Shown here piece after piece: positions 1 to 64,000 of a DNA stretch of 64,000 nt. How positions within the stretch are numbered: position 1 is the stretch's first letter; every line of letters begins with the position of its first letter. Made by a program: the position numbers and the translations under genes. Below the pieces are notes generated by a model. That model saw only the letters and a program-made list of their open reading frames with translations, was not told the DNA's origin and did no database searches. Source of the stretch: Oribacterium sp. P6A1 (GTDB lineage: Bacteria > Bacillota > Clostridia > Lachnospirales > Lachnospiraceae); NCBI RefSeq assembly GCF_000702885.1, contig NZ_JNKO01000001.1:124001-188000 (forward strand). The letters run 5' to 3'.

Positions 1-992
1 AGTACAACACCGATATTTCCCATTGTCTTTACGCAGACATCATATATTGCAACTGACTGTCCGCCTGCAAGAATCTCATTAAGACCAGAATTAAGTCCAC
101 CTGTTGTGCTGTAAATAGTGCAGCCTGCCAAAGCCCAGACAAGAGCTATACATCCCTCTGCTACCATCGCACCGTAGAATACGAAGTGTCCCTGTCTCTC
201 GGACTTAAGACATCTTGCCATAAGCGGTGACTGAGTTGAATGGAAACCGGAAATAGCACCGCACGCAACGGTAATGAACATGAAGGACCAGATTGGCTTT
301 GCATCAGGATGCATGTTGTAGAAGTGATCCCAGAGCTCAGGTGCATGGAATCCGTTTATCGGTAATCCGATTACAACACCGATTGCCATGATGATAAGAC
401 AGATACCAAATACAGGATAAATCTTTCCGATGATCTTATCGATGGAAATGAAGGTGGCTATGAAATAGTAGATAAGAATGATGGCAAGCCATACAGCCGT
501 ATTTGCAAATGCTCCTTCAACGCCCTTACTCTTGAGGAGCTGAACGATGAGACCTGCAGGTCCTACTGCAAATACAGTACCAACCATTACAAGAAGTACT
601 ACAGAGAATACTCTCATGATAGACTTCATGGTATTGCCCAAATACTTACCTGTTACCTCTGCGATGGAATAACCGTTATTTCTCTCACTGAGCATTCCTG
701 AGAAATAATCATGTACGCCTCCGGCAAAGATGGTACCAAATGTAATCCAAAGGAAAACTATAGGTCCCCAAAGTGCGCCCTGAAGTGCTCCGAAGATAGG
801 GCCGAGACCTGCGATGTTCAAAAGCTGAACCAGGAACAGCTTCCACTGTGGTAAAACCACGTAATCAACACCATCATTTATTGTGACGGCCGGAGTTTCA
901 CGGTCATCAGGTCCAAATGTGCTGTCTACCAGTTTACCATAGGTAAAGTAGCCTGCGATCAGTAAGCAAAGACAAATTAGAAAACTGATCAT
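1..992 (-). CDS. cstA: Carbon starvation protein CstA, N-terminal part (cut by window edge)
   Basis: CstA-family polytopic membrane transporter, linked in other bacteria to peptide or pyruvate uptake during carbon limitation. Reading the minus strand from the ATG at 992 gives about 330 open residues beginning MISFLICLCLLIAGYFTYG, followed by typical CstA blocks: FGPDDRETPA, a DYV..P.WK stretch, LNIAGLGPIFGALQGA, GGVHDYFSGMLS and GAISGFHSTQSPLMARC. A strong ribosome site (GGGAGG, about 998-1003) sits just upstream. The C-terminal end lies outside the window. No partner gene is adjacent; the next gene upstream ends in its own terminator, so cstA is probably transcribed alone. The family call is firm; the substrate cannot be read from sequence. 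Confidence 0.93.
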   Translation of the reverse strand, partial: MISFLICLCLLIAGYFTYGKLVDSTFGPDDRETPAVTINDGVDYVVLPQWKLFLVQLLNIAGLGPIFGALQGALWGPIVFLWITFGTIFAGGVHDYFSGMLSERNNGYSIAEVTGKYLGNTMKSIMRVFSVVLLVMVGTVFAVGPAGLIVQLLKSKGVEGAFANTAVWLAIILIYYFIATFISIDKIIGKIYPVFGICLIIMAIGVVIGLPINGFHAPELWDHFYNMHPDAKPIWSFMFITVACGAISGFHSTQSPLMARCLKSERQGHFVFYGAMVAEGCIALVWALAGCTIYSTTGGLNSGLNEILAGGQSVAIYDVCVKTMGNIGVV

Positions 993-1246
993 ACATAACC
1001 TCCCTAATTATGGGCTTTGATTTAGTAAAATGTTATTGACCGGATAGCACTTTATTAAATCTTTATTAATTGTTCCGTATATATTGTAAATTCTTTATAA
1101 ATTGTTTTCAATAAAAAAATCATCATCTGTTGAAAGTGCATTAAAAATAATTTTTTATTTGTATAAAATAAGAGTTGTTTTTCGGAAATATTTTCGCAGA
1201 CCTTTAAATTTTAAGGATTATTTGATTTTCTCCCTGCATTTTTTGT

Positions 1247-1290
1247 AAAAAATAAGCACTTTGGAGTAAAAATATGTCTCCAAAGCGCTT
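1247..1290 (-). terminator. Intrinsic terminator after the foldase-like lipoprotein gene
   Basis: A 13-bp stem with one mismatch (1254-1266 against 1278-1290) is followed on the minus strand by a run of T (1247-1252 as A on the plus strand). It ends the glgA-DUF212-lipoprotein transcript. The remainder of the 993-1303 gap is AT-rich and presumably holds the cstA promoter; I see nothing else in it. Confidence 0.8.
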
Positions 1291-1303
1291 ACATTAATAA
1301 ATT

Positions 1304-2284
1304 TTAAAAACTAATATTTTCATTGAAAAGTTTGAAAAAATTGTCAGCTTTACTTTCAGGATTTGAATTCAGGTCGATCTCATTCCAGAAGGAATCTCTG
1401 AACCTTACGATGTGCTGGTCTTTATACTCACCGTATACGTCAAAAAAAGCCTTGGACTTCAATACCTCTTCAAGCTGCAGTTTTTTTACATGGGTAGCCT
1501 CCTCGTCATAAGAATCCACAACCTTTAATATATAGTATTTACCGTTCTCTTCTATGATTCCGGATATCTGACCCTCTTCAAGACTGAAGGCGGTTGTATA
1601 TATGGCATCGGTTTTATCGGATTTTGACAAGGTTTTCTCTATCTCGGGATCTTCACTGTTCTGTCTTGCATAATATGCGAAATTTGCCCCTTCCACATTA
1701 ACAAGTTCCAAGAGCTTTTCCGCAGATTCTTTATCCGAACATTCTATCTGCTGAACCTTTATGACCTTTACTTCCGCATCGGATACCTCAAGGTCAGCAT
1801 CGGAAATCAGGTAATCCGCTGTTTTGCATGCAAGGAAATACTCCATATAGATGTGCTGTACATCATCAAGAGTACAACCTCCCATAAATTCTATATCCTC
1901 AGGTGTAAGCCCATTGTAGAATTCATTGGAAATGGTTCTAATCTTATCCATCTCTGTGGATGTGACTATGATGCCTGATTTTGACGCAAGAAGATTAAGT
2001 GTTTTTATGTTCTGAAGAAACTCTTTGTTTTTCGATACAAAATAGGGTCCGTAGGTCGCTTCATGCTGATTTTCCACAGGCAGATTCCAGATATCGGCTC
2101 CAAGAGCATTTTGATATCTGTTTCTTTCCGATCCCATAACTATCATACACTCTGCTTCCGAATACTCTTCTACGTCTTCTGTTTTACCTGTTATTTCCAC
2201 ACCCTTACACGAAACTAAGCTGCATGCTATAAGCATGCAGCTCAGAAAAGTTACAGTTGTTTTTAAATACTTTCTAAAAATCAT
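1304..2284 (-). CDS. Lipoprotein with C-terminal peptidyl-prolyl isomerase (PrsA/SurA-like) region
   Basis: 326-residue predicted lipoprotein. The signal peptide has a hydrophobic core around residues 10-24 and a lipobox LVSC with the modified Cys at 26. Residues about 170-260 (AEVKVIKVQQIECSDKESAEKLLE... FAYYARQNSEDPE... AFSLEEGQISGIIEENGKYYILKV) follow the parvulin/PpiC pattern seen in PrsA foldases: a strand, a helix, a polar stretch, then the G.ISG.I...G.YILKV block. It probably helps secreted proteins fold outside the membrane. It is the last gene of glgA-DUF212-this gene, 23 bases after the DUF212 stop, with a terminator behind it. The parvulin domain is degenerate enough that isomerase activity is uncertain; a chaperone-only role is possible. 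Confidence 0.75.
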   Translation of the reverse strand: MIFRKYLKTTVTFLSCMLIACSLVSCKGVEITGKTEDVEEYSEAECMIVMGSERNRYQNALGADIWNLPVENQHEATYGPYFVSKNKEFLQNIKTLNLLASKSGIIVTSTEMDKIRTISNEFYNGLTPEDIEFMGGCTLDDVQHIYMEYFLACKTADYLISDADLEVSDAEVKVIKVQQIECSDKESAEKLLELVNVEGANFAYYARQNSEDPEIEKTLSKSDKTDAIYTTAFSLEEGQISGIIEENGKYYILKVVDSYDEEATHVKKLQLEEVLKSKAFFDVYGEYKDQHIVRFRDSFWNEIDLNSNPESKADNFFKLFNENISF

Positions 2285-2307
2285 ATGTTACTTTTTCCAT
2301 TTAAGCT

Positions 2308-2775
2308 TTATATCCATGGATATCTGCTCTTCACAAGAAAAGCCATGCCTATGCCGAGCAATGCCCCCATAAATACCTGCAAAGGAGTATGTCCCACATA
2401 CTCCTTGAGCTTCATTTCGAACTCCTCAGGCTTCCAGTTGAAAGGATTGTCCTCAAGTATCTTGTTCAGGAGAACAGCCTGTTTTCCTGTTTCCCTGCGG
2501 ACTCCGGTGGCATCATACATAACTACACTTGCCAGCGCAAAGCACACAGCAAACATAGATGACGATATACCGTATTGAAGAGCTGCCGCCGTAGCTATGG
2601 ACACTACAAAGGAGGAATGGCTTGAAGGCATGCCCCCCGAGCCGGTCATCCTTTCCCAGTTGATCCCCTTGTTGAAATATGCGTCTATAGCCGTCTTTAT
2701 CACCTGGGCCGCCAGCCATGAGGAAACAGCCGTGGTGAGCATATAGTTACTAAGTAATTCTTCAAGTAAATTCAT
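2308..2775 (-). CDS. DUF212 / YuiD-like divergent PAP2-family membrane protein
   Basis: 155-residue membrane protein with three or four hydrophobic segments. It carries the hallmark motifs GMPSSHS (residues about 48-54) and GHTPLQVFMGALLGI (about 127-141), which define the DUF212 group distantly related to PAP2 acid phosphatases. The histidines in SSHS and GHT correspond to PAP2 catalytic positions, so a phosphatase acting on a lipid or pyrophosphate substrate is plausible, but no function is established. It begins 6 bases after the glgA stop and is probably co-transcribed with it. Confidence 0.85.
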   Translation of the reverse strand: MNLLEELLSNYMLTTAVSSWLAAQVIKTAIDAYFNKGINWERMTGSGGMPSSHSSFVVSIATAAALQYGISSSMFAVCFALASVVMYDATGVRRETGKQAVLLNKILEDNPFNWKPEEFEMKLKEYVGHTPLQVFMGALLGIGMAFLVKSRYPWI

Positions 2776-2781
2776 CTAAAA

Positions 2782-4227
2782 TCAATATCCTATCAACCAA
2801 TCATATAATTCCTGATACTTCATGGCTGAAGTTCTCCAGGAGTAATCCTTAGCCATGGCACGATCCACCATCTTGTTCCAGTCACGCTTACGATCATAAT
2901 ATATCTTTTCAGCATACCGGATAGTGTTCAGCATTTCATGGGCATTGTAATTGGTGAATGAGAAACCGGTACCCTTGTCCTCATATTCATTGAAAGGTTC
3001 AACAGTATCACGAAGTCCGCCTGTTTCTCTTACGATAGGTATGGTTCCGTATCTTAAGGCTATAAGCTGAGAAAGTCCGCAGGGCTCAAACAGCGACGGC
3101 ATAAGGTACGCATCGCATGCGGCATACATCTTGTGGCTGATCTCATTGGAATAGTAAATCTGGGCAGAAACCTTGTTATGGTACTTCCAGTCATAGTGAC
3201 GGAACATATTCTCATACTTCTCATCACCGGTTCCCAGTACAACAAACTGTATATTGTCCTGGCAGAGCTCATCCATGATGCATTCCACCAGATCAAGTCC
3301 CTTCTGATCAGTAAGTCTCGATACTATACCGATCATCATCTTTCCGGGATCCACATCCATGCCCCAGTCTTCCTGAAGGGCCTTCTTATTCTTAGCCTTT
3401 TCTTTTCTGAAATTCTTGGCATTGAAATTCTTAACCAGGAATCTGTCAGTCTCAGGATTCCACTCATCATAATCAATACCGTTTACTATACCTCTCAAGT
3501 CATGCTCACGGGCTCTTAAAAGTCCGTCAAGACCCTCACCGTAGAAAGGCATCTTTATCTCTTCGGCATAGGTATCTGAAACAGTTGTGATGGCGTCTGC
3601 ATATACTATACCGCCCTTAAGCAGATTACCGTCCTTCTTGCATTCAAGCTTATCAGCCGTAAAGTAGTAATCACTTAACTGTGTGAATCTCTGTATGGTC
3701 TTAACATCCCAGACACCCTGGAACTTAAGATTGTGAATGGTGATGACAGACTTTATTGAGCGATAAAACTCACCGCCGGCAAATTTATCATGGAGAAGAA
3801 CAGGTATGAGACCTGTCTGCCAGTCGTGACAATGGATAAGATCAGGATGCCAGTCAAGAAGAGGTAATGCAGAAAGTGCTGCATAACAGAAAAAGCTGAA
3901 CTTTTCCAGATCCCAGTACCAGTCACCGTAAGGACGATCTCCTGAGAAATATGACTCATTGTCTATAAAATAATATGTCACGCCGTCCTGCTCGTATTTA
4001 AGAACTCCCACGTAGCGGGACTGACCGAGGTAATCCATGTAAAAATGTGTTACATATTCCATTTTCTGTCGCCACTCCCATGGTATGCACATATACTTGG
4101 GAATCATAACGCGACAATCATAGTATCTCTTATCAATGGTCTTTGGAAGTGAACCAACAACGTCAGCCAATCCTCCTGTTTTGATAAAAGGCACAGCCTC
4201 CGATGCAAGCATCAATACATTTTTCAT
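2782..4227 (-). CDS. glgA: Glycogen synthase GlgA
   Basis: 481 residues, the usual length for ADP-glucose glycogen synthases of glycosyltransferase family 5. It elongates alpha-1,4-glucan using ADP-glucose in the cytoplasm. Visible motifs are the N-terminal KTGGLADVVGSLP donor-binding loop, LIHCHDWQTG, TIHNLKFQGVWD, the C-terminal GIVSRLTDQKGLDL, and the PSLFEPCGLSQLIALRYGTIPIVRETGG block that contacts the nucleotide sugar. The ATG is preceded by GGGAGG. It heads a three-gene transcript with the DUF212 and lipoprotein genes. No other glg genes are present, so the rest of the glycogen pathway is encoded elsewhere. Confidence 0.96.
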   Translation of the reverse strand: MKNVLMLASEAVPFIKTGGLADVVGSLPKTIDKRYYDCRVMIPKYMCIPWEWRQKMEYVTHFYMDYLGQSRYVGVLKYEQDGVTYYFIDNESYFSGDRPYGDWYWDLEKFSFFCYAALSALPLLDWHPDLIHCHDWQTGLIPVLLHDKFAGGEFYRSIKSVITIHNLKFQGVWDVKTIQRFTQLSDYYFTADKLECKKDGNLLKGGIVYADAITTVSDTYAEEIKMPFYGEGLDGLLRAREHDLRGIVNGIDYDEWNPETDRFLVKNFNAKNFRKEKAKNKKALQEDWGMDVDPGKMMIGIVSRLTDQKGLDLVECIMDELCQDNIQFVVLGTGDEKYENMFRHYDWKYHNKVSAQIYYSNEISHKMYAACDAYLMPSLFEPCGLSQLIALRYGTIPIVRETGGLRDTVEPFNEYEDKGTGFSFTNYNAHEMLNTIRYAEKIYYDRKRDWNKMVDRAMAKDYSWRTSAMKYQELYDWLIGY

Positions 4228-4356
4228 TTTATACAGCCTCCCACTCGTGATTTAGTTGCGTATTCCGTAATTCTTATGATGTATTGAAAACAATAAGTGA
4301 AATTTTTAGTCAAATAGCAATAAATTTACACCCATTAACACATATTATTATACTTC

Positions 4357-6012
4357 CTACAAACCATCATTAGCAAGTTTTTTAAGTTCTCTGGCATTTG
4401 CAAGAACAGCGTCGGTAACCTTTCCTCCCGCAAGAAGTCTGGCCAATTCCATAACCGACTCTTCATTATCAAGCCTTCTTATGCTGGTATGAGTATGCCC
4501 GTCTTCTGCAGTTTTCTCTATACAGAAATGAATATCTGCCTTCGCAGCGATCTGAGGAAGGTGAGTGATAAGTATTACCTGATGGGACAATGCTATTTTC
4601 TTCAACTTCTCAGATACCTTTTCTGCAGTTCTTCCGGAAATACCTGTATCAACTTCGTCAAATATAAGTGTGGGTATTTCATCGGTATCCGCAAGAACAG
4701 TCTTTATGGACAGCATGATACGGCTCAGCTCACCGCCTGAAGCAACCTCGCTAAGGGGCCTTACAGGTTCACCCGGGTTCAGACTGACAACAAAATGAAC
4801 GTCATCCATTCCGTTTGATGAAGGATCTTTGAGACTCTTGAAATCCATATCGAACTTAACGTCAAGGAAACCCATCTCCGTCATTTCCGACCTTATCTTC
4901 TCACAAAGCAGTTTCGCCCCTTTCTTACGGGCTTTTGTCAGTTCATCACAAAGACTTATAAGTTCTTCTTCAGTCTTTGTGAGCTTTTTTATACATTTAG
5001 CTCTGTTCTCATCATAATCTTCCAGTTCTTTTAATCTTTCCTGCTTTTCCAAAAGTGCGGCTTCCGTCTTCTCCACAGTACCGCCGTATTTGGCCATAAC
5101 GCCCCGGATGTAATCAAGGCGTTCCGTGATCTCCAGGAAATCTTCTTCATCAAAATCATTTTTATCAAGATAATGATCCAGCTCTCTCACGGTATCCTCG
5201 GAAATAGTCTGGAGATCATACAGACTGTCACTGATATTCTGAAGAGAATCGTCATAATTCAAGGCATCCTGTATGGCTTTTATAGCCGATGAAAGATCCA
5301 CCTCGTCCATAATGGCTCTCGCCTTTTGGACGGAGCCGTAAATCTTCTGAATATTCTGATACTTTTTGTATCTCTCAGCCAGTTCTTCCTCTTCCCCGTC
5401 TTTCAGATCTGCCTTTTCTATATCGTCTATTTCAAATTTAAGAAAATCCAGTTCTCTCAGTCTCTGACCTTCATCCATGTCAAAGCCGGAAAGCCTGTTC
5501 TTTAATTCAGTGTATTCATGATACTTTTCAGATACAGATACACGAAGAACACCAGTCTCCTTTTGCTGGAAATCATCCAAAACCTTCAGATGATATCCAT
5601 CTCTCAAAAGAGACTGATGTTCATGCTGGCCGTGAATATCTATAAGTAATTCCGCAACCTTACGTAACTTTCCGAGTGTCACGGTTTCATCGTTGATCTT
5701 TATTTCAGATCTGGTGTTTGAAATCTTACGTTTTATGATGATCTGACCTTCCTCAGGCTCTACATCCAAAGCACGAAGCATCTCTTCCTGATGCTCTGTG
5801 AGATCCCCGAAAACAATCTCCACAAACCCTGATTCTTTTCCGTTTCGGATCATATCCTTGTTTGCTTTTGATCCAAGGCAAAGATTGATGGATCCGATCA
5901 AAATAGATTTTCCTGCTCCCGTCTCACCTGTGAGGATATTCATCCCTTCACCGAATTCAACTTCCTCCGATTCAATAAGTGCAAGATCTTTTACATGTAG
6001 ATGATATAACAT
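4357..6012 (-). CDS. recN: DNA repair ATPase RecN
   Basis: 551-residue SMC-like ATPase that acts early in double-strand-break repair. The N-terminal Walker A is LTGETGAGKSILIGSI (residues about 27-42). A long helical coiled-coil middle follows (about 150-370). The C-terminal lobe has the ABC signature SEVASGGELSRIMLSIK, the Walker B TLIFDEVDTGISG and the switch histidine in ILITHLPQIA. The start has GAGGAG six bases upstream. It is the last member of the asp23-nusB-xse-ispA-dxs-tlyA-nadK-argR-recN run. In spore-forming clostridia spoIVB and spo0A usually follow recN; here glgA follows across a 129-base gap. Confidence 0.97.
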   Translation of the reverse strand: MLYHLHVKDLALIESEEVEFGEGMNILTGETGAGKSILIGSINLCLGSKANKDMIRNGKESGFVEIVFGDLTEHQEEMLRALDVEPEEGQIIIKRKISNTRSEIKINDETVTLGKLRKVAELLIDIHGQHEHQSLLRDGYHLKVLDDFQQKETGVLRVSVSEKYHEYTELKNRLSGFDMDEGQRLRELDFLKFEIDDIEKADLKDGEEEELAERYKKYQNIQKIYGSVQKARAIMDEVDLSSAIKAIQDALNYDDSLQNISDSLYDLQTISEDTVRELDHYLDKNDFDEEDFLEITERLDYIRGVMAKYGGTVEKTEAALLEKQERLKELEDYDENRAKCIKKLTKTEEELISLCDELTKARKKGAKLLCEKIRSEMTEMGFLDVKFDMDFKSLKDPSSNGMDDVHFVVSLNPGEPVRPLSEVASGGELSRIMLSIKTVLADTDEIPTLIFDEVDTGISGRTAEKVSEKLKKIALSHQVILITHLPQIAAKADIHFCIEKTAEDGHTHTSIRRLDNEESVMELARLLAGGKVTDAVLANARELKKLANDGL

Positions 6013-6104
6013 TTTGTCTCCTCTTTTCCGAAAACCGAGGCATTTATAAATTTGCCAGTCAGCCTCAGGTTTTCACTGTAGTCTTTATCATCCGGTAAAT
6101 GTTT

Positions 6105-6554
6105 TTACTCCATTATCTCCTGGATGCGATTCTTTACATCCAGCGCATCCTGTGCGTCTTTCATTGCACACATAATAGTGTCATCGCCGGCAAGAGTTCC
6201 GACGATCTTGTCAAGCCTGAACTGGTCCAATGCCGCAGCAACTGCATTGGCCATACCGGTCATGGTACGGATAACAAGAAAATTACCTGCCGTATCCATG
6301 CTCATGAGGGCTTCACGAAGAACTCTGATATACTTTTCGGAATATACATGTTCCTCTTTCTCTATGATCTGATAGTATTGGTTACCGTCATTACCCGCAA
6401 CTTTACTGAGCTTAAGCTCTTTAATATCTCTTGAAACAGTTGCCTGTGTAACCTTGTAGCCTTCTCTGTTCAGAATATCTGCCAGCTCCTCCTGCGTGCC
6501 TATGCGCATTCTTCCAACCAGCTCAATGATCTTCTGATGCCTTGATTTCTTCAT
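6105..6554 (-). CDS. argR: Arginine repressor ArgR
   Basis: 149 residues, standard ArgR/AhrC size. The N-terminal winged helix (about 1-70) contains GTQEELADILNREGYKVTQATVSRDIKELKL, the conserved ArgR recognition segment. The C-terminal domain that binds arginine and forms hexamers includes LVIRTMTGMANAVAAALD and the GTLAGDDTIMCAM loop with the paired aspartates that hold arginine. GAGGAG lies upstream of the ATG. Lying between nadK and recN is the conserved Firmicutes position. Likely targets in this window are the arg genes at 34-41 kb; a close match to an ARG box overlaps the argG promoter. Confidence 0.97.
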   Translation of the reverse strand: MKKSRHQKIIELVGRMRIGTQEELADILNREGYKVTQATVSRDIKELKLSKVAGNDGNQYYQIIEKEEHVYSEKYIRVLREALMSMDTAGNFLVIRTMTGMANAVAAALDQFRLDKIVGTLAGDDTIMCAMKDAQDALDVKNRIQEIME

Positions 6555-6575
6555 CTCAGCTCTCCTCTCAGTGTA

Positions 6576-7394
6576 CTATCGCTCACTGTCCATTTTATTT
6601 TTCAATGTCTCCAGAAAGCTTCCTTCCCGTAATTTGATGAGCGTTGTCATCTCATTTGCTTTTCTGACAGTGACTATATCTCCTTTTTTCAGTTCAAAGA
6701 TATGTTCACCATCAAATGCAACCATTTCATTTTCCGAATCCACCCTTACCTGAATCCTGCTGGAGTCCGACAATACAACAGGCCTGCTGTTCGTACTGTG
6801 GGCACATACAGGAGTCATAACGATAACAGGCGAACCCGGAGCTACGATGGGGCCTCCTGCAGACAGATTGTATGCCGTAGATCCTGTGGGAGTCGCGAAA
6901 ATGATCCCGTCGGATATATAGTTGCTCAGTTCCTGACCGTCACAGGTCACAGCGAATCTCATGACACTTATTCCGCTCCTGCGACTAACAAGAATCTCAT
7001 TAAGAGCAGTATCTCTCATGATAACTTCACCGTTTCTTCTGACACTTCCATGAAGCATGGCTCTGACGTCACGTATATAGTCATGTTTAATGAGGCGATC
7101 CATGGCTTCCGGTATCTGATCCTTTTTTGATACCTCTGTAAGATATCCCAGGTGTCCGGCATTGACACCCAGAATAGGTGTGTCCTGACCACGTAAGACT
7201 CCTGCGATCCTGAGCATGGTTCCGTCTCCTCCTATGCTGACTATGGCGTCTGCATCGTAGAAATCGTCCCTGCTGTAGGTCTCTTCCAAAAGCGAAGCAA
7301 CCTTCACTCCTCTGGAGCTGAGATAGTCCTCTATGATATTTTTAAACTCCAATGCTTCTGTTTTTCTGGTATTAACAACTAAAGTTACTTTCAT
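6576..7394 (-). CDS. nadK: NAD kinase
   Basis: 272 residues from the preferred ATG at 7394; a longer frame reaches 7457 but would overlap tlyA, while GACAGGAT lies just upstream of 7394. It phosphorylates NAD to NADP in the cytosol. Diagnostic motifs are SIGGDGTMLR (the GGDGT loop), VNAGHLGYLTE, NEILVSR, ATPTGSTAYNLSAGGPIV and a C-terminal VAFDGE. All are intact. It sits between tlyA and argR with short gaps, so it is part of the housekeeping operon. Confidence 0.96.
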   Translation of the reverse strand: MKVTLVVNTRKTEALEFKNIIEDYLSSRGVKVASLLEETYSRDDFYDADAIVSIGGDGTMLRIAGVLRGQDTPILGVNAGHLGYLTEVSKKDQIPEAMDRLIKHDYIRDVRAMLHGSVRRNGEVIMRDTALNEILVSRRSGISVMRFAVTCDGQELSNYISDGIIFATPTGSTAYNLSAGGPIVAPGSPVIVMTPVCAHSTNSRPVVLSDSSRIQVRVDSENEMVAFDGEHIFELKKGDIVTVRKANEMTTLIKLREGSFLETLKNKMDSER

Positions 7395-7422
7395 ATCCTG
7401 TCTCTTTGATATAAGTTTTCTT

Positions 7423-8253
7423 TTATGATTTAACGTCCAGCAAATCATGGGATGCATTTACGGTCTTCTCTGCTTCCTCATGAATCCAAAGAAGATCTTT
7501 TTCCTCAGACTCTGTATCGCTTCTCAGCATAAGCTCTGCAAGATACTCGATATTACCCTCAGGTCCCTTTATAGGACTGAATGTAAGTCCTTTAAGCTCG
7601 AAGCCTATGGAATATGCAAAGGAAAGAGTCTTCTCTATAACTTCAACATGAACCTTCTTATCCCTTACAACTCCTTTTTTGCCAACCTGATCTCTTCCTG
7701 CTTCAAACTGTGGCTTTATAAGACATACCACCTGGCAGTCATCTTTAATCAGGGTTTTAACAACAGGAAGAACAAGCTGAAGACTAATAAAGCTGACGTC
7801 TATGGATACAAGACTTGCAGGCTCTCCCAGATCCTCCGGCTTAACATAGCGTATGTTGGTTTTCTCCATACATACAACCCTCTCATCATTACGAAGCTTC
7901 CAGTCAAGCTGCCCGTGACCTACATCAATTGCAAAAACCCTGACTGCACCATTCTGAAGCATGCAGTCTGTAAAGCCACCGGTACTTGCACCTATATCCA
8001 GACAAACCTTTCCATCGCAGGAAACCCCAAACTCCTTTATTGCCTTTTCAAGCTTTAAACCGCCTCTTGAAACATAAGGAAGTACATTGCCCCTTACCTC
8101 TATATTTACTTCGGGATCAAATGTTGTACCTGCTTTATCCTCTTTTTCACCGTTTACATATACTATACCTGCCATGATGGTTCGCTTGGCCTTTTCTCTT
8201 GATTCAGCCAGACCTTTATTGACAAGTAATACATCAAGTCTTTCTTTTTTCAA
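7423..8253 (-). CDS. tlyA: TlyA-family rRNA 2'-O-methyltransferase
   Basis: S4 RNA-binding domain at residues about 1-60 (RLDVLLVNKGLAESREKAKRTIMAGIVYVNG) joined to a FtsJ-like methyltransferase with the S-adenosylmethionine loop CLDIGASTGGFTDCML, plus DVGHGQLDWKLRND, SIDVSFISLQ and IKPQFEAGR. TlyA proteins methylate ribose of rRNA cytidines. No ATG fits. A TTG at 8253 lies 8 bases after GAGG and gives 276 residues, whereas the TTG at 8259 would abut the ribosome site. Its place between dxs and nadK is conserved in clostridia. Confidence 0.93.
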   Translation of the reverse strand: MKKERLDVLLVNKGLAESREKAKRTIMAGIVYVNGEKEDKAGTTFDPEVNIEVRGNVLPYVSRGGLKLEKAIKEFGVSCDGKVCLDIGASTGGFTDCMLQNGAVRVFAIDVGHGQLDWKLRNDERVVCMEKTNIRYVKPEDLGEPASLVSIDVSFISLQLVLPVVKTLIKDDCQVVCLIKPQFEAGRDQVGKKGVVRDKKVHVEVIEKTLSFAYSIGFELKGLTFSPIKGPEGNIEYLAELMLRSDTESEEKDLLWIHEEAEKTVNASHDLLDVKS

Positions 8254-8339
8254 AATCAATTCCTCATTTTAGGATACTGTGTCTTTAAGAGCATATGACA
8301 AAGGCGGGTTCACAGGAATCCGAAAACGGATTTAAGCAC

Positions 8340-10226
8340 TCACACACTCTGCTCTCTGCATCTAAAGTCAATTATTCCTTTTTCATTTAAAAGCTTCATA
8401 ATGGATTCACTGTCTATTCCGAGACCCTCACGAAGCTTTGTCACATTGCCATGCTCTACATATTTGTCCGGAAGAGTTATGGTAACAACCTTTACCTCCG
8501 GATGATTTTCATGAATATATGCCTCAACCTGTATGCCGAATCCTCCCTGCTTGACGTTTTCTTCAAGGGTTACTATCACTTCATGGTCAAGAGAAATGAG
8601 ATCAAGCATATCTGTATCTATAGGCTTGACAAAACGGGCATTAACAAGAGTAAGATCATAGCCGCATTTTAATGCTTTATCACGTATGTGCTCTGCTGTA
8701 GATACCATGGATCCTGCTGCAAGAAGGGCTATTTTCTCTCCCTTGAAAAGCATCTCCGACTTTCCGTATTCTATCGGTGATGAGAACTCGCTTAATCCCT
8801 GATATGCAACTCCACGAGGATACCTGATGCTTACAGGCAGTGGATATTTCATGGCAAATTCCATCATCATCTGAAGCTCTGTGGCATTCTTAGGTGCCAT
8901 GACAGACATGTGGGGGATGGAAGTCAGAAAACTGTAATCGAAGATTCCCTGATGGGTTTCCCCGTCTGAACCTACAAGCCCTGCTCTGTCTATGCAAAAA
9001 ACAACAGGAAGCTTCTGAAGACAGACATCATGAACTATCTGATCATACGCTCTCTGTAAAAAGCTTGAATATACTGCGATAACAGGTTTAAGACCATTTG
9101 AGGCCATACCGGCTGCACAGGTAACCGCATGCTGCTCGGCTATTCCCACATCAAAAAATCTGTTGGGATAGTCATGAGCAAATCTGCTGAGCCCGGTTCC
9201 GTCAGGCATAGCCGCTGTTATGCCGACTATCTTTTTGTTTTCCTTTGCAAGTTCACAGATTTTGTCGGAAAAATATTCTGTATATGTCTTTCCGTTATGT
9301 GAAAGAGGCTTTCCGGAATGAACATCAAAGGGTGAAACTCCATGATATCTGGAGGGGTATCTTTCAGCAGGTTTATAGCCCCTTCCCTTTTGGGTGAGAA
9401 CATGAACCAAAACGGCATGATCTATCTTCTTTGCTTCATTAATGGTTCTTTCAACCTCTTTTATATTGTGACCGTCGATGGGACCAAGATATGTTATTCC
9501 CATATCCTCAAAGAACATACCGGGAATAACAAGCTGTTTTATGGATTTTTTCGCCTGCTGTATATGCTTTACAAGCCTTTCTCCAACGACAGGAAGTTTA
9601 AGCAGTGTTCCGCCTACGTCAACCTTTAATCTGTTGTAGCCCTTTGCGGATCTGAGACCGTTTAAGTACTTGGATATACCTCCGACATTCTGGGAAATAG
9701 ACATATTATTGTCATTCAGAACTATGATAAAGTTCTTTTTCATGCGGGAAGCATTGTTAAGTCCCTCATAAGCGAGGCCGCCGGTAAGAGCGCCATCACC
9801 TATAACAGAAACAACTGTATAGTCCTCGCCTTTTATATCTCTGGCTGCCGCTATGCCGAGTCCGGCTGAAATGGAAGTCGAACTGTGTCCGGTACCGAAG
9901 CAGTCGTATGGGCTTTCAGAACGCTTTGGAAAACCGCTCATACCATGGTACTGTCTCAATCCGTCGAAGTTATCCTTACGACCCGACAGAATCTTATGGG
10001 TATAAGCCTGATGTCCCACATCCCAGACAAGCTTGTCATGAGGAAGATCAAGGGCACGATAAAGTCCTATGGTCAGATCAACAACACCCAGGTTAGATGC
10101 AAGATGTCCTCCGAATTCTGAAGTTTTTTCAATTATAAATTGTCTGATTTCGGACGCAAGCTGATTAAGCTGCTGTTCATCCAGCCTTTTCAGATCTTCA
10201 GGTCCATATATATCATCAAGTAACAT
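8340..10226 (-). CDS. dxs: 1-deoxy-D-xylulose-5-phosphate synthase
   Basis: 628-residue thiamine-diphosphate enzyme that condenses pyruvate with glyceraldehyde 3-phosphate, the first step of the MEP isoprenoid pathway. Visible blocks are GHLASNLGVVDLTIGLYRAL, VWDVGHQAYTHKILSGR, the cofactor motif VIGDGALTGGLAYEGLNN...LNDNNMSIS, DVGIAEQHAVTCAAGMA with the catalytic Glu, and DRAGLVGSDGETHQGIFDYSFL. The ribosome site is weak. It lies directly after ispA, joining the first MEP step to prenyl-chain synthesis. The thiamine-derived cofactor it needs is supplied by the salvage genes at 17-23 kb. Confidence 0.97.
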   Translation of the reverse strand: MLLDDIYGPEDLKRLDEQQLNQLASEIRQFIIEKTSEFGGHLASNLGVVDLTIGLYRALDLPHDKLVWDVGHQAYTHKILSGRKDNFDGLRQYHGMSGFPKRSESPYDCFGTGHSSTSISAGLGIAAARDIKGEDYTVVSVIGDGALTGGLAYEGLNNASRMKKNFIIVLNDNNMSISQNVGGISKYLNGLRSAKGYNRLKVDVGGTLLKLPVVGERLVKHIQQAKKSIKQLVIPGMFFEDMGITYLGPIDGHNIKEVERTINEAKKIDHAVLVHVLTQKGRGYKPAERYPSRYHGVSPFDVHSGKPLSHNGKTYTEYFSDKICELAKENKKIVGITAAMPDGTGLSRFAHDYPNRFFDVGIAEQHAVTCAAGMASNGLKPVIAVYSSFLQRAYDQIVHDVCLQKLPVVFCIDRAGLVGSDGETHQGIFDYSFLTSIPHMSVMAPKNATELQMMMEFAMKYPLPVSIRYPRGVAYQGLSEFSSPIEYGKSEMLFKGEKIALLAAGSMVSTAEHIRDKALKCGYDLTLVNARFVKPIDTDMLDLISLDHEVIVTLEENVKQGGFGIQVEAYIHENHPEVKVVTITLPDKYVEHGNVTKLREGLGIDSESIMKLLNEKGIIDFRCREQSV

Positions 10227-10309
10227 TTTAATATCTAACTTTCTAAAAAATATTTTATTAGAAAATCATCCGTCCCCGACTTTGTTTTTAAAGTTTCCTG
10301 AAGACGGAA

Positions 10310-11290
10310 TCATTTTTTTCTGTTGATCAACATATCCGTCAGATTCATAAGAAATTCACGGCTTTGGTCATTTACATCCGGGAGATTTTTGAGCTCATCA
10401 ATAGCCTTCTTTGATAAACTCTCCACCTCTTTATGAGCATCTGAAAGACCATATATGGAAACATAGGTGGTCTTGTTGTTTTCATCATCAGAATGAATAG
10501 GCTTTCCGAGAACCTCTACAGTACTTGTTTCATCCAGAATGTCATCCTGAATCTGGAAGGCCACACCAATCTTCTCTCCAATATCTTCAAGCCTTTTCAG
10601 CTCTTCATCCTTTGCACCGCCGAGGACAGCTCCGATCATAAGAGATGCCTGTAAAAGCGCTCCGGTCTTCAGTTTATAGATAAACATAAGCTGTTCGTCC
10701 GTAAGGGGCTTTCCTGTCATTTCAACATCAACCACCTGACCTCCCAGCATACCGTAAACCCCCGACTTTTCCATAAGGATGTCAAGTGCCCTGACAAATG
10801 AAAGAGAATAAGCATTGAGCTCTTCCTGAGTTATACCCTTATCACCTCCGGAATACTCCGAAAGCTGCTTTTTATAAGCCTTCGCGACTATCTCCGGTGC
10901 ATACATCAAAAGAGCATCACCACAAAGAGTTCCCATGGCTTCACCATATTTAAACCATGTAGACTCTCTTCCGCGTCTGTACTTATCACCATCCATGCAG
11001 GGAAGATCATCATGGCAAAGACTTGATGTATGAATCATCTCCATGGCACACATAAAGCTGTGGACCACAGGAAGCATGAATTCATCTCTGCCGGAGGTTC
11101 TGTCCCTGTAGAGCTCATAGCTCTTAAGTATCATAAGCGGTCTTATGCGCTTACCGCCCGCTTCCACAGAATAATCCATGGAATCCAGTACGGTAGACTG
11201 AAGACCTTTGACCTCCGGAATTCCTTTTTTGATAATCTCGTTTACTGATCTGACTGTTTCATCCAATTCATGAGAGAATGCCATCTTCAT
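10310..11290 (-). CDS. ispA: Polyprenyl (farnesyl/geranylgeranyl) diphosphate synthase
   Basis: 326-residue trans-prenyltransferase. The first aspartate-rich motif is CHDDLPCMDGDKYRRG (residues about 95-110) and the second is QIQDDILDE (about 245). GGKRIRP near residue 50 binds isopentenyl diphosphate. It makes short-chain prenyl diphosphates from isopentenyl and dimethylallyl diphosphate. The start overlaps the xseB stop by 23 bases (a second ATG six bases on is possible), so translation is coupled. About 30 residues longer than E. coli IspA, mainly in the middle. Exact chain length cannot be told. Confidence 0.94.
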   Translation of the reverse strand: MKMAFSHELDETVRSVNEIIKKGIPEVKGLQSTVLDSMDYSVEAGGKRIRPLMILKSYELYRDRTSGRDEFMLPVVHSFMCAMEMIHTSSLCHDDLPCMDGDKYRRGRESTWFKYGEAMGTLCGDALLMYAPEIVAKAYKKQLSEYSGGDKGITQEELNAYSLSFVRALDILMEKSGVYGMLGGQVVDVEMTGKPLTDEQLMFIYKLKTGALLQASLMIGAVLGGAKDEELKRLEDIGEKIGVAFQIQDDILDETSTVEVLGKPIHSDDENNKTTYVSIYGLSDAHKEVESLSKKAIDELKNLPDVNDQSREFLMNLTDMLINRKK

Positions 11291-11510
11291 CCAACACCTT
11301 TACCTGTTTTTCAATCTTATCGATACTTTCGTTTGCATCCTTAAGAAGTCCGACACCCTTTTTATACATATCAAATGTCTTTTCAAGGCTGTCTTCATTT
11401 TCCATCTTTTCTATAAGCTCATCCAATTCTGCAAAAATCTCATTTAAGGGTTTTCTGCTTTCTACGGATGCTTCAGCCTGTGGTTCCTTGCTTTTGGTTC
11501 TGCCGGCCAT
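11268..11510 (-). CDS. xseB: Exodeoxyribonuclease VII small subunit
   Basis: 80 residues from the ATG at 11510, which follows GGAGG by five bases; an upstream TTG would be too close to that site. The typical XseB helical hairpin is visible: FAELDELIEKMENEDSLEKTFDMYKKGVGLLKDANESIDKIEKQVKVL. It binds the XseA catalytic subunit to form the nuclease that trims single-stranded DNA. The ATG starts one base after the xseA TGA, and its tail overlaps ispA. Confidence 0.95.
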   Translation of the reverse strand: MAGRTKSKEPQAEASVESRKPLNEIFAELDELIEKMENEDSLEKTFDMYKKGVGLLKDANESIDKIEKQVKVLDEDGILS

Positions 11511-11511
11511 A

Positions 11512-12849
11512 TCAACCTCCAAAATTTATATCCTCAATACGGCTTTTTAATGTTCCGTCCTTGAGTGTAGTGCTTATCAGATCACCTTTTTTCAGCTTCT
11601 TTACACTGTCAACTCTTTTTCCTTCATCATCACGAATGAAACCGTAACCACCTGACAGCTTTCGCAAAGGACTGACGGCTTCAAGCCGTTCTGTCTTTAT
11701 CATAAGCTTATGACGGGCTTTTTCCAGACTCTGTTTCATGATGGAAGGCATACCATCATAGTCTCTCAAATGATTCTTCGTAAGATGAAGCATGTCAGTC
11801 ATAAGAGTTTTTAATTCATCATAATCTCTCAGTCTTTCCCTGCAGAATACAAGTTTATTCTGCATAAGCCTGGTCAATTCGTTTTTACTGAGAATTTCTT
11901 TTTTGTGGTATTCATTGAGAATGTACTTGGGATTAAGCTGATTTAACTTAAGTTTGTACATGGATAACTTCTGTCTTGAATCCTGAACATGCTCATAAAG
12001 AACGGATTCCAGTGCAGCTTTGTATCCTGAAATATCGTCTTCGAATTTTGAATAGTCAAAAACTGCCAGCTCAGCTCCGGCACTTGGTGTCGGGGCCCTG
12101 AGGTCTGCCACGTAATCAGCAATGGTAGTATCAGTTTCATGCCCTACTGCACTGATAATGGGAGTGTCTGCATCGAAGATGGCCTGAGCCACAGCCTGTT
12201 CGTTAAAAGCCCATAGATCCTCGATGGAACCTCCGCCGCGGCCCACTATGATGACATCCATACCCATGAGATCCAGGGTCTTTATACCGCGTATTATAGA
12301 TTGAACAGCTCCGTCACCCTGAACCTGAGCAGGATACAAAGTAAGGTTCACATAAGGATTTCTTCTCTTCGCTATCTGAACTATATCCCTTACGGCCGCA
12401 CCTGTTTTTGCCGTTACTATCCCGATATTCCTTGCATACTTCGGAATCGGCTTTTTATACATAGGGTCAAACATGCCCATTTCGGCAAGCTCTTTCTTTA
12501 GCTGTTCAAATCTTATGTATAGATCTCCGACCCCGTCTGACCTAAAGCTTTTGGCATAAATCTGGTATGTTCCGCCTCTTTCGTAGACACCTACGCTTCC
12601 GGTACACAGAACGCTCATACCGTCCTCTAACTTAAACTGAAGCCCCGCACGATCTCTGACGAACATTACGCCGGAAATCTGCGAAGCTGTATCTTTTAAT
12701 GTAAAGTAAATATGACCTGAAGTATGATACTTCAGGTTCGATATTTCTCCTTTTATTGTGATGCCGGACAACGCAAAGTCCGTGGCAAACATATTACCTA
12801 TGTAACTGTTGACCTGCGATACCGTATATGCCCTGTTAAGCTGACCCAT
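11512..12849 (-). CDS. xseA: Exodeoxyribonuclease VII large subunit
   Basis: 445-residue catalytic subunit. The N-terminal OB fold (about 1-100) contains VKGEISN-like IKGEISNLKYHTSGHIYFTLKD. The nuclease core has ARNIGIVTAKTGAAVRDI, YPAQVQGDGA, DVIIVGRGGGSIEDLWAFNE and SAVGHETDTTIADYVADLRAPTPSAGAELA. A coiled-coil C-terminal region follows. It degrades single-stranded DNA in both directions in complex with XseB. It starts three bases after the nusB stop. Confidence 0.97.
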   Translation of the reverse strand: MGQLNRAYTVSQVNSYIGNMFATDFALSGITIKGEISNLKYHTSGHIYFTLKDTASQISGVMFVRDRAGLQFKLEDGMSVLCTGSVGVYERGGTYQIYAKSFRSDGVGDLYIRFEQLKKELAEMGMFDPMYKKPIPKYARNIGIVTAKTGAAVRDIVQIAKRRNPYVNLTLYPAQVQGDGAVQSIIRGIKTLDLMGMDVIIVGRGGGSIEDLWAFNEQAVAQAIFDADTPIISAVGHETDTTIADYVADLRAPTPSAGAELAVFDYSKFEDDISGYKAALESVLYEHVQDSRQKLSMYKLKLNQLNPKYILNEYHKKEILSKNELTRLMQNKLVFCRERLRDYDELKTLMTDMLHLTKNHLRDYDGMPSIMKQSLEKARHKLMIKTERLEAVSPLRKLSGGYGFIRDDEGKRVDSVKKLKKGDLISTTLKDGTLKSRIEDINFGG

Positions 12850-12852
12850 CTT

Positions 12853-13401
12853 TTATTTATTGTTCTTATTGATAAGAATATGAACGCTCTTGCCTTCAGC
12901 GGACTTCTTTTCAGTAAGCTCGCCCTGCTGCTTACGAGGTGCCTTCTCCACTTTCTTAGATTCACGTGTGCTGTCAACAAGTCTCGCAAGAACCCCGTTT
13001 ACAAAAGAACCTGATTCATTGCCGCCGTACTTCTTGGCAAGCTCGATTGCCTCGTTGATAGCAACCTTCTCAGGAACGGCTTCATCATAATTTATCTCAT
13101 AAAGAGCAAGACGGATTGCTGTAAGATCAGTCTTTGTCATACGATCCGTTTTCCATCCGTCAGCACTTGAATTAATCTTTTCATCAAGTTCAGGAAGCTT
13201 GTCAACTATCTTCTGTACTGAGGATTCAAGATCCTTCTGTTCATCTTCAGTCAGATTTTCAATTTTGATCAGACTGTCACCATCCTCATAGTCAGGTGAA
13301 TCAAAATAACGATCCATCTGTGAAGGAATCTCGTCTCCAGGATAAAACTGTGTGGAGAAAAGAAGTTTAAATTTATGATCTCTTTCTTCTCGCTTATTCA
13401 T
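12853..13401 (-). CDS. nusB: Transcription antitermination factor NusB
   Basis: 182 residues starting [22 protein letters not shown] at 13401, with AGGAAAAGT just upstream; the open frame continues to 13500 but that extension lacks NusB-like sequence. All-helical fold with [50 protein letters not shown], the conserved NusB C-terminal half. With NusE it binds boxA RNA and promotes antitermination of rRNA operons. An unusual charged tail (about 35 residues rich in K and E) follows the domain. Confidence 0.95.
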
Positions 13402-13526
13402 ACTTTTCCTATCTGATAATATTTTAAATGTACTGTGGTTTAAAACTTCATGATTTTCAAAAATGAAATAGTCACAATGACCTGCTTCTCTTCGGATCAT
13501 GAATTAAACCTGTTCATCGGAGGACA

Positions 13527-13910
13527 TCAATCCTCTGTGGTAACAACTCCCGAAATCTTGATGTTTACATCAAGCACATTGAGACCTGTCATGGATTCAA
13601 TAGCCTGGGCAACCTTGTCCTGAACATTCTTAGATACTTCAGGAATAGAATATCCATACTTGACATTGAGACTGAGGTCAACCGAAACATGACCTTCCTC
13701 AATACTTATGGAAACTCCCTTTCCAAGATCCTTGATTCCCATTCTGGAAATGATCTCACCTGACCATCCTCCGTTCATGGAATCAACTCCCTCTGTCTCT
13801 GTTGCAGCAATTCCGGCAATGACAGCTACAACTTCATCGGCGATAACAACCTGACCGTTGTCATCCTTCTCATATACAACATGTGTTGCTCTTTCCAGTT
13901 TCTGTTCCAT
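13527..13910 (-). CDS. Asp23/Gls24 family envelope-stress-response protein
   Basis: 127 residues from the ATG at 13910, which GGAGGTTCTAT precedes. Typical family blocks are GQVVIADEVVAVIAGIAATETEGVDSM, GVSISIEEGHVSVDLSLNVKYGYSIPEVSKNVQDKVAQAIESMTGLNVLDVNIKISGV. Asp23-like proteins form membrane-associated assemblies in Firmicutes and are often cell-envelope-stress responsive. It is the first gene of the housekeeping operon that runs leftwards to recN and is the usual neighbour of nusB. Confidence 0.94.
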   Translation of the reverse strand: MEQKLERATHVVYEKDDNGQVVIADEVVAVIAGIAATETEGVDSMNGGWSGEIISRMGIKDLGKGVSISIEEGHVSVDLSLNVKYGYSIPEVSKNVQDKVAQAIESMTGLNVLDVNIKISGVVTTED

Positions 13911-14006
13911 ATAGAACCTCCAATATAAGTTGTGCAAATGCACATTTTACATATATATATCTGATTTGTACAGATTAATTTGAATATTTGATACTTTTGT
14001 CATGAA

Positions 14007-14048
14007 GTCCATCTACCACTTATGTTCTTACACAAACGGTAGATGGAC
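14007..14048. other. 11-bp hairpin in the asp23/NUDIX divergent promoter region
   Basis: A perfect 11-bp inverted repeat (14007-14017 and 14038-14048) with a 20-base loop and no T run on either side. It lies between divergent genes, so it may be an operator or part of a leader rather than a terminator. The rest of the 311-base gap is AT-rich promoter-like DNA. Confidence 0.4.
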
Positions 14049-14221
14049 CTATTGAACTGATGCAATCATACCATATTTCTTTATTTTATGCATTTTAAAA
14101 ATCTTTTTTGTATATTTTTATGAAATAAGAGTTTATTATATATATTAAAGAAATCAGTTCCAAGTCGTGCACTTAGGATTCGTGACATCAGGTATTCCGA
14201 TAACCTTGGGGAGGGTATAAT

Positions 14222-14842
14222 ATGCAGTTCAAAGGCATTAAACAAATCGAAAAAGGTAACTTTATCAACAGGTATGATATTCTGTATGAATCCAATGATC
14301 ATAAAGAGAAGACCTATGAAATCGTAAGCCGTAATCCAAATATCACATCACTTGAAGAATTATCCGATTGGAGCAGTAAAACCGTCTGCATTATTGGTCT
14401 TTCCAGAAATCATAATCGTATCCTTCTGAACAAGGAGTATCAGATGGCAGTCGGTGACTGGGTATATAATTTCCCTTCAGGTCTTATAGATGAGGGAGAA
14501 ACTCCCACAGAAGCCGCAAAAAGAGAGCTTATGGAGGAAACCGGACTTCGTTTTGTAAAGCGTATAGTACGTCTGAAGAGCAGTTTCAATTCCGTTGGCC
14601 TTTCCAATGAATCCACCTCCTGCGTTATCGCTATAGTAGACGGTGACATTCAGGAAAGTAATTCCAGCTTTGAAGAAATCGAAGCTGTCTGGCTCAGCAA
14701 GAACGATGTCAAGGAGCTGCTCAAGACTTCAAAGATGTCAGCGAGAGCACAGCTCTTCTGTTTCCTTTGGGTCTACGGAGATCTGTGCCTCGACAGATTC
14801 TATGAAGATCAGGAAGATTTCGGAAAAGGCAATTTAAGATAG
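14222..14842 (+). CDS. NUDIX hydrolase (ADP-ribose pyrophosphatase-like)
   Basis: 206 residues with a perfect NUDIX box, GLIDEGETPTEAAKRELMEETGL (residues about 88-110, matching G-x5-E-x7-REUxEExGU), which binds the metal and cleaves a nucleoside diphosphate linked to another group. NFPSGLIDEGE resembles the ADP-ribose pyrophosphatase subgroup, but substrate is not proved. The start has GGGAGG just upstream. It is a single-gene unit, divergent from asp23 and closed by an intrinsic terminator. The first 60 residues are less typical and may form a dimerisation domain. Confidence 0.9.
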   Translation: MQFKGIKQIEKGNFINRYDILYESNDHKEKTYEIVSRNPNITSLEELSDWSSKTVCIIGLSRNHNRILLNKEYQMAVGDWVYNFPSGLIDEGETPTEAAKRELMEETGLRFVKRIVRLKSSFNSVGLSNESTSCVIAIVDGDIQESNSSFEEIEAVWLSKNDVKELLKTSKMSARAQLFCFLWVYGDLCLDRFYEDQEDFGKGNLR

Positions 14843-14858
14843 TTGAAAAGATTTTTAA

Positions 14859-14900
14859 CGACTTCCGGAAAGATGGTGATCTGTCCGGAAGTCGTTTTTT
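14859..14900 (+). terminator. Intrinsic terminator of the NUDIX gene
   Basis: Perfect 11-bp stem (14859-14869 with 14884-14894), a 14-base loop, then six T. It lies 17 bases after the NUDIX stop. Confidence 0.93.
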
Positions 14901-14987
14901 ATTTGTGATAAAGTATCAACAGATGTATTGCAAGTACGATAAGATTTTAAAGCTTCGTACACCTGTATAAAGCTTATTCCAGGAATA

Positions 14988-16382
14988 TCACACAGAGCCG
15001 AAACTGTCATAATAGATACAGTTATGGTCACATCCGCCCATAAATAATTTTCTGCAGGATTTCATGCGATAGGTTGATTCCTCTTCACTTTGGTTTCTTC
15101 CAGTACGTTTTCTTATATAGCCTATATTCTCAAAATTGGCTTCCTTCCCGGGTATCAAAGCCGCACAGGCATTGATCCAGATAACATTACAATCATCATG
15201 TGCACAAAGATCCAGTGAAAGCTTAAAATCATAGGAACCGGTAGAATATGCAGGAGCAATGATCATTGTCAGCATAAAGCCTCTCATGATACGTTCCATA
15301 TATTCATTTGTCAGAAAGTCCTTGCAGATCATAACAGCGAAGCGTCCTATTCCGGGATAATGGAAAATGGTTATTCTATTATTTTTCTTTAAATACTCTC
15401 TGTGATTGCCCTGCTTTGTCTTAAGAAAAAATGGATTCTGTTTGCACTGTCTCGTAAGTACATTTCCGTATCTGTCCAAGACCGGGGCATAATTCAGCCC
15501 GTCCATGCTGCAGGAAGGAAGTACTATCAATGGCGGTATCTGTTTTCTCTGTTCTTTATCAAGCGAGCCGAGTTTCTCACGTATAAATGTCTCCATGGTG
15601 GGATTTCCGAGCATTTCAGGGAAAACCATGAGCTCGCTTCCCTTTTCTCCGGCTTCTTTAATCTTGTTCCACACAAGAACATTATCACGTTTCATACGGG
15701 ATTCGTTGTACTTTATATCGAAGGTCTGATAATTGTCCGTATTGTGATACTTGATATCAAAATTTGATTTTGCGCTGAGGGGGGAAGCTGCAACATTAAG
15801 CTTTTTTGTTTTGTCAAACAAAGGCAGTGAACCTTTTTTTATAAAAACATGGTCGGCTTCTATATCCCGCATATCTTCCACTACAAGAAGATATTTCAGA
15901 TAACTGTCTATGCGCTCATAAGAAAAGGAATGTCTGTTTTTTCTGGACCATACACATCGCATCTTGGGAAATACAGAGATACCTGTCTCTTTTCTGTTTG
16001 TATTGATTTCCGATGAAACACCCTTCTCTTCAAGTATTTCCCGTTCATCATACAAAAGAACTGCTACAGCTTCATCAAGTGCCTGAATAAATCTTATGAT
16101 ACTGTTCCTGTCCAGCTCCCTGTACAGCTTATCCTTAAATGAATACAGCTTATTTATATATTCCCGGTCGAGATCAGGTTCAAAAACCGGAAAATACATA
16201 CCTTTGTCACTGAGACTGAGATCCGTATTTTCCTGAATATATCTGTCGATACGACTGCATTCTAATCCTGAAATACTTTTATACAAAATAAGATAATCCT
16301 TACCAACAGACTTTATCAAAAAAGAACATAAATCCGCGATAAGATCATATATCAATACTCTCTCCGGAACCGACTCTGCCAT
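14988..16382 (-). CDS. Nitrilase-superfamily (carbon-nitrogen hydrolase-like) protein with a novel N-terminal region
   Basis: 464 residues. The C-terminal half (about 225-440) looks like the nitrilase/CN-hydrolase fold: LMVFPEM with a candidate catalytic Glu256, the RQCKQNPF region with Lys314, and AVMICKDF with candidate nucleophile Cys353, followed by AHDDCNVIWINACAA. The N-terminal 200 residues are helical with no motif I recognise; I see no reverse-transcriptase YxDD box. The ATG follows GGAGGAATT. It lies between convergent and same-strand neighbours with no functional link, as a single-gene unit. Fold assignment is moderate; the substrate is unknown. Confidence 0.68.
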   Translation of the reverse strand: MAESVPERVLIYDLIADLCSFLIKSVGKDYLILYKSISGLECSRIDRYIQENTDLSLSDKGMYFPVFEPDLDREYINKLYSFKDKLYRELDRNSIIRFIQALDEAVAVLLYDEREILEEKGVSSEINTNRKETGISVFPKMRCVWSRKNRHSFSYERIDSYLKYLLVVEDMRDIEADHVFIKKGSLPLFDKTKKLNVAASPLSAKSNFDIKYHNTDNYQTFDIKYNESRMKRDNVLVWNKIKEAGEKGSELMVFPEMLGNPTMETFIREKLGSLDKEQRKQIPPLIVLPSCSMDGLNYAPVLDRYGNVLTRQCKQNPFFLKTKQGNHREYLKKNNRITIFHYPGIGRFAVMICKDFLTNEYMERIMRGFMLTMIIAPAYSTGSYDFKLSLDLCAHDDCNVIWINACAALIPGKEANFENIGYIRKRTGRNQSEEESTYRMKSCRKLFMGGCDHNCIYYDSFGSV

Positions 16383-16565
16383 ACAGTCAATTCCTCCTCT
16401 CTTCAGTTTTTTCCCATGCCATCATACTGAATCCTGAACACTCTGTGTATTAATGACTTCTGTTACTGATTTTCTAAACTGTTCTCTTTATATCCACAGC
16501 ATATTCTACAGTTTTATATCTGTTTTTTCAAATGAATACATGTCTTTTATTCTTTATGTATAAGC

Positions 16566-17144
16566 TTATACAGTTATATGGTCCCTGAGTTTTTCGAAGG
16601 TTTTATCTCCTATCCTTTTTACATTCTTTATCTCTTCTACAGCCGCAAAGCCACCGTATTTTTCTCTGTATTCTATGATGTTTTTTGCAGTGGCGGGACC
16701 AACTCCCGGAATGGTTTCCAATTCCTGCTGATCTGCTTTATTTATATTAACCAGAGTAGATTGGTATGAAGATGATAAAGAAGAAAAATGAGACCCATTA
16801 GCTTCTGATTCAGCCATCTTGTTTTGGGTATCAGAATTCCGTGTATCATCAGATTTTTGAATATATTGTGGTTCCTCAGTACACGGCACATCATTGTCTT
16901 TTTTTGAATAGAGCTTATTTTCTGTGTTTTCAATTACTGTCGGATTATAGTTGTTAGCAGAGCTTTTGGTTTTCTCCTCTTCTTTGTACCCCTGGGTTTC
17001 CGAATACACTTTAAAGGTAGCTTTGTTTTGGGCTCTTCCCATAGTCACATAATAGACTCCGCTTATAATCATCAGAATGATCACAAGAATCTGTTTTAAA
17101 CTTTTTAGTCTTTCTCTAAGTTTATTTTTTTCTTTTTCTGTCAT
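16566..17144 (-). CDS. ComEA-like helix-hairpin-helix DNA-binding protein
   Basis: 192 residues: a short basic N-terminus, one membrane segment (about 18-35), a low-complexity acidic/serine linker (about 45-125), then two helix-hairpin-helix units in VNINKADQQELETIPGVGPATAKNIIEYREKYGGFAAVEEIKNVKRIGDKTFEKLRDHI. This matches ComEA, the surface DNA receptor for transformation, though the SLBB domain common in larger ComEA proteins is missing. GGAGG lies 14 bases before the ATG; between them is a four-codon frame (17141-17155) whose stop overlaps the comEA-like ATG, which may couple translation. No other com gene is nearby. Confidence 0.85.
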   Translation of the reverse strand: MTEKEKNKLRERLKSLKQILVIILMIISGVYYVTMGRAQNKATFKVYSETQGYKEEEKTKSSANNYNPTVIENTENKLYSKKDNDVPCTEEPQYIQKSDDTRNSDTQNKMAESEANGSHFSSLSSSYQSTLVNINKADQQELETIPGVGPATAKNIIEYREKYGGFAAVEEIKNVKRIGDKTFEKLRDHITV

Positions 17145-17216
17145 AGATTATTCATAATCCTCCTTTTTAAACATTGACAGCCTCCTGCTCCGGCGTATAG
17201 AATTATAAAGATAAAA

Positions 17217-17390
17217 CGCTAGGGGCGCATTTGCTGAGATGATCTTAGGATCAACCCTTTTTACCTGATCAGGTTAATGCCTGCGTAGGGAAGCAATATA
17301 AGTTAGTTTCATATAGGGTTATCCTGTGTGTTACTTCCATGCCCCTCCATAGATAACGTCTTAAAAGTGACGTTCAAATCAAGGAGGATT
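17217..17390 (+). promoter_or_regulatory. TPP (THI-box) riboswitch controlling thiT, likely translational
   Basis: The aptamer occupies about 17217-17295. Conserved pieces in order are AGGGGCGC, GCTGAGAT, a small P3 hairpin (17240-17253), AACCCTTT, ACCTGATCAGGTTAATGCCTGCG and TAGGGAAGC. No T-rich terminator follows. Instead 17341-17348 (GCCCCTCC) can pair with the thiT ribosome site (17381-17387), and its first six bases can alternatively pair with AGGGGC at 17221-17226 inside the aptamer. This suggests that bound TPP frees the anti-ribosome-site strand and shuts off translation. The aptamer is certain; the switching model is inference. Confidence 0.95.
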
Positions 17391-17395
17391 TTTTT

Positions 17396-17938
17396 ATGTC
17401 AAAAAACATCAAAACACTTGTCTACTGTTCTGCCTGCATAGCTCTTTCAACTATTGCATCCATGATCACACTCTTCAGCTTTCCCACCGGTGGGTCTGTA
17501 ACCATGTTTTCAATGCTCTTTGCAACTCTTCCGGGATTTTTCTTTGGTCCGGTTGCGGGAATAACCAGCGGCATCGCCTGCGGAATACTGAATTTCATAC
17601 TTAAGCCCTATATGCTGACGCCGGTACAGGTGATCCTCGATTATGTTCTTGCTTTCGGAGCTTTTGGATTATCCGGTTTCTTTTCAAAAAAAGAAAAGGG
17701 GCTTTCACAGGGATATATAGCTGCCCTGGCTGCAAGATGGTTCTTCGCCTTTCTTTCAGGCTGGGTATTTTTCGGAGAATATGCATGGGAAGGATGGAAT
17801 CCTGCGCTGTATTCCGCCGTTTACAACCTTATCTATATAGGGGCAGAAGCTGTAATAACCCTTGCTGTACTGCAGGTTCCTGCTCTTATAAATGCCTTTT
17901 CAAGGGTCAGGACCTCAGCCAATACTGACCGTCGATAA
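17396..17938 (+). CDS. thiT: Thiamine ECF transporter S component ThiT
   Basis: 180-residue membrane protein with about six hydrophobic segments. Diagnostic ThiT features are FPTGGSVTMFSMLFATLPGFFFGP near residues 28-52 and the C-terminal WNPALYSAVYNLIYIGAEAVI, which line the thiamine pocket. It binds thiamine outside the cell and works with the shared ECF energy-coupling module, which is not in this window. GGAGG precedes the ATG, and a TPP riboswitch sits in the leader, agreeing with the substrate. Confidence 0.96.
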   Translation: MSKNIKTLVYCSACIALSTIASMITLFSFPTGGSVTMFSMLFATLPGFFFGPVAGITSGIACGILNFILKPYMLTPVQVILDYVLAFGAFGLSGFFSKKEKGLSQGYIAALAARWFFAFLSGWVFFGEYAWEGWNPALYSAVYNLIYIGAEAVITLAVLQVPALINAFSRVRTSANTDRR

Positions 17939-18251
17939 TGTTAAACCCGTAAAAATATGACCCGGCAACTATTACAAATTAAAAAAGAACCGTTTTTAAT
18001 AGTTATAAAAATGTTGTAAATGGAAATGGAAATGCAACTGCGAATGCAGCTAAAATGAATATACATGAGTATCAAACGTCGTCATGGAATCCTTAAACCC
18101 GGTGCGTTCTTACGACACTTATGTCATATAAATAAATCCATTCGTATTTTAGAGAATCTTTTGATTCATAACAAGATATCTGTATATTAATTCAGAAAAA
18201 TTTTACACATATCTCACATCTTTAAATGTTCGATTATGCATTATACTTAAA
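17939..18251. other. Non-coding gap after thiT holding a dispersed repeat copy
   Basis: No supported gene. 18098-18128 contains CCCGGT followed after five bases by CTTACGACACTTATGTCATA, closely matched at 37769-37800 (see that entry). A weak AT-rich hairpin at 17978-18000 may end thiT transcription, without a T run. Nothing else recognised. Confidence 0.5.
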
Positions 18252-18296
18252 ATGCTCCGAAGGTCTATTGTGCAAGCACAAAGACCTTCGGAGCAT
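18252..18296 (-). terminator. Long hairpin, probable terminator of the secreted repeat protein gene
   Basis: A perfect 15-bp stem (18252-18266 with 18282-18296) capped by a second palindrome, TTGTGCAAGCACAA (18268-18281). On the minus strand four T follow, so it can end transcription of the 18352-19170 gene. The 20-base apex 18262-18281 differs at one position from 39578-39597, linking it to the palindromic repeat family described there. Confidence 0.7.
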
Positions 18297-18351
18297 AATT
18301 TTATATCAACTTACATATTTTGTTTTGCTATAACAGCTTGACCAAAAATCA

Positions 18352-19170
18352 TCAATACACAAGAGCACCATCAGCTCCCACATAGTGGGTTCCGAAAAGA
18401 GAATCTGTAACGTAGGTATCGGCATCCATAAATCCTATTGAATTAAGATGATAGTACTTGCCGTTAGACATAACCCATTTATCTTTTACAAGCTGACCGT
18501 TTTCAAAGTAAACCCAGCCATATCCCCAATCCTGCCAGGCTGTTGCAGAAGCCTGTGTCTTAGTTTCAGTCTGGGCTGTCTGTGCCGTTTGTGTACCATT
18601 CATGGCATCAGCAGGGGTTGAGCTTTGCTGCGTTGTTGTGTTTCCTGATGAAGGATTGACACTGGGGCCACTGCTTGAACCGGAACCTGAACTCGAAGAA
18701 GAGCTTGAAGAATTACTTGAAGCAAGTGACTTCAGATAATCGCTGTCGATTTCAAGTGCATCCGACTCTGCAGATGATTTTTCATCTTCACCCTTATTCT
18801 TTTTCTGTGATGTAATCTTGAAAGTATAGGATCCCTTCTTGTTCAGTTTCTTAATGATGGATGTAAGCTCTTTTCTTCCTGCAGTGGTTGTTGTAGATAT
18901 AGTTCCCGTAGAAGACTGCTTCTTCTCATCGACATATATGGTAATGGTTGCACTGGCCTTGTCATCTGATTCCGACCATGTAGCGTATACATGCACTTTA
19001 CCATTGCTGTCTGTTTCTTCTTCCCAGGCGGCATCAGAGATACTGTAGTCCTTTTCATCTTCATCACTGCTCTTTGCGAATGAAGAGAGCTGACCAAGAT
19101 ATGCTCCCGCAGGTGTTGATGCAACAAGTACAGCCGTCATTAAGGCTGCTGTCATCTTCTTAAATTTCAT
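18352..19170 (-). CDS. Secreted protein with C-terminal choline-binding-type repeat
   Basis: 272 residues. The signal peptide MKFKKMTAALMTAVLVASTPAGAYLG precedes an exported domain of about 110 residues (YSISDAAWEEETDSNGKVHVYATWSESDDKASATITIYVD...) with a beta-rich look and no family I recognise. A serine/glycine/threonine linker (about 150-205) follows, then one cell-wall-binding-type repeat block: GWVYFENGQLVKDKWVMSNGKYYHLNSIGFMDADT. The repeat suggests non-covalent attachment to the cell surface. Expressed alone; the thi operon ends upstream. Confidence 0.8.
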   Translation of the reverse strand: MKFKKMTAALMTAVLVASTPAGAYLGQLSSFAKSSDEDEKDYSISDAAWEEETDSNGKVHVYATWSESDDKASATITIYVDEKKQSSTGTISTTTTAGRKELTSIIKKLNKKGSYTFKITSQKKNKGEDEKSSAESDALEIDSDYLKSLASSNSSSSSSSSGSGSSSGPSVNPSSGNTTTQQSSTPADAMNGTQTAQTAQTETKTQASATAWQDWGYGWVYFENGQLVKDKWVMSNGKYYHLNSIGFMDADTYVTDSLFGTHYVGADGALVY

Positions 19171-19290
19171 TTTTCCATACTCCTTGTTTTCTGTAAGATA
19201 TAATTATCTTTTCTTCTATTCTACAATCCGTTACAGAAAAAACAATTTACAATGAACTTAAATTATAGCAATTAAATATTAACTATGTTT

Positions 19291-20241
19291 TCAAATATTA
19301 TCCCTGCCAAGCTGATCTATAAACATCACCCTGTAGCTGCCTGTTCTGAAGGTGCCGAAGGGCAATGTCTCCTTCTTTCTAAGATAATTCAGATTTTCTT
19401 CCGCTCTTTCTGCTGCAGCATTAATGTACTTTACTGCCGAGACACAGGCATCAAAATCGCTGATTTCCGTTTCAACCTCTGAGTGTTTTTCAGACCCGGA
19501 TTCTGATTTATCATATACTTCGGATCCGGCACCGGAGTCCCTCAGGCTGTTATGCTCTTCACTGTTTTTAATTCTCGCTCCTGACAAAAATGAAGCCAGG
19601 ATGACGGAAGACATACAGCCTGTTCCTGTCACACCGGACATCTCAGAGGAGCCACCCTCAGCTACGACCGATTTATCAGAACAGGCTATAAGATCTGTTT
19701 TACCGGAGCAGACAAGAATGAGCTCATGTGAAACTCCTGAAGCTATATACTCTTCTTTTCTTTTCCTGCAGAATTCCTGCATCATAGAAATTATTTCTAC
19801 GTCGGAGTAATCCGCATCAAACCTTAGAGAATCCACTCCTGTTTCGGTTTTTTCATCCCTTATCATAGCAAGTATCTCCGAACGGTTTCCTCTTACAGCC
19901 ACAGGATGACAGCATTCAATAAGCCTTTTCAGGAAATTTCTTCTGTATGAAGAGCCTGAAACTCCTACAGGATCAATGATTATGGGAATCCCTGATGAAT
20001 CAGCCTCTCTTCCGCTGAGAAGCATGGATTCATAGTACTCCGTAGCTCCCAGATTCAGCTCCAGTCCATCACTTCCCGAAGTGATCTCAGCTGCTTCCTC
20101 CGGCGCATGGGACATGACAGGACGGGCACCTATGGCAAGTAAGGCGTTCGCACAGTCATTGACAGTCACATAATTCGTGATGGAATGAATGAGAGGACGA
20201 TATTCTCTGATTTTGTCTGATAGTTCTTTAGTTGTATCCAT
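19291..20241 (-). CDS. thiM: Hydroxyethylthiazole kinase ThiM (with a low-complexity insertion)
   Basis: 316 residues against about 265-275 for the family. It phosphorylates salvaged 4-methyl-5-hydroxyethylthiazole. Visible blocks are PLIHSITNYVTVNDCANALLAIGARPVMSHAPEEAAEI, IIIDPVGVSGSSYRR, VRGNRSEILAM, ILVCSGKTDLIACSDKSVVAEGG and SGVTGTGCMSSVILASFL with the catalytic Cys. After that comes an insertion of about 40 residues rich in Ser/Glu/Gly (about 224-262) before the last helices. The insertion is in frame and the active-site parts are intact, so the enzyme is probably active. Last gene of the riboswitch-led thiE-thiD-thiW-thiM transcript. Confidence 0.93.
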   Translation of the reverse strand: MDTTKELSDKIREYRPLIHSITNYVTVNDCANALLAIGARPVMSHAPEEAAEITSGSDGLELNLGATEYYESMLLSGREADSSGIPIIIDPVGVSGSSYRRNFLKRLIECCHPVAVRGNRSEILAMIRDEKTETGVDSLRFDADYSDVEIISMMQEFCRKRKEEYIASGVSHELILVCSGKTDLIACSDKSVVAEGGSSEMSGVTGTGCMSSVILASFLSGARIKNSEEHNSLRDSGAGSEVYDKSESGSEKHSEVETEISDFDACVSAVKYINAAAERAEENLNYLRKKETLPFGTFRTGSYRVMFIDQLGRDNI

Positions 20242-20336
20242 ATATTATTCCTGTAATTTCCTGTTAAAGCTGTGATTCATGTGAGACAGTTCATCTTCGG
20301 ATAAAGGTTTCAGTTCAGTAAATCAAAAAGTGACTT

Positions 20337-20885
20337 TTATACCAGATTTTCCCTGATCCTGTCAATGAGATTCAGCTGCCTTAAGGCCATGGTTATGACT
20401 ATGGCAAGTATGGTTCCTCCTATGGTGCTGATGAGGAAAGGAATCACAAAGGTGAATACACCCGCTGAACTGTTTCCCATGATAAATGCAGCCACCGGAT
20501 ATGAAAGTATGCCGCCGATTATACCGGTACCGAATACTTCACCTATATAAGCTGCAGGCAGCTTTCTTAGGCTCTTATACATAATTCCGGAAAGGAAGGC
20601 TCCGCACATGGATCCCGGAAAGGCAAGAAAAGATCCAAGTCCCATGAGATTTCTGATGAGACTCGCCACAAATGCGGCCAGAACACCATATCCCGGTCCT
20701 AAAAAGATAGCGCACAGAACATTGATAAGATGCTGGACAGGTGAACATTTTGCCCCGAAGACCGGTATGGAAAATGTGGAGCCCACCACTGCTACAGCCG
20801 CAAAAAAAGCAGCCAGGGCAAGCTTCTTTGTGTTGATATAGGTCGTTCCCTTCATTTCCAGTGTTTCCTTTTTTACATTATTCAT
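20337..20885 (-). CDS. thiW: ThiW-type ECF transporter S component (thiazole precursor)
   Basis: 182-residue membrane protein starting MNNVKKETLEM at 20885, where GGAG lies at the right spacing; a frame from 20897 is also open. It shows the ThiW pattern: KLALAAFFAAVAVVGSTFSIPVFGAKCSPVQHLINVLCAIFLGPGYGVLAAFVASLIRNLMGLGSFLAFPGSMCGAFLSG. ThiW proteins are predicted to import the hydroxyethylthiazole moiety with the ECF module. Its place between thiD and thiM, the thiazole kinase, supports that. The substrate rests on context known from the family. Confidence 0.92.
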   Translation of the reverse strand: MNNVKKETLEMKGTTYINTKKLALAAFFAAVAVVGSTFSIPVFGAKCSPVQHLINVLCAIFLGPGYGVLAAFVASLIRNLMGLGSFLAFPGSMCGAFLSGIMYKSLRKLPAAYIGEVFGTGIIGGILSYPVAAFIMGNSSAGVFTFVIPFLISTIGGTILAIVITMALRQLNLIDRIRENLV

Positions 20886-20946
20886 TTTGATCTCCATTCC
20901 AAGGAGCAGCAGTAAACAATTTATTTAATCGGCAGGTACCATGGCC

Positions 20947-21747
20947 TTAAATATTTTTGTATTCACCATTTATGGCAAATCCATGATCCATGGGTCCAGA
21001 ACCCTTTCCGAGATCAAGCATAGCGGCAAGAGCTCCGGAAATATAGTTTTTTGCATAACGTACAGCAGTTTCAAGATCATATCCCTTTGCAAGATTCGAA
21101 GCTATGGCTGATGACAATGTACATCCCGTGCCGTGGGTGTTTTTGTTATCAATACGTTTTCCCCTGAACCAGGTATATCCGTTTTCCGAGTACAGAAGAT
21201 CATTGGCATCATTAAGGTTATGTCCGCCTTTGCAAAGTACTGCGCAGCCATACTCCTCAAATATCTTTTTTGATGCCTCCACCATATCCTCCGGGCTCTC
21301 TATCCTCATTCCTGAAAGTACCTCTGTCTCAGGTATATTCGGAGTTATGACAGTGGCAAGAGGAAGCAGACTTTCCTTCAATGTCTTTACAGCCTCTTCA
21401 GTAATGAGCCTGGCTCCGCTTGTTGCCACCATAACTGGGTCTACAACGATGTTTTTTGCCTTGTAGAACCTGAGTCTCTCAGCAATTACTTCTATAAGCC
21501 CCTTTGATGATACCATTCCCGTTTTTACCGCATCCGGGTAAATATCAGTGAATATACAGTCCAGCTGCTCCTTTAAAAATTCAGGACTGCTTTCCATAAT
21601 GTCAGAAACACCGGTAGTATTCTGGGCAGTCAATGCCGTAATCGCACTCATGGCGTATACATGATTTGCGAGCATTGTCTTGATATCTGCCTGGATGCCG
21701 GCGCCTCCGCTGGAATCACTTCCTGCGATTGTTAATGCTGTTTTCAT
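20947..21747 (-). CDS. thiD: Hydroxymethylpyrimidine / phosphomethylpyrimidine kinase ThiD
   Basis: 266 residues, standard length. A ribokinase-fold enzyme that phosphorylates HMP twice to HMP-PP. Motifs are ALTIAGSDSSGGAGIQADIKTM at the N-terminus, TALTAQNTTGV, VKTGMVSS, VVDPVMVATSG, TPNIPETEVLSG, VLCKGGH and the anion hole NTHGTGCTLSSAIASNLA with the catalytic residues. The ATG follows GGAG. A 366-base non-coding stretch separates it from thiE upstream. Confidence 0.97.
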   Translation of the reverse strand: MKTALTIAGSDSSGGAGIQADIKTMLANHVYAMSAITALTAQNTTGVSDIMESSPEFLKEQLDCIFTDIYPDAVKTGMVSSKGLIEVIAERLRFYKAKNIVVDPVMVATSGARLITEEAVKTLKESLLPLATVITPNIPETEVLSGMRIESPEDMVEASKKIFEEYGCAVLCKGGHNLNDANDLLYSENGYTWFRGKRIDNKNTHGTGCTLSSAIASNLAKGYDLETAVRYAKNYISGALAAMLDLGKGSGPMDHGFAINGEYKNI

Positions 21748-22113
21748 TATTACTCTCCTTTCATACGGGAATATCGATCCATTTTAATTATCATAAAGAC
21801 AAGGATCCACATCATATTGCATAAGCATTTACCTATGCACATATCTGCACTTCTGCAGCCCACAACACTAATTTTATATAGCGACCTCAGGTGGTGCCCC
21901 CAAGAAGCCGCTGTATGTAAAGCGATATATTATGATGTGTATGCTAATGCTTTTGCCAGAAGCTTTCTAAGAACACATCAAATCGCATCATACTTTTATG
22001 TTTTGATTCCGATATCGATAGCCACCTTACTGTAGCTGCCTTTCGGTTATCACTCTATTTTTTTCTGTGTTTGTTTCAACTTGCTCTCTGTTTCCACTAC
22101 TTTTTCAGTTCTC
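21748..22113. other. Unusually long non-coding gap inside the thi operon
   Basis: Between thiE and thiD, genes otherwise in one direction. I see a hairpin (TGCATA at 21830-21835 and TATGCA about 10 bases further on) and a GC-rich segment with a short inverted repeat at about 21881-21914, but no TPP aptamer, terminator or convincing coding frame. It could hold a second promoter or RNA element. Confidence 0.35.
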
Positions 22114-22758
22114 TTATTTGCTATATGCGACTATTTTTTCAGCTGTCTTTCTGAGCCTTTCAGCAGCTCCTCTTATATCCTCCTGTCCGAAGATGCTGCT
22201 GACAACAGCTATTCCGGCAGCCCCGGTTCCTGTAAGAAGCGATGCATTGTCCTCATTTATTCCGCCTATTCCCACAACAGGGATATCAACGGAGCGAATG
22301 ATATCTGCAATTGTTTCCCTCGTCATGTATATGGCATCCTTCTTGGTTGATGAACCGAAAAGAGCACCGGAACCCAGATAGTCAGCTCCGTTTTGTACCG
22401 CATTTTCTGCCTGTTCTACAGTTTTGGCCGTAACTCCGACAATTTTCCCCGGACCAATGATCCTTCTTGCCTCCAGAGGCGCCATATCCTCCTGACCCAC
22501 ATGAACACCATCAGCATCGATGATCCTGCAAAGCTCAGCATCATCGTTTATGATGAATGGGATGTCATGTTTTCTGCATATCAAAAGAAGCTCTCTTGCA
22601 AGGTTTTTTAGATCTTCCCCCTTCAGTTCCTTTTCCCTGAGCTGCAGCATGGTTACTCCGCCTTCTATGGCTTCCAAAACTGCCTGAGTGAGGCTCTTTC
22701 CCCGGGGAAGACATCCTCTGTCGGTTATTCCGTATAATAGTAGTGACTTTTTATCCAT
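22114..22758 (-). CDS. thiE: Thiamine-phosphate synthase ThiE
   Basis: 214-residue TIM-barrel enzyme that joins HMP-PP to thiazole phosphate to give thiamine phosphate. Motifs are LLYGITDRGCLPRG, GVTMLQLREKELKGEDL, FIINDDAELCRIIDADGVHVGQEDM, GVTAKTVEQAENAVQNGADYLGSGALFGSSTKKDA and PVVGIGGINEDNAS. All substrate-binding blocks are present. GGAG precedes the ATG. It is the first gene after the minus-strand TPP riboswitch. With thiD, thiM and the transporters it makes a salvage pathway; de novo thiC and thiG are not in this window. Confidence 0.97.
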   Translation of the reverse strand: MDKKSLLLYGITDRGCLPRGKSLTQAVLEAIEGGVTMLQLREKELKGEDLKNLARELLLICRKHDIPFIINDDAELCRIIDADGVHVGQEDMAPLEARRIIGPGKIVGVTAKTVEQAENAVQNGADYLGSGALFGSSTKKDAIYMTRETIADIIRSVDIPVVGIGGINEDNASLLTGTGAAGIAVVSSIFGQEDIRGAAERLRKTAEKIVAYSK

Positions 22759-22880
22759 ATATTCTCCTGCGAAGCATACTCATTTTTAAATAATCAAGTA
22801 CGGAAGAAGCACCCTTCTCGATGAATCTGGCTGCCAAATGCATATTCAAGCGGACACGACATGCTCTTTACAGCCTTATC

Positions 22881-22918
22881 AAAAAAATAAGGGACTGTCC
22901 TGATTCGGACAATCCCTT
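22881..22918 (-). terminator. Riboswitch-controlled terminator before thiE
   Basis: On the minus strand a stem (22889-22894 with 22913-22918, continuing 22897-22900 with 22907-22910) is followed by seven T (22881-22887 as A). It lies just after the TPP aptamer and 120 bases before thiE, so TPP probably ends transcription here. Confidence 0.88.
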
Positions 22919-22933
22919 TAAAGGCGTTAAATA

Positions 22934-23033
22934 AAGCTCACTCCCTACGTTGGCATGATCCAAATCAGGTTTCATAGGGTCCGGAAACGTACAGTTCCCA
23001 TCTCAGCCGGTTCTGACCGACACCCCCGTTAAC
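22934..23033 (-). promoter_or_regulatory. TPP (THI-box) riboswitch controlling thiE-thiD-thiW-thiM
   Basis: Read on the minus strand, the conserved TPP aptamer pieces appear in order: GGGGGTGTCGG, a P3-side hairpin, GGCTGAGATGGGAA, GGACCCTATGAAACCTGAT, TTGGATCATGCCAACG and TAGGGAGTG. A terminator hairpin follows directly, so the expression platform is transcriptional, unlike the thiT riboswitch 5.6 kb away. Confidence 0.96.
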
Positions 23034-23116
23034 TTACTTAAAAAATTCTTTTTAAAAATATTTACCTTCGAAATTATAGCACTCTGTTTTGAAATATGAA
23101 ATGAGTTTTTAACAAT

Positions 23117-23998
23117 TTACTCTATATATTCATCCTTTGAATCATCAACCGGAGCCAGATTCATCTGACGTCTTGCCGCATCTATAAGATGCTTTGCAAG
23201 AACAGCTGTTGTCACTGTTCCCACGCCACCTGGAACCGGTGTTGCAGCTCCAGCCTTAAGTACGATCTGATCCCAGTCACAGTCACCGCAAAGATTGCCG
23301 TGCTCGTCAACATTGATTCCTACATCGATAAGTGTCGCATCTTCCTTTATATATCCGCTGCTGATCTTCTTCGCCTTACCTATGGCCGCAATCACGATAT
23401 CAGCATCACTTGCCACTTCCTTGATATTTTCTGATTTTGAGTGGCAGACTGTAACAGTGGCATTCTCATTAAGAAGCAGCATGGAAAGAGGTTTTCCTAC
23501 CACCATGGAACGCCCGATTATGCAGGCCTTTTTACCTGCCATCTCGATATTATATCCCTTAAGAATCTCAATTACTGCCTGTGCCGTACAAGGTGCAAAT
23601 GCTTCCTTGTCGCCTCTCATCACGCCGGAAACATTGGCATCGGTTATACAGTCGATATCCTTCAACGGATTCATCTTCTTAAGCATCTCTTCCTCATTGA
23701 TCTGCTTTGGAAGAGGACGCATAACAAGTATTCCGTGAATTTCAGGATCGTTGTTAATGAAATCAAAGACCTCCTGGAACTCTTCGTTGGTACAATTCTC
23801 CGGAAGCTCATAATCCTTTGCCTCCAGTCCGAAATTAACGAAACGGTTTTTTATGCTTCTTTCGTAAGAAAGGTCTGCTTCCCTGCTGCCGACTCTGAGA
23901 ATAGCCAGTGCCGGCATGATGCCGTTGTACTTTCCCACAAAATCAAGACATTCTTCCTTTATTCTGTCTGCAATGAGTTTTCCTTTTAATTCCTGCAT
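23117..23998 (-). CDS. folD: Bifunctional methylene-THF dehydrogenase / methenyl-THF cyclohydrolase FolD
   Basis: 293 residues from ATG 23998, five bases after GAGGAG; a GTG at 24004 is too close to that site. It interconverts methylene-, methenyl- and formyl-tetrahydrofolate with NADP. Visible features are ILRVGSREADLSYERSIKNRFVNFGL (catalytic Lys region), HGILVMRPLPKQINEEEML, PLKDIDCITDANVSG, PCTAQAVIEILKGYNI, CIIGRSMVVGKPLSMLLLNENATVTVCHSKS and TPVPGGVGTVTTAVLAKH. Next gene upstream is a cyclodeaminase-like protein, another folate enzyme, and the two probably form a transcript. Confidence 0.96.
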   Translation of the reverse strand: MQELKGKLIADRIKEECLDFVGKYNGIMPALAILRVGSREADLSYERSIKNRFVNFGLEAKDYELPENCTNEEFQEVFDFINNDPEIHGILVMRPLPKQINEEEMLKKMNPLKDIDCITDANVSGVMRGDKEAFAPCTAQAVIEILKGYNIEMAGKKACIIGRSMVVGKPLSMLLLNENATVTVCHSKSENIKEVASDADIVIAAIGKAKKISSGYIKEDATLIDVGINVDEHGNLCGDCDWDQIVLKAGAATPVPGGVGTVTTAVLAKHLIDAARRQMNLAPVDDSKDEYIE

Positions 23999-24171
23999 GT
24001 TCACTCCTCTTTTATTGCTGTAGGTTTAACTGCTGAAACAGCTTATTAAGGCCTATCCCGTTTGGCTATTATTTTCACTCATAGTCCTATACCTTTTATG
24101 ATAATGCATTTACTATCAAGTGTATGGTTCTAATTATTATAATAATATCTCAGCCGTCTCGTTAGATTATA

Positions 24172-24855
24172 TCAGGAAAAATCGACTTTATTTCTCGTGA
24201 TTTTGTCTTTTTCCGCATCATAAGACGGTTTTATCGCAGTCTCGACCTGCTCATATATTAGTCTCGCTCTGCTCTTTCCGTCAGACAAAAGCTTATATGC
24301 ATATTCATTGAGCTCTATCATACGATTTCTGTTCTTCATCATCTTTGTGTTAATATAGACATTCATCACTGCACCCTGAAGGGCTGTGTTCAGGAATGAA
24401 ACACCTACTCCCACATCGCTGAGCATAAGCTTCGAACCGTTATCTGCAAGCTCCTGCATGTAATTCAACGCCTCGCATGCACACTCCATAATCTTTATGG
24501 GTGTCATGGAAGCCGCGGAAAGACAGGTCTCAAGAGTGGTCTCTTTATAATCTTTCTCTTCCACTGTCTCTTCCGGAAGTCCGTATGCCTGACTAAGCGG
24601 ATAGAAAACCTTCTCATCTTCGTCTGAGAGTTCCAAAAACCTGACTCTCAATTTCTCAAGCTTTTCTTTTATCGCCTGAAGTCTTGGCTCAAAATCTGCA
24701 TATTTCTTCTTGCCGCTGGTGAAGGACACAACCATCAGACCAAGACTGACTCCATAAGCCCCTGCAAGCGCACTGGCACCGCCGCCACCGGGAACAGACT
24801 CCTTTGCACCGAGTTTTTCCAGATAATCATTCAGTTTAGTTTCCTTTGCAGTCAT
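24172..24855 (-). CDS. Cyclodeaminase/cyclohydrolase family protein (FTCD C-terminal-like)
   Basis: 227 residues of the helical FTCD_C/FchA family, which includes formiminotetrahydrofolate cyclodeaminase and methenyl-THF cyclohydrolase. Motifs are KESVPGGGGASALAGAYGVSLGLMV near the N-terminus and LADNGSKLMLSDVGVGVSFLNTALQGAVMNVYINTKMM later, both typical. Adjacent folD supports a folate one-carbon role. A truncated, frameshifted copy lies at 27075-27366, so this is the intact member of a duplication. The exact reaction is not resolved by sequence. Confidence 0.92.
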   Translation of the reverse strand: MTAKETKLNDYLEKLGAKESVPGGGGASALAGAYGVSLGLMVVSFTSGKKKYADFEPRLQAIKEKLEKLRVRFLELSDEDEKVFYPLSQAYGLPEETVEEKDYKETTLETCLSAASMTPIKIMECACEALNYMQELADNGSKLMLSDVGVGVSFLNTALQGAVMNVYINTKMMKNRNRMIELNEYAYKLLSDGKSRARLIYEQVETAIKPSYDAEKDKITRNKVDFS

Positions 24856-25033
24856 CTCGTTCTCTCAATACTTTCTTCTATATTTTGCACAACAGAATCA
24901 ACTATACCCATATTGCTGTAGGTTTGATACTTCAATATATGACTCGTATTTCAATGCTTACATCATAATAACCATTATTATAGTTTTTATCAACCTGATA
25001 AGAAGGTAAGAAGACTTCACTGAATCTGAGATT

Positions 25034-25074
25034 AAAAAAGCCCCTCCATAACGGTTTCACCGTTACGGAGAGGA
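25034..25074 (-). terminator. Intrinsic terminator of the first repeat-protein paralogue
   Basis: A 15-bp stem with one mismatch (25042-25056 with 25060-25074) and a three-base loop, followed on the minus strand by T (25035-25040 as A). It lies 33 bases beyond the stop of the 25107-26543 gene. Confidence 0.9.
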
Positions 25075-25106
25075 TGTATTTCGGAGGGTATATTTTAGTA
25101 ATAGAT

Positions 25107-26543
25107 TTATGCTAATGCTTCATAAGAAAGCATAACACCTTCATCATTAAATGTGATTTTCATACCATTAAGTGTAACAACACCTGTGTAGAAAAATCCC
25201 TGGGCATTAACAAAATGAGCATGCATCTGCCCATCAAGTCCAAGCTGCATATAAACAGCATCGGCTCCTGTTGCAAGAGGAGCTCCTGTTGCAGGATTTA
25301 CAAAGCATCCGACAACTGTGCCGTCAGGTTTTGTTGTGACCATCATAGTCGCATTTGTCACCGGATATGTCATACCATCAGGTGTGGTAAGTGTTGATCC
25401 GTCTGCTGAAACAGCTCCAACTCCTGCAAATGTAAGACCTGCAACATCACCGCTGACCTTGTATTCTCTTACTGTTGAATCATCAGCAAGCTTAGTAACA
25501 GTTTCAACAGCTGAAATACTCTTTCCGCCAAGGGAGATAGTTGCTGTAGTAATGATCTCGCCATTAGCACCTGTAGTTACGTTTGTGGTTACTACTGCGC
25601 CGCTTGACTGTGTTGAGACACTATTCTGGGAAGATGTAGAACCTCTGTCGTTTGAATCGCCGCTATCTGAAGAACCATTATCTGAAGACTTCTTCCAAGT
25701 CTTAATCAGTTCGCCTTTTTCATTAAACATGTAGTAAGTATCGCCAAGACGGATAGTCTTACTTGTTACCATGATTCCATCATCATCGAAGAAATAGGTG
25801 GCAGTAGTTCCATCTTTATATTTATATGTAAATAATGTAGCAGTAAGCATGAGGCCTTCTTCATCGAAGAAATGCCATTCTCCATTGATTTCACGCCAGC
25901 TATTGATGACCATAGCGCCATCTTTGCCAAAGTACTGCATATGTCCATCCGGTGTTTCCAGGAACTTGTTTGTTTCCATAAAACCTTCTTTACCGAAGAA
26001 ATAAATCTTTCCGTTTATCTTCTTTAACCGGCTCTTTAACATGGAACCCCTGTCATAATAACGCCATTTTCCATTGCTGCCTTCTTTATGCCAACCGCAT
26101 TTTACATTTACGTTTACAATAAGTGTTGCGAAACACTTTATTTCACTCGGACTGCTTTCTGAAGGAGAAGAAACATTACTTGGAGTGCTCTTATAAGTAT
26201 CATGTAGCTCAGCCGTGATTGTCACGGCATCAATTATTAAACTTTTATTATTATCTTCGATATGTAATTCAAGATTTCCGTTTTCATCTACAGATAATAA
26301 TGAAGGATTGGATGAATTCCAGTATATTAATGGATCTTTAGAAGCTTCTCCTTCGAGAAGTTTAGTCAAATCATCCATTTCTTTTACCTGTTCTAAAGAC
26401 TCAATAGTAATACTATTCTCAGTAAATTTAAAATAATCACTATTTGTCTTTGTTGTTGTTCCGGCAATAGACATCACCGGCACCTGTGCCACTGCCAGAA
26501 GACCTGCGAGGACAAGGCACATAAGTTTTTTTGTTAATTTCAT
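25107..26543 (-). CDS. Secreted Big2-like / choline-binding-type repeat protein, paralogue 1
   Basis: 478 residues. A signal peptide (about 1-28, ending in AGT) leads to an immunoglobulin-like Big2-type segment (about 38-150; WNSSNPSLLSVDENGNLEL). About six cell-wall-binding-type repeats follow (about 152-285): WRYYDRGSMLKSRLKKINGKIYFFGKEGFMETN, MQYFGKDGAMVINSWREINGEWHFFDEEGLMLT and so on. A Ser/Asp/Gly linker joins a C-terminal domain of about 160 residues (ANGEIITTATISLGGK... to the end) that I do not recognise. It is 60-70% alike to the 27637-29088 gene by eye across all parts. Probably displayed on the cell surface. GGGAG precedes the ATG. Confidence 0.85.
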   Translation of the reverse strand: MKLTKKLMCLVLAGLLAVAQVPVMSIAGTTTKTNSDYFKFTENSITIESLEQVKEMDDLTKLLEGEASKDPLIYWNSSNPSLLSVDENGNLELHIEDNNKSLIIDAVTITAELHDTYKSTPSNVSSPSESSPSEIKCFATLIVNVNVKCGWHKEGSNGKWRYYDRGSMLKSRLKKINGKIYFFGKEGFMETNKFLETPDGHMQYFGKDGAMVINSWREINGEWHFFDEEGLMLTATLFTYKYKDGTTATYFFDDDGIMVTSKTIRLGDTYYMFNEKGELIKTWKKSSDNGSSDSGDSNDRGSTSSQNSVSTQSSGAVVTTNVTTGANGEIITTATISLGGKSISAVETVTKLADDSTVREYKVSGDVAGLTFAGVGAVSADGSTLTTPDGMTYPVTNATMMVTTKPDGTVVGCFVNPATGAPLATGADAVYMQLGLDGQMHAHFVNAQGFFYTGVVTLNGMKITFNDEGVMLSYEALA

Positions 26544-26957
26544 ACTAACTCCCTATGCAAATGCACACAACTTCATAAGGAAGTGTAAGAAATCATAGTG
26601 TTTTATTCCCAATGAGCTGATATAACTAATTTATACTCTCTTCAATAATCTTTAACCCTCCCGAAGAGTGGGAACTAAAGCACATCAACTTGCCAAACCA
26701 CTTCTTTACGAAGTAAATCCAGCCTTATTTTCATAAGGCAGTTCACTGAGCTATTCTTAATTTTTTCATACAATATATGAAGATTTTTCAGCTCATCATA
26801 GTTATTATAGTACATATACATATATGTTCAAGTGGTGTTTTTGTACATTTCATACAATACATAGCGTAAATCACCAACGTACCGCATATAATCGGTACGT
26901 TGGTGATTATAAAAAAAACTAAATCTATGCACGCCCTTAAAAACAGTATACTTGACT
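26544..26957. other. Upstream region of paralogue 1 with a 15-bp perfect inverted repeat
   Basis: No gene. 26869-26883 and 26894-26908 form a perfect 15-bp stem around a 10-base loop, with no T run after either arm on its own strand. A segment near 26815-26840 (CATATATG then TTCAAG) has a counterpart at about 29356-29372 before paralogue 2, as expected if promoters were duplicated. Confidence 0.5.
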
Positions 26958-27074
26958 CATTCCTTTGACTTTAATCTCAATATCTCATCCAGAAGCTTAT
27001 GGGCTGCCTCCCACTTTGACATGAGGGGGAGCTCCACCTCGGAATCATGGGAAATAAGGGTCAGGACATTGGTA
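26958..27074 (-). pseudogene. 3' fragment of a coaBC-like gene
   Basis: The minus strand reads TNVLTLISHDSEVELPLMSK, then WEAAHKLLDEILRLKSKE and a stop. It aligns almost residue for residue with the C-terminus of the intact CoaBC at 31231-32433 (TNVLTLISKDRETELPLMSK, WDAAHQLLDEILKIRNN). Nucleotides agree at roughly 70%, so this is not a recent copy. It is fused in frame-independent fashion to the cyclodeaminase pseudogene. A remnant only. Confidence 0.85.
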
Positions 27075-27366
27075 AATAAGTCTTGCCCTGCTATTCCCGT
27101 CAGTAAGAAGTTTATAGGCATATTCATTCAGCTCTATCATACGGTTAGTGTTCTTCATCATCTTTGTGTTGATGTAGACATTCATCACCGCGCCCTGGAG
27201 GGCAGTGTTCAGGAAAGATACGCCTACGCCCACATCACTGAGCATTAGCTTTGAACCGTTATCCGCAAGCTCCTGCCAGTGCACTGGCTCCGCCGCCTCC
27301 GGGAACAGATTCCTTTGCTCCAAGCTTTTCAAGATAATCCTTCAGTACCGTTTCCTTTGCTGTCAT
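27075..27366 (-). pseudogene. Truncated, frameshifted cyclodeaminase-family gene copy
   Basis: The minus strand begins with MTAKETVLKDYLEKLGAKES and VPGGGGASALAG like the intact gene at 24172-24855, then stops after three more codons. In another frame it continues as QELADNGSKLMLSDVGVGVS and on to NSRARLIY. Residues about 34-134 of the parent are missing. The join falls in GCAGGAGCTT, a 10-base sequence that in the intact gene occurs at both breakpoints (once with one change), so deletion between short direct repeats is likely. The C-terminal 26 residues are replaced by the coaBC fragment. Confidence 0.92.
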
Positions 27367-27508
27367 CATGGTCTCCATTCTTGTGATTGTGCCGATGTGC
27401 TTACTTCGCATTTCTTAATTATGATAAACCTTAAGTTTGATTTATCAATGAAAAAAGTTTGACAGCAGATTCCAGGATTCAACTTAAGGATTTTTATCAT
27501 TCTTCTGC

Positions 27509-27557
27509 ATTTAAAAGCCCCTGCCTGTACCGGACGAACCAATACAAACAGAGGCTT
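27509..27557 (-). terminator. Probable terminator of the second repeat-protein paralogue
   Basis: 27515-27523 pairs with 27549-27557 (one G-U), with a further 4-bp helix in the loop; on the minus strand four T follow. It lies 80 bases after the stop of the 27637-29088 gene. Confidence 0.65.
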
Positions 27558-27636
27558 ATATTCGGAGGGTTAAAACCATTCAGGGAATCATTTTATTTCA
27601 GAGTTCCCTTATTAAAAAATTAATGTTCTTTTACCG

Positions 27637-29088
27637 TCAGGCAAGGCTTTCAAAGGAAAGCATCACGCCCTCTTCATCGAAAAGAATCTTCATTCCGTTG
27701 AGAATGACTTCACCTGTGTAGAAGTATCCCTGAGGATTGATGAAATGTCCATGCATCTGACCGTCCATGCCGAGCTGCATAAGAACTGTAACAGTTCCGG
27801 TTGCCATAGGCATTCCCGTAGCAGGATCCTCAAAGTAACCTAATGTTGTGCCATCAGGAGCCTTGGTGATGATCATAGCTGCATTTGTAACATGAAGTGT
27901 TAATCCTTCCTGAGTTGTAAGTGTTGAACCGTCTTGAGATACTGTACCGACTCCTGCAAATGTAAGACCAGATACATCACCTGTCACCTTGTACTCTGTT
28001 TTTATTGAGCCGTCAGCAAGCTTTGTCGCAGTTTCAATAACGTTCATGGTCTTTCCGCCAAGAGAAATAACTGCTGTTGTAATTGTCTCACCATTAGGGC
28101 CTGTTGTACCACTGGTGTTTACAGTAGCTCCGCTTGGAAGAGTTTCTACCTTGGATGAATTAGTTCCTTCAGAGCCGCCGGATTCTCCGCCACCTGATGA
28201 TGAATTATTATCTGATGACTCTTTCCATGTCTTTATGAGTATTCCTTCATCATTGAACATATAGTATGTACCGTCAAGAAGGATGGTCTTGTTTGTAACC
28301 ATGATACCGTCAGAATCAAAATAGTATGTGTTCTCTTTACCATCTTCATCTGCAAAGGTGAATAGTGTATCTATCAGCATAACACCGTCTTCATCAAAGT
28401 ACTTCCATACACCGTTTATCCTTTTCCAACTGTCTACGACCATAACGCCATCTTCACCGAAATACCGTTTGCTCTTTCCATCTGCAGTTTCAAGGTAAGC
28501 ATCGGTTACCATAAATCCGTCTTTTCCTAAGAAATAGGTTTTGCCCCCAATTTCCTTCAGAGCGCTCTTGACCTGCTCACCCCTGTCAAAGTAACTCCAC
28601 TTTTTACTGTTTTGGGTCTGGAACCAACCGTTCTTGACATTGATATGAGCTTTTAATGTTGCGATACATACTATCTCACTCGGTGTTGCTTCATCTGAAC
28701 TTTTCTTGATTTCACTTTCAGTACTGACTTCTTTTCTTAATGAGGCACTTATATCAACATCTTTTTTTATCACCTCACCCACAGGATCCGTGTTTTCTTC
28801 GATATTTAAAGTGAGCTTTCCATTATCCTCTACAGACAGAAGTTTCTCATCTGAAGATTCCCACTCTATTCCGGGACCTTTATAATCTCCGGAAAGCATA
28901 CTATCCAGTTCATCAAGTTCATCAACCTGTTTCTTAGAGGTAATGCTTATACTGCCTTCTTCAAAGTACAAATAATCTTTATTGTTTCTTACTGTTTTAG
29001 TGGTTGCTGCCATGGACATCACAGGCACTTGACCTACTGTTAAAATACATGCAAGTCCAAGACACAGCAGTTTTTTGGTTAATTTCAT
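27637..29088 (-). CDS. Secreted Big2-like / choline-binding-type repeat protein, paralogue 2
   Basis: 483 residues from ATG 29088 (GAGG upstream); the frame is open to a GTG at 29118. Same plan as the 25107-26543 gene: signal peptide MKLTKKLLCLGLACILTVGQVPVMSMA, a Big2-like segment (WESSDEKLLSVEDNGKLTL), repeats such as WSYFDRGEQVKSALKEIGGKTYFLGKDGFMVTD and WKYFDEDGVMLIDTLF, a Gly/Ser linker, and the same unassigned C-terminal domain ending GMKILFDEEGVMLSFESLA. The two genes and their cyclodeaminase neighbours form a tandem duplication. Confidence 0.85.
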   Translation of the reverse strand: MKLTKKLLCLGLACILTVGQVPVMSMAATTKTVRNNKDYLYFEEGSISITSKKQVDELDELDSMLSGDYKGPGIEWESSDEKLLSVEDNGKLTLNIEENTDPVGEVIKKDVDISASLRKEVSTESEIKKSSDEATPSEIVCIATLKAHINVKNGWFQTQNSKKWSYFDRGEQVKSALKEIGGKTYFLGKDGFMVTDAYLETADGKSKRYFGEDGVMVVDSWKRINGVWKYFDEDGVMLIDTLFTFADEDGKENTYYFDSDGIMVTNKTILLDGTYYMFNDEGILIKTWKESSDNNSSSGGGESGGSEGTNSSKVETLPSGATVNTSGTTGPNGETITTAVISLGGKTMNVIETATKLADGSIKTEYKVTGDVSGLTFAGVGTVSQDGSTLTTQEGLTLHVTNAAMIITKAPDGTTLGYFEDPATGMPMATGTVTVLMQLGMDGQMHGHFINPQGYFYTGEVILNGMKILFDEEGVMLSFESLA

Positions 29089-29475
29089 ACTAATGCCCTC
29101 ATAAAAATAAATGCACACGACCTTGATATGAAGTCACTGTTGTCATGGCATTCCATCTCTTGTGAGCAGTATTTGATTTTCTTTCTCACGACTTATTTAG
29201 CCCTCCATAAATCATGAAATACATGTACCCATATTACTTCACTATCAAAGCCCTTATTTAACCTTACTTAAGTAAGGATGTTTCACGAATTGTTAATGAA
29301 ATTATGCAATATACATAATTTTCTATTACATTCTTTAAAAATATTATATACATCCACATATATGTATTCAAGGTTTTTGGGATGATTTCTTCACTTATCC
29401 AATCGCAGCAAAATTACTTTCCACACTTTTCATCTTTTCTTCCCATTTGTTTTATAAAAAATCCATTTTGAAATA
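29089..29475. other. AT-rich gap between paralogue 2 and the panT promoter
   Basis: Very AT-rich, with the CATATATG/TTCAAG segment (about 29356-29372) also found before paralogue 1. Divergent promoters are expected here. No gene or repeat otherwise seen. Confidence 0.4.
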
Positions 29476-29504
29476 TTGCATACAAAAGTAAGAAATGACA
29501 TAAT
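29476..29504 (+). promoter_or_regulatory. Candidate sigma-A promoter for panT
   Basis: TTGCAT (29476-29481), a 17-base spacer and CATAAT (29499-29504). Transcription would start near 29511, about 80 bases before panT. Confidence 0.5.
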
Positions 29505-29506
29505 GA

Positions 29507-29586
29507 CCCTGAGCGATACTTTGCAGAGAATCCCCGGGATAGTCTCAGGGAACAATCCTCATAAGACAAAGACCGCATCAGGAGGG
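29507..29586 (+). promoter_or_regulatory. Structured leader before panT (unassigned)
   Basis: A 7-bp inverted repeat CCCTGAG (29507-29513) and CTCAGGG (29544-29550) encloses about 30 bases. The 5' arm can alternatively pair (CCTGA with TCAGG, 29578-29582) at the edge of the panT ribosome site AGGAGGG (29580-29586). This resembles a switch between two folds, but the predicted start of transcription falls within the 5' arm, so the model needs care. No known riboswitch consensus fits. Confidence 0.4.
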
Positions 29587-29590
29587 AAAA

Positions 29591-30274
29591 ATGAATAATA
29601 ATTTATCAACAACTACCACTACCAAAGCTGGCATCGGTATCTCCGGTCAGGTACGTGACCTTTCAATCATGGCTATGTTTACAGCCATAGTTATGATCAT
29701 GGCATTTACCCCGTTTGGAATCATCGATCTGCCGCTCATCAAAGCAACTATCTTACATGTACCTGTTGTTATTGGTTCCGTAGTTCTCGGACCTAAAAAG
29801 GGTGCATTCCTTGGATTCCTTTTCGGAGCAACAAGCCTTTTTAAAAACATCACAGCCCCAAGTCTTCTGTCCTTTGCATTTACACCGACAGTTCCTGTTC
29901 CGGGTCTTACACATGGTTCAGTATGGGCACTTTTCATCTGTTTCGTACCACGTATCCTTGTGGGCGTTACACCATGGCTTCTTTACACAGCAGCAAAAAA
30001 GCTTCTTCCAAAGATGAATGATGCTGTACGTTTTATGTTTCTTGCTCTTTGCGGTGCTCTCGGTGCCATTACCAACACTGCTCTTGTTATGGGATCGATA
30101 TTTGTTGTTTTCAGAAATGCTTATGCCACAGCAAACAACATTCCGGTTGACAAGGTTCTAAGTGTGATTCTTGGTATCGTATTTACAAACGGCATCCCTG
30201 AAATGCTTGTAGCAGCAGTTATAGTACCTGTTGTCATTACAGCACTTATCAAGGCACATGTAGTTTCAAAATAA
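29591..30274 (+). CDS. panT: ECF transporter S component, probable pantothenate importer PanT
   Basis: 227-residue membrane protein with about six hydrophobic segments. Conserved family sequence includes LSIMAMFTAIVMIMAFTPFGIIDLPLIKATILHVPVVIGSVVLGPKKGAFLGFLFGATSLFKN, and later CGALGAITNTALVMGSIFVVFRN and GIVFTNGIPEMLVAAVIVPVV. These match the PanT/CoaX-linked S-component group. Directly downstream lie coaX and coaBC, the first steps of coenzyme A synthesis from pantothenate, which strongly supports pantothenate as substrate. The ECF energising genes are elsewhere. Confidence 0.88.
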   Translation: MNNNLSTTTTTKAGIGISGQVRDLSIMAMFTAIVMIMAFTPFGIIDLPLIKATILHVPVVIGSVVLGPKKGAFLGFLFGATSLFKNITAPSLLSFAFTPTVPVPGLTHGSVWALFICFVPRILVGVTPWLLYTAAKKLLPKMNDAVRFMFLALCGALGAITNTALVMGSIFVVFRNAYATANNIPVDKVLSVILGIVFTNGIPEMLVAAVIVPVVITALIKAHVVSK

Positions 30275-30367
30275 ATCACCAGTTTTCCGGCACATATTGA
30301 TAACAGATAAACCAGTCTTTATAAAGCTAAGTACTGCTAGATTCAATATTCCTGGATTACATATTTC

Positions 30368-30406
30368 TACCGGTCAAATTGAATATCAGTTTGACCGGTA
30401 TTTTTT
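30368..30406 (+). terminator. Intrinsic terminator or attenuator between panT and coaX
   Basis: A perfect 11-bp stem (30368-30378 with 30390-30400), an 11-base loop, then six T ending 18 bases before the coaX ATG. As coaX has no clear promoter after it, coaX-coaBC may depend on partial read-through or on a promoter overlapping this hairpin. Confidence 0.85.
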
Positions 30407-30424
30407 AGATAAGAATGGATATAA

Positions 30425-31207
30425 ATGAAAACTCTTTTAATAGATGTAGGAAATTCAAATATCGTCATCGGTCTTTTTGAAAACGGTACAAAGCTTTTTC
30501 AGGACAGAGCCGATACAAGAAGGAAGTGGGATCAGCTCAGCTTTATGAATGAGTTAAAAACCATTTTTAATCTTAATAATGTTTCCGCCGGTGAAATCGA
30601 TGGCTCCATCATCTCATCAGTGGTACCGGACATTAACCCTATCCTTGTTTCAGCCATAAAAAGGCTTACAGGTAAAAAGGCCATTATCGCAGGAAAGGAT
30701 AATGTCGACATTCCCGTAAAGAATTATGATATGTCTCTGCTTGGCATGGACAGAATGGTGGATATGCTGGCAGCCAGAGAAAAGTACGGCTTTCCGCTTA
30801 TGATCTACGACCTTGGAACCTGTACCACCATGTCGGTTATAGACAGCGATGGCTTTTTCATCGGTGGGATGATTTCACCCGGAGTTCAGTTAAGCCTCGA
30901 CGCTGAAGCCGAAAAGACTGCACAGCTTCCGGAACTTATGGCGGATGCACCGGAAAAGCTTCTCGGTGACGATACCGTTTCATGTATGATAAACGGTGTG
31001 GTCATCGGAACAGCAGCAATGATAGACGGTATTCATGAAAGAGTTTCGGATGAACTTAATATCAGTCCCGAAAACTTCCCTCTTGTTCTGACCGGCGGAC
31101 TCAGCAGACTCGTGCTCCCCTGGATGAAACATGAGGCACATTTTGAACCGGATCTTCTTTTGAATGGCCTGGAGATACTGTACCTGAAATCAAATTCAAA
31201 TCCTTGA
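30425..31207 (+). CDS. coaX: Type III pantothenate kinase CoaX
   Basis: 260 residues. An ASKHA-fold kinase that phosphorylates pantothenate, first committed step to coenzyme A. Motifs are LLIDVGNSNIVIGLFENG (phosphate-binding), the substrate loop GMDRMVDMLAAREKYG, YDLGTCTTMSVIDSDGFFIGGMISPGVQLSLDAEAEKTAQLP, and LVLTGGLSRLV near the end. Start codon has only a weak GGAT site upstream. Followed by coaBC after a 23-base gap. Confidence 0.96.
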   Translation: MKTLLIDVGNSNIVIGLFENGTKLFQDRADTRRKWDQLSFMNELKTIFNLNNVSAGEIDGSIISSVVPDINPILVSAIKRLTGKKAIIAGKDNVDIPVKNYDMSLLGMDRMVDMLAAREKYGFPLMIYDLGTCTTMSVIDSDGFFIGGMISPGVQLSLDAEAEKTAQLPELMADAPEKLLGDDTVSCMINGVVIGTAAMIDGIHERVSDELNISPENFPLVLTGGLSRLVLPWMKHEAHFEPDLLLNGLEILYLKSNSNP

Positions 31208-31230
31208 TTTATATTAAGTAGGTAGAAATT

Positions 31231-32433
31231 ATGCTAAATGGAAAAAACATACTTCTTGGAGTCACAGGAGGCATAGCCGCATATAAAGCAGCAGATATCT
31301 GTTCCCGACTTGTGAAGCTTCATGCCAATGTAGACGTCATCATGACTGAGCATGCCCTTAACTTCATAACTCCCAACACTTTTGAGGCCCTTTGCCACAA
31401 CAAGGTGACTACAGATACCTTTGACAGAAACCATCCTTTCGAAGTTGAACATATCGCTCTTGCGGATAAAGCAGACTGTGTGATTATCGCTCCTGCAACA
31501 GCCAACATTATCGGGAAACTGGCTAACGGTCTCGCGGACGACATGCTTTCAACAACACTTCTGGCCTGCCGCTGTCCGAAGCTCATCGCCCCTGCCATGA
31601 ATACTCATATGTGGCAGAATCCTATAGTGCAGGACAATATTTCAAAGCTAAAACATTATGGCTTCTCCATAATTGAACCTGCCAGCGGACATCTTGCCTG
31701 CGGATATGACGGTTCAGGAAAACTGGCTGATACCGGCCTCATAGCAGATTATGTAGTTAATGCCTGTGCCCATGAAAAGGATATGGCCGGACTTAAGGTA
31801 CTTGTGAGCGCAGGTCCCACCTGTGAGGATCTTGATCCTGTACGTTTCATCACAAACCGTTCTTCAGGAAAGATGGGCTACAGCATCGCCTCTGCTGCCG
31901 CAAGCCGCGGGGCAGCAGTCACACTTGTAAGCGGGCCTGTGGATCTCCCCGTTCCTGCCGGTGTAAATATCGTACATATAAGAAATGCCGAAGATATGTA
32001 TCGTGAAATCACTTCACGTCAGGAAGAATCTGACATCATCATAAAGGCTGCTGCCGTTGCAGACTACAGACCATCCATAGTTTCTGATAATAAGATAAAG
32101 AAAAAGGATGACGGTTCAGATCTGAGTCTTCCTCTCGAAAGAACAAAAGATATACTAAAATTCCTGGGGGAACATAAAAGAGATGGGCAGTTCCTCTGCG
32201 GCTTCTCCATGGAAACGGAGAATATGCTTGAGAACTCCAGAAAGAAACTTACAAAGAAAAATCTTGACCTTATAGCCGCAAACAACGTAAAGGTTTCCGG
32301 TGCAGGCTTTCTGGGCGATACAAATGTCCTGACCCTTATATCAAAGGACAGGGAAACCGAGCTTCCTCTCATGTCTAAGTGGGACGCCGCACATCAGCTT
32401 CTTGATGAAATACTGAAGATAAGAAACAACTGA
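31231..32433 (+). CDS. coaBC: Phosphopantothenoylcysteine decarboxylase / synthase CoaBC
   Basis: 400 residues. The N-terminal flavin domain (CoaC, about 1-180) has LGVTGGIAAYKAADICSRL, the active-site histidine region HPFEVEHI, PAMNTHMWQNP and PASGHLACGYDGSGKLAD with the catalytic Cys. The C-terminal ligase (CoaB) has VLVSAGPTCEDLDPVRFITNRSSGKMG, KAAAVADYRP, KIKKKDD and CGFSMETENMLENSRKKLTKKNLDLIAANNV. Joins cysteine to phosphopantothenate and decarboxylates the product. A diverged relic of a coaBC 3' end lies inverted at 26958-27074. Confidence 0.97.
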   Translation: MLNGKNILLGVTGGIAAYKAADICSRLVKLHANVDVIMTEHALNFITPNTFEALCHNKVTTDTFDRNHPFEVEHIALADKADCVIIAPATANIIGKLANGLADDMLSTTLLACRCPKLIAPAMNTHMWQNPIVQDNISKLKHYGFSIIEPASGHLACGYDGSGKLADTGLIADYVVNACAHEKDMAGLKVLVSAGPTCEDLDPVRFITNRSSGKMGYSIASAAASRGAAVTLVSGPVDLPVPAGVNIVHIRNAEDMYREITSRQEESDIIIKAAAVADYRPSIVSDNKIKKKDDGSDLSLPLERTKDILKFLGEHKRDGQFLCGFSMETENMLENSRKKLTKKNLDLIAANNVKVSGAGFLGDTNVLTLISKDRETELPLMSKWDAAHQLLDEILKIRNN

Positions 32434-32460
32434 CTTAAGAATTCCTTTTACTTAACGATT

Positions 32461-32494
32461 AAGAGCCGCAGGATTATCCCGCGGCTCTTTTTTT
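32461..32494 (+). terminator. Intrinsic terminator of panT-coaX-coaBC
   Basis: 9-bp stem (32461-32469 with 32481-32489), an inner GGAT/ATCC helix, then seven T. It lies 28 bases after coaBC and just before the convergent lipoprotein gene. Confidence 0.92.
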
Positions 32495-32496
32495 CT

Positions 32497-33921
32497 TTAG
32501 TTAAATGTAATACTGTTAAGTATCTTATCTCCCATTGCCCCATCAGAGATATCCACTCTGACGATTCCTACGGAAATTGCCTTTCCATCAGATACTGTTC
32601 CAATGTACTCCGTCCACTCGTATCCGATGTTCTTGTATGTGCGGCCTTTCATCTTGATTCCGCCTATCTCTCTGTCATCGATTTCCTTATAGTTTTCAAA
32701 TTTATCTTTATAGAAATCAAATTTTTCGATTTCCTCTGCCATCTCAAATTTGATAAATCCGGCGCCAAATGCATCAGGATCTTCATTTTCGATGAGCTTC
32801 CATTTACCACTGGTCTCACTGGTGCTCCATCCGGAATCAGGCATCTGTAACTTGACATCCAGAGTTTTATCTGAGGAACCGAAAGGATGCAGGGTAAGAG
32901 TTGTATCCTTCATAGCAGCATTGGCCGCTGCTGCCTTTCCTGCTTCGGAAGCTTCTTCCTCAAGTACGGACAGATACTTTTCTTCCGCTTCCGATGACTT
33001 GAATCCACTGGAGTTAAATCCAGTGATCTTATAAACTCCGGGAGCTCCTGCAGGATCCTTCTCTCCGAAGTTCACATAAATAAAGTGATTCGGATCCTCT
33101 GAAGAAATCCACTTATAGTATCGGCGGTTCTGTTTCATATTCTCCACGTACTCTTCTTTATCAAACTCACCGTCTACACCAAAGTAAGCCACCAGATCCT
33201 CGTATGTGGTGTTAAAGATATCCTTGTTGATCTTATTCATCCAGACATAGCCCTTCTGAACCTCTTCTTCACTTATGATACCATCTCCATTGGGAACATC
33301 TGCGGAGGCTGATGTTTTCTTGTTATCATCCTTTTCAGACTCAGTTTCAGCCGCTGCCTCTGTAGTTTCTTCTGTATCCTTCTTATCCTTACTGTCATCC
33401 TTGCTGTCAGGTTTTGCTGCTGCAGGTGCCGCATCACCGCTTCTCTTCATGGTGTACTGAACACCGGCCATATCAAGGATAAGAGTGTCACCGTCCAATG
33501 TATAGGTATAGTCAGTTGTGCCGTAAACCTTTACACTGCCTTCTTTCCAGGTAATATCCAAAACAGTTGTGAAAAGACAAAGCTCTCCGGTTCCGTCATC
33601 TCTCAGATCAAGATAAGTATCTCCCATTCCTGCCTGAACCAGCATTTCATGAGTTACTGTATTTCCGTTTCCGGTATACTCATAGATTTCATAATGACCG
33701 ACATCTTTGGATGTTGTTTTTTCAGCCGCTTTTTCTTCCTTCTTTTCCTCTGCCTCTTTCTTTTCAGCTTTGGCTTCCTTTACGGCCGCGGCCTTCGTTT
33801 CAACCTTCTCTGTTTCCTTATGAGTTGTCTCCTGAGCACTTGCTTCCTTTGTTCCACCACATGCTATAAGAGCTGCCGATGTGGACAAAGCCAAAAGAAA
33901 CATTATCAGCTTACGTTTCAT
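32497..33921 (-). CDS. Large lipoprotein of unknown function
   Basis: 474 residues from ATG 33921, placed just after GGGAGGG. Signal peptide MKRKLIMFLLALSTSAALIAC with lipobox LIAC (Cys at 21). A long Lys/Glu/Ala-rich charged linker (about 25-75) precedes a small beta domain (VGHYEIYEYTGNGNTVTHEMLVQAGMGDTYLDLRDDGTGELCLF...DTLILDMAGVQYTMKR), as seen in other Lachnospiraceae lipoproteins. A second Asp/Lys/Glu-rich linker (about 170-215) leads to two further globular parts. I do not recognise a family for the rest. Anchored outside the membrane; role unknown. Confidence 0.75.
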   Translation of the reverse strand: MKRKLIMFLLALSTSAALIACGGTKEASAQETTHKETEKVETKAAAVKEAKAEKKEAEEKKEEKAAEKTTSKDVGHYEIYEYTGNGNTVTHEMLVQAGMGDTYLDLRDDGTGELCLFTTVLDITWKEGSVKVYGTTDYTYTLDGDTLILDMAGVQYTMKRSGDAAPAAAKPDSKDDSKDKKDTEETTEAAAETESEKDDNKKTSASADVPNGDGIISEEEVQKGYVWMNKINKDIFNTTYEDLVAYFGVDGEFDKEEYVENMKQNRRYYKWISSEDPNHFIYVNFGEKDPAGAPGVYKITGFNSSGFKSSEAEEKYLSVLEEEASEAGKAAAANAAMKDTTLTLHPFGSSDKTLDVKLQMPDSGWSTSETSGKWKLIENEDPDAFGAGFIKFEMAEEIEKFDFYKDKFENYKEIDDREIGGIKMKGRTYKNIGYEWTEYIGTVSDGKAISVGIVRVDISDGAMGDKILNSITFN

Positions 33922-33999
33922 TTTCCCTCCCATTAACACAAATAAAAGTCTGATCTTTTTTAACGGATCAATAGTGTATAGCTACATCTTAAATATCAG

Positions 34000-34031
34000 C
34001 AAAGGACAGCCTATATATAAGCTGCCCTTTG
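34000..34031 (-). terminator. Possible terminator after argD
   Basis: A hairpin of 6 plus 4 bp (34000-34005/34026-34031 and 34007-34010/34021-34024) lies about 100 bases beyond the argD stop; on the minus strand only GATATTTAAG follows, so the T run is poor. Confidence 0.4.
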
Positions 34032-34130
34032 ATATTCACATAACTTGCTACATATTTAAGCGTTTTTATACGTTGATTTTTACTGTTTATTTCTATGTAA
34101 GTGTGTTGGAAATATTTAATTTAGTTTATA

Positions 34131-35375
34131 TTAGGCTTTCATCTCATCCAGAACTGCAATGAGTCTTTCCTTCATCGCTTCCACATGCTCACGCTCAATA
34201 ACAAGAGGAGGAACAAAACGGATAGTGTTGTGTTCCGCTGAAATAAGTATAAGCTGCTGCTCAAGAAGTGCCTTGCTGACTATATCGGAAACCTTTACAT
34301 CAGCCGCAAATTCAAGTCCCTGAATAAGGCCCTTTCCTCTGTGATCCACTATAAGCTCGGGATACTTCTCCATTACTTCATCAAGAGCCTTAAAGAGATG
34401 TACACCCATCTCCTTTGCATGTCCCGGTATGTCCGCTTCCTTAAACACATCAAGTACCGCAGATGCCACAGCACATACAAAAGGATTTCCTCCGTAAGTG
34501 GAACCGTGATCTCCCGGCTTCATGGCATCTGAAGCCTTTCCGGAAGCGAGGAACGCACCAACAGGCACTCCGTTTCCGAGAGCCTTTGCCACAGTAAGCA
34601 CATCCGGCTTCACTCCGAACTCCTGCCATGCGAACATATATCCTGTACGTCCCATTCCGCACTGAATCTCATCAAAAATCAGAATGAGATCATTTTCATC
34701 GCATATCTTGCGTACGCCCTTCAGAAACTCTTCGGTTGCAGGATAGATTCCGCCTTCACCCTGGAAGGTCTCAAGGATTATGGCTCCGGTGTTCTCATTA
34801 ACAAGAGCCTTTACCGAATCAAGGTCATTGTATGTGGCGAACCTGACTCCTCCCACAAGCGGTTCAAAGGGTTCACGATAATGATCCTTTCCCGTTACGC
34901 TGAGAGCTCCCATGCTTCTTCCGTGGAATGAACCCTGCATTGCAATGATTTCACTGTTCTTCTTGCCCTTATTGTAGTTGTATCTGCGGGCTATCTTTAA
35001 TGCACCCTCTATGGCCTCGGTTCCTGAATTTGTAAAGAAAACCTTGTCCATCTGAGACAATGCTATGAGTTTTTCCGCGGCATCGATTGCAGGTTCGTTA
35101 TAAAAAAGATTCGATATATGAAGAAGTCCCTTATCGATCTGTGATTTCATTACCCGGTTCACAAGATCGTTTCCGTATCCGAGACCGCAGACAGAAATTC
35201 CGGCACCGAAATCAAGATACTTCTTGTCTCCCACGTCATAAATATAAACCCCATCTGCATGGTCAAAGACCACCGGGAACCTGTTGTAGGTTTTGTAAAA
35301 ATACTTCTCACCCTCTTTAAGAAGACGGTCATTTACAACATTACCCTTTACGATGGTATCATCCATAAAATTCAT
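34131..35375 (-). CDS. argD: Acetylornithine aminotransferase ArgD
   Basis: 414-residue class III PLP aminotransferase converting N-acetylglutamate semialdehyde to N-acetylornithine. Features are YLDFGAGISVCGLGYGN, FFTNSGTEAIEGALKIARRYN, GSFHGRSMGALSVTG, LILIFDEIQCGMGRTGYMFAWQEFGVKPDVLTVAKALGNGVPVGAF with the PLP lysine, and GDHGSTYGGNPFVCAVASAVLDV. Last gene of argJ-argB-argD, 12 bases after argB. GGAG precedes the ATG. Succinyl- or lysine-pathway versions look alike; the operon settles it. Confidence 0.95.
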   Translation of the reverse strand: MNFMDDTIVKGNVVNDRLLKEGEKYFYKTYNRFPVVFDHADGVYIYDVGDKKYLDFGAGISVCGLGYGNDLVNRVMKSQIDKGLLHISNLFYNEPAIDAAEKLIALSQMDKVFFTNSGTEAIEGALKIARRYNYNKGKKNSEIIAMQGSFHGRSMGALSVTGKDHYREPFEPLVGGVRFATYNDLDSVKALVNENTGAIILETFQGEGGIYPATEEFLKGVRKICDENDLILIFDEIQCGMGRTGYMFAWQEFGVKPDVLTVAKALGNGVPVGAFLASGKASDAMKPGDHGSTYGGNPFVCAVASAVLDVFKEADIPGHAKEMGVHLFKALDEVMEKYPELIVDHRGKGLIQGLEFAADVKVSDIVSKALLEQQLILISAEHNTIRFVPPLVIEREHVEAMKERLIAVLDEMKA

Positions 35376-35387
35376 TTAAGTCTCCTT

Positions 35388-36275
35388 TTAGTCAAAATGC
35401 TTATCTATCGACTTCTCGATCATAGTTCCGATACCCTTATTCGTGAATATCTCAAGCAAGAGACAATGGGGCACTCTTCCATCCAGAATATGTACCTGAT
35501 TTACGCCCTTCTTCATGGCATCTATGCAGTTCTGGAGCTTGGGAAGCATGCCTCCCCCAAGTACTCCTGAATCTATCATGGTCTGAGCTTCATCGAGATT
35601 CAAGGTATGAATAAGAGATTCCTTATCTTCAAAATCTCTGTACACACCTTCTACATCTGTAAGGTATGCCAGCTTTTCTGCATGCATTGAAGCCGCAATG
35701 GCGCAGGCTGCATCGTCTGCATTGACATTATAGGTCTGTCCGTGATCATCAAAACCCACAGGACAAATAATGGGTATGAAATCGTCATCCAAAAGGTCCT
35801 TAATAATGGTAGTGTCTACATCCACTACCTCCCCCACATAACCTATGTCCTGTCCCTTGCTGAACTTCTTCACACATTTAAGGAGATTTCCGTCCTTACC
35901 TGAAATACCAACTGCCTTTCCCCCCAGGTTGTTGATGAGCTGCACCAGAGACTTGTTCACTTTATTCAGAACCATCTCTGCTATCTCCATGGTATCCTCA
36001 TCGGTAACACGAAGCCCGTTTACAAATCTGGGTTCCATCCCCACCTTGCCTATCCATCTGGAAATCTCTTTTCCGCCTCCGTGGACAAGTATGGGCTTAA
36101 GACCAACCAGCTTAAGAAGGGATACATCCTGCATTACCTGCATCTTGAGATGCTCATCGGTCATGGCAGATCCGCCGTATTTTACGATAACCACTTTATT
36201 CTGGAATTTCTGAATATATGGCAGTGCCTCCACAAGGGTGGCCGCTTTATTCATTATTTCCTGTGAAATCTCCAT
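35388..36275 (-). CDS. argB: Acetylglutamate kinase ArgB
   Basis: 295 residues from the second of two consecutive ATGs (GGAGG is 6 bases before it; the first ATG at 36278 is only 3 away). Phosphorylates N-acetylglutamate. Motifs are [84 protein letters not shown] and [18 protein letters not shown], the last part of the nucleotide/arginine-responsive region. In many cyclic-pathway organisms this enzyme is inhibited by arginine. Confidence 0.96.
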
Positions 36276-36344
36276 CATATACCTCCAGGGTTCAAATCAT
36301 ATAAATGAGTATAAAAAACACTCCCCGCTATTCACTTATCCGTA

Positions 36345-37580
36345 TCAGGTACGGTATTCTGCGTTAATGTCTACATATTCATGAGTCAGGTCACAGCCCC
36401 ATGCCGTTGCCGTTTCTGATCCTTCATTCATTTCTATAAGAGCCGTAACTTCCTGATAAGAAAGAATCTCCAAAGCGAAATCCTCATCGAAATCAAGCGG
36501 TACTCCCTGCTTATAGAGGGCAATCTTTCCTATATCATTAACAAAATAAAGGTCCACCTTCTCAGGATCAAATTCCGCACCGGAGTAACCCATGGCACAG
36601 AGTATACGTCCCCAGTTTGCGTCCTTTCCGTAAATCGCAGCCTTGGTAAGTGTGGAGGATACAACAGCCCTTGCAAGAGTTCTTGCCTCTTCCTTGCTCT
36701 TTGCTCCGACAACCTTTGCTGTGAAAAGATGGGATGCACCTTCTCCGTCTGCAGCCATACGGGTGGCAAGTGTACTGTTCACCTGGTGAAGAGCTTCGCA
36801 GAATGTCTTGAAATCCTCATTTTCTTCGGTTATCTCTTCATTACCCGCTGTTCCATTGGAAAGAATAACACAGGTGTCGTTTGTGGAAGTGTCACCATCA
36901 ACGGATATCATATTGTAGGTATCTGTGATGTCGGCACTGAGAGCTTTCTGAAGCAATTCTTTTGAGATCGCCACATCGGTGGTCAGGAAGCAGAGCATGG
37001 TACACATACGAGGGTGGATCATGCCTGAACCCTTTGTCATTCCTCCCAAATGAACCTTCTTTCCGGAAAGCTCAAACTCAACTGCGAACTCCTTGTTCAC
37101 AGTATCAGTGGTCATAATGGCTTTACTTGCAAGAGTTGCATTCTCTTCTCCGTCTGAAAGCTTCAGCACCATCTCCGAAATCGCATCCTGCATCTTTTCT
37201 ACAGGAAGCTGCATTCCTATGACACCTGTGGAAGCAACAAGTACCGAATCTTCTGAAATTTCATTTCCAAACTGGTAGGCTACACTTCTTGCAAGCTGAA
37301 GACAGGCATCCAAGCCCTCCTTGCCTGTGCAGGCATTCGCGATTCCCGAGTTTACAACTACCGCATGTACATCATTACCTGAAGCAACAATTTTTTTATC
37401 CCACTGGACAGGAGCGGCCTTAACCACATTTGAAGTAAAGGTTCCTGCAACTTTACATGGCTCCTTGGAGAAAAGAAGGGCCATGTCCTCACGACCTTTT
37501 TTCCTGATTCCTGCAGCTGCGGATGCTGCCATAAATCCTGAAGCGGCACATACACCGCCATTAACTGAAATCATTCCCAT
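36345..37580 (-). CDS. argJ: Bifunctional ornithine acetyltransferase / N-acetylglutamate synthase ArgJ
   Basis: 411 residues. Transfers the acetyl group of N-acetylornithine to glutamate, recycling it. The self-cleavage site is visible as KGSGMIHPRMCTMLCFLTTDVAI: the usual KGSGMI-P-x-MATML consensus, with the cleavage Ala/Thr replaced by Cys/Thr (MCTML), so the nucleophilic Thr remains. VNSGIANACTG and DANWGRILCAMGYSGAEF also match. First gene of argJBD; argC is not adjacent. Whether it also makes acetylglutamate from acetyl-CoA is likely but not proved. Confidence 0.95.
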   Translation of the reverse strand: MGMISVNGGVCAASGFMAASAAAGIRKKGREDMALLFSKEPCKVAGTFTSNVVKAAPVQWDKKIVASGNDVHAVVVNSGIANACTGKEGLDACLQLARSVAYQFGNEISEDSVLVASTGVIGMQLPVEKMQDAISEMVLKLSDGEENATLASKAIMTTDTVNKEFAVEFELSGKKVHLGGMTKGSGMIHPRMCTMLCFLTTDVAISKELLQKALSADITDTYNMISVDGDTSTNDTCVILSNGTAGNEEITEENEDFKTFCEALHQVNSTLATRMAADGEGASHLFTAKVVGAKSKEEARTLARAVVSSTLTKAAIYGKDANWGRILCAMGYSGAEFDPEKVDLYFVNDIGKIALYKQGVPLDFDEDFALEILSYQEVTALIEMNEGSETATAWGCDLTHEYVDINAEYRT

Positions 37581-37913
37581 AACTCACCCTCTATATATTA
37601 CTGACAATTCAATATCTTAAAATCTACTTTAACACATTTCCTCAGGGAATATTAACATTAATTATTATTCATAAATTCACTGCATCAATATGCAAAAATT
37701 CTATGAAAATGTATAACTAAACATCTGTGTATACTCATAAAGTCTATCTTCCGCTTTGTGAAGGCACGCCCGGTTAAAGACTTATGACACTTATATCATA
37801 ATATGAATTCAGCTCTCCGGTTTACCGCGCCGAAGAGCCTCCTTCTATGAGCAAGCTTTTTCATGATGCTGCAGTAAGCCGCTTCATGAAAAAGATCTTA
37901 CCGGTTTAAATGA
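37581..37913. other. argJ upstream region with a dispersed repeat and hairpins
   Basis: No gene. 37769-37800 carries CCCGGT, six bases, then CTTATGACACTTATATCATA, matching 18098-18128. Two ARG-like AT-rich segments lie at about 37690-37725. Near the argG end, arms TTTTTCATGA and TCATGAAAAA (about 37857-37895) form a 10-bp hairpin that may end argG transcription, though without a clear T run. Confidence 0.45.
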
Positions 37914-39176
37914 TCACTTGTTGTTCTCAAGATTTTTCACTTCAAGCATCTTCATGGCACGTACCTTCTCCGGAAGTCCGAACAGGGTGATGAAACCGGA
38001 TGCATCATGATGATCGTAAAGATCACCTGTAGTGAAAGAAGCGAGAGATTCATTGTACAGTGAGTATGGTGATGTTGTTCCGGCCTTGATTACATTGCCC
38101 TTATAGAGCTTCATCTTAGTCACACCTGTAACATACTGCTGAGTTGACTTAACGAAAGCCTGAAGAGCTTCGCAGAGCGGATCGAACCACTTTCCTTCGT
38201 AAACCACCTGTGAGAACTTTGTATCTACCATCTGCTTGAATTCCATGGTCTGACGGTCAAGTATGAGTTCCTCAATCTGCTTATGTGCCTCCATAAGGAT
38301 GGTAAGTCCCGGAGTCTCATAAACGCCTCTGCTCTTCATACCTACTACACGGTTCTCAACTATATCGATGATACCGATTCCGTTCTCTCCTCCAAGCTTG
38401 TTCAGCTCGATGATGATTTCCTTTACGCTCATTTTCTTTCCGTTGAGTTCTACAGGGATACCCTTTTCCCACTTGATCTCCACTGCTGTCTCCTTGTCAG
38501 GTGCCTTCTCGGGAGAGTTTGAAAGTACAAGCATATGATCATAGTTAGGCTCCTGTGAAGGATCCTCAAGCTCTAATCCCTCATGGGAAATATGAACGAT
38601 GTTACGGTCACGGCTGTAAGAGTTGTCAGCAGAGAATGTAAGAGGAATTCCCTTTGACTTAATATAATTAAACTCATCTTCACGGGACTGGAAGGTCCAG
38701 ATATCTGTCATACGCCAAGGAGCGATGATATCGAGATCAGGTGCCAGTGCCTTGATGGAAAGCTCGAAACGTATCTGATCATTTCCCTTTCCTGTTGCAC
38801 CGTGGCAGATAGCCTTTGCCCCTTCCTTACGGGCGATCTCAACCAGCTTCTTCGCAATAGCCGGTCTTGCCATGGAAGTTCCCAGAAGATATTTATTTTC
38901 GTAAGTTGCATCCGCCTGAAGGCAAGGTACAACATAATTATCACAGAAATCATCGGTAATGTCTTCGATGTAGAGCTTTGAAGCTCCGGAAAGCTTTGCT
39001 CTCTCAGCAAGTCCGTCAAGTTCGTTTCCCTGTCCTACATCAACACAGCAGCAGATTACCTCATAGCCGAAGGTCTCTTTGAGCCATGGTACGATAGCTG
39101 TTGTATCAAGTCCGCCTGAATATGCGAGTACGACTTTCTCGCCCTGTGTGTTGTTCTTAGGTGTAAGATTGCTCAT
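37914..39176 (-). CDS. argG: Argininosuccinate synthase ArgG
   Basis: 420 residues from ATG 39176, preceded by GGAGAGTAATT; a longer frame to 39209 is less likely. Joins citrulline and aspartate with ATP. Motifs are VVLAYSGGLDTTAIVPWL (the PP-loop), CHGATGKGNDQIRFELSIKALAPD, APWRMTDIWTF, YSRDRNIVHISHEGLELEDP and GIGIIDIVENRVVGMKSRGVYETPG. Separately transcribed; its promoter overlaps candidate ArgR operators. argH lies next upstream but beyond a 518-base gap with its own terminator. Confidence 0.97.
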   Translation of the reverse strand: MSNLTPKNNTQGEKVVLAYSGGLDTTAIVPWLKETFGYEVICCCVDVGQGNELDGLAERAKLSGASKLYIEDITDDFCDNYVVPCLQADATYENKYLLGTSMARPAIAKKLVEIARKEGAKAICHGATGKGNDQIRFELSIKALAPDLDIIAPWRMTDIWTFQSREDEFNYIKSKGIPLTFSADNSYSRDRNIVHISHEGLELEDPSQEPNYDHMLVLSNSPEKAPDKETAVEIKWEKGIPVELNGKKMSVKEIIIELNKLGGENGIGIIDIVENRVVGMKSRGVYETPGLTILMEAHKQIEELILDRQTMEFKQMVDTKFSQVVYEGKWFDPLCEALQAFVKSTQQYVTGVTKMKLYKGNVIKAGTTSPYSLYNESLASFTTGDLYDHHDASGFITLFGLPEKVRAMKMLEVKNLENNK

Positions 39177-39312
39177 AATTACTCTCCTTTTCAAAAACTC
39201 TTTTTTCATACTGCGAAAGTACCGATCAAGATCTGAAGTGTGGTAAGTACTTCATACTTTCTGCATCAGTTCTTTAAACCGATGCTGTATGAAAGTTTTA
39301 TCTGATGTTTGG

Positions 39313-39341
39313 ATAATACGCTCTATCGAATAAAAATGCAA
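39313..39341 (-). promoter_or_regulatory. argG promoter
   Basis: On the minus strand TTGCAT (39336-39341), a 17-base spacer and TATTAT (39313-39318). About 130 bases of leader follow to the argG ATG. Confidence 0.7.
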
Positions 39342-39363
39342 GCTTTTTCTGTATAAAAATGCA
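39327..39363 (-). promoter_or_regulatory. Tandem ARG boxes (candidate ArgR operators)
   Basis: Two copies of a 14-base palindromic pattern, 23 bases apart: CGAATAAAAATGCA (39327-39340) and TGTATAAAAATGCA (39350-39363). The second fits TGnATwwwwATnCA, the ArgR/AhrC box, completely when read on the minus strand. The first covers the -35 element, so repression by arginine-bound ArgR is expected. Confidence 0.6.
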
Positions 39364-39456
39364 TATTTAGTCATTTTAGTTTGCATAAACTATCACATAA
39401 TGCATTTTTGGGGTATATTTATACATACGCTCCGGTGATATCTGTTATAACCCGGC

Positions 39457-39629
39457 TAACGCAGAATCTCCCATGTTCTTTTGTGCAAGCACAACGCCCA
39501 TGGATGCACTTGACGGCTTTATCAACCGCGCAGGGTAAACCCTGCGCGATTCCGCGTTGGCCGTCAAATGTACCCATGGTCTTTTGTGCAAGCACAACGC
39601 CCATGGGTACACTTGACGGCTTTATCGCG
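39457..39629. repeat. Compound palindromic repeat element, two units
   Basis: Two related units (about 39457-39523 and 39548-39629) are joined by a 9-bp hairpin (39527-39548). Each unit ends with TTGACGGCTTTATC and has the apex TTTTGTGCAAGCACAAC. Unit 2 starts with GATTCCGCGTTGGCCGTCAA and folds into one long imperfect hairpin (39558-39620). The same architecture occurs at 59962-60100 and, in part, at 63828-63874. Confidence 0.85.
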
Positions 39630-39658
39630 AAAAAAAACGGGACAGCAAAGCTGTCCCG
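39630..39658 (-). terminator. Intrinsic terminator of argH
   Basis: A perfect 9-bp stem (39638-39646 with 39650-39658), a three-base loop, and eight T on the minus strand (39630-39637 as A). It abuts the palindromic repeat. Confidence 0.93.
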
Positions 39659-39694
39659 CAGAAAATCTTATTCTATTTCACCACGACAGGAACG

Positions 39695-41026
39695 TTAAAG
39701 CATCTCTCCCGGTGCACCCTTTGTCTTACGGTTTCTGACACAGGTGTCAAGGGAAATAGCCTCATATATGTCTTCGTCTATCTTGTCACATATCTCACGA
39801 TATTCCTGAACTGTAAGGTCATCCAATGCGCACTTTTTCTTTTCACAGAGAAGTACAAGCTCTCCGACTATGCCATGGGCTGTACGGAATGGAACACCCT
39901 TACGTACAAGATAGTCGGCAACATCTGTAGCATTGGTAAATCCCCGCTTTGCCGAATCTTCCATACGAGGCTTGTTCCATGTCATGGTACTGAGCATACC
40001 GTTCATGAGTATAACCGAATTTGTCACTGTATCCATGGCATCAAAAGCCATCTCCTTGTCCTCCTGCATATCCTTGTTATACGCAAGGGGAAGTCCCTTC
40101 ATAGTCACCATAAGACTCTGGAGAGCTCCGTAAACACGTCCTGTCTTGCCGCGGATAAGCTCTGCTATATCCGGATTCTTCTTCTGGGGCATGATACTTG
40201 AGCCTGTGGAATATGCATCCGAGATTCTGACAAACTGATACTCATTGGAATTCCAGATTATTATCTCCTCGCTGAGACGGCTCAGGTGCATCTGTATGGT
40301 GGAAAGATCAAATAAATACTCAAGAAGATAGTCTCTGTCCGAAACCGAATCCATGGAATTGTCTGTCGGCTTTCTGAACAAAAGCTCCTTTGCGGTAAAA
40401 TCTCTGTCCAGAGGATATGTGGTTCCAGCAAATGCTCCCGCTCCTAAAGGACATTCATTGAGACGGTCTCTTGTGTCACTGAGACGTCCGAGATCTCTCA
40501 GGAACATCTCCTTATAAGCCCCCATATGATGGGCAAGAGTAGTTGGCTGAGCCTTCTGAAGATGAGTAAATCCCGGCATGAAGGTATCTTTGTTCTCATT
40601 AATGATCTTTTCAAAAGTATCTACCAGCTTTTGAAGTTCTTTCATCATGCCGTCGATGTTATCTCTTGTATACATCTTCATATCGAGAGCAACCTGATCA
40701 TTACGGCTTCTTCCCGTGTGGAGACGCTTTCCGGCCTCTCCTATACGCTGTGTAAGTTCAGCTTCTATGAAGCTGTGAATATCCTCTGCATCACCGCCTA
40801 TCAGAAGCTTTCCTTCCTCGATATCCCGGAGAATGCCCTGAAGCCCGTTTACGATTTCTTCCGAATCCTCCATAGAAATGATTCCCTGTTTTCCCAGCAT
40901 CTTTGCATGGGCTACAGAACCGTTTATGTCCTGCCTGTACATACGCTTATCAAAGCTGAGGGATTCATTAAATGCCTCTGTTAATGCATCCTCCGCTTCT
41001 GTAAATCTGCCGCCCCAAAGCTTCAT
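39695..41026 (-). CDS. argH: Argininosuccinate lyase ArgH
   Basis: 443 residues. Cleaves argininosuccinate to arginine and fumarate. Motifs are WGGRFTEAEDALTEAFNES at the start, DIHSFIEAELTQRIGEAGKRLHTGRSRNDQVALDMKMY, GFTHLQKAQPTTLAHHMGAY (catalytic His region) and the signature GSSIMPQKKNPDIAELIRGKTGRVYG. GGAGGG precedes the ATG. About 20 residues shorter at the C-terminus than some homologues but complete. Own transcript, ended by the terminator at 39630-39658. Confidence 0.97.
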   Translation of the reverse strand: MKLWGGRFTEAEDALTEAFNESLSFDKRMYRQDINGSVAHAKMLGKQGIISMEDSEEIVNGLQGILRDIEEGKLLIGGDAEDIHSFIEAELTQRIGEAGKRLHTGRSRNDQVALDMKMYTRDNIDGMMKELQKLVDTFEKIINENKDTFMPGFTHLQKAQPTTLAHHMGAYKEMFLRDLGRLSDTRDRLNECPLGAGAFAGTTYPLDRDFTAKELLFRKPTDNSMDSVSDRDYLLEYLFDLSTIQMHLSRLSEEIIIWNSNEYQFVRISDAYSTGSSIMPQKKNPDIAELIRGKTGRVYGALQSLMVTMKGLPLAYNKDMQEDKEMAFDAMDTVTNSVILMNGMLSTMTWNKPRMEDSAKRGFTNATDVADYLVRKGVPFRTAHGIVGELVLLCEKKKCALDDLTVQEYREICDKIDEDIYEAISLDTCVRNRKTKGAPGEML

Positions 41027-41120
41027 ACAAAACCCTCCAAATTATTATTCATGGCAGGATATAATCAAATCTCCTGCTCTGCCCTTAGTTATCCTATATA
41101 TTACCGGTATTTTACTGCAA

Positions 41121-41160
41121 TAAAAACCCAGTCTATAGATAACCATACTACAGACCGGGT
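41121..41160 (-). terminator. Terminator of the GtrA-YfhO transcript
   Basis: A 13-base imperfect stem (41126-41138 with 41148-41160) is followed on the minus strand by T (41122-41126 as A), 27 bases after the YfhO stop. Confidence 0.8.
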
Positions 41161-41186
41161 CCAATGTTAAATAATAAAAATGAATA

Positions 41187-43856
41187 TCAGAGATTCTCTA
41201 TTTCATCAACTGCGTCTATTTCTTCTATCTCTTCATTTTCTTCTATCTCTTCTATTACTCCTGTTTCTTCCAATTCATCCTCATCATACTCCTCATATCT
41301 CACCGGCAGGATTCTTTCGATACAGCCGTAACGTCCTGTGAAGAAATTTATGATGATAAGAGACAAAAGACTAAGGAAGCTGATAAGAAGACCAGCCTTA
41401 AGCCCCCGTGGAAAATACTTCATCTCCACAGTATGGGTTCCGGGTTCCAGTTTAACTCCTATAAAGGTATCCTTCACCTTATAAAGCTCTGCCTTTTCAC
41501 CGTCAACGTACATTGACCAGCCTTCATCATAAGGAATGGAAGTCATCATGATGCCTCCTTCCTTTGTGGTGATATTCCCTGACAAAAAGGTATCCTTCCA
41601 TGTGGTAAGATTCCAGGATTCATCATTAAGCTTTTCATAGACTCCGGCCAAAGAGGAATAGTCGAAGTAATATATATCCGCATCCATAGCCTGCTCATTG
41701 GTTTCATTTACAAGAGTTACCTTCTCTCCCGCTTCAAGATAACCGATTTCGATAAAGAACCCTCTGTCAACATTATTTGTCTTCTTACTTCTGTAACCAT
41801 AATCAACATTCACTTCCTTTATGGAGGAGTTGTTGACATAGGCATAGTACTCTCCGGATATTCCGGCAGTAAATATATACTTCTTGCCTTCAAATGTTCC
41901 CAGCATATTTTTCAGGACCGGTTCTGCCCCCAATGCTTCACACAGGCTGTTTTGTGCAAGGGCCGGTGTTCCCATATCGGTTTCCCAGTTTCTGAGCTCC
42001 TGCTCCGAGAACATATATCCCAGAGGAAGACTATATCTGTTCCGGAACAAAGAAGTGTTTCCGGACTCCGAAACAAATTCAAGGGCTGTTTCGGCAGAGG
42101 CTGCAGGTTCCTGGGAATAGATACCGTATTTTACTCCAAAAAGCATATTCATAAGCGGAGTGGAGCCTGTTATGGAATAGGCATTTGTAGAGGCTTCCAT
42201 ACCCATTTCCCTGAAGAAATCGGAACAGGCAGAATATGCTGTGGAAGAAAACAGGGATACGCTGGGGAAATTCATCCAGGCACCGTCATCCTTGGTTTTT
42301 CTGGTCATCTTCTCAAATCTGTAGAAGCTGTCATCTTTCTCACGGACCTCCTTTACCAGATTCCGGACATCAGCATTATCCGCAGTATAAGAGGTTCTTG
42401 AAGTTATGGTGACTGAGGTTACCGCCATGTTTATGGTAAGCTCCATAAACACAATGAACAGAAGACATATAGCTCCAAACTCACGATTGAGCTTTTTCAC
42501 CCTGTCAGCATACATGAATAAAAAGTATATAAGCAGGAAAAGCATGGTTACATAGAAGGCATACCATTTTATGGCGTCATCTGTTACCAGCTTTTGAGCC
42601 AGTATGATAAATCCCATTGCGGCTGCAAGAGAAACACCCACCTGCTTTACAGACGCCTCATTTCGTTTTATATAGGCTTCATAACACATGCAGAGCTCTA
42701 TAAAAATGTATATGAAGCTCTGACGACATGGCAGTGAATTCGGATAGTGGAATCCATGCCATATGAAGTTAAGCATATTTATGCTGAAGCTAAGGAAAAA
42801 GAAAATAAGAAGCACTCCATTTATGGTCTTTTCCTTCATTCTTATCCTTCTATTCATGAAATATAAGGGCAGAAGAATGAAAATCATGGCTCCGGCATAG
42901 ATATTGGGCCAGTGATCAAGCCCCTGTTCTGTTTCAACCAAAGGCATCTGACGGGCAAACATATCTATGATCGTGAAATACTGCTGTACTACATGAGGGA
43001 AATTTATATCACCTGAAGCAGTAAGCTGTAAAGCAAATATCTCCGGAAGAAGTGTCACAGCGGCAAGTCCGCCTGCAATAAGTGAGTATACACCGAATCT
43101 CAGAGCTCTCACCATGAGACACTCAAATCCGTATGCGCCATTATCCTCGTAATAGTCCTCGGAAATACCTGTTTCGTGAGGATTCACCACAATCTTTGAC
43201 GTTCCGTAGCAGACATTGAGACAAATAAAATATACTATCATAAAGATACATATCATTATGGATATATAGTAATTTGAAAGAATGCTGAGCCCCAGAGATA
43301 TGACGTAGAGCATTCCGCTCTTTCCCTGTACAAGTCTTTCCAGCCCAAGCATAATCAGCGGAAAGAGTATGATGCAGTCCAGCCACATCAGATTCCAGCT
43401 GTATGCGGAAATATATCCTGACATGGCATACGCCATTGCAAAAAATGCGCAGCCAAAGGATTTTAAAGGAAAATGATGTCTCAGATAGTAACACATGGAA
43501 ACTCCGCATAGACCGATCTTCAGAACTATGGAATATGTCATGAATTCCAGTATCAGTCCTTTTGGACACAGTATCATGAGCCAGTTAAGCGGACTTGCAA
43601 GATAGTATGCATAGAGTGCAGTAAAGTTAATGCCGAGACCTACATCCCATGTATAGAGAAGTGAACCGGCATTCTGCAGCTTATGATTGAATTCAGATGA
43701 AAAGGGAGCATACTGATGGTACATATCCGTACGCAGAAAGGTTTCTGTTCCGAAAGGATAGATTCCTCTGAAAACAAAAATCAAAAGCATCCCCAGAACA
43801 GGAAACATAAATGAAACAAGATAGCTTTTATGTCTTTTCAAATATCTTAAAAACAT
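41187..43856 (-). CDS. YfhO-family multi-spanning membrane protein
   Basis: 889 residues from ATG 43856, nine bases after AGGAG. Roughly a dozen hydrophobic segments fill the N-terminal two thirds (YLVSFMFPVLGMLLIFVFRG, LDCIILFPLIMLGLERL, and so on), followed by an extracellular domain (about 480-810), one more segment (GLLISFLSLLSLIIINFF) and a very acidic tail rich in E and D. YfhO-type proteins resemble GT-C fold glycosyltransferases that act on lipid-linked sugars. The gene follows a GtrA-family gene, agreeing with cell-surface glycan modification. Exact substrate unknown. Confidence 0.87.
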   Translation of the reverse strand: MFLRYLKRHKSYLVSFMFPVLGMLLIFVFRGIYPFGTETFLRTDMYHQYAPFSSEFNHKLQNAGSLLYTWDVGLGINFTALYAYYLASPLNWLMILCPKGLILEFMTYSIVLKIGLCGVSMCYYLRHHFPLKSFGCAFFAMAYAMSGYISAYSWNLMWLDCIILFPLIMLGLERLVQGKSGMLYVISLGLSILSNYYISIMICIFMIVYFICLNVCYGTSKIVVNPHETGISEDYYEDNGAYGFECLMVRALRFGVYSLIAGGLAAVTLLPEIFALQLTASGDINFPHVVQQYFTIIDMFARQMPLVETEQGLDHWPNIYAGAMIFILLPLYFMNRRIRMKEKTINGVLLIFFFLSFSINMLNFIWHGFHYPNSLPCRQSFIYIFIELCMCYEAYIKRNEASVKQVGVSLAAAMGFIILAQKLVTDDAIKWYAFYVTMLFLLIYFLFMYADRVKKLNREFGAICLLFIVFMELTINMAVTSVTITSRTSYTADNADVRNLVKEVREKDDSFYRFEKMTRKTKDDGAWMNFPSVSLFSSTAYSACSDFFREMGMEASTNAYSITGSTPLMNMLFGVKYGIYSQEPAASAETALEFVSESGNTSLFRNRYSLPLGYMFSEQELRNWETDMGTPALAQNSLCEALGAEPVLKNMLGTFEGKKYIFTAGISGEYYAYVNNSSIKEVNVDYGYRSKKTNNVDRGFFIEIGYLEAGEKVTLVNETNEQAMDADIYYFDYSSLAGVYEKLNDESWNLTTWKDTFLSGNITTKEGGIMMTSIPYDEGWSMYVDGEKAELYKVKDTFIGVKLEPGTHTVEMKYFPRGLKAGLLISFLSLLSLIIINFFTGRYGCIERILPVRYEEYDEDELEETGVIEEIEENEEIEEIDAVDEIENL

Positions 43857-43876
43857 CAGGAACAACTCCTTATTTT

Positions 43877-44296
43877 TTATTTTTTGTTAAACACCAGGTA
43901 CTTGCTGAGAAAATAGTTGGCAACGGTGATAATTACCTGAACCATTAATTTTGCGACTTTGTCATTCATATGAAGAAGACTTACACTGATGAACATTATA
44001 CCCATATCCATGAGCAGGGTACCGAGTCTTGCAGCATAAAATTTCCCCGCTTCAGCCATAAGTGCATCACTGCTGCTCTCGAATACAAATCTTCTGTTTG
44101 TAAAAAATGCAAATGTAACTGCCGCCACCCATGAAATGATGTTTGCAATCTGCAATTGTACAGGCGCTTCAGGGTCAAGGAAGGTTAATACGCAAATATA
44201 ATAAACACTGAGACTTACCAATGTTGTAAGTCCCCCCACGATCAGATAATTCACTATTTCTTTATAACTGAAATACAGCTCTTTAATCTTCTGCAT
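43877..44296 (-). CDS. GtrA-family membrane protein
   Basis: 139 residues from ATG 44296 (GGAG 8 bases upstream); a TTG at 44341 would add 15 residues. Four membrane segments with the family pattern IVNYLIVGGLTTLVSLSVYYICV, ANIISWVAAVTFAFFTNRRFVFES and KLMVQVIITVANYFLSKYLVF. GtrA proteins are thought to flip undecaprenyl-phosphate-linked sugars across the membrane. It is 20 bases upstream of the YfhO gene and probably supplies its donor. Confidence 0.92.
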   Translation of the reverse strand: MQKIKELYFSYKEIVNYLIVGGLTTLVSLSVYYICVLTFLDPEAPVQLQIANIISWVAAVTFAFFTNRRFVFESSSDALMAEAGKFYAARLGTLLMDMGIMFISVSLLHMNDKVAKLMVQVIITVANYFLSKYLVFNKK

Positions 44297-44578
44297 TTGA
44301 TGTTCTCCAAATTGATTTTTTGACACAATTTCAATTGACAATCACGCTAAAGTATAGCTTACAGCTGTTGCCATATCAAGAAATCATATAAATTTTACCG
44401 CGTAATTGTGCAATATTGACTTTGAAAGTTTTTCAAAAAAATGTAAAATATATAATATATGAATTTGGAGTTTAATTGTCAAGATAATATATTCTTTATT
44501 TTATTACAAAAATTTCACAATTAGATTTAAATTCCTGTTTCATTTCCATGTTTTGCTACAATTTAAAAAGGAGGTATT

Positions 44579-45088
44579 ATGTTTCACAATGGTGATTATG
44601 TAGTTTACGGATGTAAAGGCATACACAAAATCATCGACACAACAATTCTTAATCTTGATGGCGTATCAAAAGACAAAGAGTATTATGTGATGCAGCCATA
44701 CGACAAACCCTCAGGTTCTGTTTATGCACCTGTGGATTCAACAAAAATCAATATGAGAAAAGTGATGTCAAAGGATGAAGCAAAGGCTTTTATCAAAACA
44801 GTTCCGGGTATCGGAGTGCTTGACATCAAGAACAACAAACAGCGGGAGGATGCATACAAAGAGTGCATCAAGAGCTGTAGTCCCGATGAACTCATGAGAG
44901 TCATCAAAACATTGCATCTTCGCAAGGAAGAGCGCAGCAGTCAGGGCAAAAAGCTTACACTTACAGACACACATTATATGCAGCAGGCAGAGGGGATCCT
45001 TTACGACGAGTTATCTCTCGTTCTGGATATGCCGAAGGATGATGTTCCTGATTACATTTCTGACGTAGTACATAAATCAGTTGTATAG
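44579..45088 (+). CDS. CarD-like transcriptional regulator
   Basis: 169 residues. The N-terminal CarD/TRCF RNA-polymerase-interacting domain (about 1-65) reads FHNGDYVVYGCKGIHKIIDT...KEYYVMQPYDKPSGSVYAPVDSTKINMRKVMS. The helical C-terminal half (ELMRVIKTLHLRKEERSSQGKKLTLTDTHYMQQAEGILYDELSLVLDM) is the DNA-binding part. Such proteins bind RNA polymerase beta and modulate promoter opening, often of rRNA and stress genes. GGAGG precedes the ATG. Single-gene unit. Confidence 0.92.
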   Translation: MFHNGDYVVYGCKGIHKIIDTTILNLDGVSKDKEYYVMQPYDKPSGSVYAPVDSTKINMRKVMSKDEAKAFIKTVPGIGVLDIKNNKQREDAYKECIKSCSPDELMRVIKTLHLRKEERSSQGKKLTLTDTHYMQQAEGILYDELSLVLDMPKDDVPDYISDVVHKSVV

Positions 45089-45257
45089 ATATATAATTAT
45101 CTTTTCTGTATTTTATCTATTATCTGTCACTATCGGGTGAGGCCGGAGACGGCACTTCACAATTGATTTAAAAAATCTGGTAGAGTATTTTTTACTTTAC
45201 ATATAACTTCTGAGTATAGACTAACTTGAATGTTATTAGTATGAATATAGATAGCTG

Positions 45258-45321
45258 AAGGGCTGCCGCAGATTTTTGGTTTCGTTCATTATGAAACAGG
45301 AAATCTGCAGCAGCCCTTTTT
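45258..45321 (+). terminator. Long intrinsic terminator 170 bases after the CarD gene
   Basis: Stem 45258-45266 with 45310-45318, continued by GCAGATTT/AAATCTGC and an inner GTTTC/GAAAC helix, then T. It ends two bases before rlmH's stop on the other strand. A small GCCG-GAGA-CGGC hairpin lies at about 45140-45155. The gap between may be a long 3' UTR or hide a small RNA. Confidence 0.75.
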
Positions 45322-45322
45322 A

Positions 45323-45802
45323 TCACTTGTGATAGGGTTCATTGTTATTTATTTTAAACGCCCTGTAGATCTGCTCAAGAAGTATGACTCTCATAAGCTG
45401 ATGAGGGAAGGTCATCTTGCTGAAGCTAAGTTTATAGTTGGCTCTTTTAAGAACATCAGGAGAAAGTCCCAGTGATCCTCCGATCACAAATGTTATATCC
45501 GAAGTTCCGCGAACCATAAGGTCAGAAATCTTTCCTGCCAGCTGTTCAGAGCTTAGCATTTCCCCCTCTATGGCAAGAACAACAACAAAAGACCTGTCGC
45601 TTATCTTTTGCAGTATCCTCTCACCTTCCGTTTCCTTTATCTTTTCTTCAACCGACAGAGGTGCACGATCGGGAGTTTTTTCATCCTGTACCTCAATAAT
45701 ATTTATGTCGCAGAAAGCCCCCAGTCTTTTACTGTATTCCGCTATAGCGTCTCTCAGATATTTCTCTTTGATTTTTCCTACTGTTACAAGTGTTACTTTC
45801 AT
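45323..45802 (-). CDS. rlmH: 23S rRNA pseudouridine-1915 N3-methyltransferase RlmH
   Basis: 159 residues from ATG 45802 (a TTG six bases upstream is also in frame). SPOUT-class enzyme that methylates pseudouridine 1915 of 23S rRNA. Motifs are KVTLVTVGKIKEKYLRDAIAEYSKRL, FVIGGSLGLSPDVLKRANYKLSFSKMTFPHQLMRVILLEQIYRAFKINNNEPYHK, the last forming the trefoil knot and substrate-binding tail. Complete. Confidence 0.97.
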   Translation of the reverse strand: MKVTLVTVGKIKEKYLRDAIAEYSKRLGAFCDINIIEVQDEKTPDRAPLSVEEKIKETEGERILQKISDRSFVVVLAIEGEMLSSEQLAGKISDLMVRGTSDITFVIGGSLGLSPDVLKRANYKLSFSKMTFPHQLMRVILLEQIYRAFKINNNEPYHK

Positions 45803-45976
45803 AATCAACTTCCATTCTTTCCTGCACGGGGTAAATCCGGGAGGGATCCATTCCGGCTGCTGTCTTACCCGTTTATAAAGTTTGATGGTTCACTTTCAAT
45901 CTTATATATGAAAATCAGCCGACAGATACCTGCCGACTGATTAATTTCACTAAATATACGGAACTTTCAGGAGACG

Positions 45977-48616
45977 TCAGTTAAGTGTCTGAAGACGTTC
46001 TTCAACCTGCTTAAGCATCTGCATATTACGCTCAAGCTTCTCACGTTCCTCCTGAACCTTGGCAGCAGGAGCCTTGGAGATAAATCTCTCGTTATTAAGC
46101 ATACCGTTTGAACGCTTTATCTCAGCTTCCCACTTCTCCTTCTCCTTCAGGAGTCTCTCCTTCTCCTTCTCGATATCAACGAGATCCGCAAAAGGAATGT
46201 AGATGGTGGCATCAGGAATGGCAACGGATACTGCATCATCAGCTATGCCTGACTTATCCTCCTGAATCACTACGTCTGAAGCACTTGCAAGGGTGGCAAA
46301 GAATACCTTACTGTGCTCAAAGGTCTTTCTTACTCTGTCATTTGTTGTAACAACGAAGTTCTGAGCCTTTCTTGAAGGAGCAACGTTCATTTCCGTACGA
46401 ACATTTCTGATGGCACGTACTGCTTCCTTGATAGCTTCGATCTCAGACTCATCCTCTGAGAAATTGAAATCCTCTTTATATACAGGCCACTCCTGCTTCA
46501 TGAGAGGTGACTGTGAATCTGTAAGAGTATCAAAAATCTCTTCTGTGATGAACGGACAGAACGGGTGAAGCAGCTTAAGAGATGTAGTAAGTACATACTT
46601 AAGTGTCCAGAGAGCTGCGCTCTTGGTCTCATCCTTCTCATCCCAAAGTCTCGGCTTAACCATCTCTATGTACCAGTCACAGAACTCCTCCCAGATAAAG
46701 TTCTGAACCTTATCAAGAGCTATACCAAGGTCAAATGCCTCCATATTACGTGTAACATCCTGAATAAGATTGTTTACCTTGCTGAGGATCCAACGGTCAG
46801 CCATGGTTATATTGGATGGCATATCAGCAGGAACCGAAGCCTTATCAAGGTTCATCATGATGAATCTTGAAGCATTCCATACCTTGTTCATGAAGTTACG
46901 TGAAGCTTCTACTCTTGACCAGTAGAAACGCATGTCATTTCCCGGAGCATTACCTGTAAGAAGTGTCATACGGAGTGCATCGGCACCATAAGTCCTGATT
47001 ACCTCAAGTGGATCGATACCGTTTCCGAGAGACTTACTCATCTTACGTCCCTGATCATCTCTTACGAGACCATGGATAAGAACCTTTCCGAAAGGAACCT
47101 TTCCCGTCTGCTCTATGCCTGAGAATACCATACGTACTACCCAGAAGAAAATGATATCGTATCCTGTTACAAGGACATTTGTAGGATAGAAATACTTATA
47201 CTCAGGAGTCTCCTCAGGCCAGCCTAATGTCTCAAACGGCCAAAGGGCACTTGAGAACCATGTATCAAGAGTATCGGGATCCTGAGTAAAATGTGTTCCT
47301 CTGCACTTTGGACATACTGTCGGAACCTCTCCGGAAACCACCATTTCTCCACAAGCGTCGCAGTAGTAGGCCGGAATTCTGTGTCCCCACCAAAGCTGTC
47401 TTGAGATACACCAGTCCTTGATGTTCTCCAGCCAGTGAAGATATGTCTTTGAATAGTTCTCAGGTACGAACTGAAGATCTCCTGTCTCTATAGCCTTGAT
47501 AGCAGGCTTTGCCATTTCAGCCATCTTAACAAACCACTGAGGCTTGATCATAGGCTCAACTGTAGTGCCGCATCTGTCATGGGTGCCGACATTATGCTTT
47601 GTAGGAACGATCTTAACGAGGAGCCCGAGATCCTTGAGATCCTGAACCATGAGCTTACGGGCCTCATAACGATCCATACCATCGTACTTTGATCCCGGAC
47701 AATTGATTGTAGCATCATCCGCAAGAATGTTTATCTCAGGAAGGTTATGGCGCTTTCCAACCTCAAAGTCGTTAGGATCATGTGCCGGTGTGATCTTAAC
47801 CGCACCTGTTCCGAACTCCATATCTGCATGCTCATCCCCTACGATAGGTATCTCTCTGTCTGTAAGAGGAAGCTTAACCATCTTTCCGATGAGATCCTTG
47901 TATCTTGGATCCTCAGGATTTACGGCAACGGCTGTATCACCAAGAAGAGTCTCCGGTCTTGTGGTAGCGATCTCTATAAATCTGTCATCCTGTCCTGCGA
48001 TAGGATACTTGATATGCCAGAAATTGCCATCCTGCTCCTCATGAAGAACCTCTGCATCGGAAAGTGATGTATGACATACAGGACACCAGTTGATGATTCG
48101 TGAACCCTTGTAGATATATCCCTTCTTGTAAAGCTTGATAAAGGTAGTCTCAACAGCCTTTGAACATCCCTCATCCATAGTAAAACGAAGTCTGTCCCAA
48201 TCTGCTGAGGAACCGATCTTGTGGAGCTGATTAACGATTCTTGACTCGTACTCTTCCTTCCACTTCCATGCTTCCTTAAGGAACCCTTCACGACCAAGAT
48301 CGTGCTTATCGATACCCTGTTCCTTCAGTTTATTTGTAACCTTAACTTCTGTAGCGATAGCTGCATGGTCACAACCCGGCTGCCAGAGAGCCTCGTAACC
48401 CTGCATTCTCTTAAAACGGATAAGAGAATCCTGCAGAGTATTGTCAAGTGCGTGTCCCATATGTAACTGACCTGTTACATTTGGAGGAGGCATCATGATG
48501 GTAAACGGCTTTTTGTTGGCATTTACCTCTGCATGAAAATAATTCCCCTTCATCCACATTTCATAAATGCGGTCCTCAACTTCTTCCGGATTGTACTGTT
48601 TAGCAAGTTCCTTCAT
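45977..48616 (-). CDS. valS: Valyl-tRNA synthetase
   Basis: 879-residue class I synthetase. HIGH motif in PPPNVTGQLHMGHAL (about 41-55), KMSKS in GRKMSKSLGNGIDP, the editing domain (TTRPETLLGDTAVAVNPED...GTGAVKITPAHDPNDFEVG), a zinc-site region (YYCDACGEMVVSGEVPTVCPKCRG) and a C-terminal coiled coil (VDIEKEKERLLKEKEKWEAEIKR...). The gap to the upstream gene is 28 bases, so there is no T-box leader in front of it. Confidence 0.97.
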   Translation of the reverse strand: MKELAKQYNPEEVEDRIYEMWMKGNYFHAEVNANKKPFTIMMPPPNVTGQLHMGHALDNTLQDSLIRFKRMQGYEALWQPGCDHAAIATEVKVTNKLKEQGIDKHDLGREGFLKEAWKWKEEYESRIVNQLHKIGSSADWDRLRFTMDEGCSKAVETTFIKLYKKGYIYKGSRIINWCPVCHTSLSDAEVLHEEQDGNFWHIKYPIAGQDDRFIEIATTRPETLLGDTAVAVNPEDPRYKDLIGKMVKLPLTDREIPIVGDEHADMEFGTGAVKITPAHDPNDFEVGKRHNLPEINILADDATINCPGSKYDGMDRYEARKLMVQDLKDLGLLVKIVPTKHNVGTHDRCGTTVEPMIKPQWFVKMAEMAKPAIKAIETGDLQFVPENYSKTYLHWLENIKDWCISRQLWWGHRIPAYYCDACGEMVVSGEVPTVCPKCRGTHFTQDPDTLDTWFSSALWPFETLGWPEETPEYKYFYPTNVLVTGYDIIFFWVVRMVFSGIEQTGKVPFGKVLIHGLVRDDQGRKMSKSLGNGIDPLEVIRTYGADALRMTLLTGNAPGNDMRFYWSRVEASRNFMNKVWNASRFIMMNLDKASVPADMPSNITMADRWILSKVNNLIQDVTRNMEAFDLGIALDKVQNFIWEEFCDWYIEMVKPRLWDEKDETKSAALWTLKYVLTTSLKLLHPFCPFITEEIFDTLTDSQSPLMKQEWPVYKEDFNFSEDESEIEAIKEAVRAIRNVRTEMNVAPSRKAQNFVVTTNDRVRKTFEHSKVFFATLASASDVVIQEDKSGIADDAVSVAIPDATIYIPFADLVDIEKEKERLLKEKEKWEAEIKRSNGMLNNERFISKAPAAKVQEEREKLERNMQMLKQVEERLQTLN

Positions 48617-48644
48617 AAATGTTGTACCTTTCTATATTTAGTAT

Positions 48645-49436
48645 TCAGATTTTCGCACGGTATTCACGTTTCCATTTCAGGATCATGATTTTTGAATGTT
48701 CACGGAATGCGGAACGATTTTTCTGATATATCTCATGTATTTCTCTGACTCTGTCACTTTGCTCGGCGACAGCCTGTACTTCATTATACAGAAGTTCCCA
48801 GTTTGCAAGCATATCCACGCCTATATTTTCGATATACTTTTCTATGGTATCGACGGATGGCTCAAGCTTACTTATGAAATACAGCTTTTTCAGGGCTTCA
48901 TCAGAACCTGTAGCGATAAAAACCTCCTCATAAAGATCGGAAGCTTTCTGATACTGCATTACTGTAACATAAGTTCCGGCAAGTTTCATCTCTACATTGA
49001 AATCCGTATTCAAAAAGAATGATTCCTCGTAGGCTTCTATAGCTCTACCGTATTTTCCCATACGTAAGTATGTATCCCCAAGCATATTCAAAAATACATG
49101 TCTTTCAATATTTTTGAGTTTCTTGTATTCACTCTCAAAGCGTGATATCTCAGCCTGAGTATAATAGTTGCTTTCCCTGAGTATCATGAGGAGCAGTCTT
49201 TCCTGATTGCCGTCATCCCCCGCCATCATGAACTGCTCAAGTCTGGCGGCAAGTATCCCCATGTTAAGCTCATCTCTGAGCCATGCAGTGAGCTTATGAT
49301 CAACAAATTCCGAAGGAATGATAACGGGATATCTGTAGATCACATAGCTGAGCTCCTGAATCGACCATAGATCAATATCTAATTGTTCATAGTAAAACGG
49401 ATGTCTCGCACCCTTATTACATAATAGTAAAGCCAT
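48645..49436 (-). CDS. TPR-like helical protein, third gene of an unknown operon
   Basis: 263 residues, no signal peptide. The N-terminal 60 residues (LCNKGARHPFYYEQLDIDLWSIQELSYVIYRYPVIIPSEFVDHKLTAWL) contain an unassigned conserved-looking block. Residues about 110-200 look like tetratricopeptide repeats: ERHVFLNMLGDTYLRMGKYGRAIEAYEESFFLNTDF, VEMKLAGTYVTVMQYQKASDLYEEVFIATG. Probably a protein-protein adaptor. It begins 15 bases after the stop of the Hsp70-like gene, which starts 4 bases after the 894-residue gene: one transcript. No function known to me. Confidence 0.72.
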   Translation of the reverse strand: MALLLCNKGARHPFYYEQLDIDLWSIQELSYVIYRYPVIIPSEFVDHKLTAWLRDELNMGILAARLEQFMMAGDDGNQERLLLMILRESNYYTQAEISRFESEYKKLKNIERHVFLNMLGDTYLRMGKYGRAIEAYEESFFLNTDFNVEMKLAGTYVTVMQYQKASDLYEEVFIATGSDEALKKLYFISKLEPSVDTIEKYIENIGVDMLANWELLYNEVQAVAEQSDRVREIHEIYQKNRSAFREHSKIMILKWKREYRAKI

Positions 49437-49451
49437 GAATTTTTCCTATCG

Positions 49452-50669
49452 TTATTTTTCCGATAAATCGATTTCTTCTACAATTTCTTTATCCGAGGCA
49501 GGGAAAATGTCTCCGAACCCCAGATCCCTGACAGTCACCTTAAGGGTGTCGGCATCTGTGAACTCCGTGGACATACGTATCCTGGTTGTACGTTTGTCTC
49601 TCTCAGGAAATGTATCAAGCATCATGCGCAGTCTCAAAGGTCTCTGAGGCTTCGATATGGATGTTACCTGAAAATCAATGTAATCCTGATCATCAAGTAT
49701 CATCTCATAGCAAGAGCTTGTATCCATCCAGCTTTCACCAGCGCGGACAATGGGAAGAGTCTCCGATTTCTCATTCAGAGTAACCTTGACAGAAACATCT
49801 GCTCTTGAGCGTGTATCGCAAAGTATCATGTACTCTTCATTCTTTCCCTCAGCCTTGTTCCTGACACATATCTCGGCACCAATGGCAAACATTCCGGGCT
49901 CTATGAGAACTCTTCTTCTCTTGCAGATATAGTTCATGAAATTTGTGGCAAAATTGGTATCCTGAAAACCTCTTCCGGACAGGAATACAGCTGAATATGA
50001 TTTGTTGTTCATAACTCTGTCCGCCACTGTAGTGAGTATCTTATCTGCAATCTTACCCCCCGAAGTGGTTTTCAGTATATCCAGACTAAATGCCTCATCC
50101 TCCGCTTCAGAACCTACCATAACATATCGCTTTGTACCTCTTGAAACATGCATCTCATAGTAGTACAGACACTGATTGTTAAGCTCAAACATGCCCACCA
50201 TACGGTTAAACAGGCTATTGTCCTGATCAAGAACAAAATGTGCAAAGCTTTCGGTATGACTCATGATGTAGACATTATCCTCTGCCACCCCTGCTTTTAT
50301 CATAGCTTCCTTAAGCTTACTCACTATATCACGGTTGGGCTTTCTTATGGTAATGGCCACGATGTCATCTTCGGTCTTATTGCTGTCCTTGCCTAAAAGC
50401 TCACGAAAATAACGGGCCAGAATATCTATCGCCTTGTATTTAACCCTGGAAATGGTGGCAGTACCGTTTTTTTCAAGAAGACTTAACAGCTTGTCCACGA
50501 TGACTCCGGAACCTGCAAGAGTTGCCTTGTAGGCATCCTCTCCGATGGTCCATTTGTCCTCTGTTTTGTCCTTGGCGATAACAGTCGGCTGAAACCTCGA
50601 TACTGTTTTATCATTTATGCAGATGCACGTATAATCATCATTTAGTGAAATTCCAATATAGCGATTCAC
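49452..50669 (-). CDS. Hsp70/actin-fold (DUF5716-like) protein
   Basis: 405 residues starting at GTG after AAGGAGC. Three blocks line up with DnaK: YIGISLNDDYTCICIN (phosphate-1-like, residues 4-19), DIVAITIRKPNRDIVSKLKEAMIKAGV...IMSHTESFAHFVLD (about 102-148; compare the DnaK segment before its EPTAAAL) and YSAVFLSGRGFQDTNFATNFMNYICKRRRVLIEPGMFAIGAEI (about 225-267; adenosine motif). The usual GTT of phosphate-1 is replaced, so ATP use is uncertain. The tail (about 275-400) is beta-rich. I recall such proteins as DUF5716 in Lachnospiraceae. Confidence 0.75.
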   Translation of the reverse strand: MNRYIGISLNDDYTCICINDKTVSRFQPTVIAKDKTEDKWTIGEDAYKATLAGSGVIVDKLLSLLEKNGTATISRVKYKAIDILARYFRELLGKDSNKTEDDIVAITIRKPNRDIVSKLKEAMIKAGVAEDNVYIMSHTESFAHFVLDQDNSLFNRMVGMFELNNQCLYYYEMHVSRGTKRYVMVGSEAEDEAFSLDILKTTSGGKIADKILTTVADRVMNNKSYSAVFLSGRGFQDTNFATNFMNYICKRRRVLIEPGMFAIGAEICVRNKAEGKNEEYMILCDTRSRADVSVKVTLNEKSETLPIVRAGESWMDTSSCYEMILDDQDYIDFQVTSISKPQRPLRLRMMLDTFPERDKRTTRIRMSTEFTDADTLKVTVRDLGFGDIFPASDKEIVEEIDLSEK

Positions 50670-50673
50670 TTAA

Positions 50674-53358
50674 TTATTGCTCCTTATCTTTTGTTTCGAT
50701 CAACTCTTTGGTAAAAAGCTCATCGATAACCGACTCATTTTTCACATAGCGAAGCATGACTTCGCGAAGCTCCCTGTCGTTGTCCAGACCAAGCAGGTCG
50801 GACATCTCATTCAGGATATCAAAGGTATCTCCCTTATGGCGCACACATTTATCAGCCTTGATGGTGCCGCTATCCGCTACATCTTCTCCTCTTGTTTCAT
50901 CAAAGATCTGGTATTCCGCCTTCTCTCTGGAGAAAAGAGTAATGGGCCGAACATAAATGTTCTGGTAGACTCTGCTGATCTCTTCTTCCTCAAAATCCTG
51001 TTCATCCGGAAGTATCCTCATCTGGAGTGTAGGTCTTACATACTTATCCCCATGATACTCTATATAGTATTTATCCATTACCCAATCCGGGATACGAATT
51101 ACATCACTCAATGTTCTTGTATACTTGAACACCAGCTTCTTCTGAATAAGAAAATCGATAACATCCTGTAAGACCATCTTTTCTTCACCGGTCAGTTTCT
51201 TGTTCTCTGCCATATGCCTTGACATGGCAAGAAGATATATCATAGGTACTCTTTCTTTTATCCTCTCATCCCTGACGATTCCATAAATGTCTTCAAAAAC
51301 ATCATCTGATATCTTCTGTCCATGGATGAAATAATCTATAGCACGCTTTGTGATATATGCCCGTATCAGGACATTCTGTGTATTAGGCTGTTTTCTGTAT
51401 ATATGATATACATCGTCAAGACCATCTTCAGCCCAGCAGAAAAGCATCTGAGCCAGAAGTCTTTCTGTCATGTCTTCAGTATCGGCCTTGGTTTTTATTC
51501 CCTGACGGAGTATAGCGATCATATCAGCGGAAATTCCGTTGTACTCCTTAAGAAGGTAATTCAGGATATCCTTATCGCTTGTACCCATCTTAAAGATCTT
51601 ACGGGCAAGCAGCATGACATCCTTTGAATGTGAGACTTTCTCATCATTAATAAGAAAACGTCCAAGCTTTTCAAGATACTGACGCTTTATTCCGGAATCT
51701 TCAGTCTGAAGCAAAAGCTCGTAGGCATCCTCAAAAAGATTGAGTTTTATATATGTCCTGATAAGAATATCTCTGTCCTCATCATTATGACTTGTGATAT
51801 CAATGTTTCTTAAGAACGTGATATCTGAATCATCAATAAGCCTGTCTGAATCTTTTGTAAAGGATTCATGATATATAAGTGCCGCATGCTCAAGATATGA
51901 ACGATAAGGTCTTGAAATGTCCATATCAGCCGCCACCTGTTCTATAAGTCTGAGCTGATCTATGGTCCTGATACCCTTCTCTGCGATCTTTTTGGCCCTG
52001 ACAAGCTTAAGCATGGCATGCTCAGGCAATATCTCAAAGCACTTCCTTTCAAGATCCTCCTTGTGCATGATACGGGTCAGACTATGTTCTACATCGATAT
52101 ATCTGTTACCGTAATCATCCTGGAAAAGAAGTTCACTGTTGTCAAAGAATACAGGAACATAGGCGGATCCGTCCTTTAACTGATAGACCTCTTCTCTGTT
52201 GAGCTCTCTGTACTTGATCACAACATAACTCATTCTTTGATCAGTTGTGGTCACCCTGCATGAACGAAGTATAGCCGGAAGAACCGAAGCTATCCTTTCA
52301 TCGATCATATCAGAAAGGATCATCCTGTCATAAATTACACTGAGTCGTTTGTTAAAAGCCGATTTAAGCAGTTTGTCTATGGCGAAGCTCTGTATCTTAT
52401 GCTCATACCTCTGATAAACGTCATCCGACTCCGAAAAATTCATGAGAATATTGTAGTAAAGCGGAAGCTTCATATTATCTTCCATAGTGCTTTCATAATC
52501 AAAGTACAGATAGACTTCCCTGGGGAGTCTGCCGCTCCATCCCTTAGGCATGGCAAACATATAATACTCATAAAGACGGGTAATATTGGAGCCCATTTCT
52601 ATGGCTCTCTGATAAATATCAAATGCCATCTTATCTGTAGCGCCTTCTCTTATACAAATTCCGGCGGCCTTTTCTATAAGCGGTTTGTCATCTACCTCCA
52701 GGGCAAAAACATCCTGAAGCTTTGATGAATCCTCATGCTCCGATGATTCAGCTCTGCACTCACAGGCTTCTGAATTCACTGAAGCTCTGTTTTCCTGATT
52801 TATTGCAGAAAGAAACTGCTCTAATGCGATCTTTCTGTCGTGTCCGCTTTTCAATCCCTGGTATATGGTATAAAGCCTTGAATCATGCATGAATCCGGCT
52901 TCTTTAAAATCATCGTAATCAAAAACACGCACAGCAAAATCAGGGTCTTCTTTACAGAAAGCAGCAAAATCTTCCGCTGTATGAAGCCCCGAAATAATTT
53001 CATTGGATTTATATGATGAACGGACATCAAAAGAATAGGTCACCTTTACCTCGCCTCCGTTCGATACGATATAAAGCTGGCCTTCGATCTTGTCACCATC
53101 TTTCATCTTACGTGTATCTACTACACATCTGATGAGAGAACGTATGCCTCCAAAAGCATCCTTCTGTACAGTGACATGTGGATTATCAGAATATATAAGT
53201 CCCTTTAACAGTATTCCGTTTTCTGAATATATAATGAGTTCAAATTTTGCAAGCTCACCGATATCAACAGTACCCTTGAATGATGTATCACTCAATTTGA
53301 GAACCGGTCTGTCAAGCTCAACTATCCCCCGTGCAAGTTTATTTATGCGTTCTTTCAT
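50674..53358 (-). CDS. Large DUF5717-like repeat protein
   Basis: 894 residues, no signal peptide or membrane segment. The first 120 residues are beta-rich (RPVLKLSDTSFKGTVDIGELAKFELIIYSENGILLKGLIYSDNPHVTV), like an Ig-type domain. The rest is a long helical solenoid with TPR-like pairs (for example LNLFEDAYELLLQTEDSGIKRQYLEKLGRFLINDEKVSHSKDVMLLARKIFKMG) and a beta segment near 760-830. It is the first gene of the operon and is convergent with nothing; a DUF4364-like regulator gene lies divergent upstream. The family label rests on memory; function unknown. Confidence 0.7.
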   Translation of the reverse strand: MKERINKLARGIVELDRPVLKLSDTSFKGTVDIGELAKFELIIYSENGILLKGLIYSDNPHVTVQKDAFGGIRSLIRCVVDTRKMKDGDKIEGQLYIVSNGGEVKVTYSFDVRSSYKSNEIISGLHTAEDFAAFCKEDPDFAVRVFDYDDFKEAGFMHDSRLYTIYQGLKSGHDRKIALEQFLSAINQENRASVNSEACECRAESSEHEDSSKLQDVFALEVDDKPLIEKAAGICIREGATDKMAFDIYQRAIEMGSNITRLYEYYMFAMPKGWSGRLPREVYLYFDYESTMEDNMKLPLYYNILMNFSESDDVYQRYEHKIQSFAIDKLLKSAFNKRLSVIYDRMILSDMIDERIASVLPAILRSCRVTTTDQRMSYVVIKYRELNREEVYQLKDGSAYVPVFFDNSELLFQDDYGNRYIDVEHSLTRIMHKEDLERKCFEILPEHAMLKLVRAKKIAEKGIRTIDQLRLIEQVAADMDISRPYRSYLEHAALIYHESFTKDSDRLIDDSDITFLRNIDITSHNDEDRDILIRTYIKLNLFEDAYELLLQTEDSGIKRQYLEKLGRFLINDEKVSHSKDVMLLARKIFKMGTSDKDILNYLLKEYNGISADMIAILRQGIKTKADTEDMTERLLAQMLFCWAEDGLDDVYHIYRKQPNTQNVLIRAYITKRAIDYFIHGQKISDDVFEDIYGIVRDERIKERVPMIYLLAMSRHMAENKKLTGEEKMVLQDVIDFLIQKKLVFKYTRTLSDVIRIPDWVMDKYYIEYHGDKYVRPTLQMRILPDEQDFEEEEISRVYQNIYVRPITLFSREKAEYQIFDETRGEDVADSGTIKADKCVRHKGDTFDILNEMSDLLGLDNDRELREVMLRYVKNESVIDELFTKELIETKDKEQ

Positions 53359-53537
53359 TCTATATGTTCTCCTGGAAAATCTCCATGAAAGTATATATTA
53401 ACACAGAAAAAGACCTTGTTAAAGTAAATTTCAAGGTTTGGCGCTATTTCACTAAGCTTATGCGGTTATGAACATTGAAATACAGCTGTTTTCTTGATAT
53501 CATAATCAGACAATATATTAACAAAGGAAATATAAGT

Positions 53538-54056
53538 ATGATAACAGAACCACTTACATTATACAAACTAATGATTCTTTATTTATTAAAGACCGTAAAT
53601 TACCCTTTAACAAATAATCAACTGAGCGGTTTTTTTCTGGATTACGAATATACTACATATTTTACTCTTCAACAAGCCATCTCGGATCTGGACGATGCGG
53701 GGCTTATCAAAACGCATCCAAGCAAAAAGTCCACAAGATATGAAATCACCCAGGAAGGATCCAATACCATTGAGCTTTTCGGCAACGATATCTCTTCCGG
53801 CGCAGTGGAAGATATGAACAGGTTCCTGAAGGAAAACAAGATGAAGCTACGTCAGGAGTCTTCGAACTACACAGATTATTACGAGACTGAAACCGGCGAT
53901 TACATCGTTCATGCCGAGGTAAGGGAAGAAAACAATATTCTTTATGCCCTTGATATCAATGTTCCGGACAAGGATTCCGCAGAGCGCATGTGTGCCAAAT
54001 GGGGAGAAAAAAATCAGGAGATTTATGCATTCGTTGTGAAAAATCTTCTCAGCTGA
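53538..54056 (+). CDS. DUF4364-like winged-helix protein
   Basis: 172 residues from ATG 53538 (AAGGAAA upstream); an in-frame TTG at 53475 adds 21. The N-terminal half reads like a PadR/winged-helix module: PLTLYKLMILYLLKTVNYPLTNNQLSGFFLDYEYTTYFTLQQAISDLDDAGLIKTHPSKKSTRYEITQEGSNTIELF. The C-terminal part is alpha/beta. Matches the DUF4364 group of clostridia. Divergent from the 894-residue gene with 180 bases between starts, so it could regulate that operon; this is inference. Confidence 0.82.
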   Translation: MITEPLTLYKLMILYLLKTVNYPLTNNQLSGFFLDYEYTTYFTLQQAISDLDDAGLIKTHPSKKSTRYEITQEGSNTIELFGNDISSGAVEDMNRFLKENKMKLRQESSNYTDYYETETGDYIVHAEVREENNILYALDINVPDKDSAERMCAKWGEKNQEIYAFVVKNLLS

Positions 54057-54081
54057 GCTTTTCAATTTTTAAGCTATAAAA

Positions 54082-54112
54082 AAAGTGTTTCCGCTGTGGA
54101 AACACTTTTTTT
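54082..54112. terminator. Bidirectional intrinsic terminator
   Basis: A perfect 11-bp stem (54082-54092 with 54098-54108), five-base loop, T run on both strands. Serves the DUF4364 gene (plus) and the aminotransferase gene (minus). Confidence 0.93.
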
Positions 54113-54181
54113 ATTACTTATTCCTTCTTTATATCCGGCGTATATCATTCCGTTTAATAAAGCCTAAAGGAAAAGTCAAAA

Positions 54182-55540
54182 TCACTTATCTGATGCCGCC
54201 TCAGCGATTACTTCTTCCGGCTTCTCGGCATCGAGTTTCCTGATATCCTCTCCTGTCTTTGAAGAAAGGAGCTTTTCTGCAGAAACCAGCTTTACACAAA
54301 GTGTGAAAAGATTTGCTGCTGTCTTCAGATCATCAAGAGGAGGATATGTAGGAGCGATACGTATGTTTGTATCTTCAGGATCCTTATGATAAGGGAAGGT
54401 AGCTCCGGCATCCGTAAGCTTTACTCCTGCTTTCTTGCAATGATCCACTACAGACTTTGCGCATCCCGGAATAGTATCGAAGCTGATAAAGTATCCTCCG
54501 TTTGGCTTTGTCCACTCTCCGATTCCCAGGCCTTCAAGATTCTTAGCAAAAACATTTTCAACCATCTCAAACTTAGGTCTGATGATTTCCGCATGCTTAC
54601 GCATGTGCTCAACCATACCGTGGATGTCACCGAAGAAACGAACATGTCGAAGCTGATTTACCTTGTCATATCCGATGGTCTGATGCTTCATCTGACTTCT
54701 GATATCATCAAGGTTGTTGGATGATGTTGCAAGTGCGGCGATTCCGGAACCCGGGAAAGTAATCTTTGATGTGGAAGCAAACTTATATACCATATCAGGA
54801 TTACCGGCGCGCTTACACTCTGCAAGAATCTCGATAAGATAATCCTGATTCTTGTCATACAGATGGTGAATACCGTAAGCATTGTCCCAATAAATACGGA
54901 AGTCCTTGGCAGCAGGCTGAAGTCTTGCAAAACGGCGGACAGTTTCATCATTATAGCTGTATCCCTGAGGATTTGAATACTTCGGAACACACCAGATTCC
55001 CTTTATAGTTTCATCTTCCTTTACAAGCTTCTCAACCATGTCCATATCCGGACCTGTGGGAGTCATGGGAACATTGATCATCTCTATACCGAAATATTCA
55101 GTGATACCGAAATGTCTGTCATATCCGGGTACAGGGCAGAGCCACTTAACCTTATCAAGCTTGCTCCATGGAGTATTGCCCATTACACCGTGTGTCATGG
55201 ATCTTGAGATGGAGTCATACATTACGTTCAATGATGAATTACCGTAAATAATGATATTGTCCGGATTGTTTTCCATCATATCCGAAAGAAGCACCTTTGC
55301 CTCATCGATACCTCCCAGAACGCCGTAATTTCTACAATCGGTTCCGTCTTCACAGTACATATCGGCTCCACTTGTAAGAGCATCCATAAGACCCATGCTG
55401 AGATCAAGCTGCTCCTTGCATGGCTTACCACGGCTCATGTCAAGACTCATCTCCATAGCCTGATATCTTGCGTACTCTTTCTTAAGTTCCACAAGCTCCT
55501 TTTGAAGCTCTTCTTTTGTCATCTGTGTGTAAGCTTTCAT
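54182..55540 (-). CDS. Class I aminotransferase (aspartate-aminotransferase-like, subgroup Ic)
   Basis: 452 residues. PLP-dependent enzyme with MSLDMSRGKPCKEQLDLSMGL near the start, a substrate-domain segment NYGVLGGIDEAKVLLSDMM, NVPMTPTGPDMDMVEKLV, GIWCVPKYSNPQGYSYNDETVRRFA, FRIYWDNAYGIHHLY (Asp for the pyridine nitrogen) and the PLP-lysine block YKFASTSKITFPGSGIA. It resembles the Ic group of aspartate aminotransferases. Substrate most likely aspartate or a related amino acid; not proved. GGAGG precedes the ATG. Single gene with a terminator. Confidence 0.9.
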   Translation of the reverse strand: MKAYTQMTKEELQKELVELKKEYARYQAMEMSLDMSRGKPCKEQLDLSMGLMDALTSGADMYCEDGTDCRNYGVLGGIDEAKVLLSDMMENNPDNIIIYGNSSLNVMYDSISRSMTHGVMGNTPWSKLDKVKWLCPVPGYDRHFGITEYFGIEMINVPMTPTGPDMDMVEKLVKEDETIKGIWCVPKYSNPQGYSYNDETVRRFARLQPAAKDFRIYWDNAYGIHHLYDKNQDYLIEILAECKRAGNPDMVYKFASTSKITFPGSGIAALATSSNNLDDIRSQMKHQTIGYDKVNQLRHVRFFGDIHGMVEHMRKHAEIIRPKFEMVENVFAKNLEGLGIGEWTKPNGGYFISFDTIPGCAKSVVDHCKKAGVKLTDAGATFPYHKDPEDTNIRIAPTYPPLDDLKTAANLFTLCVKLVSAEKLLSSKTGEDIRKLDAEKPEEVIAEAASDK

Positions 55541-55665
55541 CAGTGGCCTCCTGCCAAAAATATATTTTTGCCGCCGAGATCGAAAAAGTTCAGGTTTTCA
55601 GGAACTGTTTTGATCCGTAAAAAGAATGATCGTTAAATTTCAAACTTTTACATCCGAGTATAATC

Positions 55666-55694
55666 AAAAAGCCCGATGCATGCAAGCATCGGGC
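55666..55694 (-). terminator. Intrinsic terminator of the TPR lipoprotein gene
   Basis: A perfect 9-bp stem (55671-55679 with 55686-55694), a six-base loop ATGCAA, and five T on the minus strand (55666-55670 as A). Confidence 0.88.
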
Positions 55695-55738
55695 ATCAAA
55701 AAAAAGCTTTTTCGGCTATATCAGATATAACAGGGAGA

Positions 55739-56368
55739 TCATCCGGATATCATGGCTTCATTTTTCTCCAGGGCAGATACTCTTGTGGAAAGAAACTTTT
55801 CTTCTCTCTGTGCATCCTCATCATCAGGATACTGATTTAGGTAGGCCTTTATTTCATTATAAGCCTCTTCCCACTGAGCGGTTTTCTCATAATAAACCAC
55901 CTTGTCATACTGTAAATCCCTGTCATTCCTGATACCCAGAGCTTCCGCTCCATCAATTTTTTCTTTGGCGGTATCGGTATCACCTGCATCCAGTGCCTCA
56001 GAAGCCTCCTTTACCATCCTTTTGGCATCAAGCTGTGCCTGAAATTTGATGTACTCATCTTTATCTCCATTCACTTCTCTGAGAGTTTTGAGTGACTTTT
56101 CGGCAGCTTCCAGGTCTCCGCTCATGTATTCAGCCTCTGCTCTGTACATCAGTATGTCAAACTGAAGCTCACCTACTTTTCCGTCACTTAACTCCATAGC
56201 CTCATTAAAGGTTTCAACCGCCTTTTCATACTTGGCCTTCTGAAGCTCTTCTATACCCTGAAGTCTCAGTTCATCAACCTTTTTCGAAGAACATGCCGTA
56301 AGAAGCAGCATGAGTCCAAGCATCATACCTATGGAAATACGTTTTATGATAATGCTATATTCTGACAT
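55739..56368 (-). CDS. TPR-repeat lipoprotein
   Basis: 209 residues from ATG 56368; a TTG at 56386 is also in frame but has no ribosome site. Signal peptide with hydrophobic core GMMLGLMLLLTAC; lipobox LTAC. Three to four TPR-type helix pairs follow: QGIEELQKAKYEKAVETFNEAMEL, ILMYRAEAEYMSGDLEAAEKSLKTL, KEASEALDAGDTDTAKEKIDGAEAL, AQWEEAYNEIKAYLNQYPDDEDAQ. Probably an extracytoplasmic adaptor. Separate from dut upstream by 91 bases. Confidence 0.8.
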   Translation of the reverse strand: MSEYSIIIKRISIGMMLGLMLLLTACSSKKVDELRLQGIEELQKAKYEKAVETFNEAMELSDGKVGELQFDILMYRAEAEYMSGDLEAAEKSLKTLREVNGDKDEYIKFQAQLDAKRMVKEASEALDAGDTDTAKEKIDGAEALGIRNDRDLQYDKVVYYEKTAQWEEAYNEIKAYLNQYPDDEDAQREEKFLSTRVSALEKNEAMISG

Positions 56369-56459
56369 TTTATCAATAATCCCCAACTTTATATATCAAT
56401 CACTTTTGGACTTTAAAGTCCCTGCTTTATATATTCCCCTTGAAAAACGTCACCTGATT

Positions 56460-56897
56460 TTAATTCTTGCCTGTCGAACCAAATCCACCTCTGTCTTCGT
56501 TTCCGAGAGATTCAACCTCATCAAATACGATATGAGGCTGGTGCTCAATGATCCTGAACTGGCAGATACGGTCATTCACATGAAGCTCCGTATCTCTTGT
56601 GGCGAAAACCGGCATACGGATTATGTCATTGTCACCGCAGTATGTTTCATCAATAACTCCGAGAGAGTTAGTCTGTATAAGTCCGAAATTCTTGAATGTT
56701 GAACTTCTTGGGGCAAGAAGCATCTCATATCCGTCGGGAACCTGAAGTGATATGCCCATGCTGATTAGCTTAAAATCCCCTTTTCTGAGGCTGACATTTT
56801 CAGCAACTCTAAGATCGATCCAGTCACTCTTTCCTGCAATATACTCAAGCTTTTCGATTTCCTGTGAATGATACTTTATCTTAATTGTCTTCTCCAT
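56460..56897 (-). CDS. dut: dUTP diphosphatase
   Basis: 145 residues. Trimeric dUTPase hydrolysing dUTP to dUMP and diphosphate. Motifs are YIAGKSDWIDLRVAENVSLRKGDFKLISMGISLQVPDG, MLLAPRSSTFKNFGLIQTNSLGVIDETYCGDNDI, QFRI and the C-terminal RGGFGSTGKN arm that closes the site. All five family motifs can be found. It overlaps the scpB end by 17 bases, so its translation is coupled. Confidence 0.96.
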   Translation of the reverse strand: MEKTIKIKYHSQEIEKLEYIAGKSDWIDLRVAENVSLRKGDFKLISMGISLQVPDGYEMLLAPRSSTFKNFGLIQTNSLGVIDETYCGDNDIIRMPVFATRDTELHVNDRICQFRIIEHQPHIVFDEVESLGNEDRGGFGSTGKN

Positions 56898-57678
56898 AAT
56901 TCTCCTTATTATCTTCCTCTTCTAAAGATTCTTCTTTTGCTTCCGGAGCGGTAACTTCTTCCTGTGTCAATGTTTCTTCATCTGCTTCCTCATCCGAATC
57001 ATCAGGCTGAGCCGCCCCCATGATGTCAACCACCTCATCATTGACTTCCTTCTTTATTTCTTCCTCCATCTCAGGATTAAGATTCGGAAGATTATCAAGA
57101 GAGCTTATGCCGAATCTTCTCAGGAACTCCTCAGTAGTGGCAAACAGTGCAGGTCTTCCCGGAGCATTGAGACGTCCCACCTCATAGGCAAGGCCATACT
57201 CAACCAGCTTATTGACAGCATGATCCGATGAAACACCTCTGACCCTTTCAATTTCAGCCTTGGTAACAGGCTGTTTATACGCGATTATGGCAAGAGTCTC
57301 CATGATAATATCTGTAAGCACAGGTTTCTTGGGATGCTTGGCCACTCTTATAAGAGCATCAAAACACTCGGGATTTGTTGCCATCTGATAGTGATTGGCA
57401 ACCATCTGTATGATGATTCCGCCCTTTCGCTCTTCATATTTCTTCATAAGTCTTTCAATAGCCTTTTTTGCAGGTCTTTCGCCGCAGTCAAGGGCTGTCT
57501 TTATCTCTTCCAGACTTACGGAATTTCCCTTTGTATATAAAAGAGCTTCTACTATATTTTCCTCTTGGGTAAGCTCATCATTGAACTCTCTGTCGATTTC
57601 CATGGCAAGCTTTTTCTCTATGGAATCAAGCTCCGGATCCTCATCGATAGGTAATCTCAATTGTTCATTTTTACTCAT
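56881..57678 (-). CDS. scpB: Segregation and condensation protein ScpB
   Basis: 265 residues. Kleisin-interacting winged-helix protein that with ScpA and SMC compacts chromosomes. Typical blocks are IVEALLYTKGNSVSLEEIKTALDC, GIIIQMVANHYQMATNPECFDALIRV, PVLTDIIMETLAIIAYKQPVTKAEIERVRGVSSDHAVNKLVEYGLAYEVGRLNAPGRPALFATTEEFLRRFGISSLDNLP. An acidic tail (about 215-265, many E and D) is longer than usual. It follows scpA by three bases. Confidence 0.96.
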   Translation of the reverse strand: MSKNEQLRLPIDEDPELDSIEKKLAMEIDREFNDELTQEENIVEALLYTKGNSVSLEEIKTALDCGERPAKKAIERLMKKYEERKGGIIIQMVANHYQMATNPECFDALIRVAKHPKKPVLTDIIMETLAIIAYKQPVTKAEIERVRGVSSDHAVNKLVEYGLAYEVGRLNAPGRPALFATTEEFLRRFGISSLDNLPNLNPEMEEEIKKEVNDEVVDIMGAAQPDDSDEEADEETLTQEEVTAPEAKEESLEEEDNKENYGEDN

Positions 57679-57681
57679 TGA

Positions 57682-58482
57682 TTACAAGTCCTCCAGATTT
57701 GTAAGATCAAGATCTTCATCCGACTGATTGGGATCCAGTACCTCGGTTATATCCATATCACCGAAGGGGGTTTCCTGAACCAAGGTGATACGTCCCATCT
57801 TCATAAGCTCAAGAATGGCAAGAAAACTTACCACCACATCCATCTTATCCTTTTTCTTTCGTATCATATGACGGAAAGAAAACTTATGGTGTCCTCTGAC
57901 ATATTTAAGTACATCACGTATACGTCCCTCAAGAGAAATCTTTTCCTTCTTGATGACACCGAACTTTGAACGTACCTTATCGATAGAATCTTCCTTACGT
58001 CTCATTACATCTTCAAAAACAGTCTTGAGACTTTCGAGGGTCACCTTTTTCAAAAGATCATCAAGATCTATAGGCGGTACATACTTTTCAACCTCCTTTG
58101 GAATGGTAGGTCCTTTATAGTAGTATCGGTCTGCATCATCCTCCCTTTCCTGAAGGATCTGTCCCATAAGCTTATATTTTCTGTATTCGAGAAGTCTCGC
58201 CACAAGTTCTGCTCTCGGGTCTACTTCCTCACCGGTCTCTTCATCAACCTCTCTCGGAAGAAGCATCCTTGATTTTATTTCAAGAAGGGTTGCGGCCATA
58301 ACAAGGAAATCCGAAACTATATCCAGATTTTCCTCTTCCATATGGCTGACATAATCCAGATACTCTGCAGTGATCTGAACTATGGGAATATCAAATATAT
58401 CGATCTTATCCCTCTCGATAAGATGCAGTAAAAGGTCAAGGGGACCTTCAAATTTATCAAGTTTATATGTGATTTCAGGCAT
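57682..58482 (-). CDS. scpA: Segregation and condensation protein ScpA
   Basis: 266 residues. Kleisin subunit of the bacterial condensin. Shows YKLDKFEGPLDLLLHLIERDKIDIFDIPIVQITAEYLDYV, VSDFLVMAATLLEIKSRMLLP and the C-terminal RIRDVLKYVRGHHKFSFRHMIRKKKDKMDVVVSFLAILELMKMGRITLVQETPFGDMDI. Complete. The metallophosphoesterase gene ends four bases before it, so all four genes down to dut form one transcript. Confidence 0.96.
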   Translation of the reverse strand: MPEITYKLDKFEGPLDLLLHLIERDKIDIFDIPIVQITAEYLDYVSHMEEENLDIVSDFLVMAATLLEIKSRMLLPREVDEETGEEVDPRAELVARLLEYRKYKLMGQILQEREDDADRYYYKGPTIPKEVEKYVPPIDLDDLLKKVTLESLKTVFEDVMRRKEDSIDKVRSKFGVIKKEKISLEGRIRDVLKYVRGHHKFSFRHMIRKKKDKMDVVVSFLAILELMKMGRITLVQETPFGDMDITEVLDPNQSDEDLDLTNLEDL

Positions 58483-58486
58483 ATTA

Positions 58487-59425
58487 CTATTCCCCGGGTT
58501 TAAGTGTTATCAGACTGATCTCCGGTCTGTTATTGATTCTGATGTTTACTGAATGGGTCCCAAGTCCGCGGTTGGCTATAAGTGTCCCGTTTTTATATTT
58601 ATGCTCTCCGGCACTTTCTTTGACAAAAAACTGATACTGTGGTGTCATCAGGGCTCCTAAATACGGAATATATACAGTTCCTCCGTGATAGTGACCCGAA
58701 AGAACCAGATCCGCACCATATTCAATTACATTTTTATAATGCATAGGCGTGTGGATCATCACAATATGGAACTTATCCCCGTCAGGTGTGCCTGCCATTC
58801 CTGTAATCTGACTTTCAGTCAATTCTTCACCCTTTCTAAGAAAAAGCGGAGTGTAATATCTCATAGGGAGTGAAATACCGGTTATATCAAAATCCTCAAA
58901 AGAAACAGAGCTGTTATCAAGCACACAAACCTTTAGAAGTGCACTCTTCAGCTCTTCTGCACGATCTTTTGAAATGTCCTGTATATATTTATCATATTTT
59001 ACAGTGTCTTTGCAATCATCGAAACCCGCTTTCTGAAACAGACGCTGTTCGTGATTACCATAGGAAAAATATATTTTATACTTTTTTTCCAGCTTTTCAA
59101 GAAGCTTTATACTGACCTTGACTGAGTCTCTGTCCTTATATTTTCTGTTTTCATGGACCTTATGTGACCTTATGAGATCACCGCCTATAAGTATAAAATC
59201 AGGATTAAGTTCATCTATTTTTTTTATCAGTTCCTCATTATCTTTTCCGAATTCTTTTTCATGAAGATCCGATATAAATACAAATTTATGCTCTGATTTC
59301 AGTCTTGGAGATGAAATAATATACTTATAAACTTTCAGTTTACTTCTTTCCCATTCAGATATAATTATAGTCACACTGACACATAACAGTGTTAAAATTA
59401 TAAAAATCTTTGCCATAGAAAACAT
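58487..59425 (-). CDS. Membrane-anchored metallophosphoesterase
   Basis: 312 residues from ATG 59425 (AAGGGG upstream). One N-terminal membrane segment (AKIFIILTLLCVSVTIII) then a calcineurin-like phosphoesterase: FVFISDLHEKEFGKDN, FILIGGDLIRSHK, IYFSYGNHEQR, HIVMIHTPMHY and DLVLSGHYHGGTVYIP provide the metal ligands of the YkuE type. Faces outside the cell or the cytoplasm depending on topology. Head of the operon with scpA, scpB and dut. Substrate unknown. Confidence 0.9.
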   Translation of the reverse strand: MFSMAKIFIILTLLCVSVTIIISEWERSKLKVYKYIISSPRLKSEHKFVFISDLHEKEFGKDNEELIKKIDELNPDFILIGGDLIRSHKVHENRKYKDRDSVKVSIKLLEKLEKKYKIYFSYGNHEQRLFQKAGFDDCKDTVKYDKYIQDISKDRAEELKSALLKVCVLDNSSVSFEDFDITGISLPMRYYTPLFLRKGEELTESQITGMAGTPDGDKFHIVMIHTPMHYKNVIEYGADLVLSGHYHGGTVYIPYLGALMTPQYQFFVKESAGEHKYKNGTLIANRGLGTHSVNIRINNRPEISLITLKPGE

Positions 59426-59484
59426 AATATGTATCCCCTTATAATAGCCATCATGCATCAAAATTTATAATTATTCAAAGCAGT

Positions 59485-59591
59485 TAATTGACAGACAGGT
59501 GAGCCGGGAGAGCCTGTTATCAATTACCGGTCATCCTAAGCACTGCTTAGGCAACCGCAAAACGTAAGGCGATGCAAAAGGATTTGCAGCC
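59485..59591 (+). other. Multi-hairpin structured non-coding region upstream of the HTH gene
   Basis: Three hairpins in a row: 59485-59491/59520-59526 with inner ACAGG/CCTGT; a perfect 8-bp stem with a one-base centre (59535-59551, CCTAAGCA then TGCTTAGG); and GGC/GCC plus TGCAAA/TTTGCA (59568-59591). No protein frame and no known riboswitch consensus that I can match. May be a non-coding RNA, a leader or a repeat; strand is not certain. Confidence 0.4.
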
Positions 59592-59620
59592 TCCAAGTGA
59601 TGCATGTGCAGCAATAGAAT

Positions 59621-59641
59621 ATTGATTATATATTAATCAAT
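59621..59641. promoter_or_regulatory. Palindromic operator candidate of the HTH gene
   Basis: A perfect inverted repeat ATTGATTA-5-TAATCAAT about 57 bases before the HTH ATG. The form suits a dimeric XRE-type repressor that controls its own promoter. Confidence 0.55.
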
Positions 59642-59697
59642 ATCAAAACCCCAAAGTTTTATCATAAAACTTGTCCAATAGTTAAAAGGAAGTAATT

Positions 59698-59952
59698 ATG
59701 GATCTCAATTTATTCGAACCGGCATCTTATGACGACATAATATCTTATGCACCATTCTGGCGTACTCTGAAAAAGAAGAAACTATCTCAATACGATCTGA
59801 TCACCAAAATGGATATCTCTTCCAGTTTGATCCAAAAACTGAGGACAGATAAACCCATCACATTAAAATCCATCGCCATGTTATGTTTAAAGCTGGGAAT
59901 AGCACCTACAGATGTCTTTATGTTCTGCATTGACAGAGATAAACCTAACTAA
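59698..59952 (+). CDS. Small XRE/Cro-type HTH transcriptional regulator
   Basis: 84 residues. The helix-turn-helix is at about 20-65: FWRTLKKKKLSQYDLITKMDISSSLIQKLRTDKPITLKSIAMLCLKLGIAPTDVFMF, typical of the small HTH_26-like Cro/C1 group. GGAAG precedes the ATG. No toxin or phage gene is adjacent. A 21-base palindrome upstream may be its own operator. Confidence 0.88.
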   Translation: MDLNLFEPASYDDIISYAPFWRTLKKKKLSQYDLITKMDISSSLIQKLRTDKPITLKSIAMLCLKLGIAPTDVFMFCIDRDKPN

Positions 59953-59961
59953 TTATATCAT

Positions 59962-60100
59962 AACGACCAATACAGCGTTTGACGGTCTTATCACGGTAAT
60001 CTCCCATCAAAGATGGTCGATTTCGCGTTGCCCGTCAAGTCCTGCATTGGTCTTTTATGCAAGCATAACGCCCAATGCAGCGTTTGACGGTCTTATCACG
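59962..60100. repeat. Compound palindromic repeat element, second copy
   Basis: Same plan as 39457-39629: a partial first unit ending GTTTGACGGTCTTATCACG (59977-59995), a small hairpin (60004-60016), the core GATTTCGCGTTGCCCGTCAA (60019-60038) and the apex GGTCTTTTATGCAAGCATAA (60049-60068), ending TTGACGGTCTTATCACG. The apex has compensatory changes (GTGC/GCAC to ATGC/GCAT) that keep pairing. It abuts the ftsH terminator. Confidence 0.85.
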
Positions 60101-60130
60101 AAAAATGTCGGGTGCATTTCGCTCCCGACA
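60101..60130 (-). terminator. Intrinsic terminator of ftsH
   Basis: A 7-bp stem (60106-60112 with 60124-60130), 11-base loop, then five T on the minus strand (60101-60105 as A). Confidence 0.85.
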
Positions 60131-60154
60131 CTCTTATATCCTTTTCAGGACTGT

Positions 60155-62311
60155 TTATATTTCTTTCTGACCCTCTGAATTCTCATTCAGCTCTGCCTGC
60201 TCAGTAACTTCCTGAGCTGCATACATGGCTCTCACTTCTTCAAATGGTGTCTTACCGCCTTCTGCAGAAGCTTCGGTTGTCGCTGAAGTTTCATCAGCAT
60301 TTGCCATTTCCGAAGATCCCGATACTGCATCTTCTCCTGTCACTGACGGGGCTGTTTCGGAATCTGCCGCATACTTCTCAGGATGAAGCTTTCTGTCTTC
60401 CTCCTTCTGAACGTCATGAAGAATGTGAAGGAATTCTTTACCGGTTATGGTTTCTCTCTCGATAAGATACTCGGCTATGCGGTCAAGTGCAAATCTGTTT
60501 TTGCTGAGGATATCCTTAGCTTCTTCGTAGCACTCCTTAAGTATGCGCATAACTTCGATATCAACCTGAGTGGCAGTATCATCTCCACAATTCATAACAG
60601 AACGTCCTGTATTGAGATACAGAGATTCCTGAGTGGCAAGTCCCATAAGTCCGAACTTTTCTGTCATACCGTACTGGGTAACCATGGCTCTGGCAAGTTT
60701 AGTTGCCTTTTCTATATCATTGGATGCACCTGTTGTAACTGTATCAAATACAATCTCCTCAGCTGCTCTTCCGCCGAGATATCCCACAAGCATGGCATGA
60801 AGCTCAGCCTTTGTGTTGAGATACTTCTCTTCTTCCGGAACCTGCATTACATAACCGAGAGCTCCCATGGTTCTCGGAACAATGGTTATCTTCTGAACAG
60901 GCTCGGCATCCTTCTGGATAGCTGATACAAGGGCATGTCCAACCTCATGATAGGAAACTATACGTCTCTCTTCCTGTGAAAGGATACGATCCTTCTTTTC
61001 CTTACCTACCAGTACAACTTCAACCGCTTCAAAAAGATCTGCCTGGGATACTTTCTTGCGTCCATGCTTGACAGCTGTGATAGCAGCTTCATTCATCATG
61101 TTTGCAAGATCAGCTCCTACTGCGCCGGAGGTGGCAAGGGCGATTTCATTAAAATCAACTGTCTCATCCAGCTGGACATCCTTTGCATGAACCTTCAGGA
61201 TGTTTACACGTCCTTTAAGATCAGGCTTTTCAACCACGATACGTCTGTCAAAACGTCCCGGTCTCAGGAGGGCAGGATCGAGAATCTCAGGTCTGTTGGT
61301 GGCACCCATGACCATGATTCCCTTTGAGGCATCGAAACCATCCATCTCTGAAAGAAGCTGGTTAAGTGTCTGCTCACGCTCATCATTTCCGCCGTAACGT
61401 GTATCTCTTGTTTTACCTATGGCATCGATCTCATCTATAAATATAATACAGGGAGCGGACTGTGTGGCATTCTTAAAAAGGTCTCTTACACGACTGGCAC
61501 CTACACCGACGAACATCTCCACGAAATCGGAACCCGAAAGGCTGTAGAAAGGAACCTGAGCCTCTCCGGCAACAGCCTTGGCAAGAAGAGTCTTACCTGT
61601 TCCGGGAGGTCCCACAAGAAGGGCACCCTTCGGAAGCTTGGCGCCGATGGCAGTATACTTTGTCGGATTATGGAGAAAGTCTACGATCTCCACCAGGGAT
61701 TCCTTGGCCTCGTCCTCACCTGCCACATCCTTGAAGGTAACTCCTGTTTCCTTCTGCATATACATCTTGGCAGTTGACTTACCAACCCCCATGATACCGC
61801 CGCCACCGTTACCCATACGGCGCATGGTCATATTCATAATGATAAAGATAAGTACGAAAGGAATAACTATGCTTATCATGGCTTCCATGATATATCCCGA
61901 ATTATCCGGCTTCGACTTATATATATCAATGTTATGACGCAGCATACGGTCCACAAGATTCTCAGCATCAGCATTGATAGGAACAACAAAATATCTGATG
62001 TTCATCTGATTCAGGTACTGGCTGTACTGATCCATGTTGGGAGCGTCGCCAATACTAGATTTATCAACTGTCGCCTTCGGATAGATAGTAATATCCGAAT
62101 CTCTCCACTCTACTCTGGAAATCTGATTTCCATCAATCATGGAAATAAATTCCGTATAGCTTACCTCCTGTGTCACACCGGATACGAAAAATCCTCTTAT
62201 CAATGTGTATACAAAGAAAGTAATAACCGCCGCTATGATCAAAATGATAAATGTCTGGCTAGAATGATTAAATCTCTTCCCGTCATTACCTTTGCTGTTA
62301 TTATTATCCAT
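60155..62311 (-). CDS. ftsH: ATP-dependent zinc metalloprotease FtsH
   Basis: 718 residues. Two membrane segments (about 21-42 and 142-162) flank an external domain; then the AAA module with Walker A GPPGTGKT (234-241), Walker B IIFIDE (289-294) and the arginine-finger region RPGRFDRR. Zinc site HEVGH (455-459). Degrades misfolded and regulatory membrane proteins. The C-terminal 60 residues are acidic and low-complexity. GGAG precedes the ATG. No tilS or hpt neighbour, unlike the usual Firmicutes order. Confidence 0.97.
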
Positions 62312-62476
62312 TTAATTCTCCATCCCCTGATATGAAGTTATACTTACTGCTTTTAACAGTTATTTTAATTATAAAGAAGCACTGACGTAAAATCAAGGAA
62401 ATGGATGTGAAGCATAACTTCACAAAAAAAGTATTTTTCTTCTTATTTTTCAAAAAAATCATCCGAAAGGCTTTCC

Positions 62477-63766
62477 TTATCTTTCGAATTCATGGATAAA
62501 TATTCCTGACCGTAGCTTTGGCTCGAACCATGTGGACTTTGGCGGCATAAGAAGCTGATGATCCGCAACATTTATCAGCTCGTCTATTCCTGTGGGATGC
62601 ATAAGGAAAGCAACTGCCGGACCGGTTTCCTCAATGGTTCCGTCCATCACATGACCGTATGTATACTGACTTACTTTCTTCTCAAGCTCCTTTATGCCCC
62701 TGATACCGCCCACAAACTCGATACGCTTGTCGGTTCTCGGATCCCTGATTCCAAGAAGGGGTGACAGAATAAGGTCCTGAAGTATGGAAACATCCAGGGA
62801 TCTCACAGGATCATTTTTACGTTCCTCCACTACCTGATCCTTGGCTCTTAAAAGGAACCATTCACCCGAAATATACATCAGCATCTCACCTTTAACCTTC
62901 GGTACAAATGCTTCCTTCACATTGAATACAACAAAATTTTCTTCTATGCTGAGCATCAGGTCTTCAGGGGCAAGTCCTCTTATGTCTTTAACAATACGGT
63001 TGTAGTCCATTATCTTAAGCTCGTTGTCCGGAAACAGAACAGAAAGAAAGAAATTGAACTCCTCTTCTCCTGTGTAATCAGGATGCTCCTTACGGCGCAT
63101 AAGTCCAACTTTTACAGCACTTGCCGCACGATGATGTCCGTCAGCAATGTAGGTGGCAGGTACCGATGCAAACTCCGTCATAAGTCTTGAAACAAGCTTA
63201 TCATCATCTATTTTCCATACTCTGTGGCGTATATTATCATCTGATACGAAATCATAAAGAGCAGCCTTCTGTTTCTCAGAATCAACTATTTCTGTAATTT
63301 CTTTTCTTTCACGATAGGCAAGGAATATAGGCCCCGTCTGGCATGAACAGCTGTCTACATGTCTTATACGGTCCTGCTCCTTCTCTTCCACAGTATTCTC
63401 ATGCTTCTTGCAGACATTGCTGAGATAATCATCTATGGAGCTTAATGCAGCGATACCCGTCTGGGTACGTCCATCCATGGTGAGTTCATATATGTAATAG
63501 CAGGGTACCTCATCCTTTACATAAATGCCGGCTTCTATTTCGGAGTTCAGCATCTCGGAGGCTTTTTTATATACCTCCCGGCTGTACATATCGTAGTCTT
63601 CCGGAAACTGGGTTTCAGGTCTGTCTATATTCAAAAAAGAAAGGGGATGGCCCTTAACCTTTTCTCTTGCTTCCTGCCTTGAATAAACATCATAGGGAAG
63701 TGCCGCCACCTCACTGACCGCCTCTCTGTTTGGACGTATAGCCTTAAATGGTTTTACTACTGCCAT
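62477..63766 (-). CDS. DUF1015 family protein
   Basis: 429 residues with the DUF1015 pattern: VVKPFKAIRPN at the start, AALPYDVYSRQEAREKVKGHPLSFLNIDRPE, CQTGPIFLAYRER, ATYIADGHHRAASAV (a likely active-site HH), NFFLSVLFPDNELKIMDYNR and an HPTGIDELINVADHQLLMPPKSTWFEPKLRSGIFIH tail. The family often lies near serine or phosphonate genes and has been proposed to be a kinase-like or SerR-type protein; no reaction is proved. Single gene here. Confidence 0.9.
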   Translation of the reverse strand: MAVVKPFKAIRPNREAVSEVAALPYDVYSRQEAREKVKGHPLSFLNIDRPETQFPEDYDMYSREVYKKASEMLNSEIEAGIYVKDEVPCYYIYELTMDGRTQTGIAALSSIDDYLSNVCKKHENTVEEKEQDRIRHVDSCSCQTGPIFLAYRERKEITEIVDSEKQKAALYDFVSDDNIRHRVWKIDDDKLVSRLMTEFASVPATYIADGHHRAASAVKVGLMRRKEHPDYTGEEEFNFFLSVLFPDNELKIMDYNRIVKDIRGLAPEDLMLSIEENFVVFNVKEAFVPKVKGEMLMYISGEWFLLRAKDQVVEERKNDPVRSLDVSILQDLILSPLLGIRDPRTDKRIEFVGGIRGIKELEKKVSQYTYGHVMDGTIEETGPAVAFLMHPTGIDELINVADHQLLMPPKSTWFEPKLRSGIFIHEFER

Positions 63767-63827
63767 GATCTACCTGTTCCTTTCTCTTGTTGAATGTTAA
63801 ATTCCGAATGGTCCGTCTGAAATCAGC

Positions 63828-63874
63828 TTGACGGCCAACGCGGAATCAGCCGGAGGAAATCCCTCCGACTGATT
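63828..63874. repeat. Core of the palindromic repeat with its flanking hairpin
   Basis: TTGACGGCCAACGCGGAATC (63828-63847) is the exact complement of 39548-39567. It overlaps a hairpin (63844-63874; 5-bp outer and 6-bp inner helices). Orientation is opposite to the 39.5 and 60.0 kb copies. It lies between hppA and the DUF1015 gene. Confidence 0.85.
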
Positions 63875-63930
63875 ATTGTATATCCTAAATATGAACTTAT
63901 CAAATTCGAATTAAAAGACATAAACAGGTT

Positions 63931-64000
63931 TCACAATATTCCGCCCACAGAGATGAACAGCGGAGCAAAAACAAGTGATATGACCGTCATAAGCTTTATG
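63931..64000 (-). CDS. hppA: 3' end of a probable membrane pyrophosphatase (HppA)
   Basis: The minus strand is open from the window edge to a TGA at 63931-63933 and ends IKLMTVISLVFAPLFISVGGIL. This is the typical last membrane helix of H+/Na+-translocating pyrophosphatases. Only 23 residues are present, so the call rests on one motif. Confidence 0.6.
   Translation of the reverse strand, partial: IKLMTVISLVFAPLFISVGGIL

Follow-up and report, generated by a model that had tools for sequence, protein, structure and literature searches.

An operon of three genes in the window, as we call the whole 64,000-nucleotide stretch of the Oribacterium sp. P6A1 genome analysed here, probably encodes a three-protein scaffold around a nucleotide-independent pseudo-Hsp70, reduced from an ATP-driven machine with several Hsp70s, and we give this reading a probability of about two in three. 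Its computed basis consists of homology, fold, loss of catalytic residues and of subdomain IIB, co-conservation, gene order and purifying selection, from which we infer that the three products would bind one another, carry no bound nucleotide and handle clients. Because relatives possess a longer version of the operon with three intact Hsp70s and an exchange-factor-like protein, the short version looks like the core left over from a little-known chaperone machine.

All three genes lie on the minus strand and were called as ORFs encoding an 894-aa DUF5717 protein (50674..53358), a 405-aa DUF5716 protein with a GTG start (49452..50669) and a 263-aa TPR-like protein (48645..49436), separated by gaps of 4 and 15 bases. 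These coordinates agree with the tight spacing and the lengths of 894 and 405 residues given in the initial annotation, which had also named the families correctly. The 894-aa protein matches DUF5717_N (PF18984) at 437.3 bits and DUF5717 (PF18983) at 218.5 bits, both with a curated cut-off of 25 bits, and the 405-aa protein matches DUF5716_C (PF18980) over residues 104-402 at 286.5 bits (cut-off 34.7 bits), both proteins being members of these families. For the 263-aa protein, Pfam gave weak TPR-model matches (best 25.9 bits), all below the curated cut-offs; it is a short form of the TPR protein of the long operon, which measures 383-441 aa in seven copies. Pfam describes PF18980, PF18983 and PF18984 only as families of unknown function, and the Hsp70 ancestry of DUF5716 is a new addition to them. 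No description of DUF5716, DUF5717 or the long operon was found in a literature search covering published open-access papers.

The 405-aa protein has no HSP70 (PF00012) match in Pfam at E<=1, and a sequence search against solved structures returned nothing credible (best E 0.098). Its AF2 model (pLDDT 90.7, pTM 0.87) presents the fold of an ASKHA nucleotide-binding domain (NBD) and a substrate-binding beta domain (SBD-beta), devoid of a lid. The best Foldseek match is DnaK (7kru_A, 1.3e-19, probability 1.00, TMq 0.65, 525 alignment columns, chain of 538 residues), and further matches are Ssz1 of RAC (6sr6_C, 3.9e-17) and Sse1/Hsp110 (2qxl_A, 1.2e-15). Titles of 48 of the 50 matches listed of 1557 name Hsp70-type proteins, the other two being chains of ciliary central-pair entries; TM-scores against DnaK are moderate (0.45-0.65 among the matches listed). 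Since DnaK is the best match, the protein is a relative of Hsp70, not an MreB- or FtsA-like one, and the divergent Hsp70-like protein anticipated from the sequence was borne out. According to the model and alignments, the degenerate NBD takes up about residues 1-275 (49845..50669, minus strand) and the SBD-beta about residues 280-401 (49467..49832, minus strand), while the site of the missing subdomain IIB falls at about residues 192-201 (50067..50096, minus strand), where 9-12 residues stand against 71 in the organism's DnaK.

The 894-aa protein was modelled with pLDDT 84.0 and pTM 0.66, and its predicted architecture includes an N-terminal ASH/PapD-like beta-sandwich (residues 20-113, 53020..53301, minus strand, limits from DSSP of the model), a helical solenoid and two further beta domains, in keeping with the Ig-like and helical-solenoid parts noticed earlier. 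Foldseek gave just 4 matches at E<=0.001; OCRL1 540-678 (3qbt_F), which we take to contain an ASH domain, was found at 2.4e-4, and the PapD-like domain of HYDIN (2e6j) at 1.5e-3 with TMt 0.69. On this model, the DUF5717 protein is a predicted scaffold.

The long operon and its distribution

Other families of the same order carry a long locus of fixed order, DUF5717(N)-DUF5717-Hsp70(H1)-GrpE-domain protein-DUF5716(H2)-Hsp70(H3)-Hsp70+VWA(H4)-TPR, of which the Lachnospiraceae locus retains just DUF5717, the H2 descendant and TPR. The GrpE-like product is a long coiled-coil protein with a C-terminal GrpE domain (PF01025 at 42.5, 54.6 and 50.2 bits in all three scanned, cut-off 25.8), and outside Lachnospiraceae its gene occurs in 11 of 12 genomes that have DUF5717 and in 0 of 12 that lack it. 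Neither H1, H3 nor the GrpE-like protein was found in 37 Lachnospiraceae genomes, where the H1 and H3 models reach no more than the DnaK level of 185 bits, against 1110-1158 bits in two control genomes. One reduced locus (G051) retains just DUF5717(N)-DUF5717-H2, and the TPR protein may therefore not be part of the core.

H2 of locus L058 matches both DUF5716_C (2.2e-33) and HSP70 PF00012 (1.8e-14). Since H3 of the same locus matches DUF5716_C too (1.3e-12), some DUF5716_C matches outside Lachnospiraceae are H3; likewise, the H3 model picks up the DUF5716 gene of several Lachnospiraceae, with up to 50.7 bits (G017). In a tree containing several rows with long branches or odd composition, and rooted at the midpoint for drawing, 11 Lachnospiraceae rows group with H2 of family f4 with support of 100/100, and the fork uniting these with the H2 of L067 is weak (73/95). 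A D-x-G-F-G-x-x-F-P signature near the C-terminus of the window protein (residues 382-390, 49500..49526, minus strand) recurs in 22 of 30 H2 and 8 of 24 H3 sequences, and in 0 of the H1, H4 and DnaK sequences.

The expectation that the three genes travel together was upheld by the neighbourhood survey and, beyond what chance would give, by the joint occurrence of the two DUF families across 61 genomes, of which 45 have both, 12 neither and 4 only one. Within Lachnospiraceae, DUF5716 was found in 36 of 37 genomes, accompanied by DUF5717 in 34, and always as one copy, except for two contig pieces in one genome (G002). Of 243 loci, the best 80 were named, and these are rich in Butyrivibrio; many loci in the tally end at contig ends or at the end of the stretch compared. 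Among particular cases, DUF5716 and TPR are fused in one ORF in L133; DUF5716 of L055 went uncalled, its place being taken by a longer ORF that overlaps it on the opposite strand; and in L051, well inside a 163-kb contig of a genome 67% complete (G036), DUF5716 has no DUF5717 or TPR gene next to it. A 446-aa H4-labelled ORF in L041 was judged not to be part of the locus and left out of the tally, and a weak DUF5717_N match outside the order (G718), a lone 205-aa ORF without partners, was not counted as a member. The 405-aa gene is under strong purifying selection, with dN/dS against congeners of 0.036-0.060 in 5 of 7 comparisons with finite dS, values that are rough as dS exceeds 1 throughout.

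Nucleotide site and subdomain IIB

The phosphate-1 region of the window protein reads SLNDDYT where the organism's own DnaK has DLGTTNS, confirming the reported lack of the usual GTT. Motifs were counted in complete ORFs above length limits (at least 500 aa for H1 and H3, 400 for H2, 560 for H4 and 340 for R) and, among named loci, in ORFs of up to 500 aa, which places the L133 fusion outside the 105 Lachnospiraceae DUF5716 sequences. All 13 counted nucleotide-site residues are kept in H1, H3 and H4 (76 of 76 sequences); N13 and R71, which lie outside these 13, are likewise intact there, apart from N13 in 22 of 24 H3 and R71 in 30 of 31 H1 and 23 of 24 H3. The catalytic Lys K70, kept in 76 of 76 H1, H3 and H4, occurs in 0 of 30 H2 and 0 of 105 Lachnospiraceae DUF5716, and the catalytic Glu E171 in 76 of 76, 4 of 30 and 0 of 105, respectively. 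The span of IIB follows the same series, with 64-83 residues in H1, H3 and H4, 62-71 in H2 and 9-12 in 105 of 105 Lachnospiraceae DUF5716. In Hsp70, this subdomain is rotated by exchange factors and meets IB when the cleft closes (PMC10825016). Titles and abstract openings found on the topic contained no IIB-less Hsp70.

What makes the window protein a pseudo-Hsp70, and more than a divergent Hsp70, is the IIB deletion together with the long operon, which has three intact Hsp70s and a protein with a GrpE domain; neither can be seen from the window alone. Since D8 (96 of 105), G10 (62 of 105) and the adenosine-site G341 (105 of 105) survive in many Lachnospiraceae relatives, weak nucleotide binding is possible there; the window protein itself has S8 and N10. 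A DUF5716 protein that binds nucleotide without hydrolysis, and serves in the complex as a slow switch sensing ATP/ADP, would agree with these residues and with the IGAA glycine retained in 105 of 105; ASKHA enzymes of small size can bind ATP even if they have no large IIB. We nevertheless consider such a switch unlikely, given that T11 and T199 are each kept in only 4 of 105 sequences, that K70 and E171 are gone, and that even D8 and G10 are replaced in the window protein. In favour of a switch, Ssz1 binds ATP without hydrolysing it (PMC7083937). Against one, IIB, the partner of IB on cleft closure, is absent here.

Known systems and the proposed complex

With DnaK/Hsp70, the window protein shares the NBD and SBD-beta fold, and it differs by degenerate phosphate loops and the absence of K70, E171, IIB and lid. 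A similar case, with no kinship by descent implied, is Ssz1 of the yeast RAC, also an Hsp70 that has no lid, does not hydrolyse ATP and stays in a fixed complex with its partner, as proposed here; Ssz1, however, can bind ATP and has a J-protein as its partner (PMC7083937), whereas here IIB is deleted and the neighbouring genes encode a beta-solenoid and a TPR protein. Among the domains listed for the window trio and for the eight proteins encoded by the L058 operon there is no J-domain. Ssz1 and Zuo1 serve the active Hsp70 Ssb (PMC7083937), and the DUF5716 protein could likewise be a dedicated co-chaperone of the housekeeping DnaK, an adaptor or Hsp110-like helper rather than part of a stand-alone scaffold. 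The organism keeps a canonical DnaK (804.7 bits) and Sse1/Hsp110 is among the fold matches listed, but in its genome the operon is on contig C1 and dnaK on C2, and the likely active partners in the long operon are H1, H3 and H4, which makes this role quite improbable.

Specialised bacterial DnaK paralogues are also known from Myxococcus, in a paper concerning DnaK1 and DnaK2 whose main text contains 'Clostridi' and 'Lachnospir' 0 times (PMC11019930). A neighbourhood of HSP70, GrpE and beta/TPR proteins has been described as the HSP70+GrpE theme of GAP1-N2 GTPase systems in actinobacteria and firmicutes, with HSP70, GrpE, FNIII fused to DnaJ/TPR and, in some systems, a second, truncated HSP70 without peptide-binding domain (PMC7159879). 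Despite this resemblance of parts, an anti-phage or conflict system of that kind is very improbable. No GAP1-N2 was found at the long-operon loci, whose flanking genes were scanned in part; the eight scanned operon proteins (L058) include no GTPase or DnaJ domain, and the operon has three catalytic Hsp70s, a VWA-Hsp70 fusion, GrpE on a coiled coil and DUF5717. GAP1-N2 (PF20013) was found in 1 of 22 genomes, there on contig C89 with DUF5717 on C6; PADLOC gave nothing convincing in ten proteins, with at most 34.7 bits (PDC-M71B against the TPR protein of L062); and the near-universal presence of DUF5716 in Lachnospiraceae is unlike that of patchy defence genes. An actin-like filament protein (MreB/FtsA/ParM) with two adaptors, as the initial annotation had considered, shares the ASKHA core of the 405-aa model, but is hardly credible and was rejected on the fold search, with SBD-beta present, no MreB, FtsA or ParM among the 50 matches listed of 1557, and no IIB, which is needed for contacts in actin-like filaments.

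According to the preferred reading, a pseudo-Hsp70 in a three-protein scaffold, the 405-aa protein would descend from the non-catalytic paralogue H2 of the longer operon. The Lachnospiraceae locus would then have lost its catalytic Hsp70s and GrpE-like protein, and the H2 descendant would have shed its ATP site and subdomain IIB. The remaining trio could form a constitutive, nucleotide-independent complex framed by the ASH-like domain and solenoid of DUF5717, in which the degenerate NBD, the conserved GFG-FP edge or both may anchor the pseudo-Hsp70. Its SBD-beta would then offer a standing peptide site of low affinity, as with Ssz1 in the yeast RAC, and the TPR protein may recruit a client or a further partner.

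Hsp70 is the textbook ATP-driven machine, and we suggest only tentatively that a nucleotide-free version of it is strongly conserved family-wide, the whole ATP cycle having been removed (the catalytic Hsp70s, the exchange factor and, in the one Hsp70 left, the lobe on which such factors act) and the pseudo-Hsp70, ASH-solenoid and TPR frame kept as a lasting scaffold or as a complex that holds clients. In that case, the long operon of the sister families would encode a machine, so far undescribed, of four Hsp70s, one of them with a VWA tail, and a GrpE of its own. Intact H1, H3 and H4, dead H2 with IIB and the Lachnospiraceae form with IIB cut out represent a natural series, and the lineage with the IIB-less form is also the one that lacks the dedicated GrpE-like gene, so that Hsp70 domains acting as a scaffold without a nucleotide cycle become a testable idea. 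Two Pfam families of unknown function thereby gain an ancestry and a hypothesis.

Neighbouring genes

The gene 28 bases downstream of the operon (45977..48616, minus strand), presumably valS-like from its sequence, is a neighbour outside the system. Upstream, a promoter-like site (TTAACA-16-TAATAT with TG, 53395..53422, minus strand) precedes the operon, the number of such sites in the region being not above chance (17 found, 16.3 expected), and Rfam gave no match at the gathering threshold over 40000-60000. The divergent gene at 53475..54056 (plus strand) is DUF4364 (PF14277, 177.4 bits), as had been recognised, and no literature on DUF4364 was found. Its proposed control of the operon was not sustained, as it adjoins the operon in only 4 of 65 loci (window, L041, L073, L076), all of the window's family, some of the 65 ending before that point. 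The Hsp70-like protein, the solenoid and the linked trio stood from the original interpretation, and the actin-like assembly and the DUF4364 control did not.

A coiled-coil transmembrane protein follows TPR in 73 of the best 80 loci, yet was dropped from the core because its gene also occurs where DUF5717 is absent, and because neither the window's genome nor any of 16 congeners yielded it. In PADLOC, the coiled-coil membrane protein of L162 matched ZorA-type models at 20.7 bits or less, along the coiled coil. A divergent upstream gene, which we take to resemble an aminotransferase, is conserved in 20 loci.

The three-gene cluster and its predicted folds

The three genes lie on the reverse strand of the window, separated by 4 and 15 bases, and encode a DUF5717 protein of 894 aa (50674-53358; Pfam PF18984, 437.3 bits, and PF18983, 218.5 bits), a DUF5716 protein of 405 aa with a GTG start (49452-50669; DUF5716_C, 286.5 bits), and a TPR-like protein of 263 aa (48645-49436) for which the Pfam TPR models are weak and all below their cut-offs. 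No NCBIfam match was obtained for the 894-aa or the 405-aa protein at E<=1. Downstream, after 28 bases, comes a gene which we take, from its sequence, to be valS-like; upstream, a DUF4364 gene lies in divergent orientation. A terminator-like hairpin of 18 pairs is found 3′ of the latter (54076-54114), such sites not exceeding the number expected by chance, and 55739-56386 encodes a small TPR protein (PF14559, 31.3 bits) whose N-terminus resembles that of a lipoprotein.

The initial annotation proposed a divergent Hsp70-like protein with dedicated adaptors, and the ASKHA core on which this depends is present in the AlphaFold2 model of the 405-aa protein (pLDDT 90.7, pTM 0.87, 51 sequences). Its top Foldseek match in the PDB is DnaK (7kru_A; 1.3e-19, probability 1.00, TMq 0.65, 525 alignment columns). 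At E<=0.001 there were 508 matches; among the 50 listed, with TMq of 0.45-0.65, 48 carry Hsp70-type titles, including Ssz1 and Sse1, and the remaining two are chains from structures of the ciliary central pair. The substrate-binding SBD-beta aligns with the C-terminal strands (approximately residues 280-401), and the chain stops short of a lid.

The model of the 894-aa protein (pLDDT 84.0, pTM 0.66) starts with a beta-sandwich, after which come long helical solenoids and two more beta domains. Just four Foldseek matches reached E<=0.001. The beta-sandwich is best matched by residues 540-678 of OCRL1 (2.4e-4), presumably an ASH domain, and also matches the PapD/ASH-like domains of HYDIN (1.5e-3) and CEP192 (4.9e-3). 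The solenoid gave weak Foldseek matches (TMq ~0.1), which identify no family. Since its PF18984 matches are confined to 1-208 and 529-873, the middle of this protein is missing; it is about 300 residues short of the ~1190 aa usual at the named Lachnospiraceae loci.

Of seven comparisons with congeners, five have a finite dS for the 405-aa gene and give it a dN/dS of 0.036-0.060; the TPR gene exceeds this in all five, and the covered part of DUF5717 (~394 codons) in four of four with finite dS. These values are rough, because dS is above 1 in every comparison.

Co-occurrence of the genes and the long operon in related families

Among 61 genomes, DUF5716 and DUF5717 are each present in 47, with both in 45, neither in 12 and discordance in four. 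DUF5716 occurs alone in G006 and G036, and DUF5717 alone in G003 and G041. In G006, G003 and G041 the expected place of the missing partner is beyond a contig end; in G036, a 67% complete genome, the lone DUF5716 lies inside a 163-kb contig and is a true exception in that sequence. In Lachnospiraceae (n=37), DUF5716 is found in 36, DUF5717 in 35 and both in 34. In the best-scoring 80 of 243 loci, DUF5717 is always within 103 bases of DUF5716 (median 12), and a TPR gene follows DUF5716 in 78, within 150 bases in 76; of the other two, L088 is at a contig edge and L133, from a metagenome-assembled genome, carries DUF5716 and TPR fused in-frame in a single 745-aa ORF (L133:8298-10535). In the same best 80 of 243, a coiled-coil protein with two apparent transmembrane helices (e.g., L053:7437-8630) is encoded after the TPR gene in 73. 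Its gene is present in 29 of the 61 genomes, including some without the operon. The DUF5716 of L053 (G191, Lachnospiraceae, the family of the window) is 100% identical to that of L077, from Butyrivibrio hungatei DSM 14810.

Other families of this order carry DUF5716 in a longer cluster with a fixed gene order: a DUF5717-N protein, a DUF5717 protein, the Hsp70 H1 (~559 aa), a coiled-coil protein that ends in a GrpE domain (560-645 aa in most loci, less in L057, L067, L164 and L181), DUF5716 itself (H2, 412-565 aa), the Hsp70 H3 (~546 aa), the Hsp70 H4 (~692 aa), which ends in a VWA domain, and a TPR protein. The GrpE domain (PF01025) scored 42.5, 54.6 and 50.2 bits in the three coiled-coil proteins scanned. 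In L058, H2 matches DUF5716_C (2.2e-33) and HSP70 (1.8e-14), and H3 matches HSP70 (1.6e-63) and DUF5716_C (1.3e-12), so that the DUF5716 and Hsp70 families are linked by sequence alone. The VWA domain of H4 (L058:6287-8362 and orthologues; PF00092, 39.8 bits) occupies the position of the lid, an unusual fusion, and its DxTGSM-type motif is found in 19 of 21 sequences.

Among 65 loci compared (64 fetched and the window), 26 have the order DUF5717-DUF5716-TPR, with or without the transmembrane coiled-coil gene after it. The exact eight-gene order is found in nine, two more have it followed by that gene, with H4 of L057 split in two, and seven have the long order without a separately called N-terminal ORF; most of the other 21 are fragments, truncated where a contig or the fetched stretch ends. 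Whole or in pieces, the long form is present in 14 families of the order. In 11 loci a membrane coiled-coil gene lies directly upstream of the long operon on the same strand (e.g., L162:13828-15150, L158:5770-7155), and the one product scanned against PADLOC gave weak ZorA-like coiled-coil matches only. A divergent gene of ~365 aa, presumably aminotransferase-like, lies upstream in 20 compared loci, beside short and long operons alike.

The GrpE-like protein is present in 11 of 12 non-Lachnospiraceae genomes with DUF5717 and in none of 12 without it. In the 37 Lachnospiraceae its only two matches, of 24 and 19.6 bits, are weak and both lie beside dnaK, which fits ordinary grpE. The H1 and H3 models, which reach 1158 and 1142, 1133 and 1110 bits in control genomes (G059, G042), did not find their proteins in these 37 genomes, reaching at most 184.9 and 181.2 bits, on DnaK, with other Hsp70 paralogues scoring below it. 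Several Lachnospiraceae encode Hsp70 paralogues of ~565-590 aa away from this locus (e.g., G029:C14:8267-9712, G020:C18:11335-12651), which by score are not H1 or H3. In G051, the one genome of the 12 with DUF5717 that has no GrpE-like protein, the locus is limited to DUF5717(N)-DUF5717-H2 with no adjoining TPR gene, and looks like a second, independent reduction.

More widely, DUF5717 was found in 94 of the 196 genomes covered from the order and DUF5717_N in 21 of the 393 from the class, including G718, whose match was examined and rejected as a member. A search of 398 genomes of the phylum found DUF5716 in five; all five are Lachnospiraceae, and those listed included just two further genomes from the order.

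Decay of the ATP site and a possible scaffold

Thirteen residues of the ATP site (D8, G10, T11, T12, K70, E171, D194, G196, G197, T199, D201, G341, G342) were scored against the window organism's own DnaK (L157), counting Ser as Thr and Arg as Lys. All are intact in H1 (31/31), H3 (24/24) and H4 (21/21). In H2, K70 and D201 are retained in none of 30 sequences, E171 in four, T199 in three and D8 in 28, and subdomain IIB has its full length (62-71 residues vs. 71 in DnaK). Of 105 Lachnospiraceae sequences, none retains K70, E171 or G342, four retain T11, four T199 and two D201, and IIB is reduced to a span of 9-12 residues in all. The 405-aa protein reads SLNDDYT where DnaK has DLGTTNS, and ELNNQ-CLY where it has DLGGGTFD. 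In a tree rooted only at the midpoint and including some rows that are long-branched or of odd composition, 11 Lachnospiraceae rows form a clade (100/100) with H2 of L057 (family f4), which still has a IIB of 68 residues; the next fork, to H2 of L067, is weak (73/95).

According to PMC10825016, exchange factors rotate subdomain IIB and thereby open the Hsp70 cleft, and GrpE touches IB and IIB. Because exchange factors act on IIB, its loss in a lineage without the GrpE-like gene is understandable in mechanistic terms: with the catalytic partners and the exchange factor lost, the lobe on which they act would have become dispensable. We infer that the trio may be a nucleotide-independent scaffold, with a putative assembly around a pseudo-Hsp70 presumably devoid of nucleotide and a presumed client. 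The nearest working analogy is Ssz1, described in PMC7083937 as a lidless Hsp70 that binds ATP, is unable to hydrolyse it and is kept in a fixed complex. However, retention of D8 in 96 and of G341 in all 105 Lachnospiraceae sequences counts against nucleotide independence.

Parsimony argues for a change from the long operon to the short form, since the long form is present in many families of the order and the short one in Lachnospiraceae and, differently, in G051, and since the steps of decay form a natural progression from active to dead. A pattern close to the C-terminus, D-x-G-[FL]-G-x-x-[FYW], occurs in 103 of 105 Lachnospiraceae sequences, 22 of 30 H2 and eight of 24 H3; it is absent from all 31 H1, all 21 H4 and DnaK, and is a candidate partner site.

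Comparison with known systems

The one paper found to contain the name DUF5716 or DUF5717 is, by its title, unrelated. Literature searches that combined the components gave no description of the long operon among the titles and abstract openings listed, subscription papers and preprints being outside their coverage. The closest published neighbourhood found is the HSP70 and GrpE theme of the GAP1-N2 GTPase-centric conflict systems, of which, as described in PMC7159879, the part list of these loci is reminiscent. The GAP1-N2 protein that defines those systems was found in one of 22 genomes, on a contig other than that of the operon, and these loci are therefore not members of such systems. The protein (G487:C89:8422-8757) scored 113.5 bits, and the same genome carries the long operon elsewhere.
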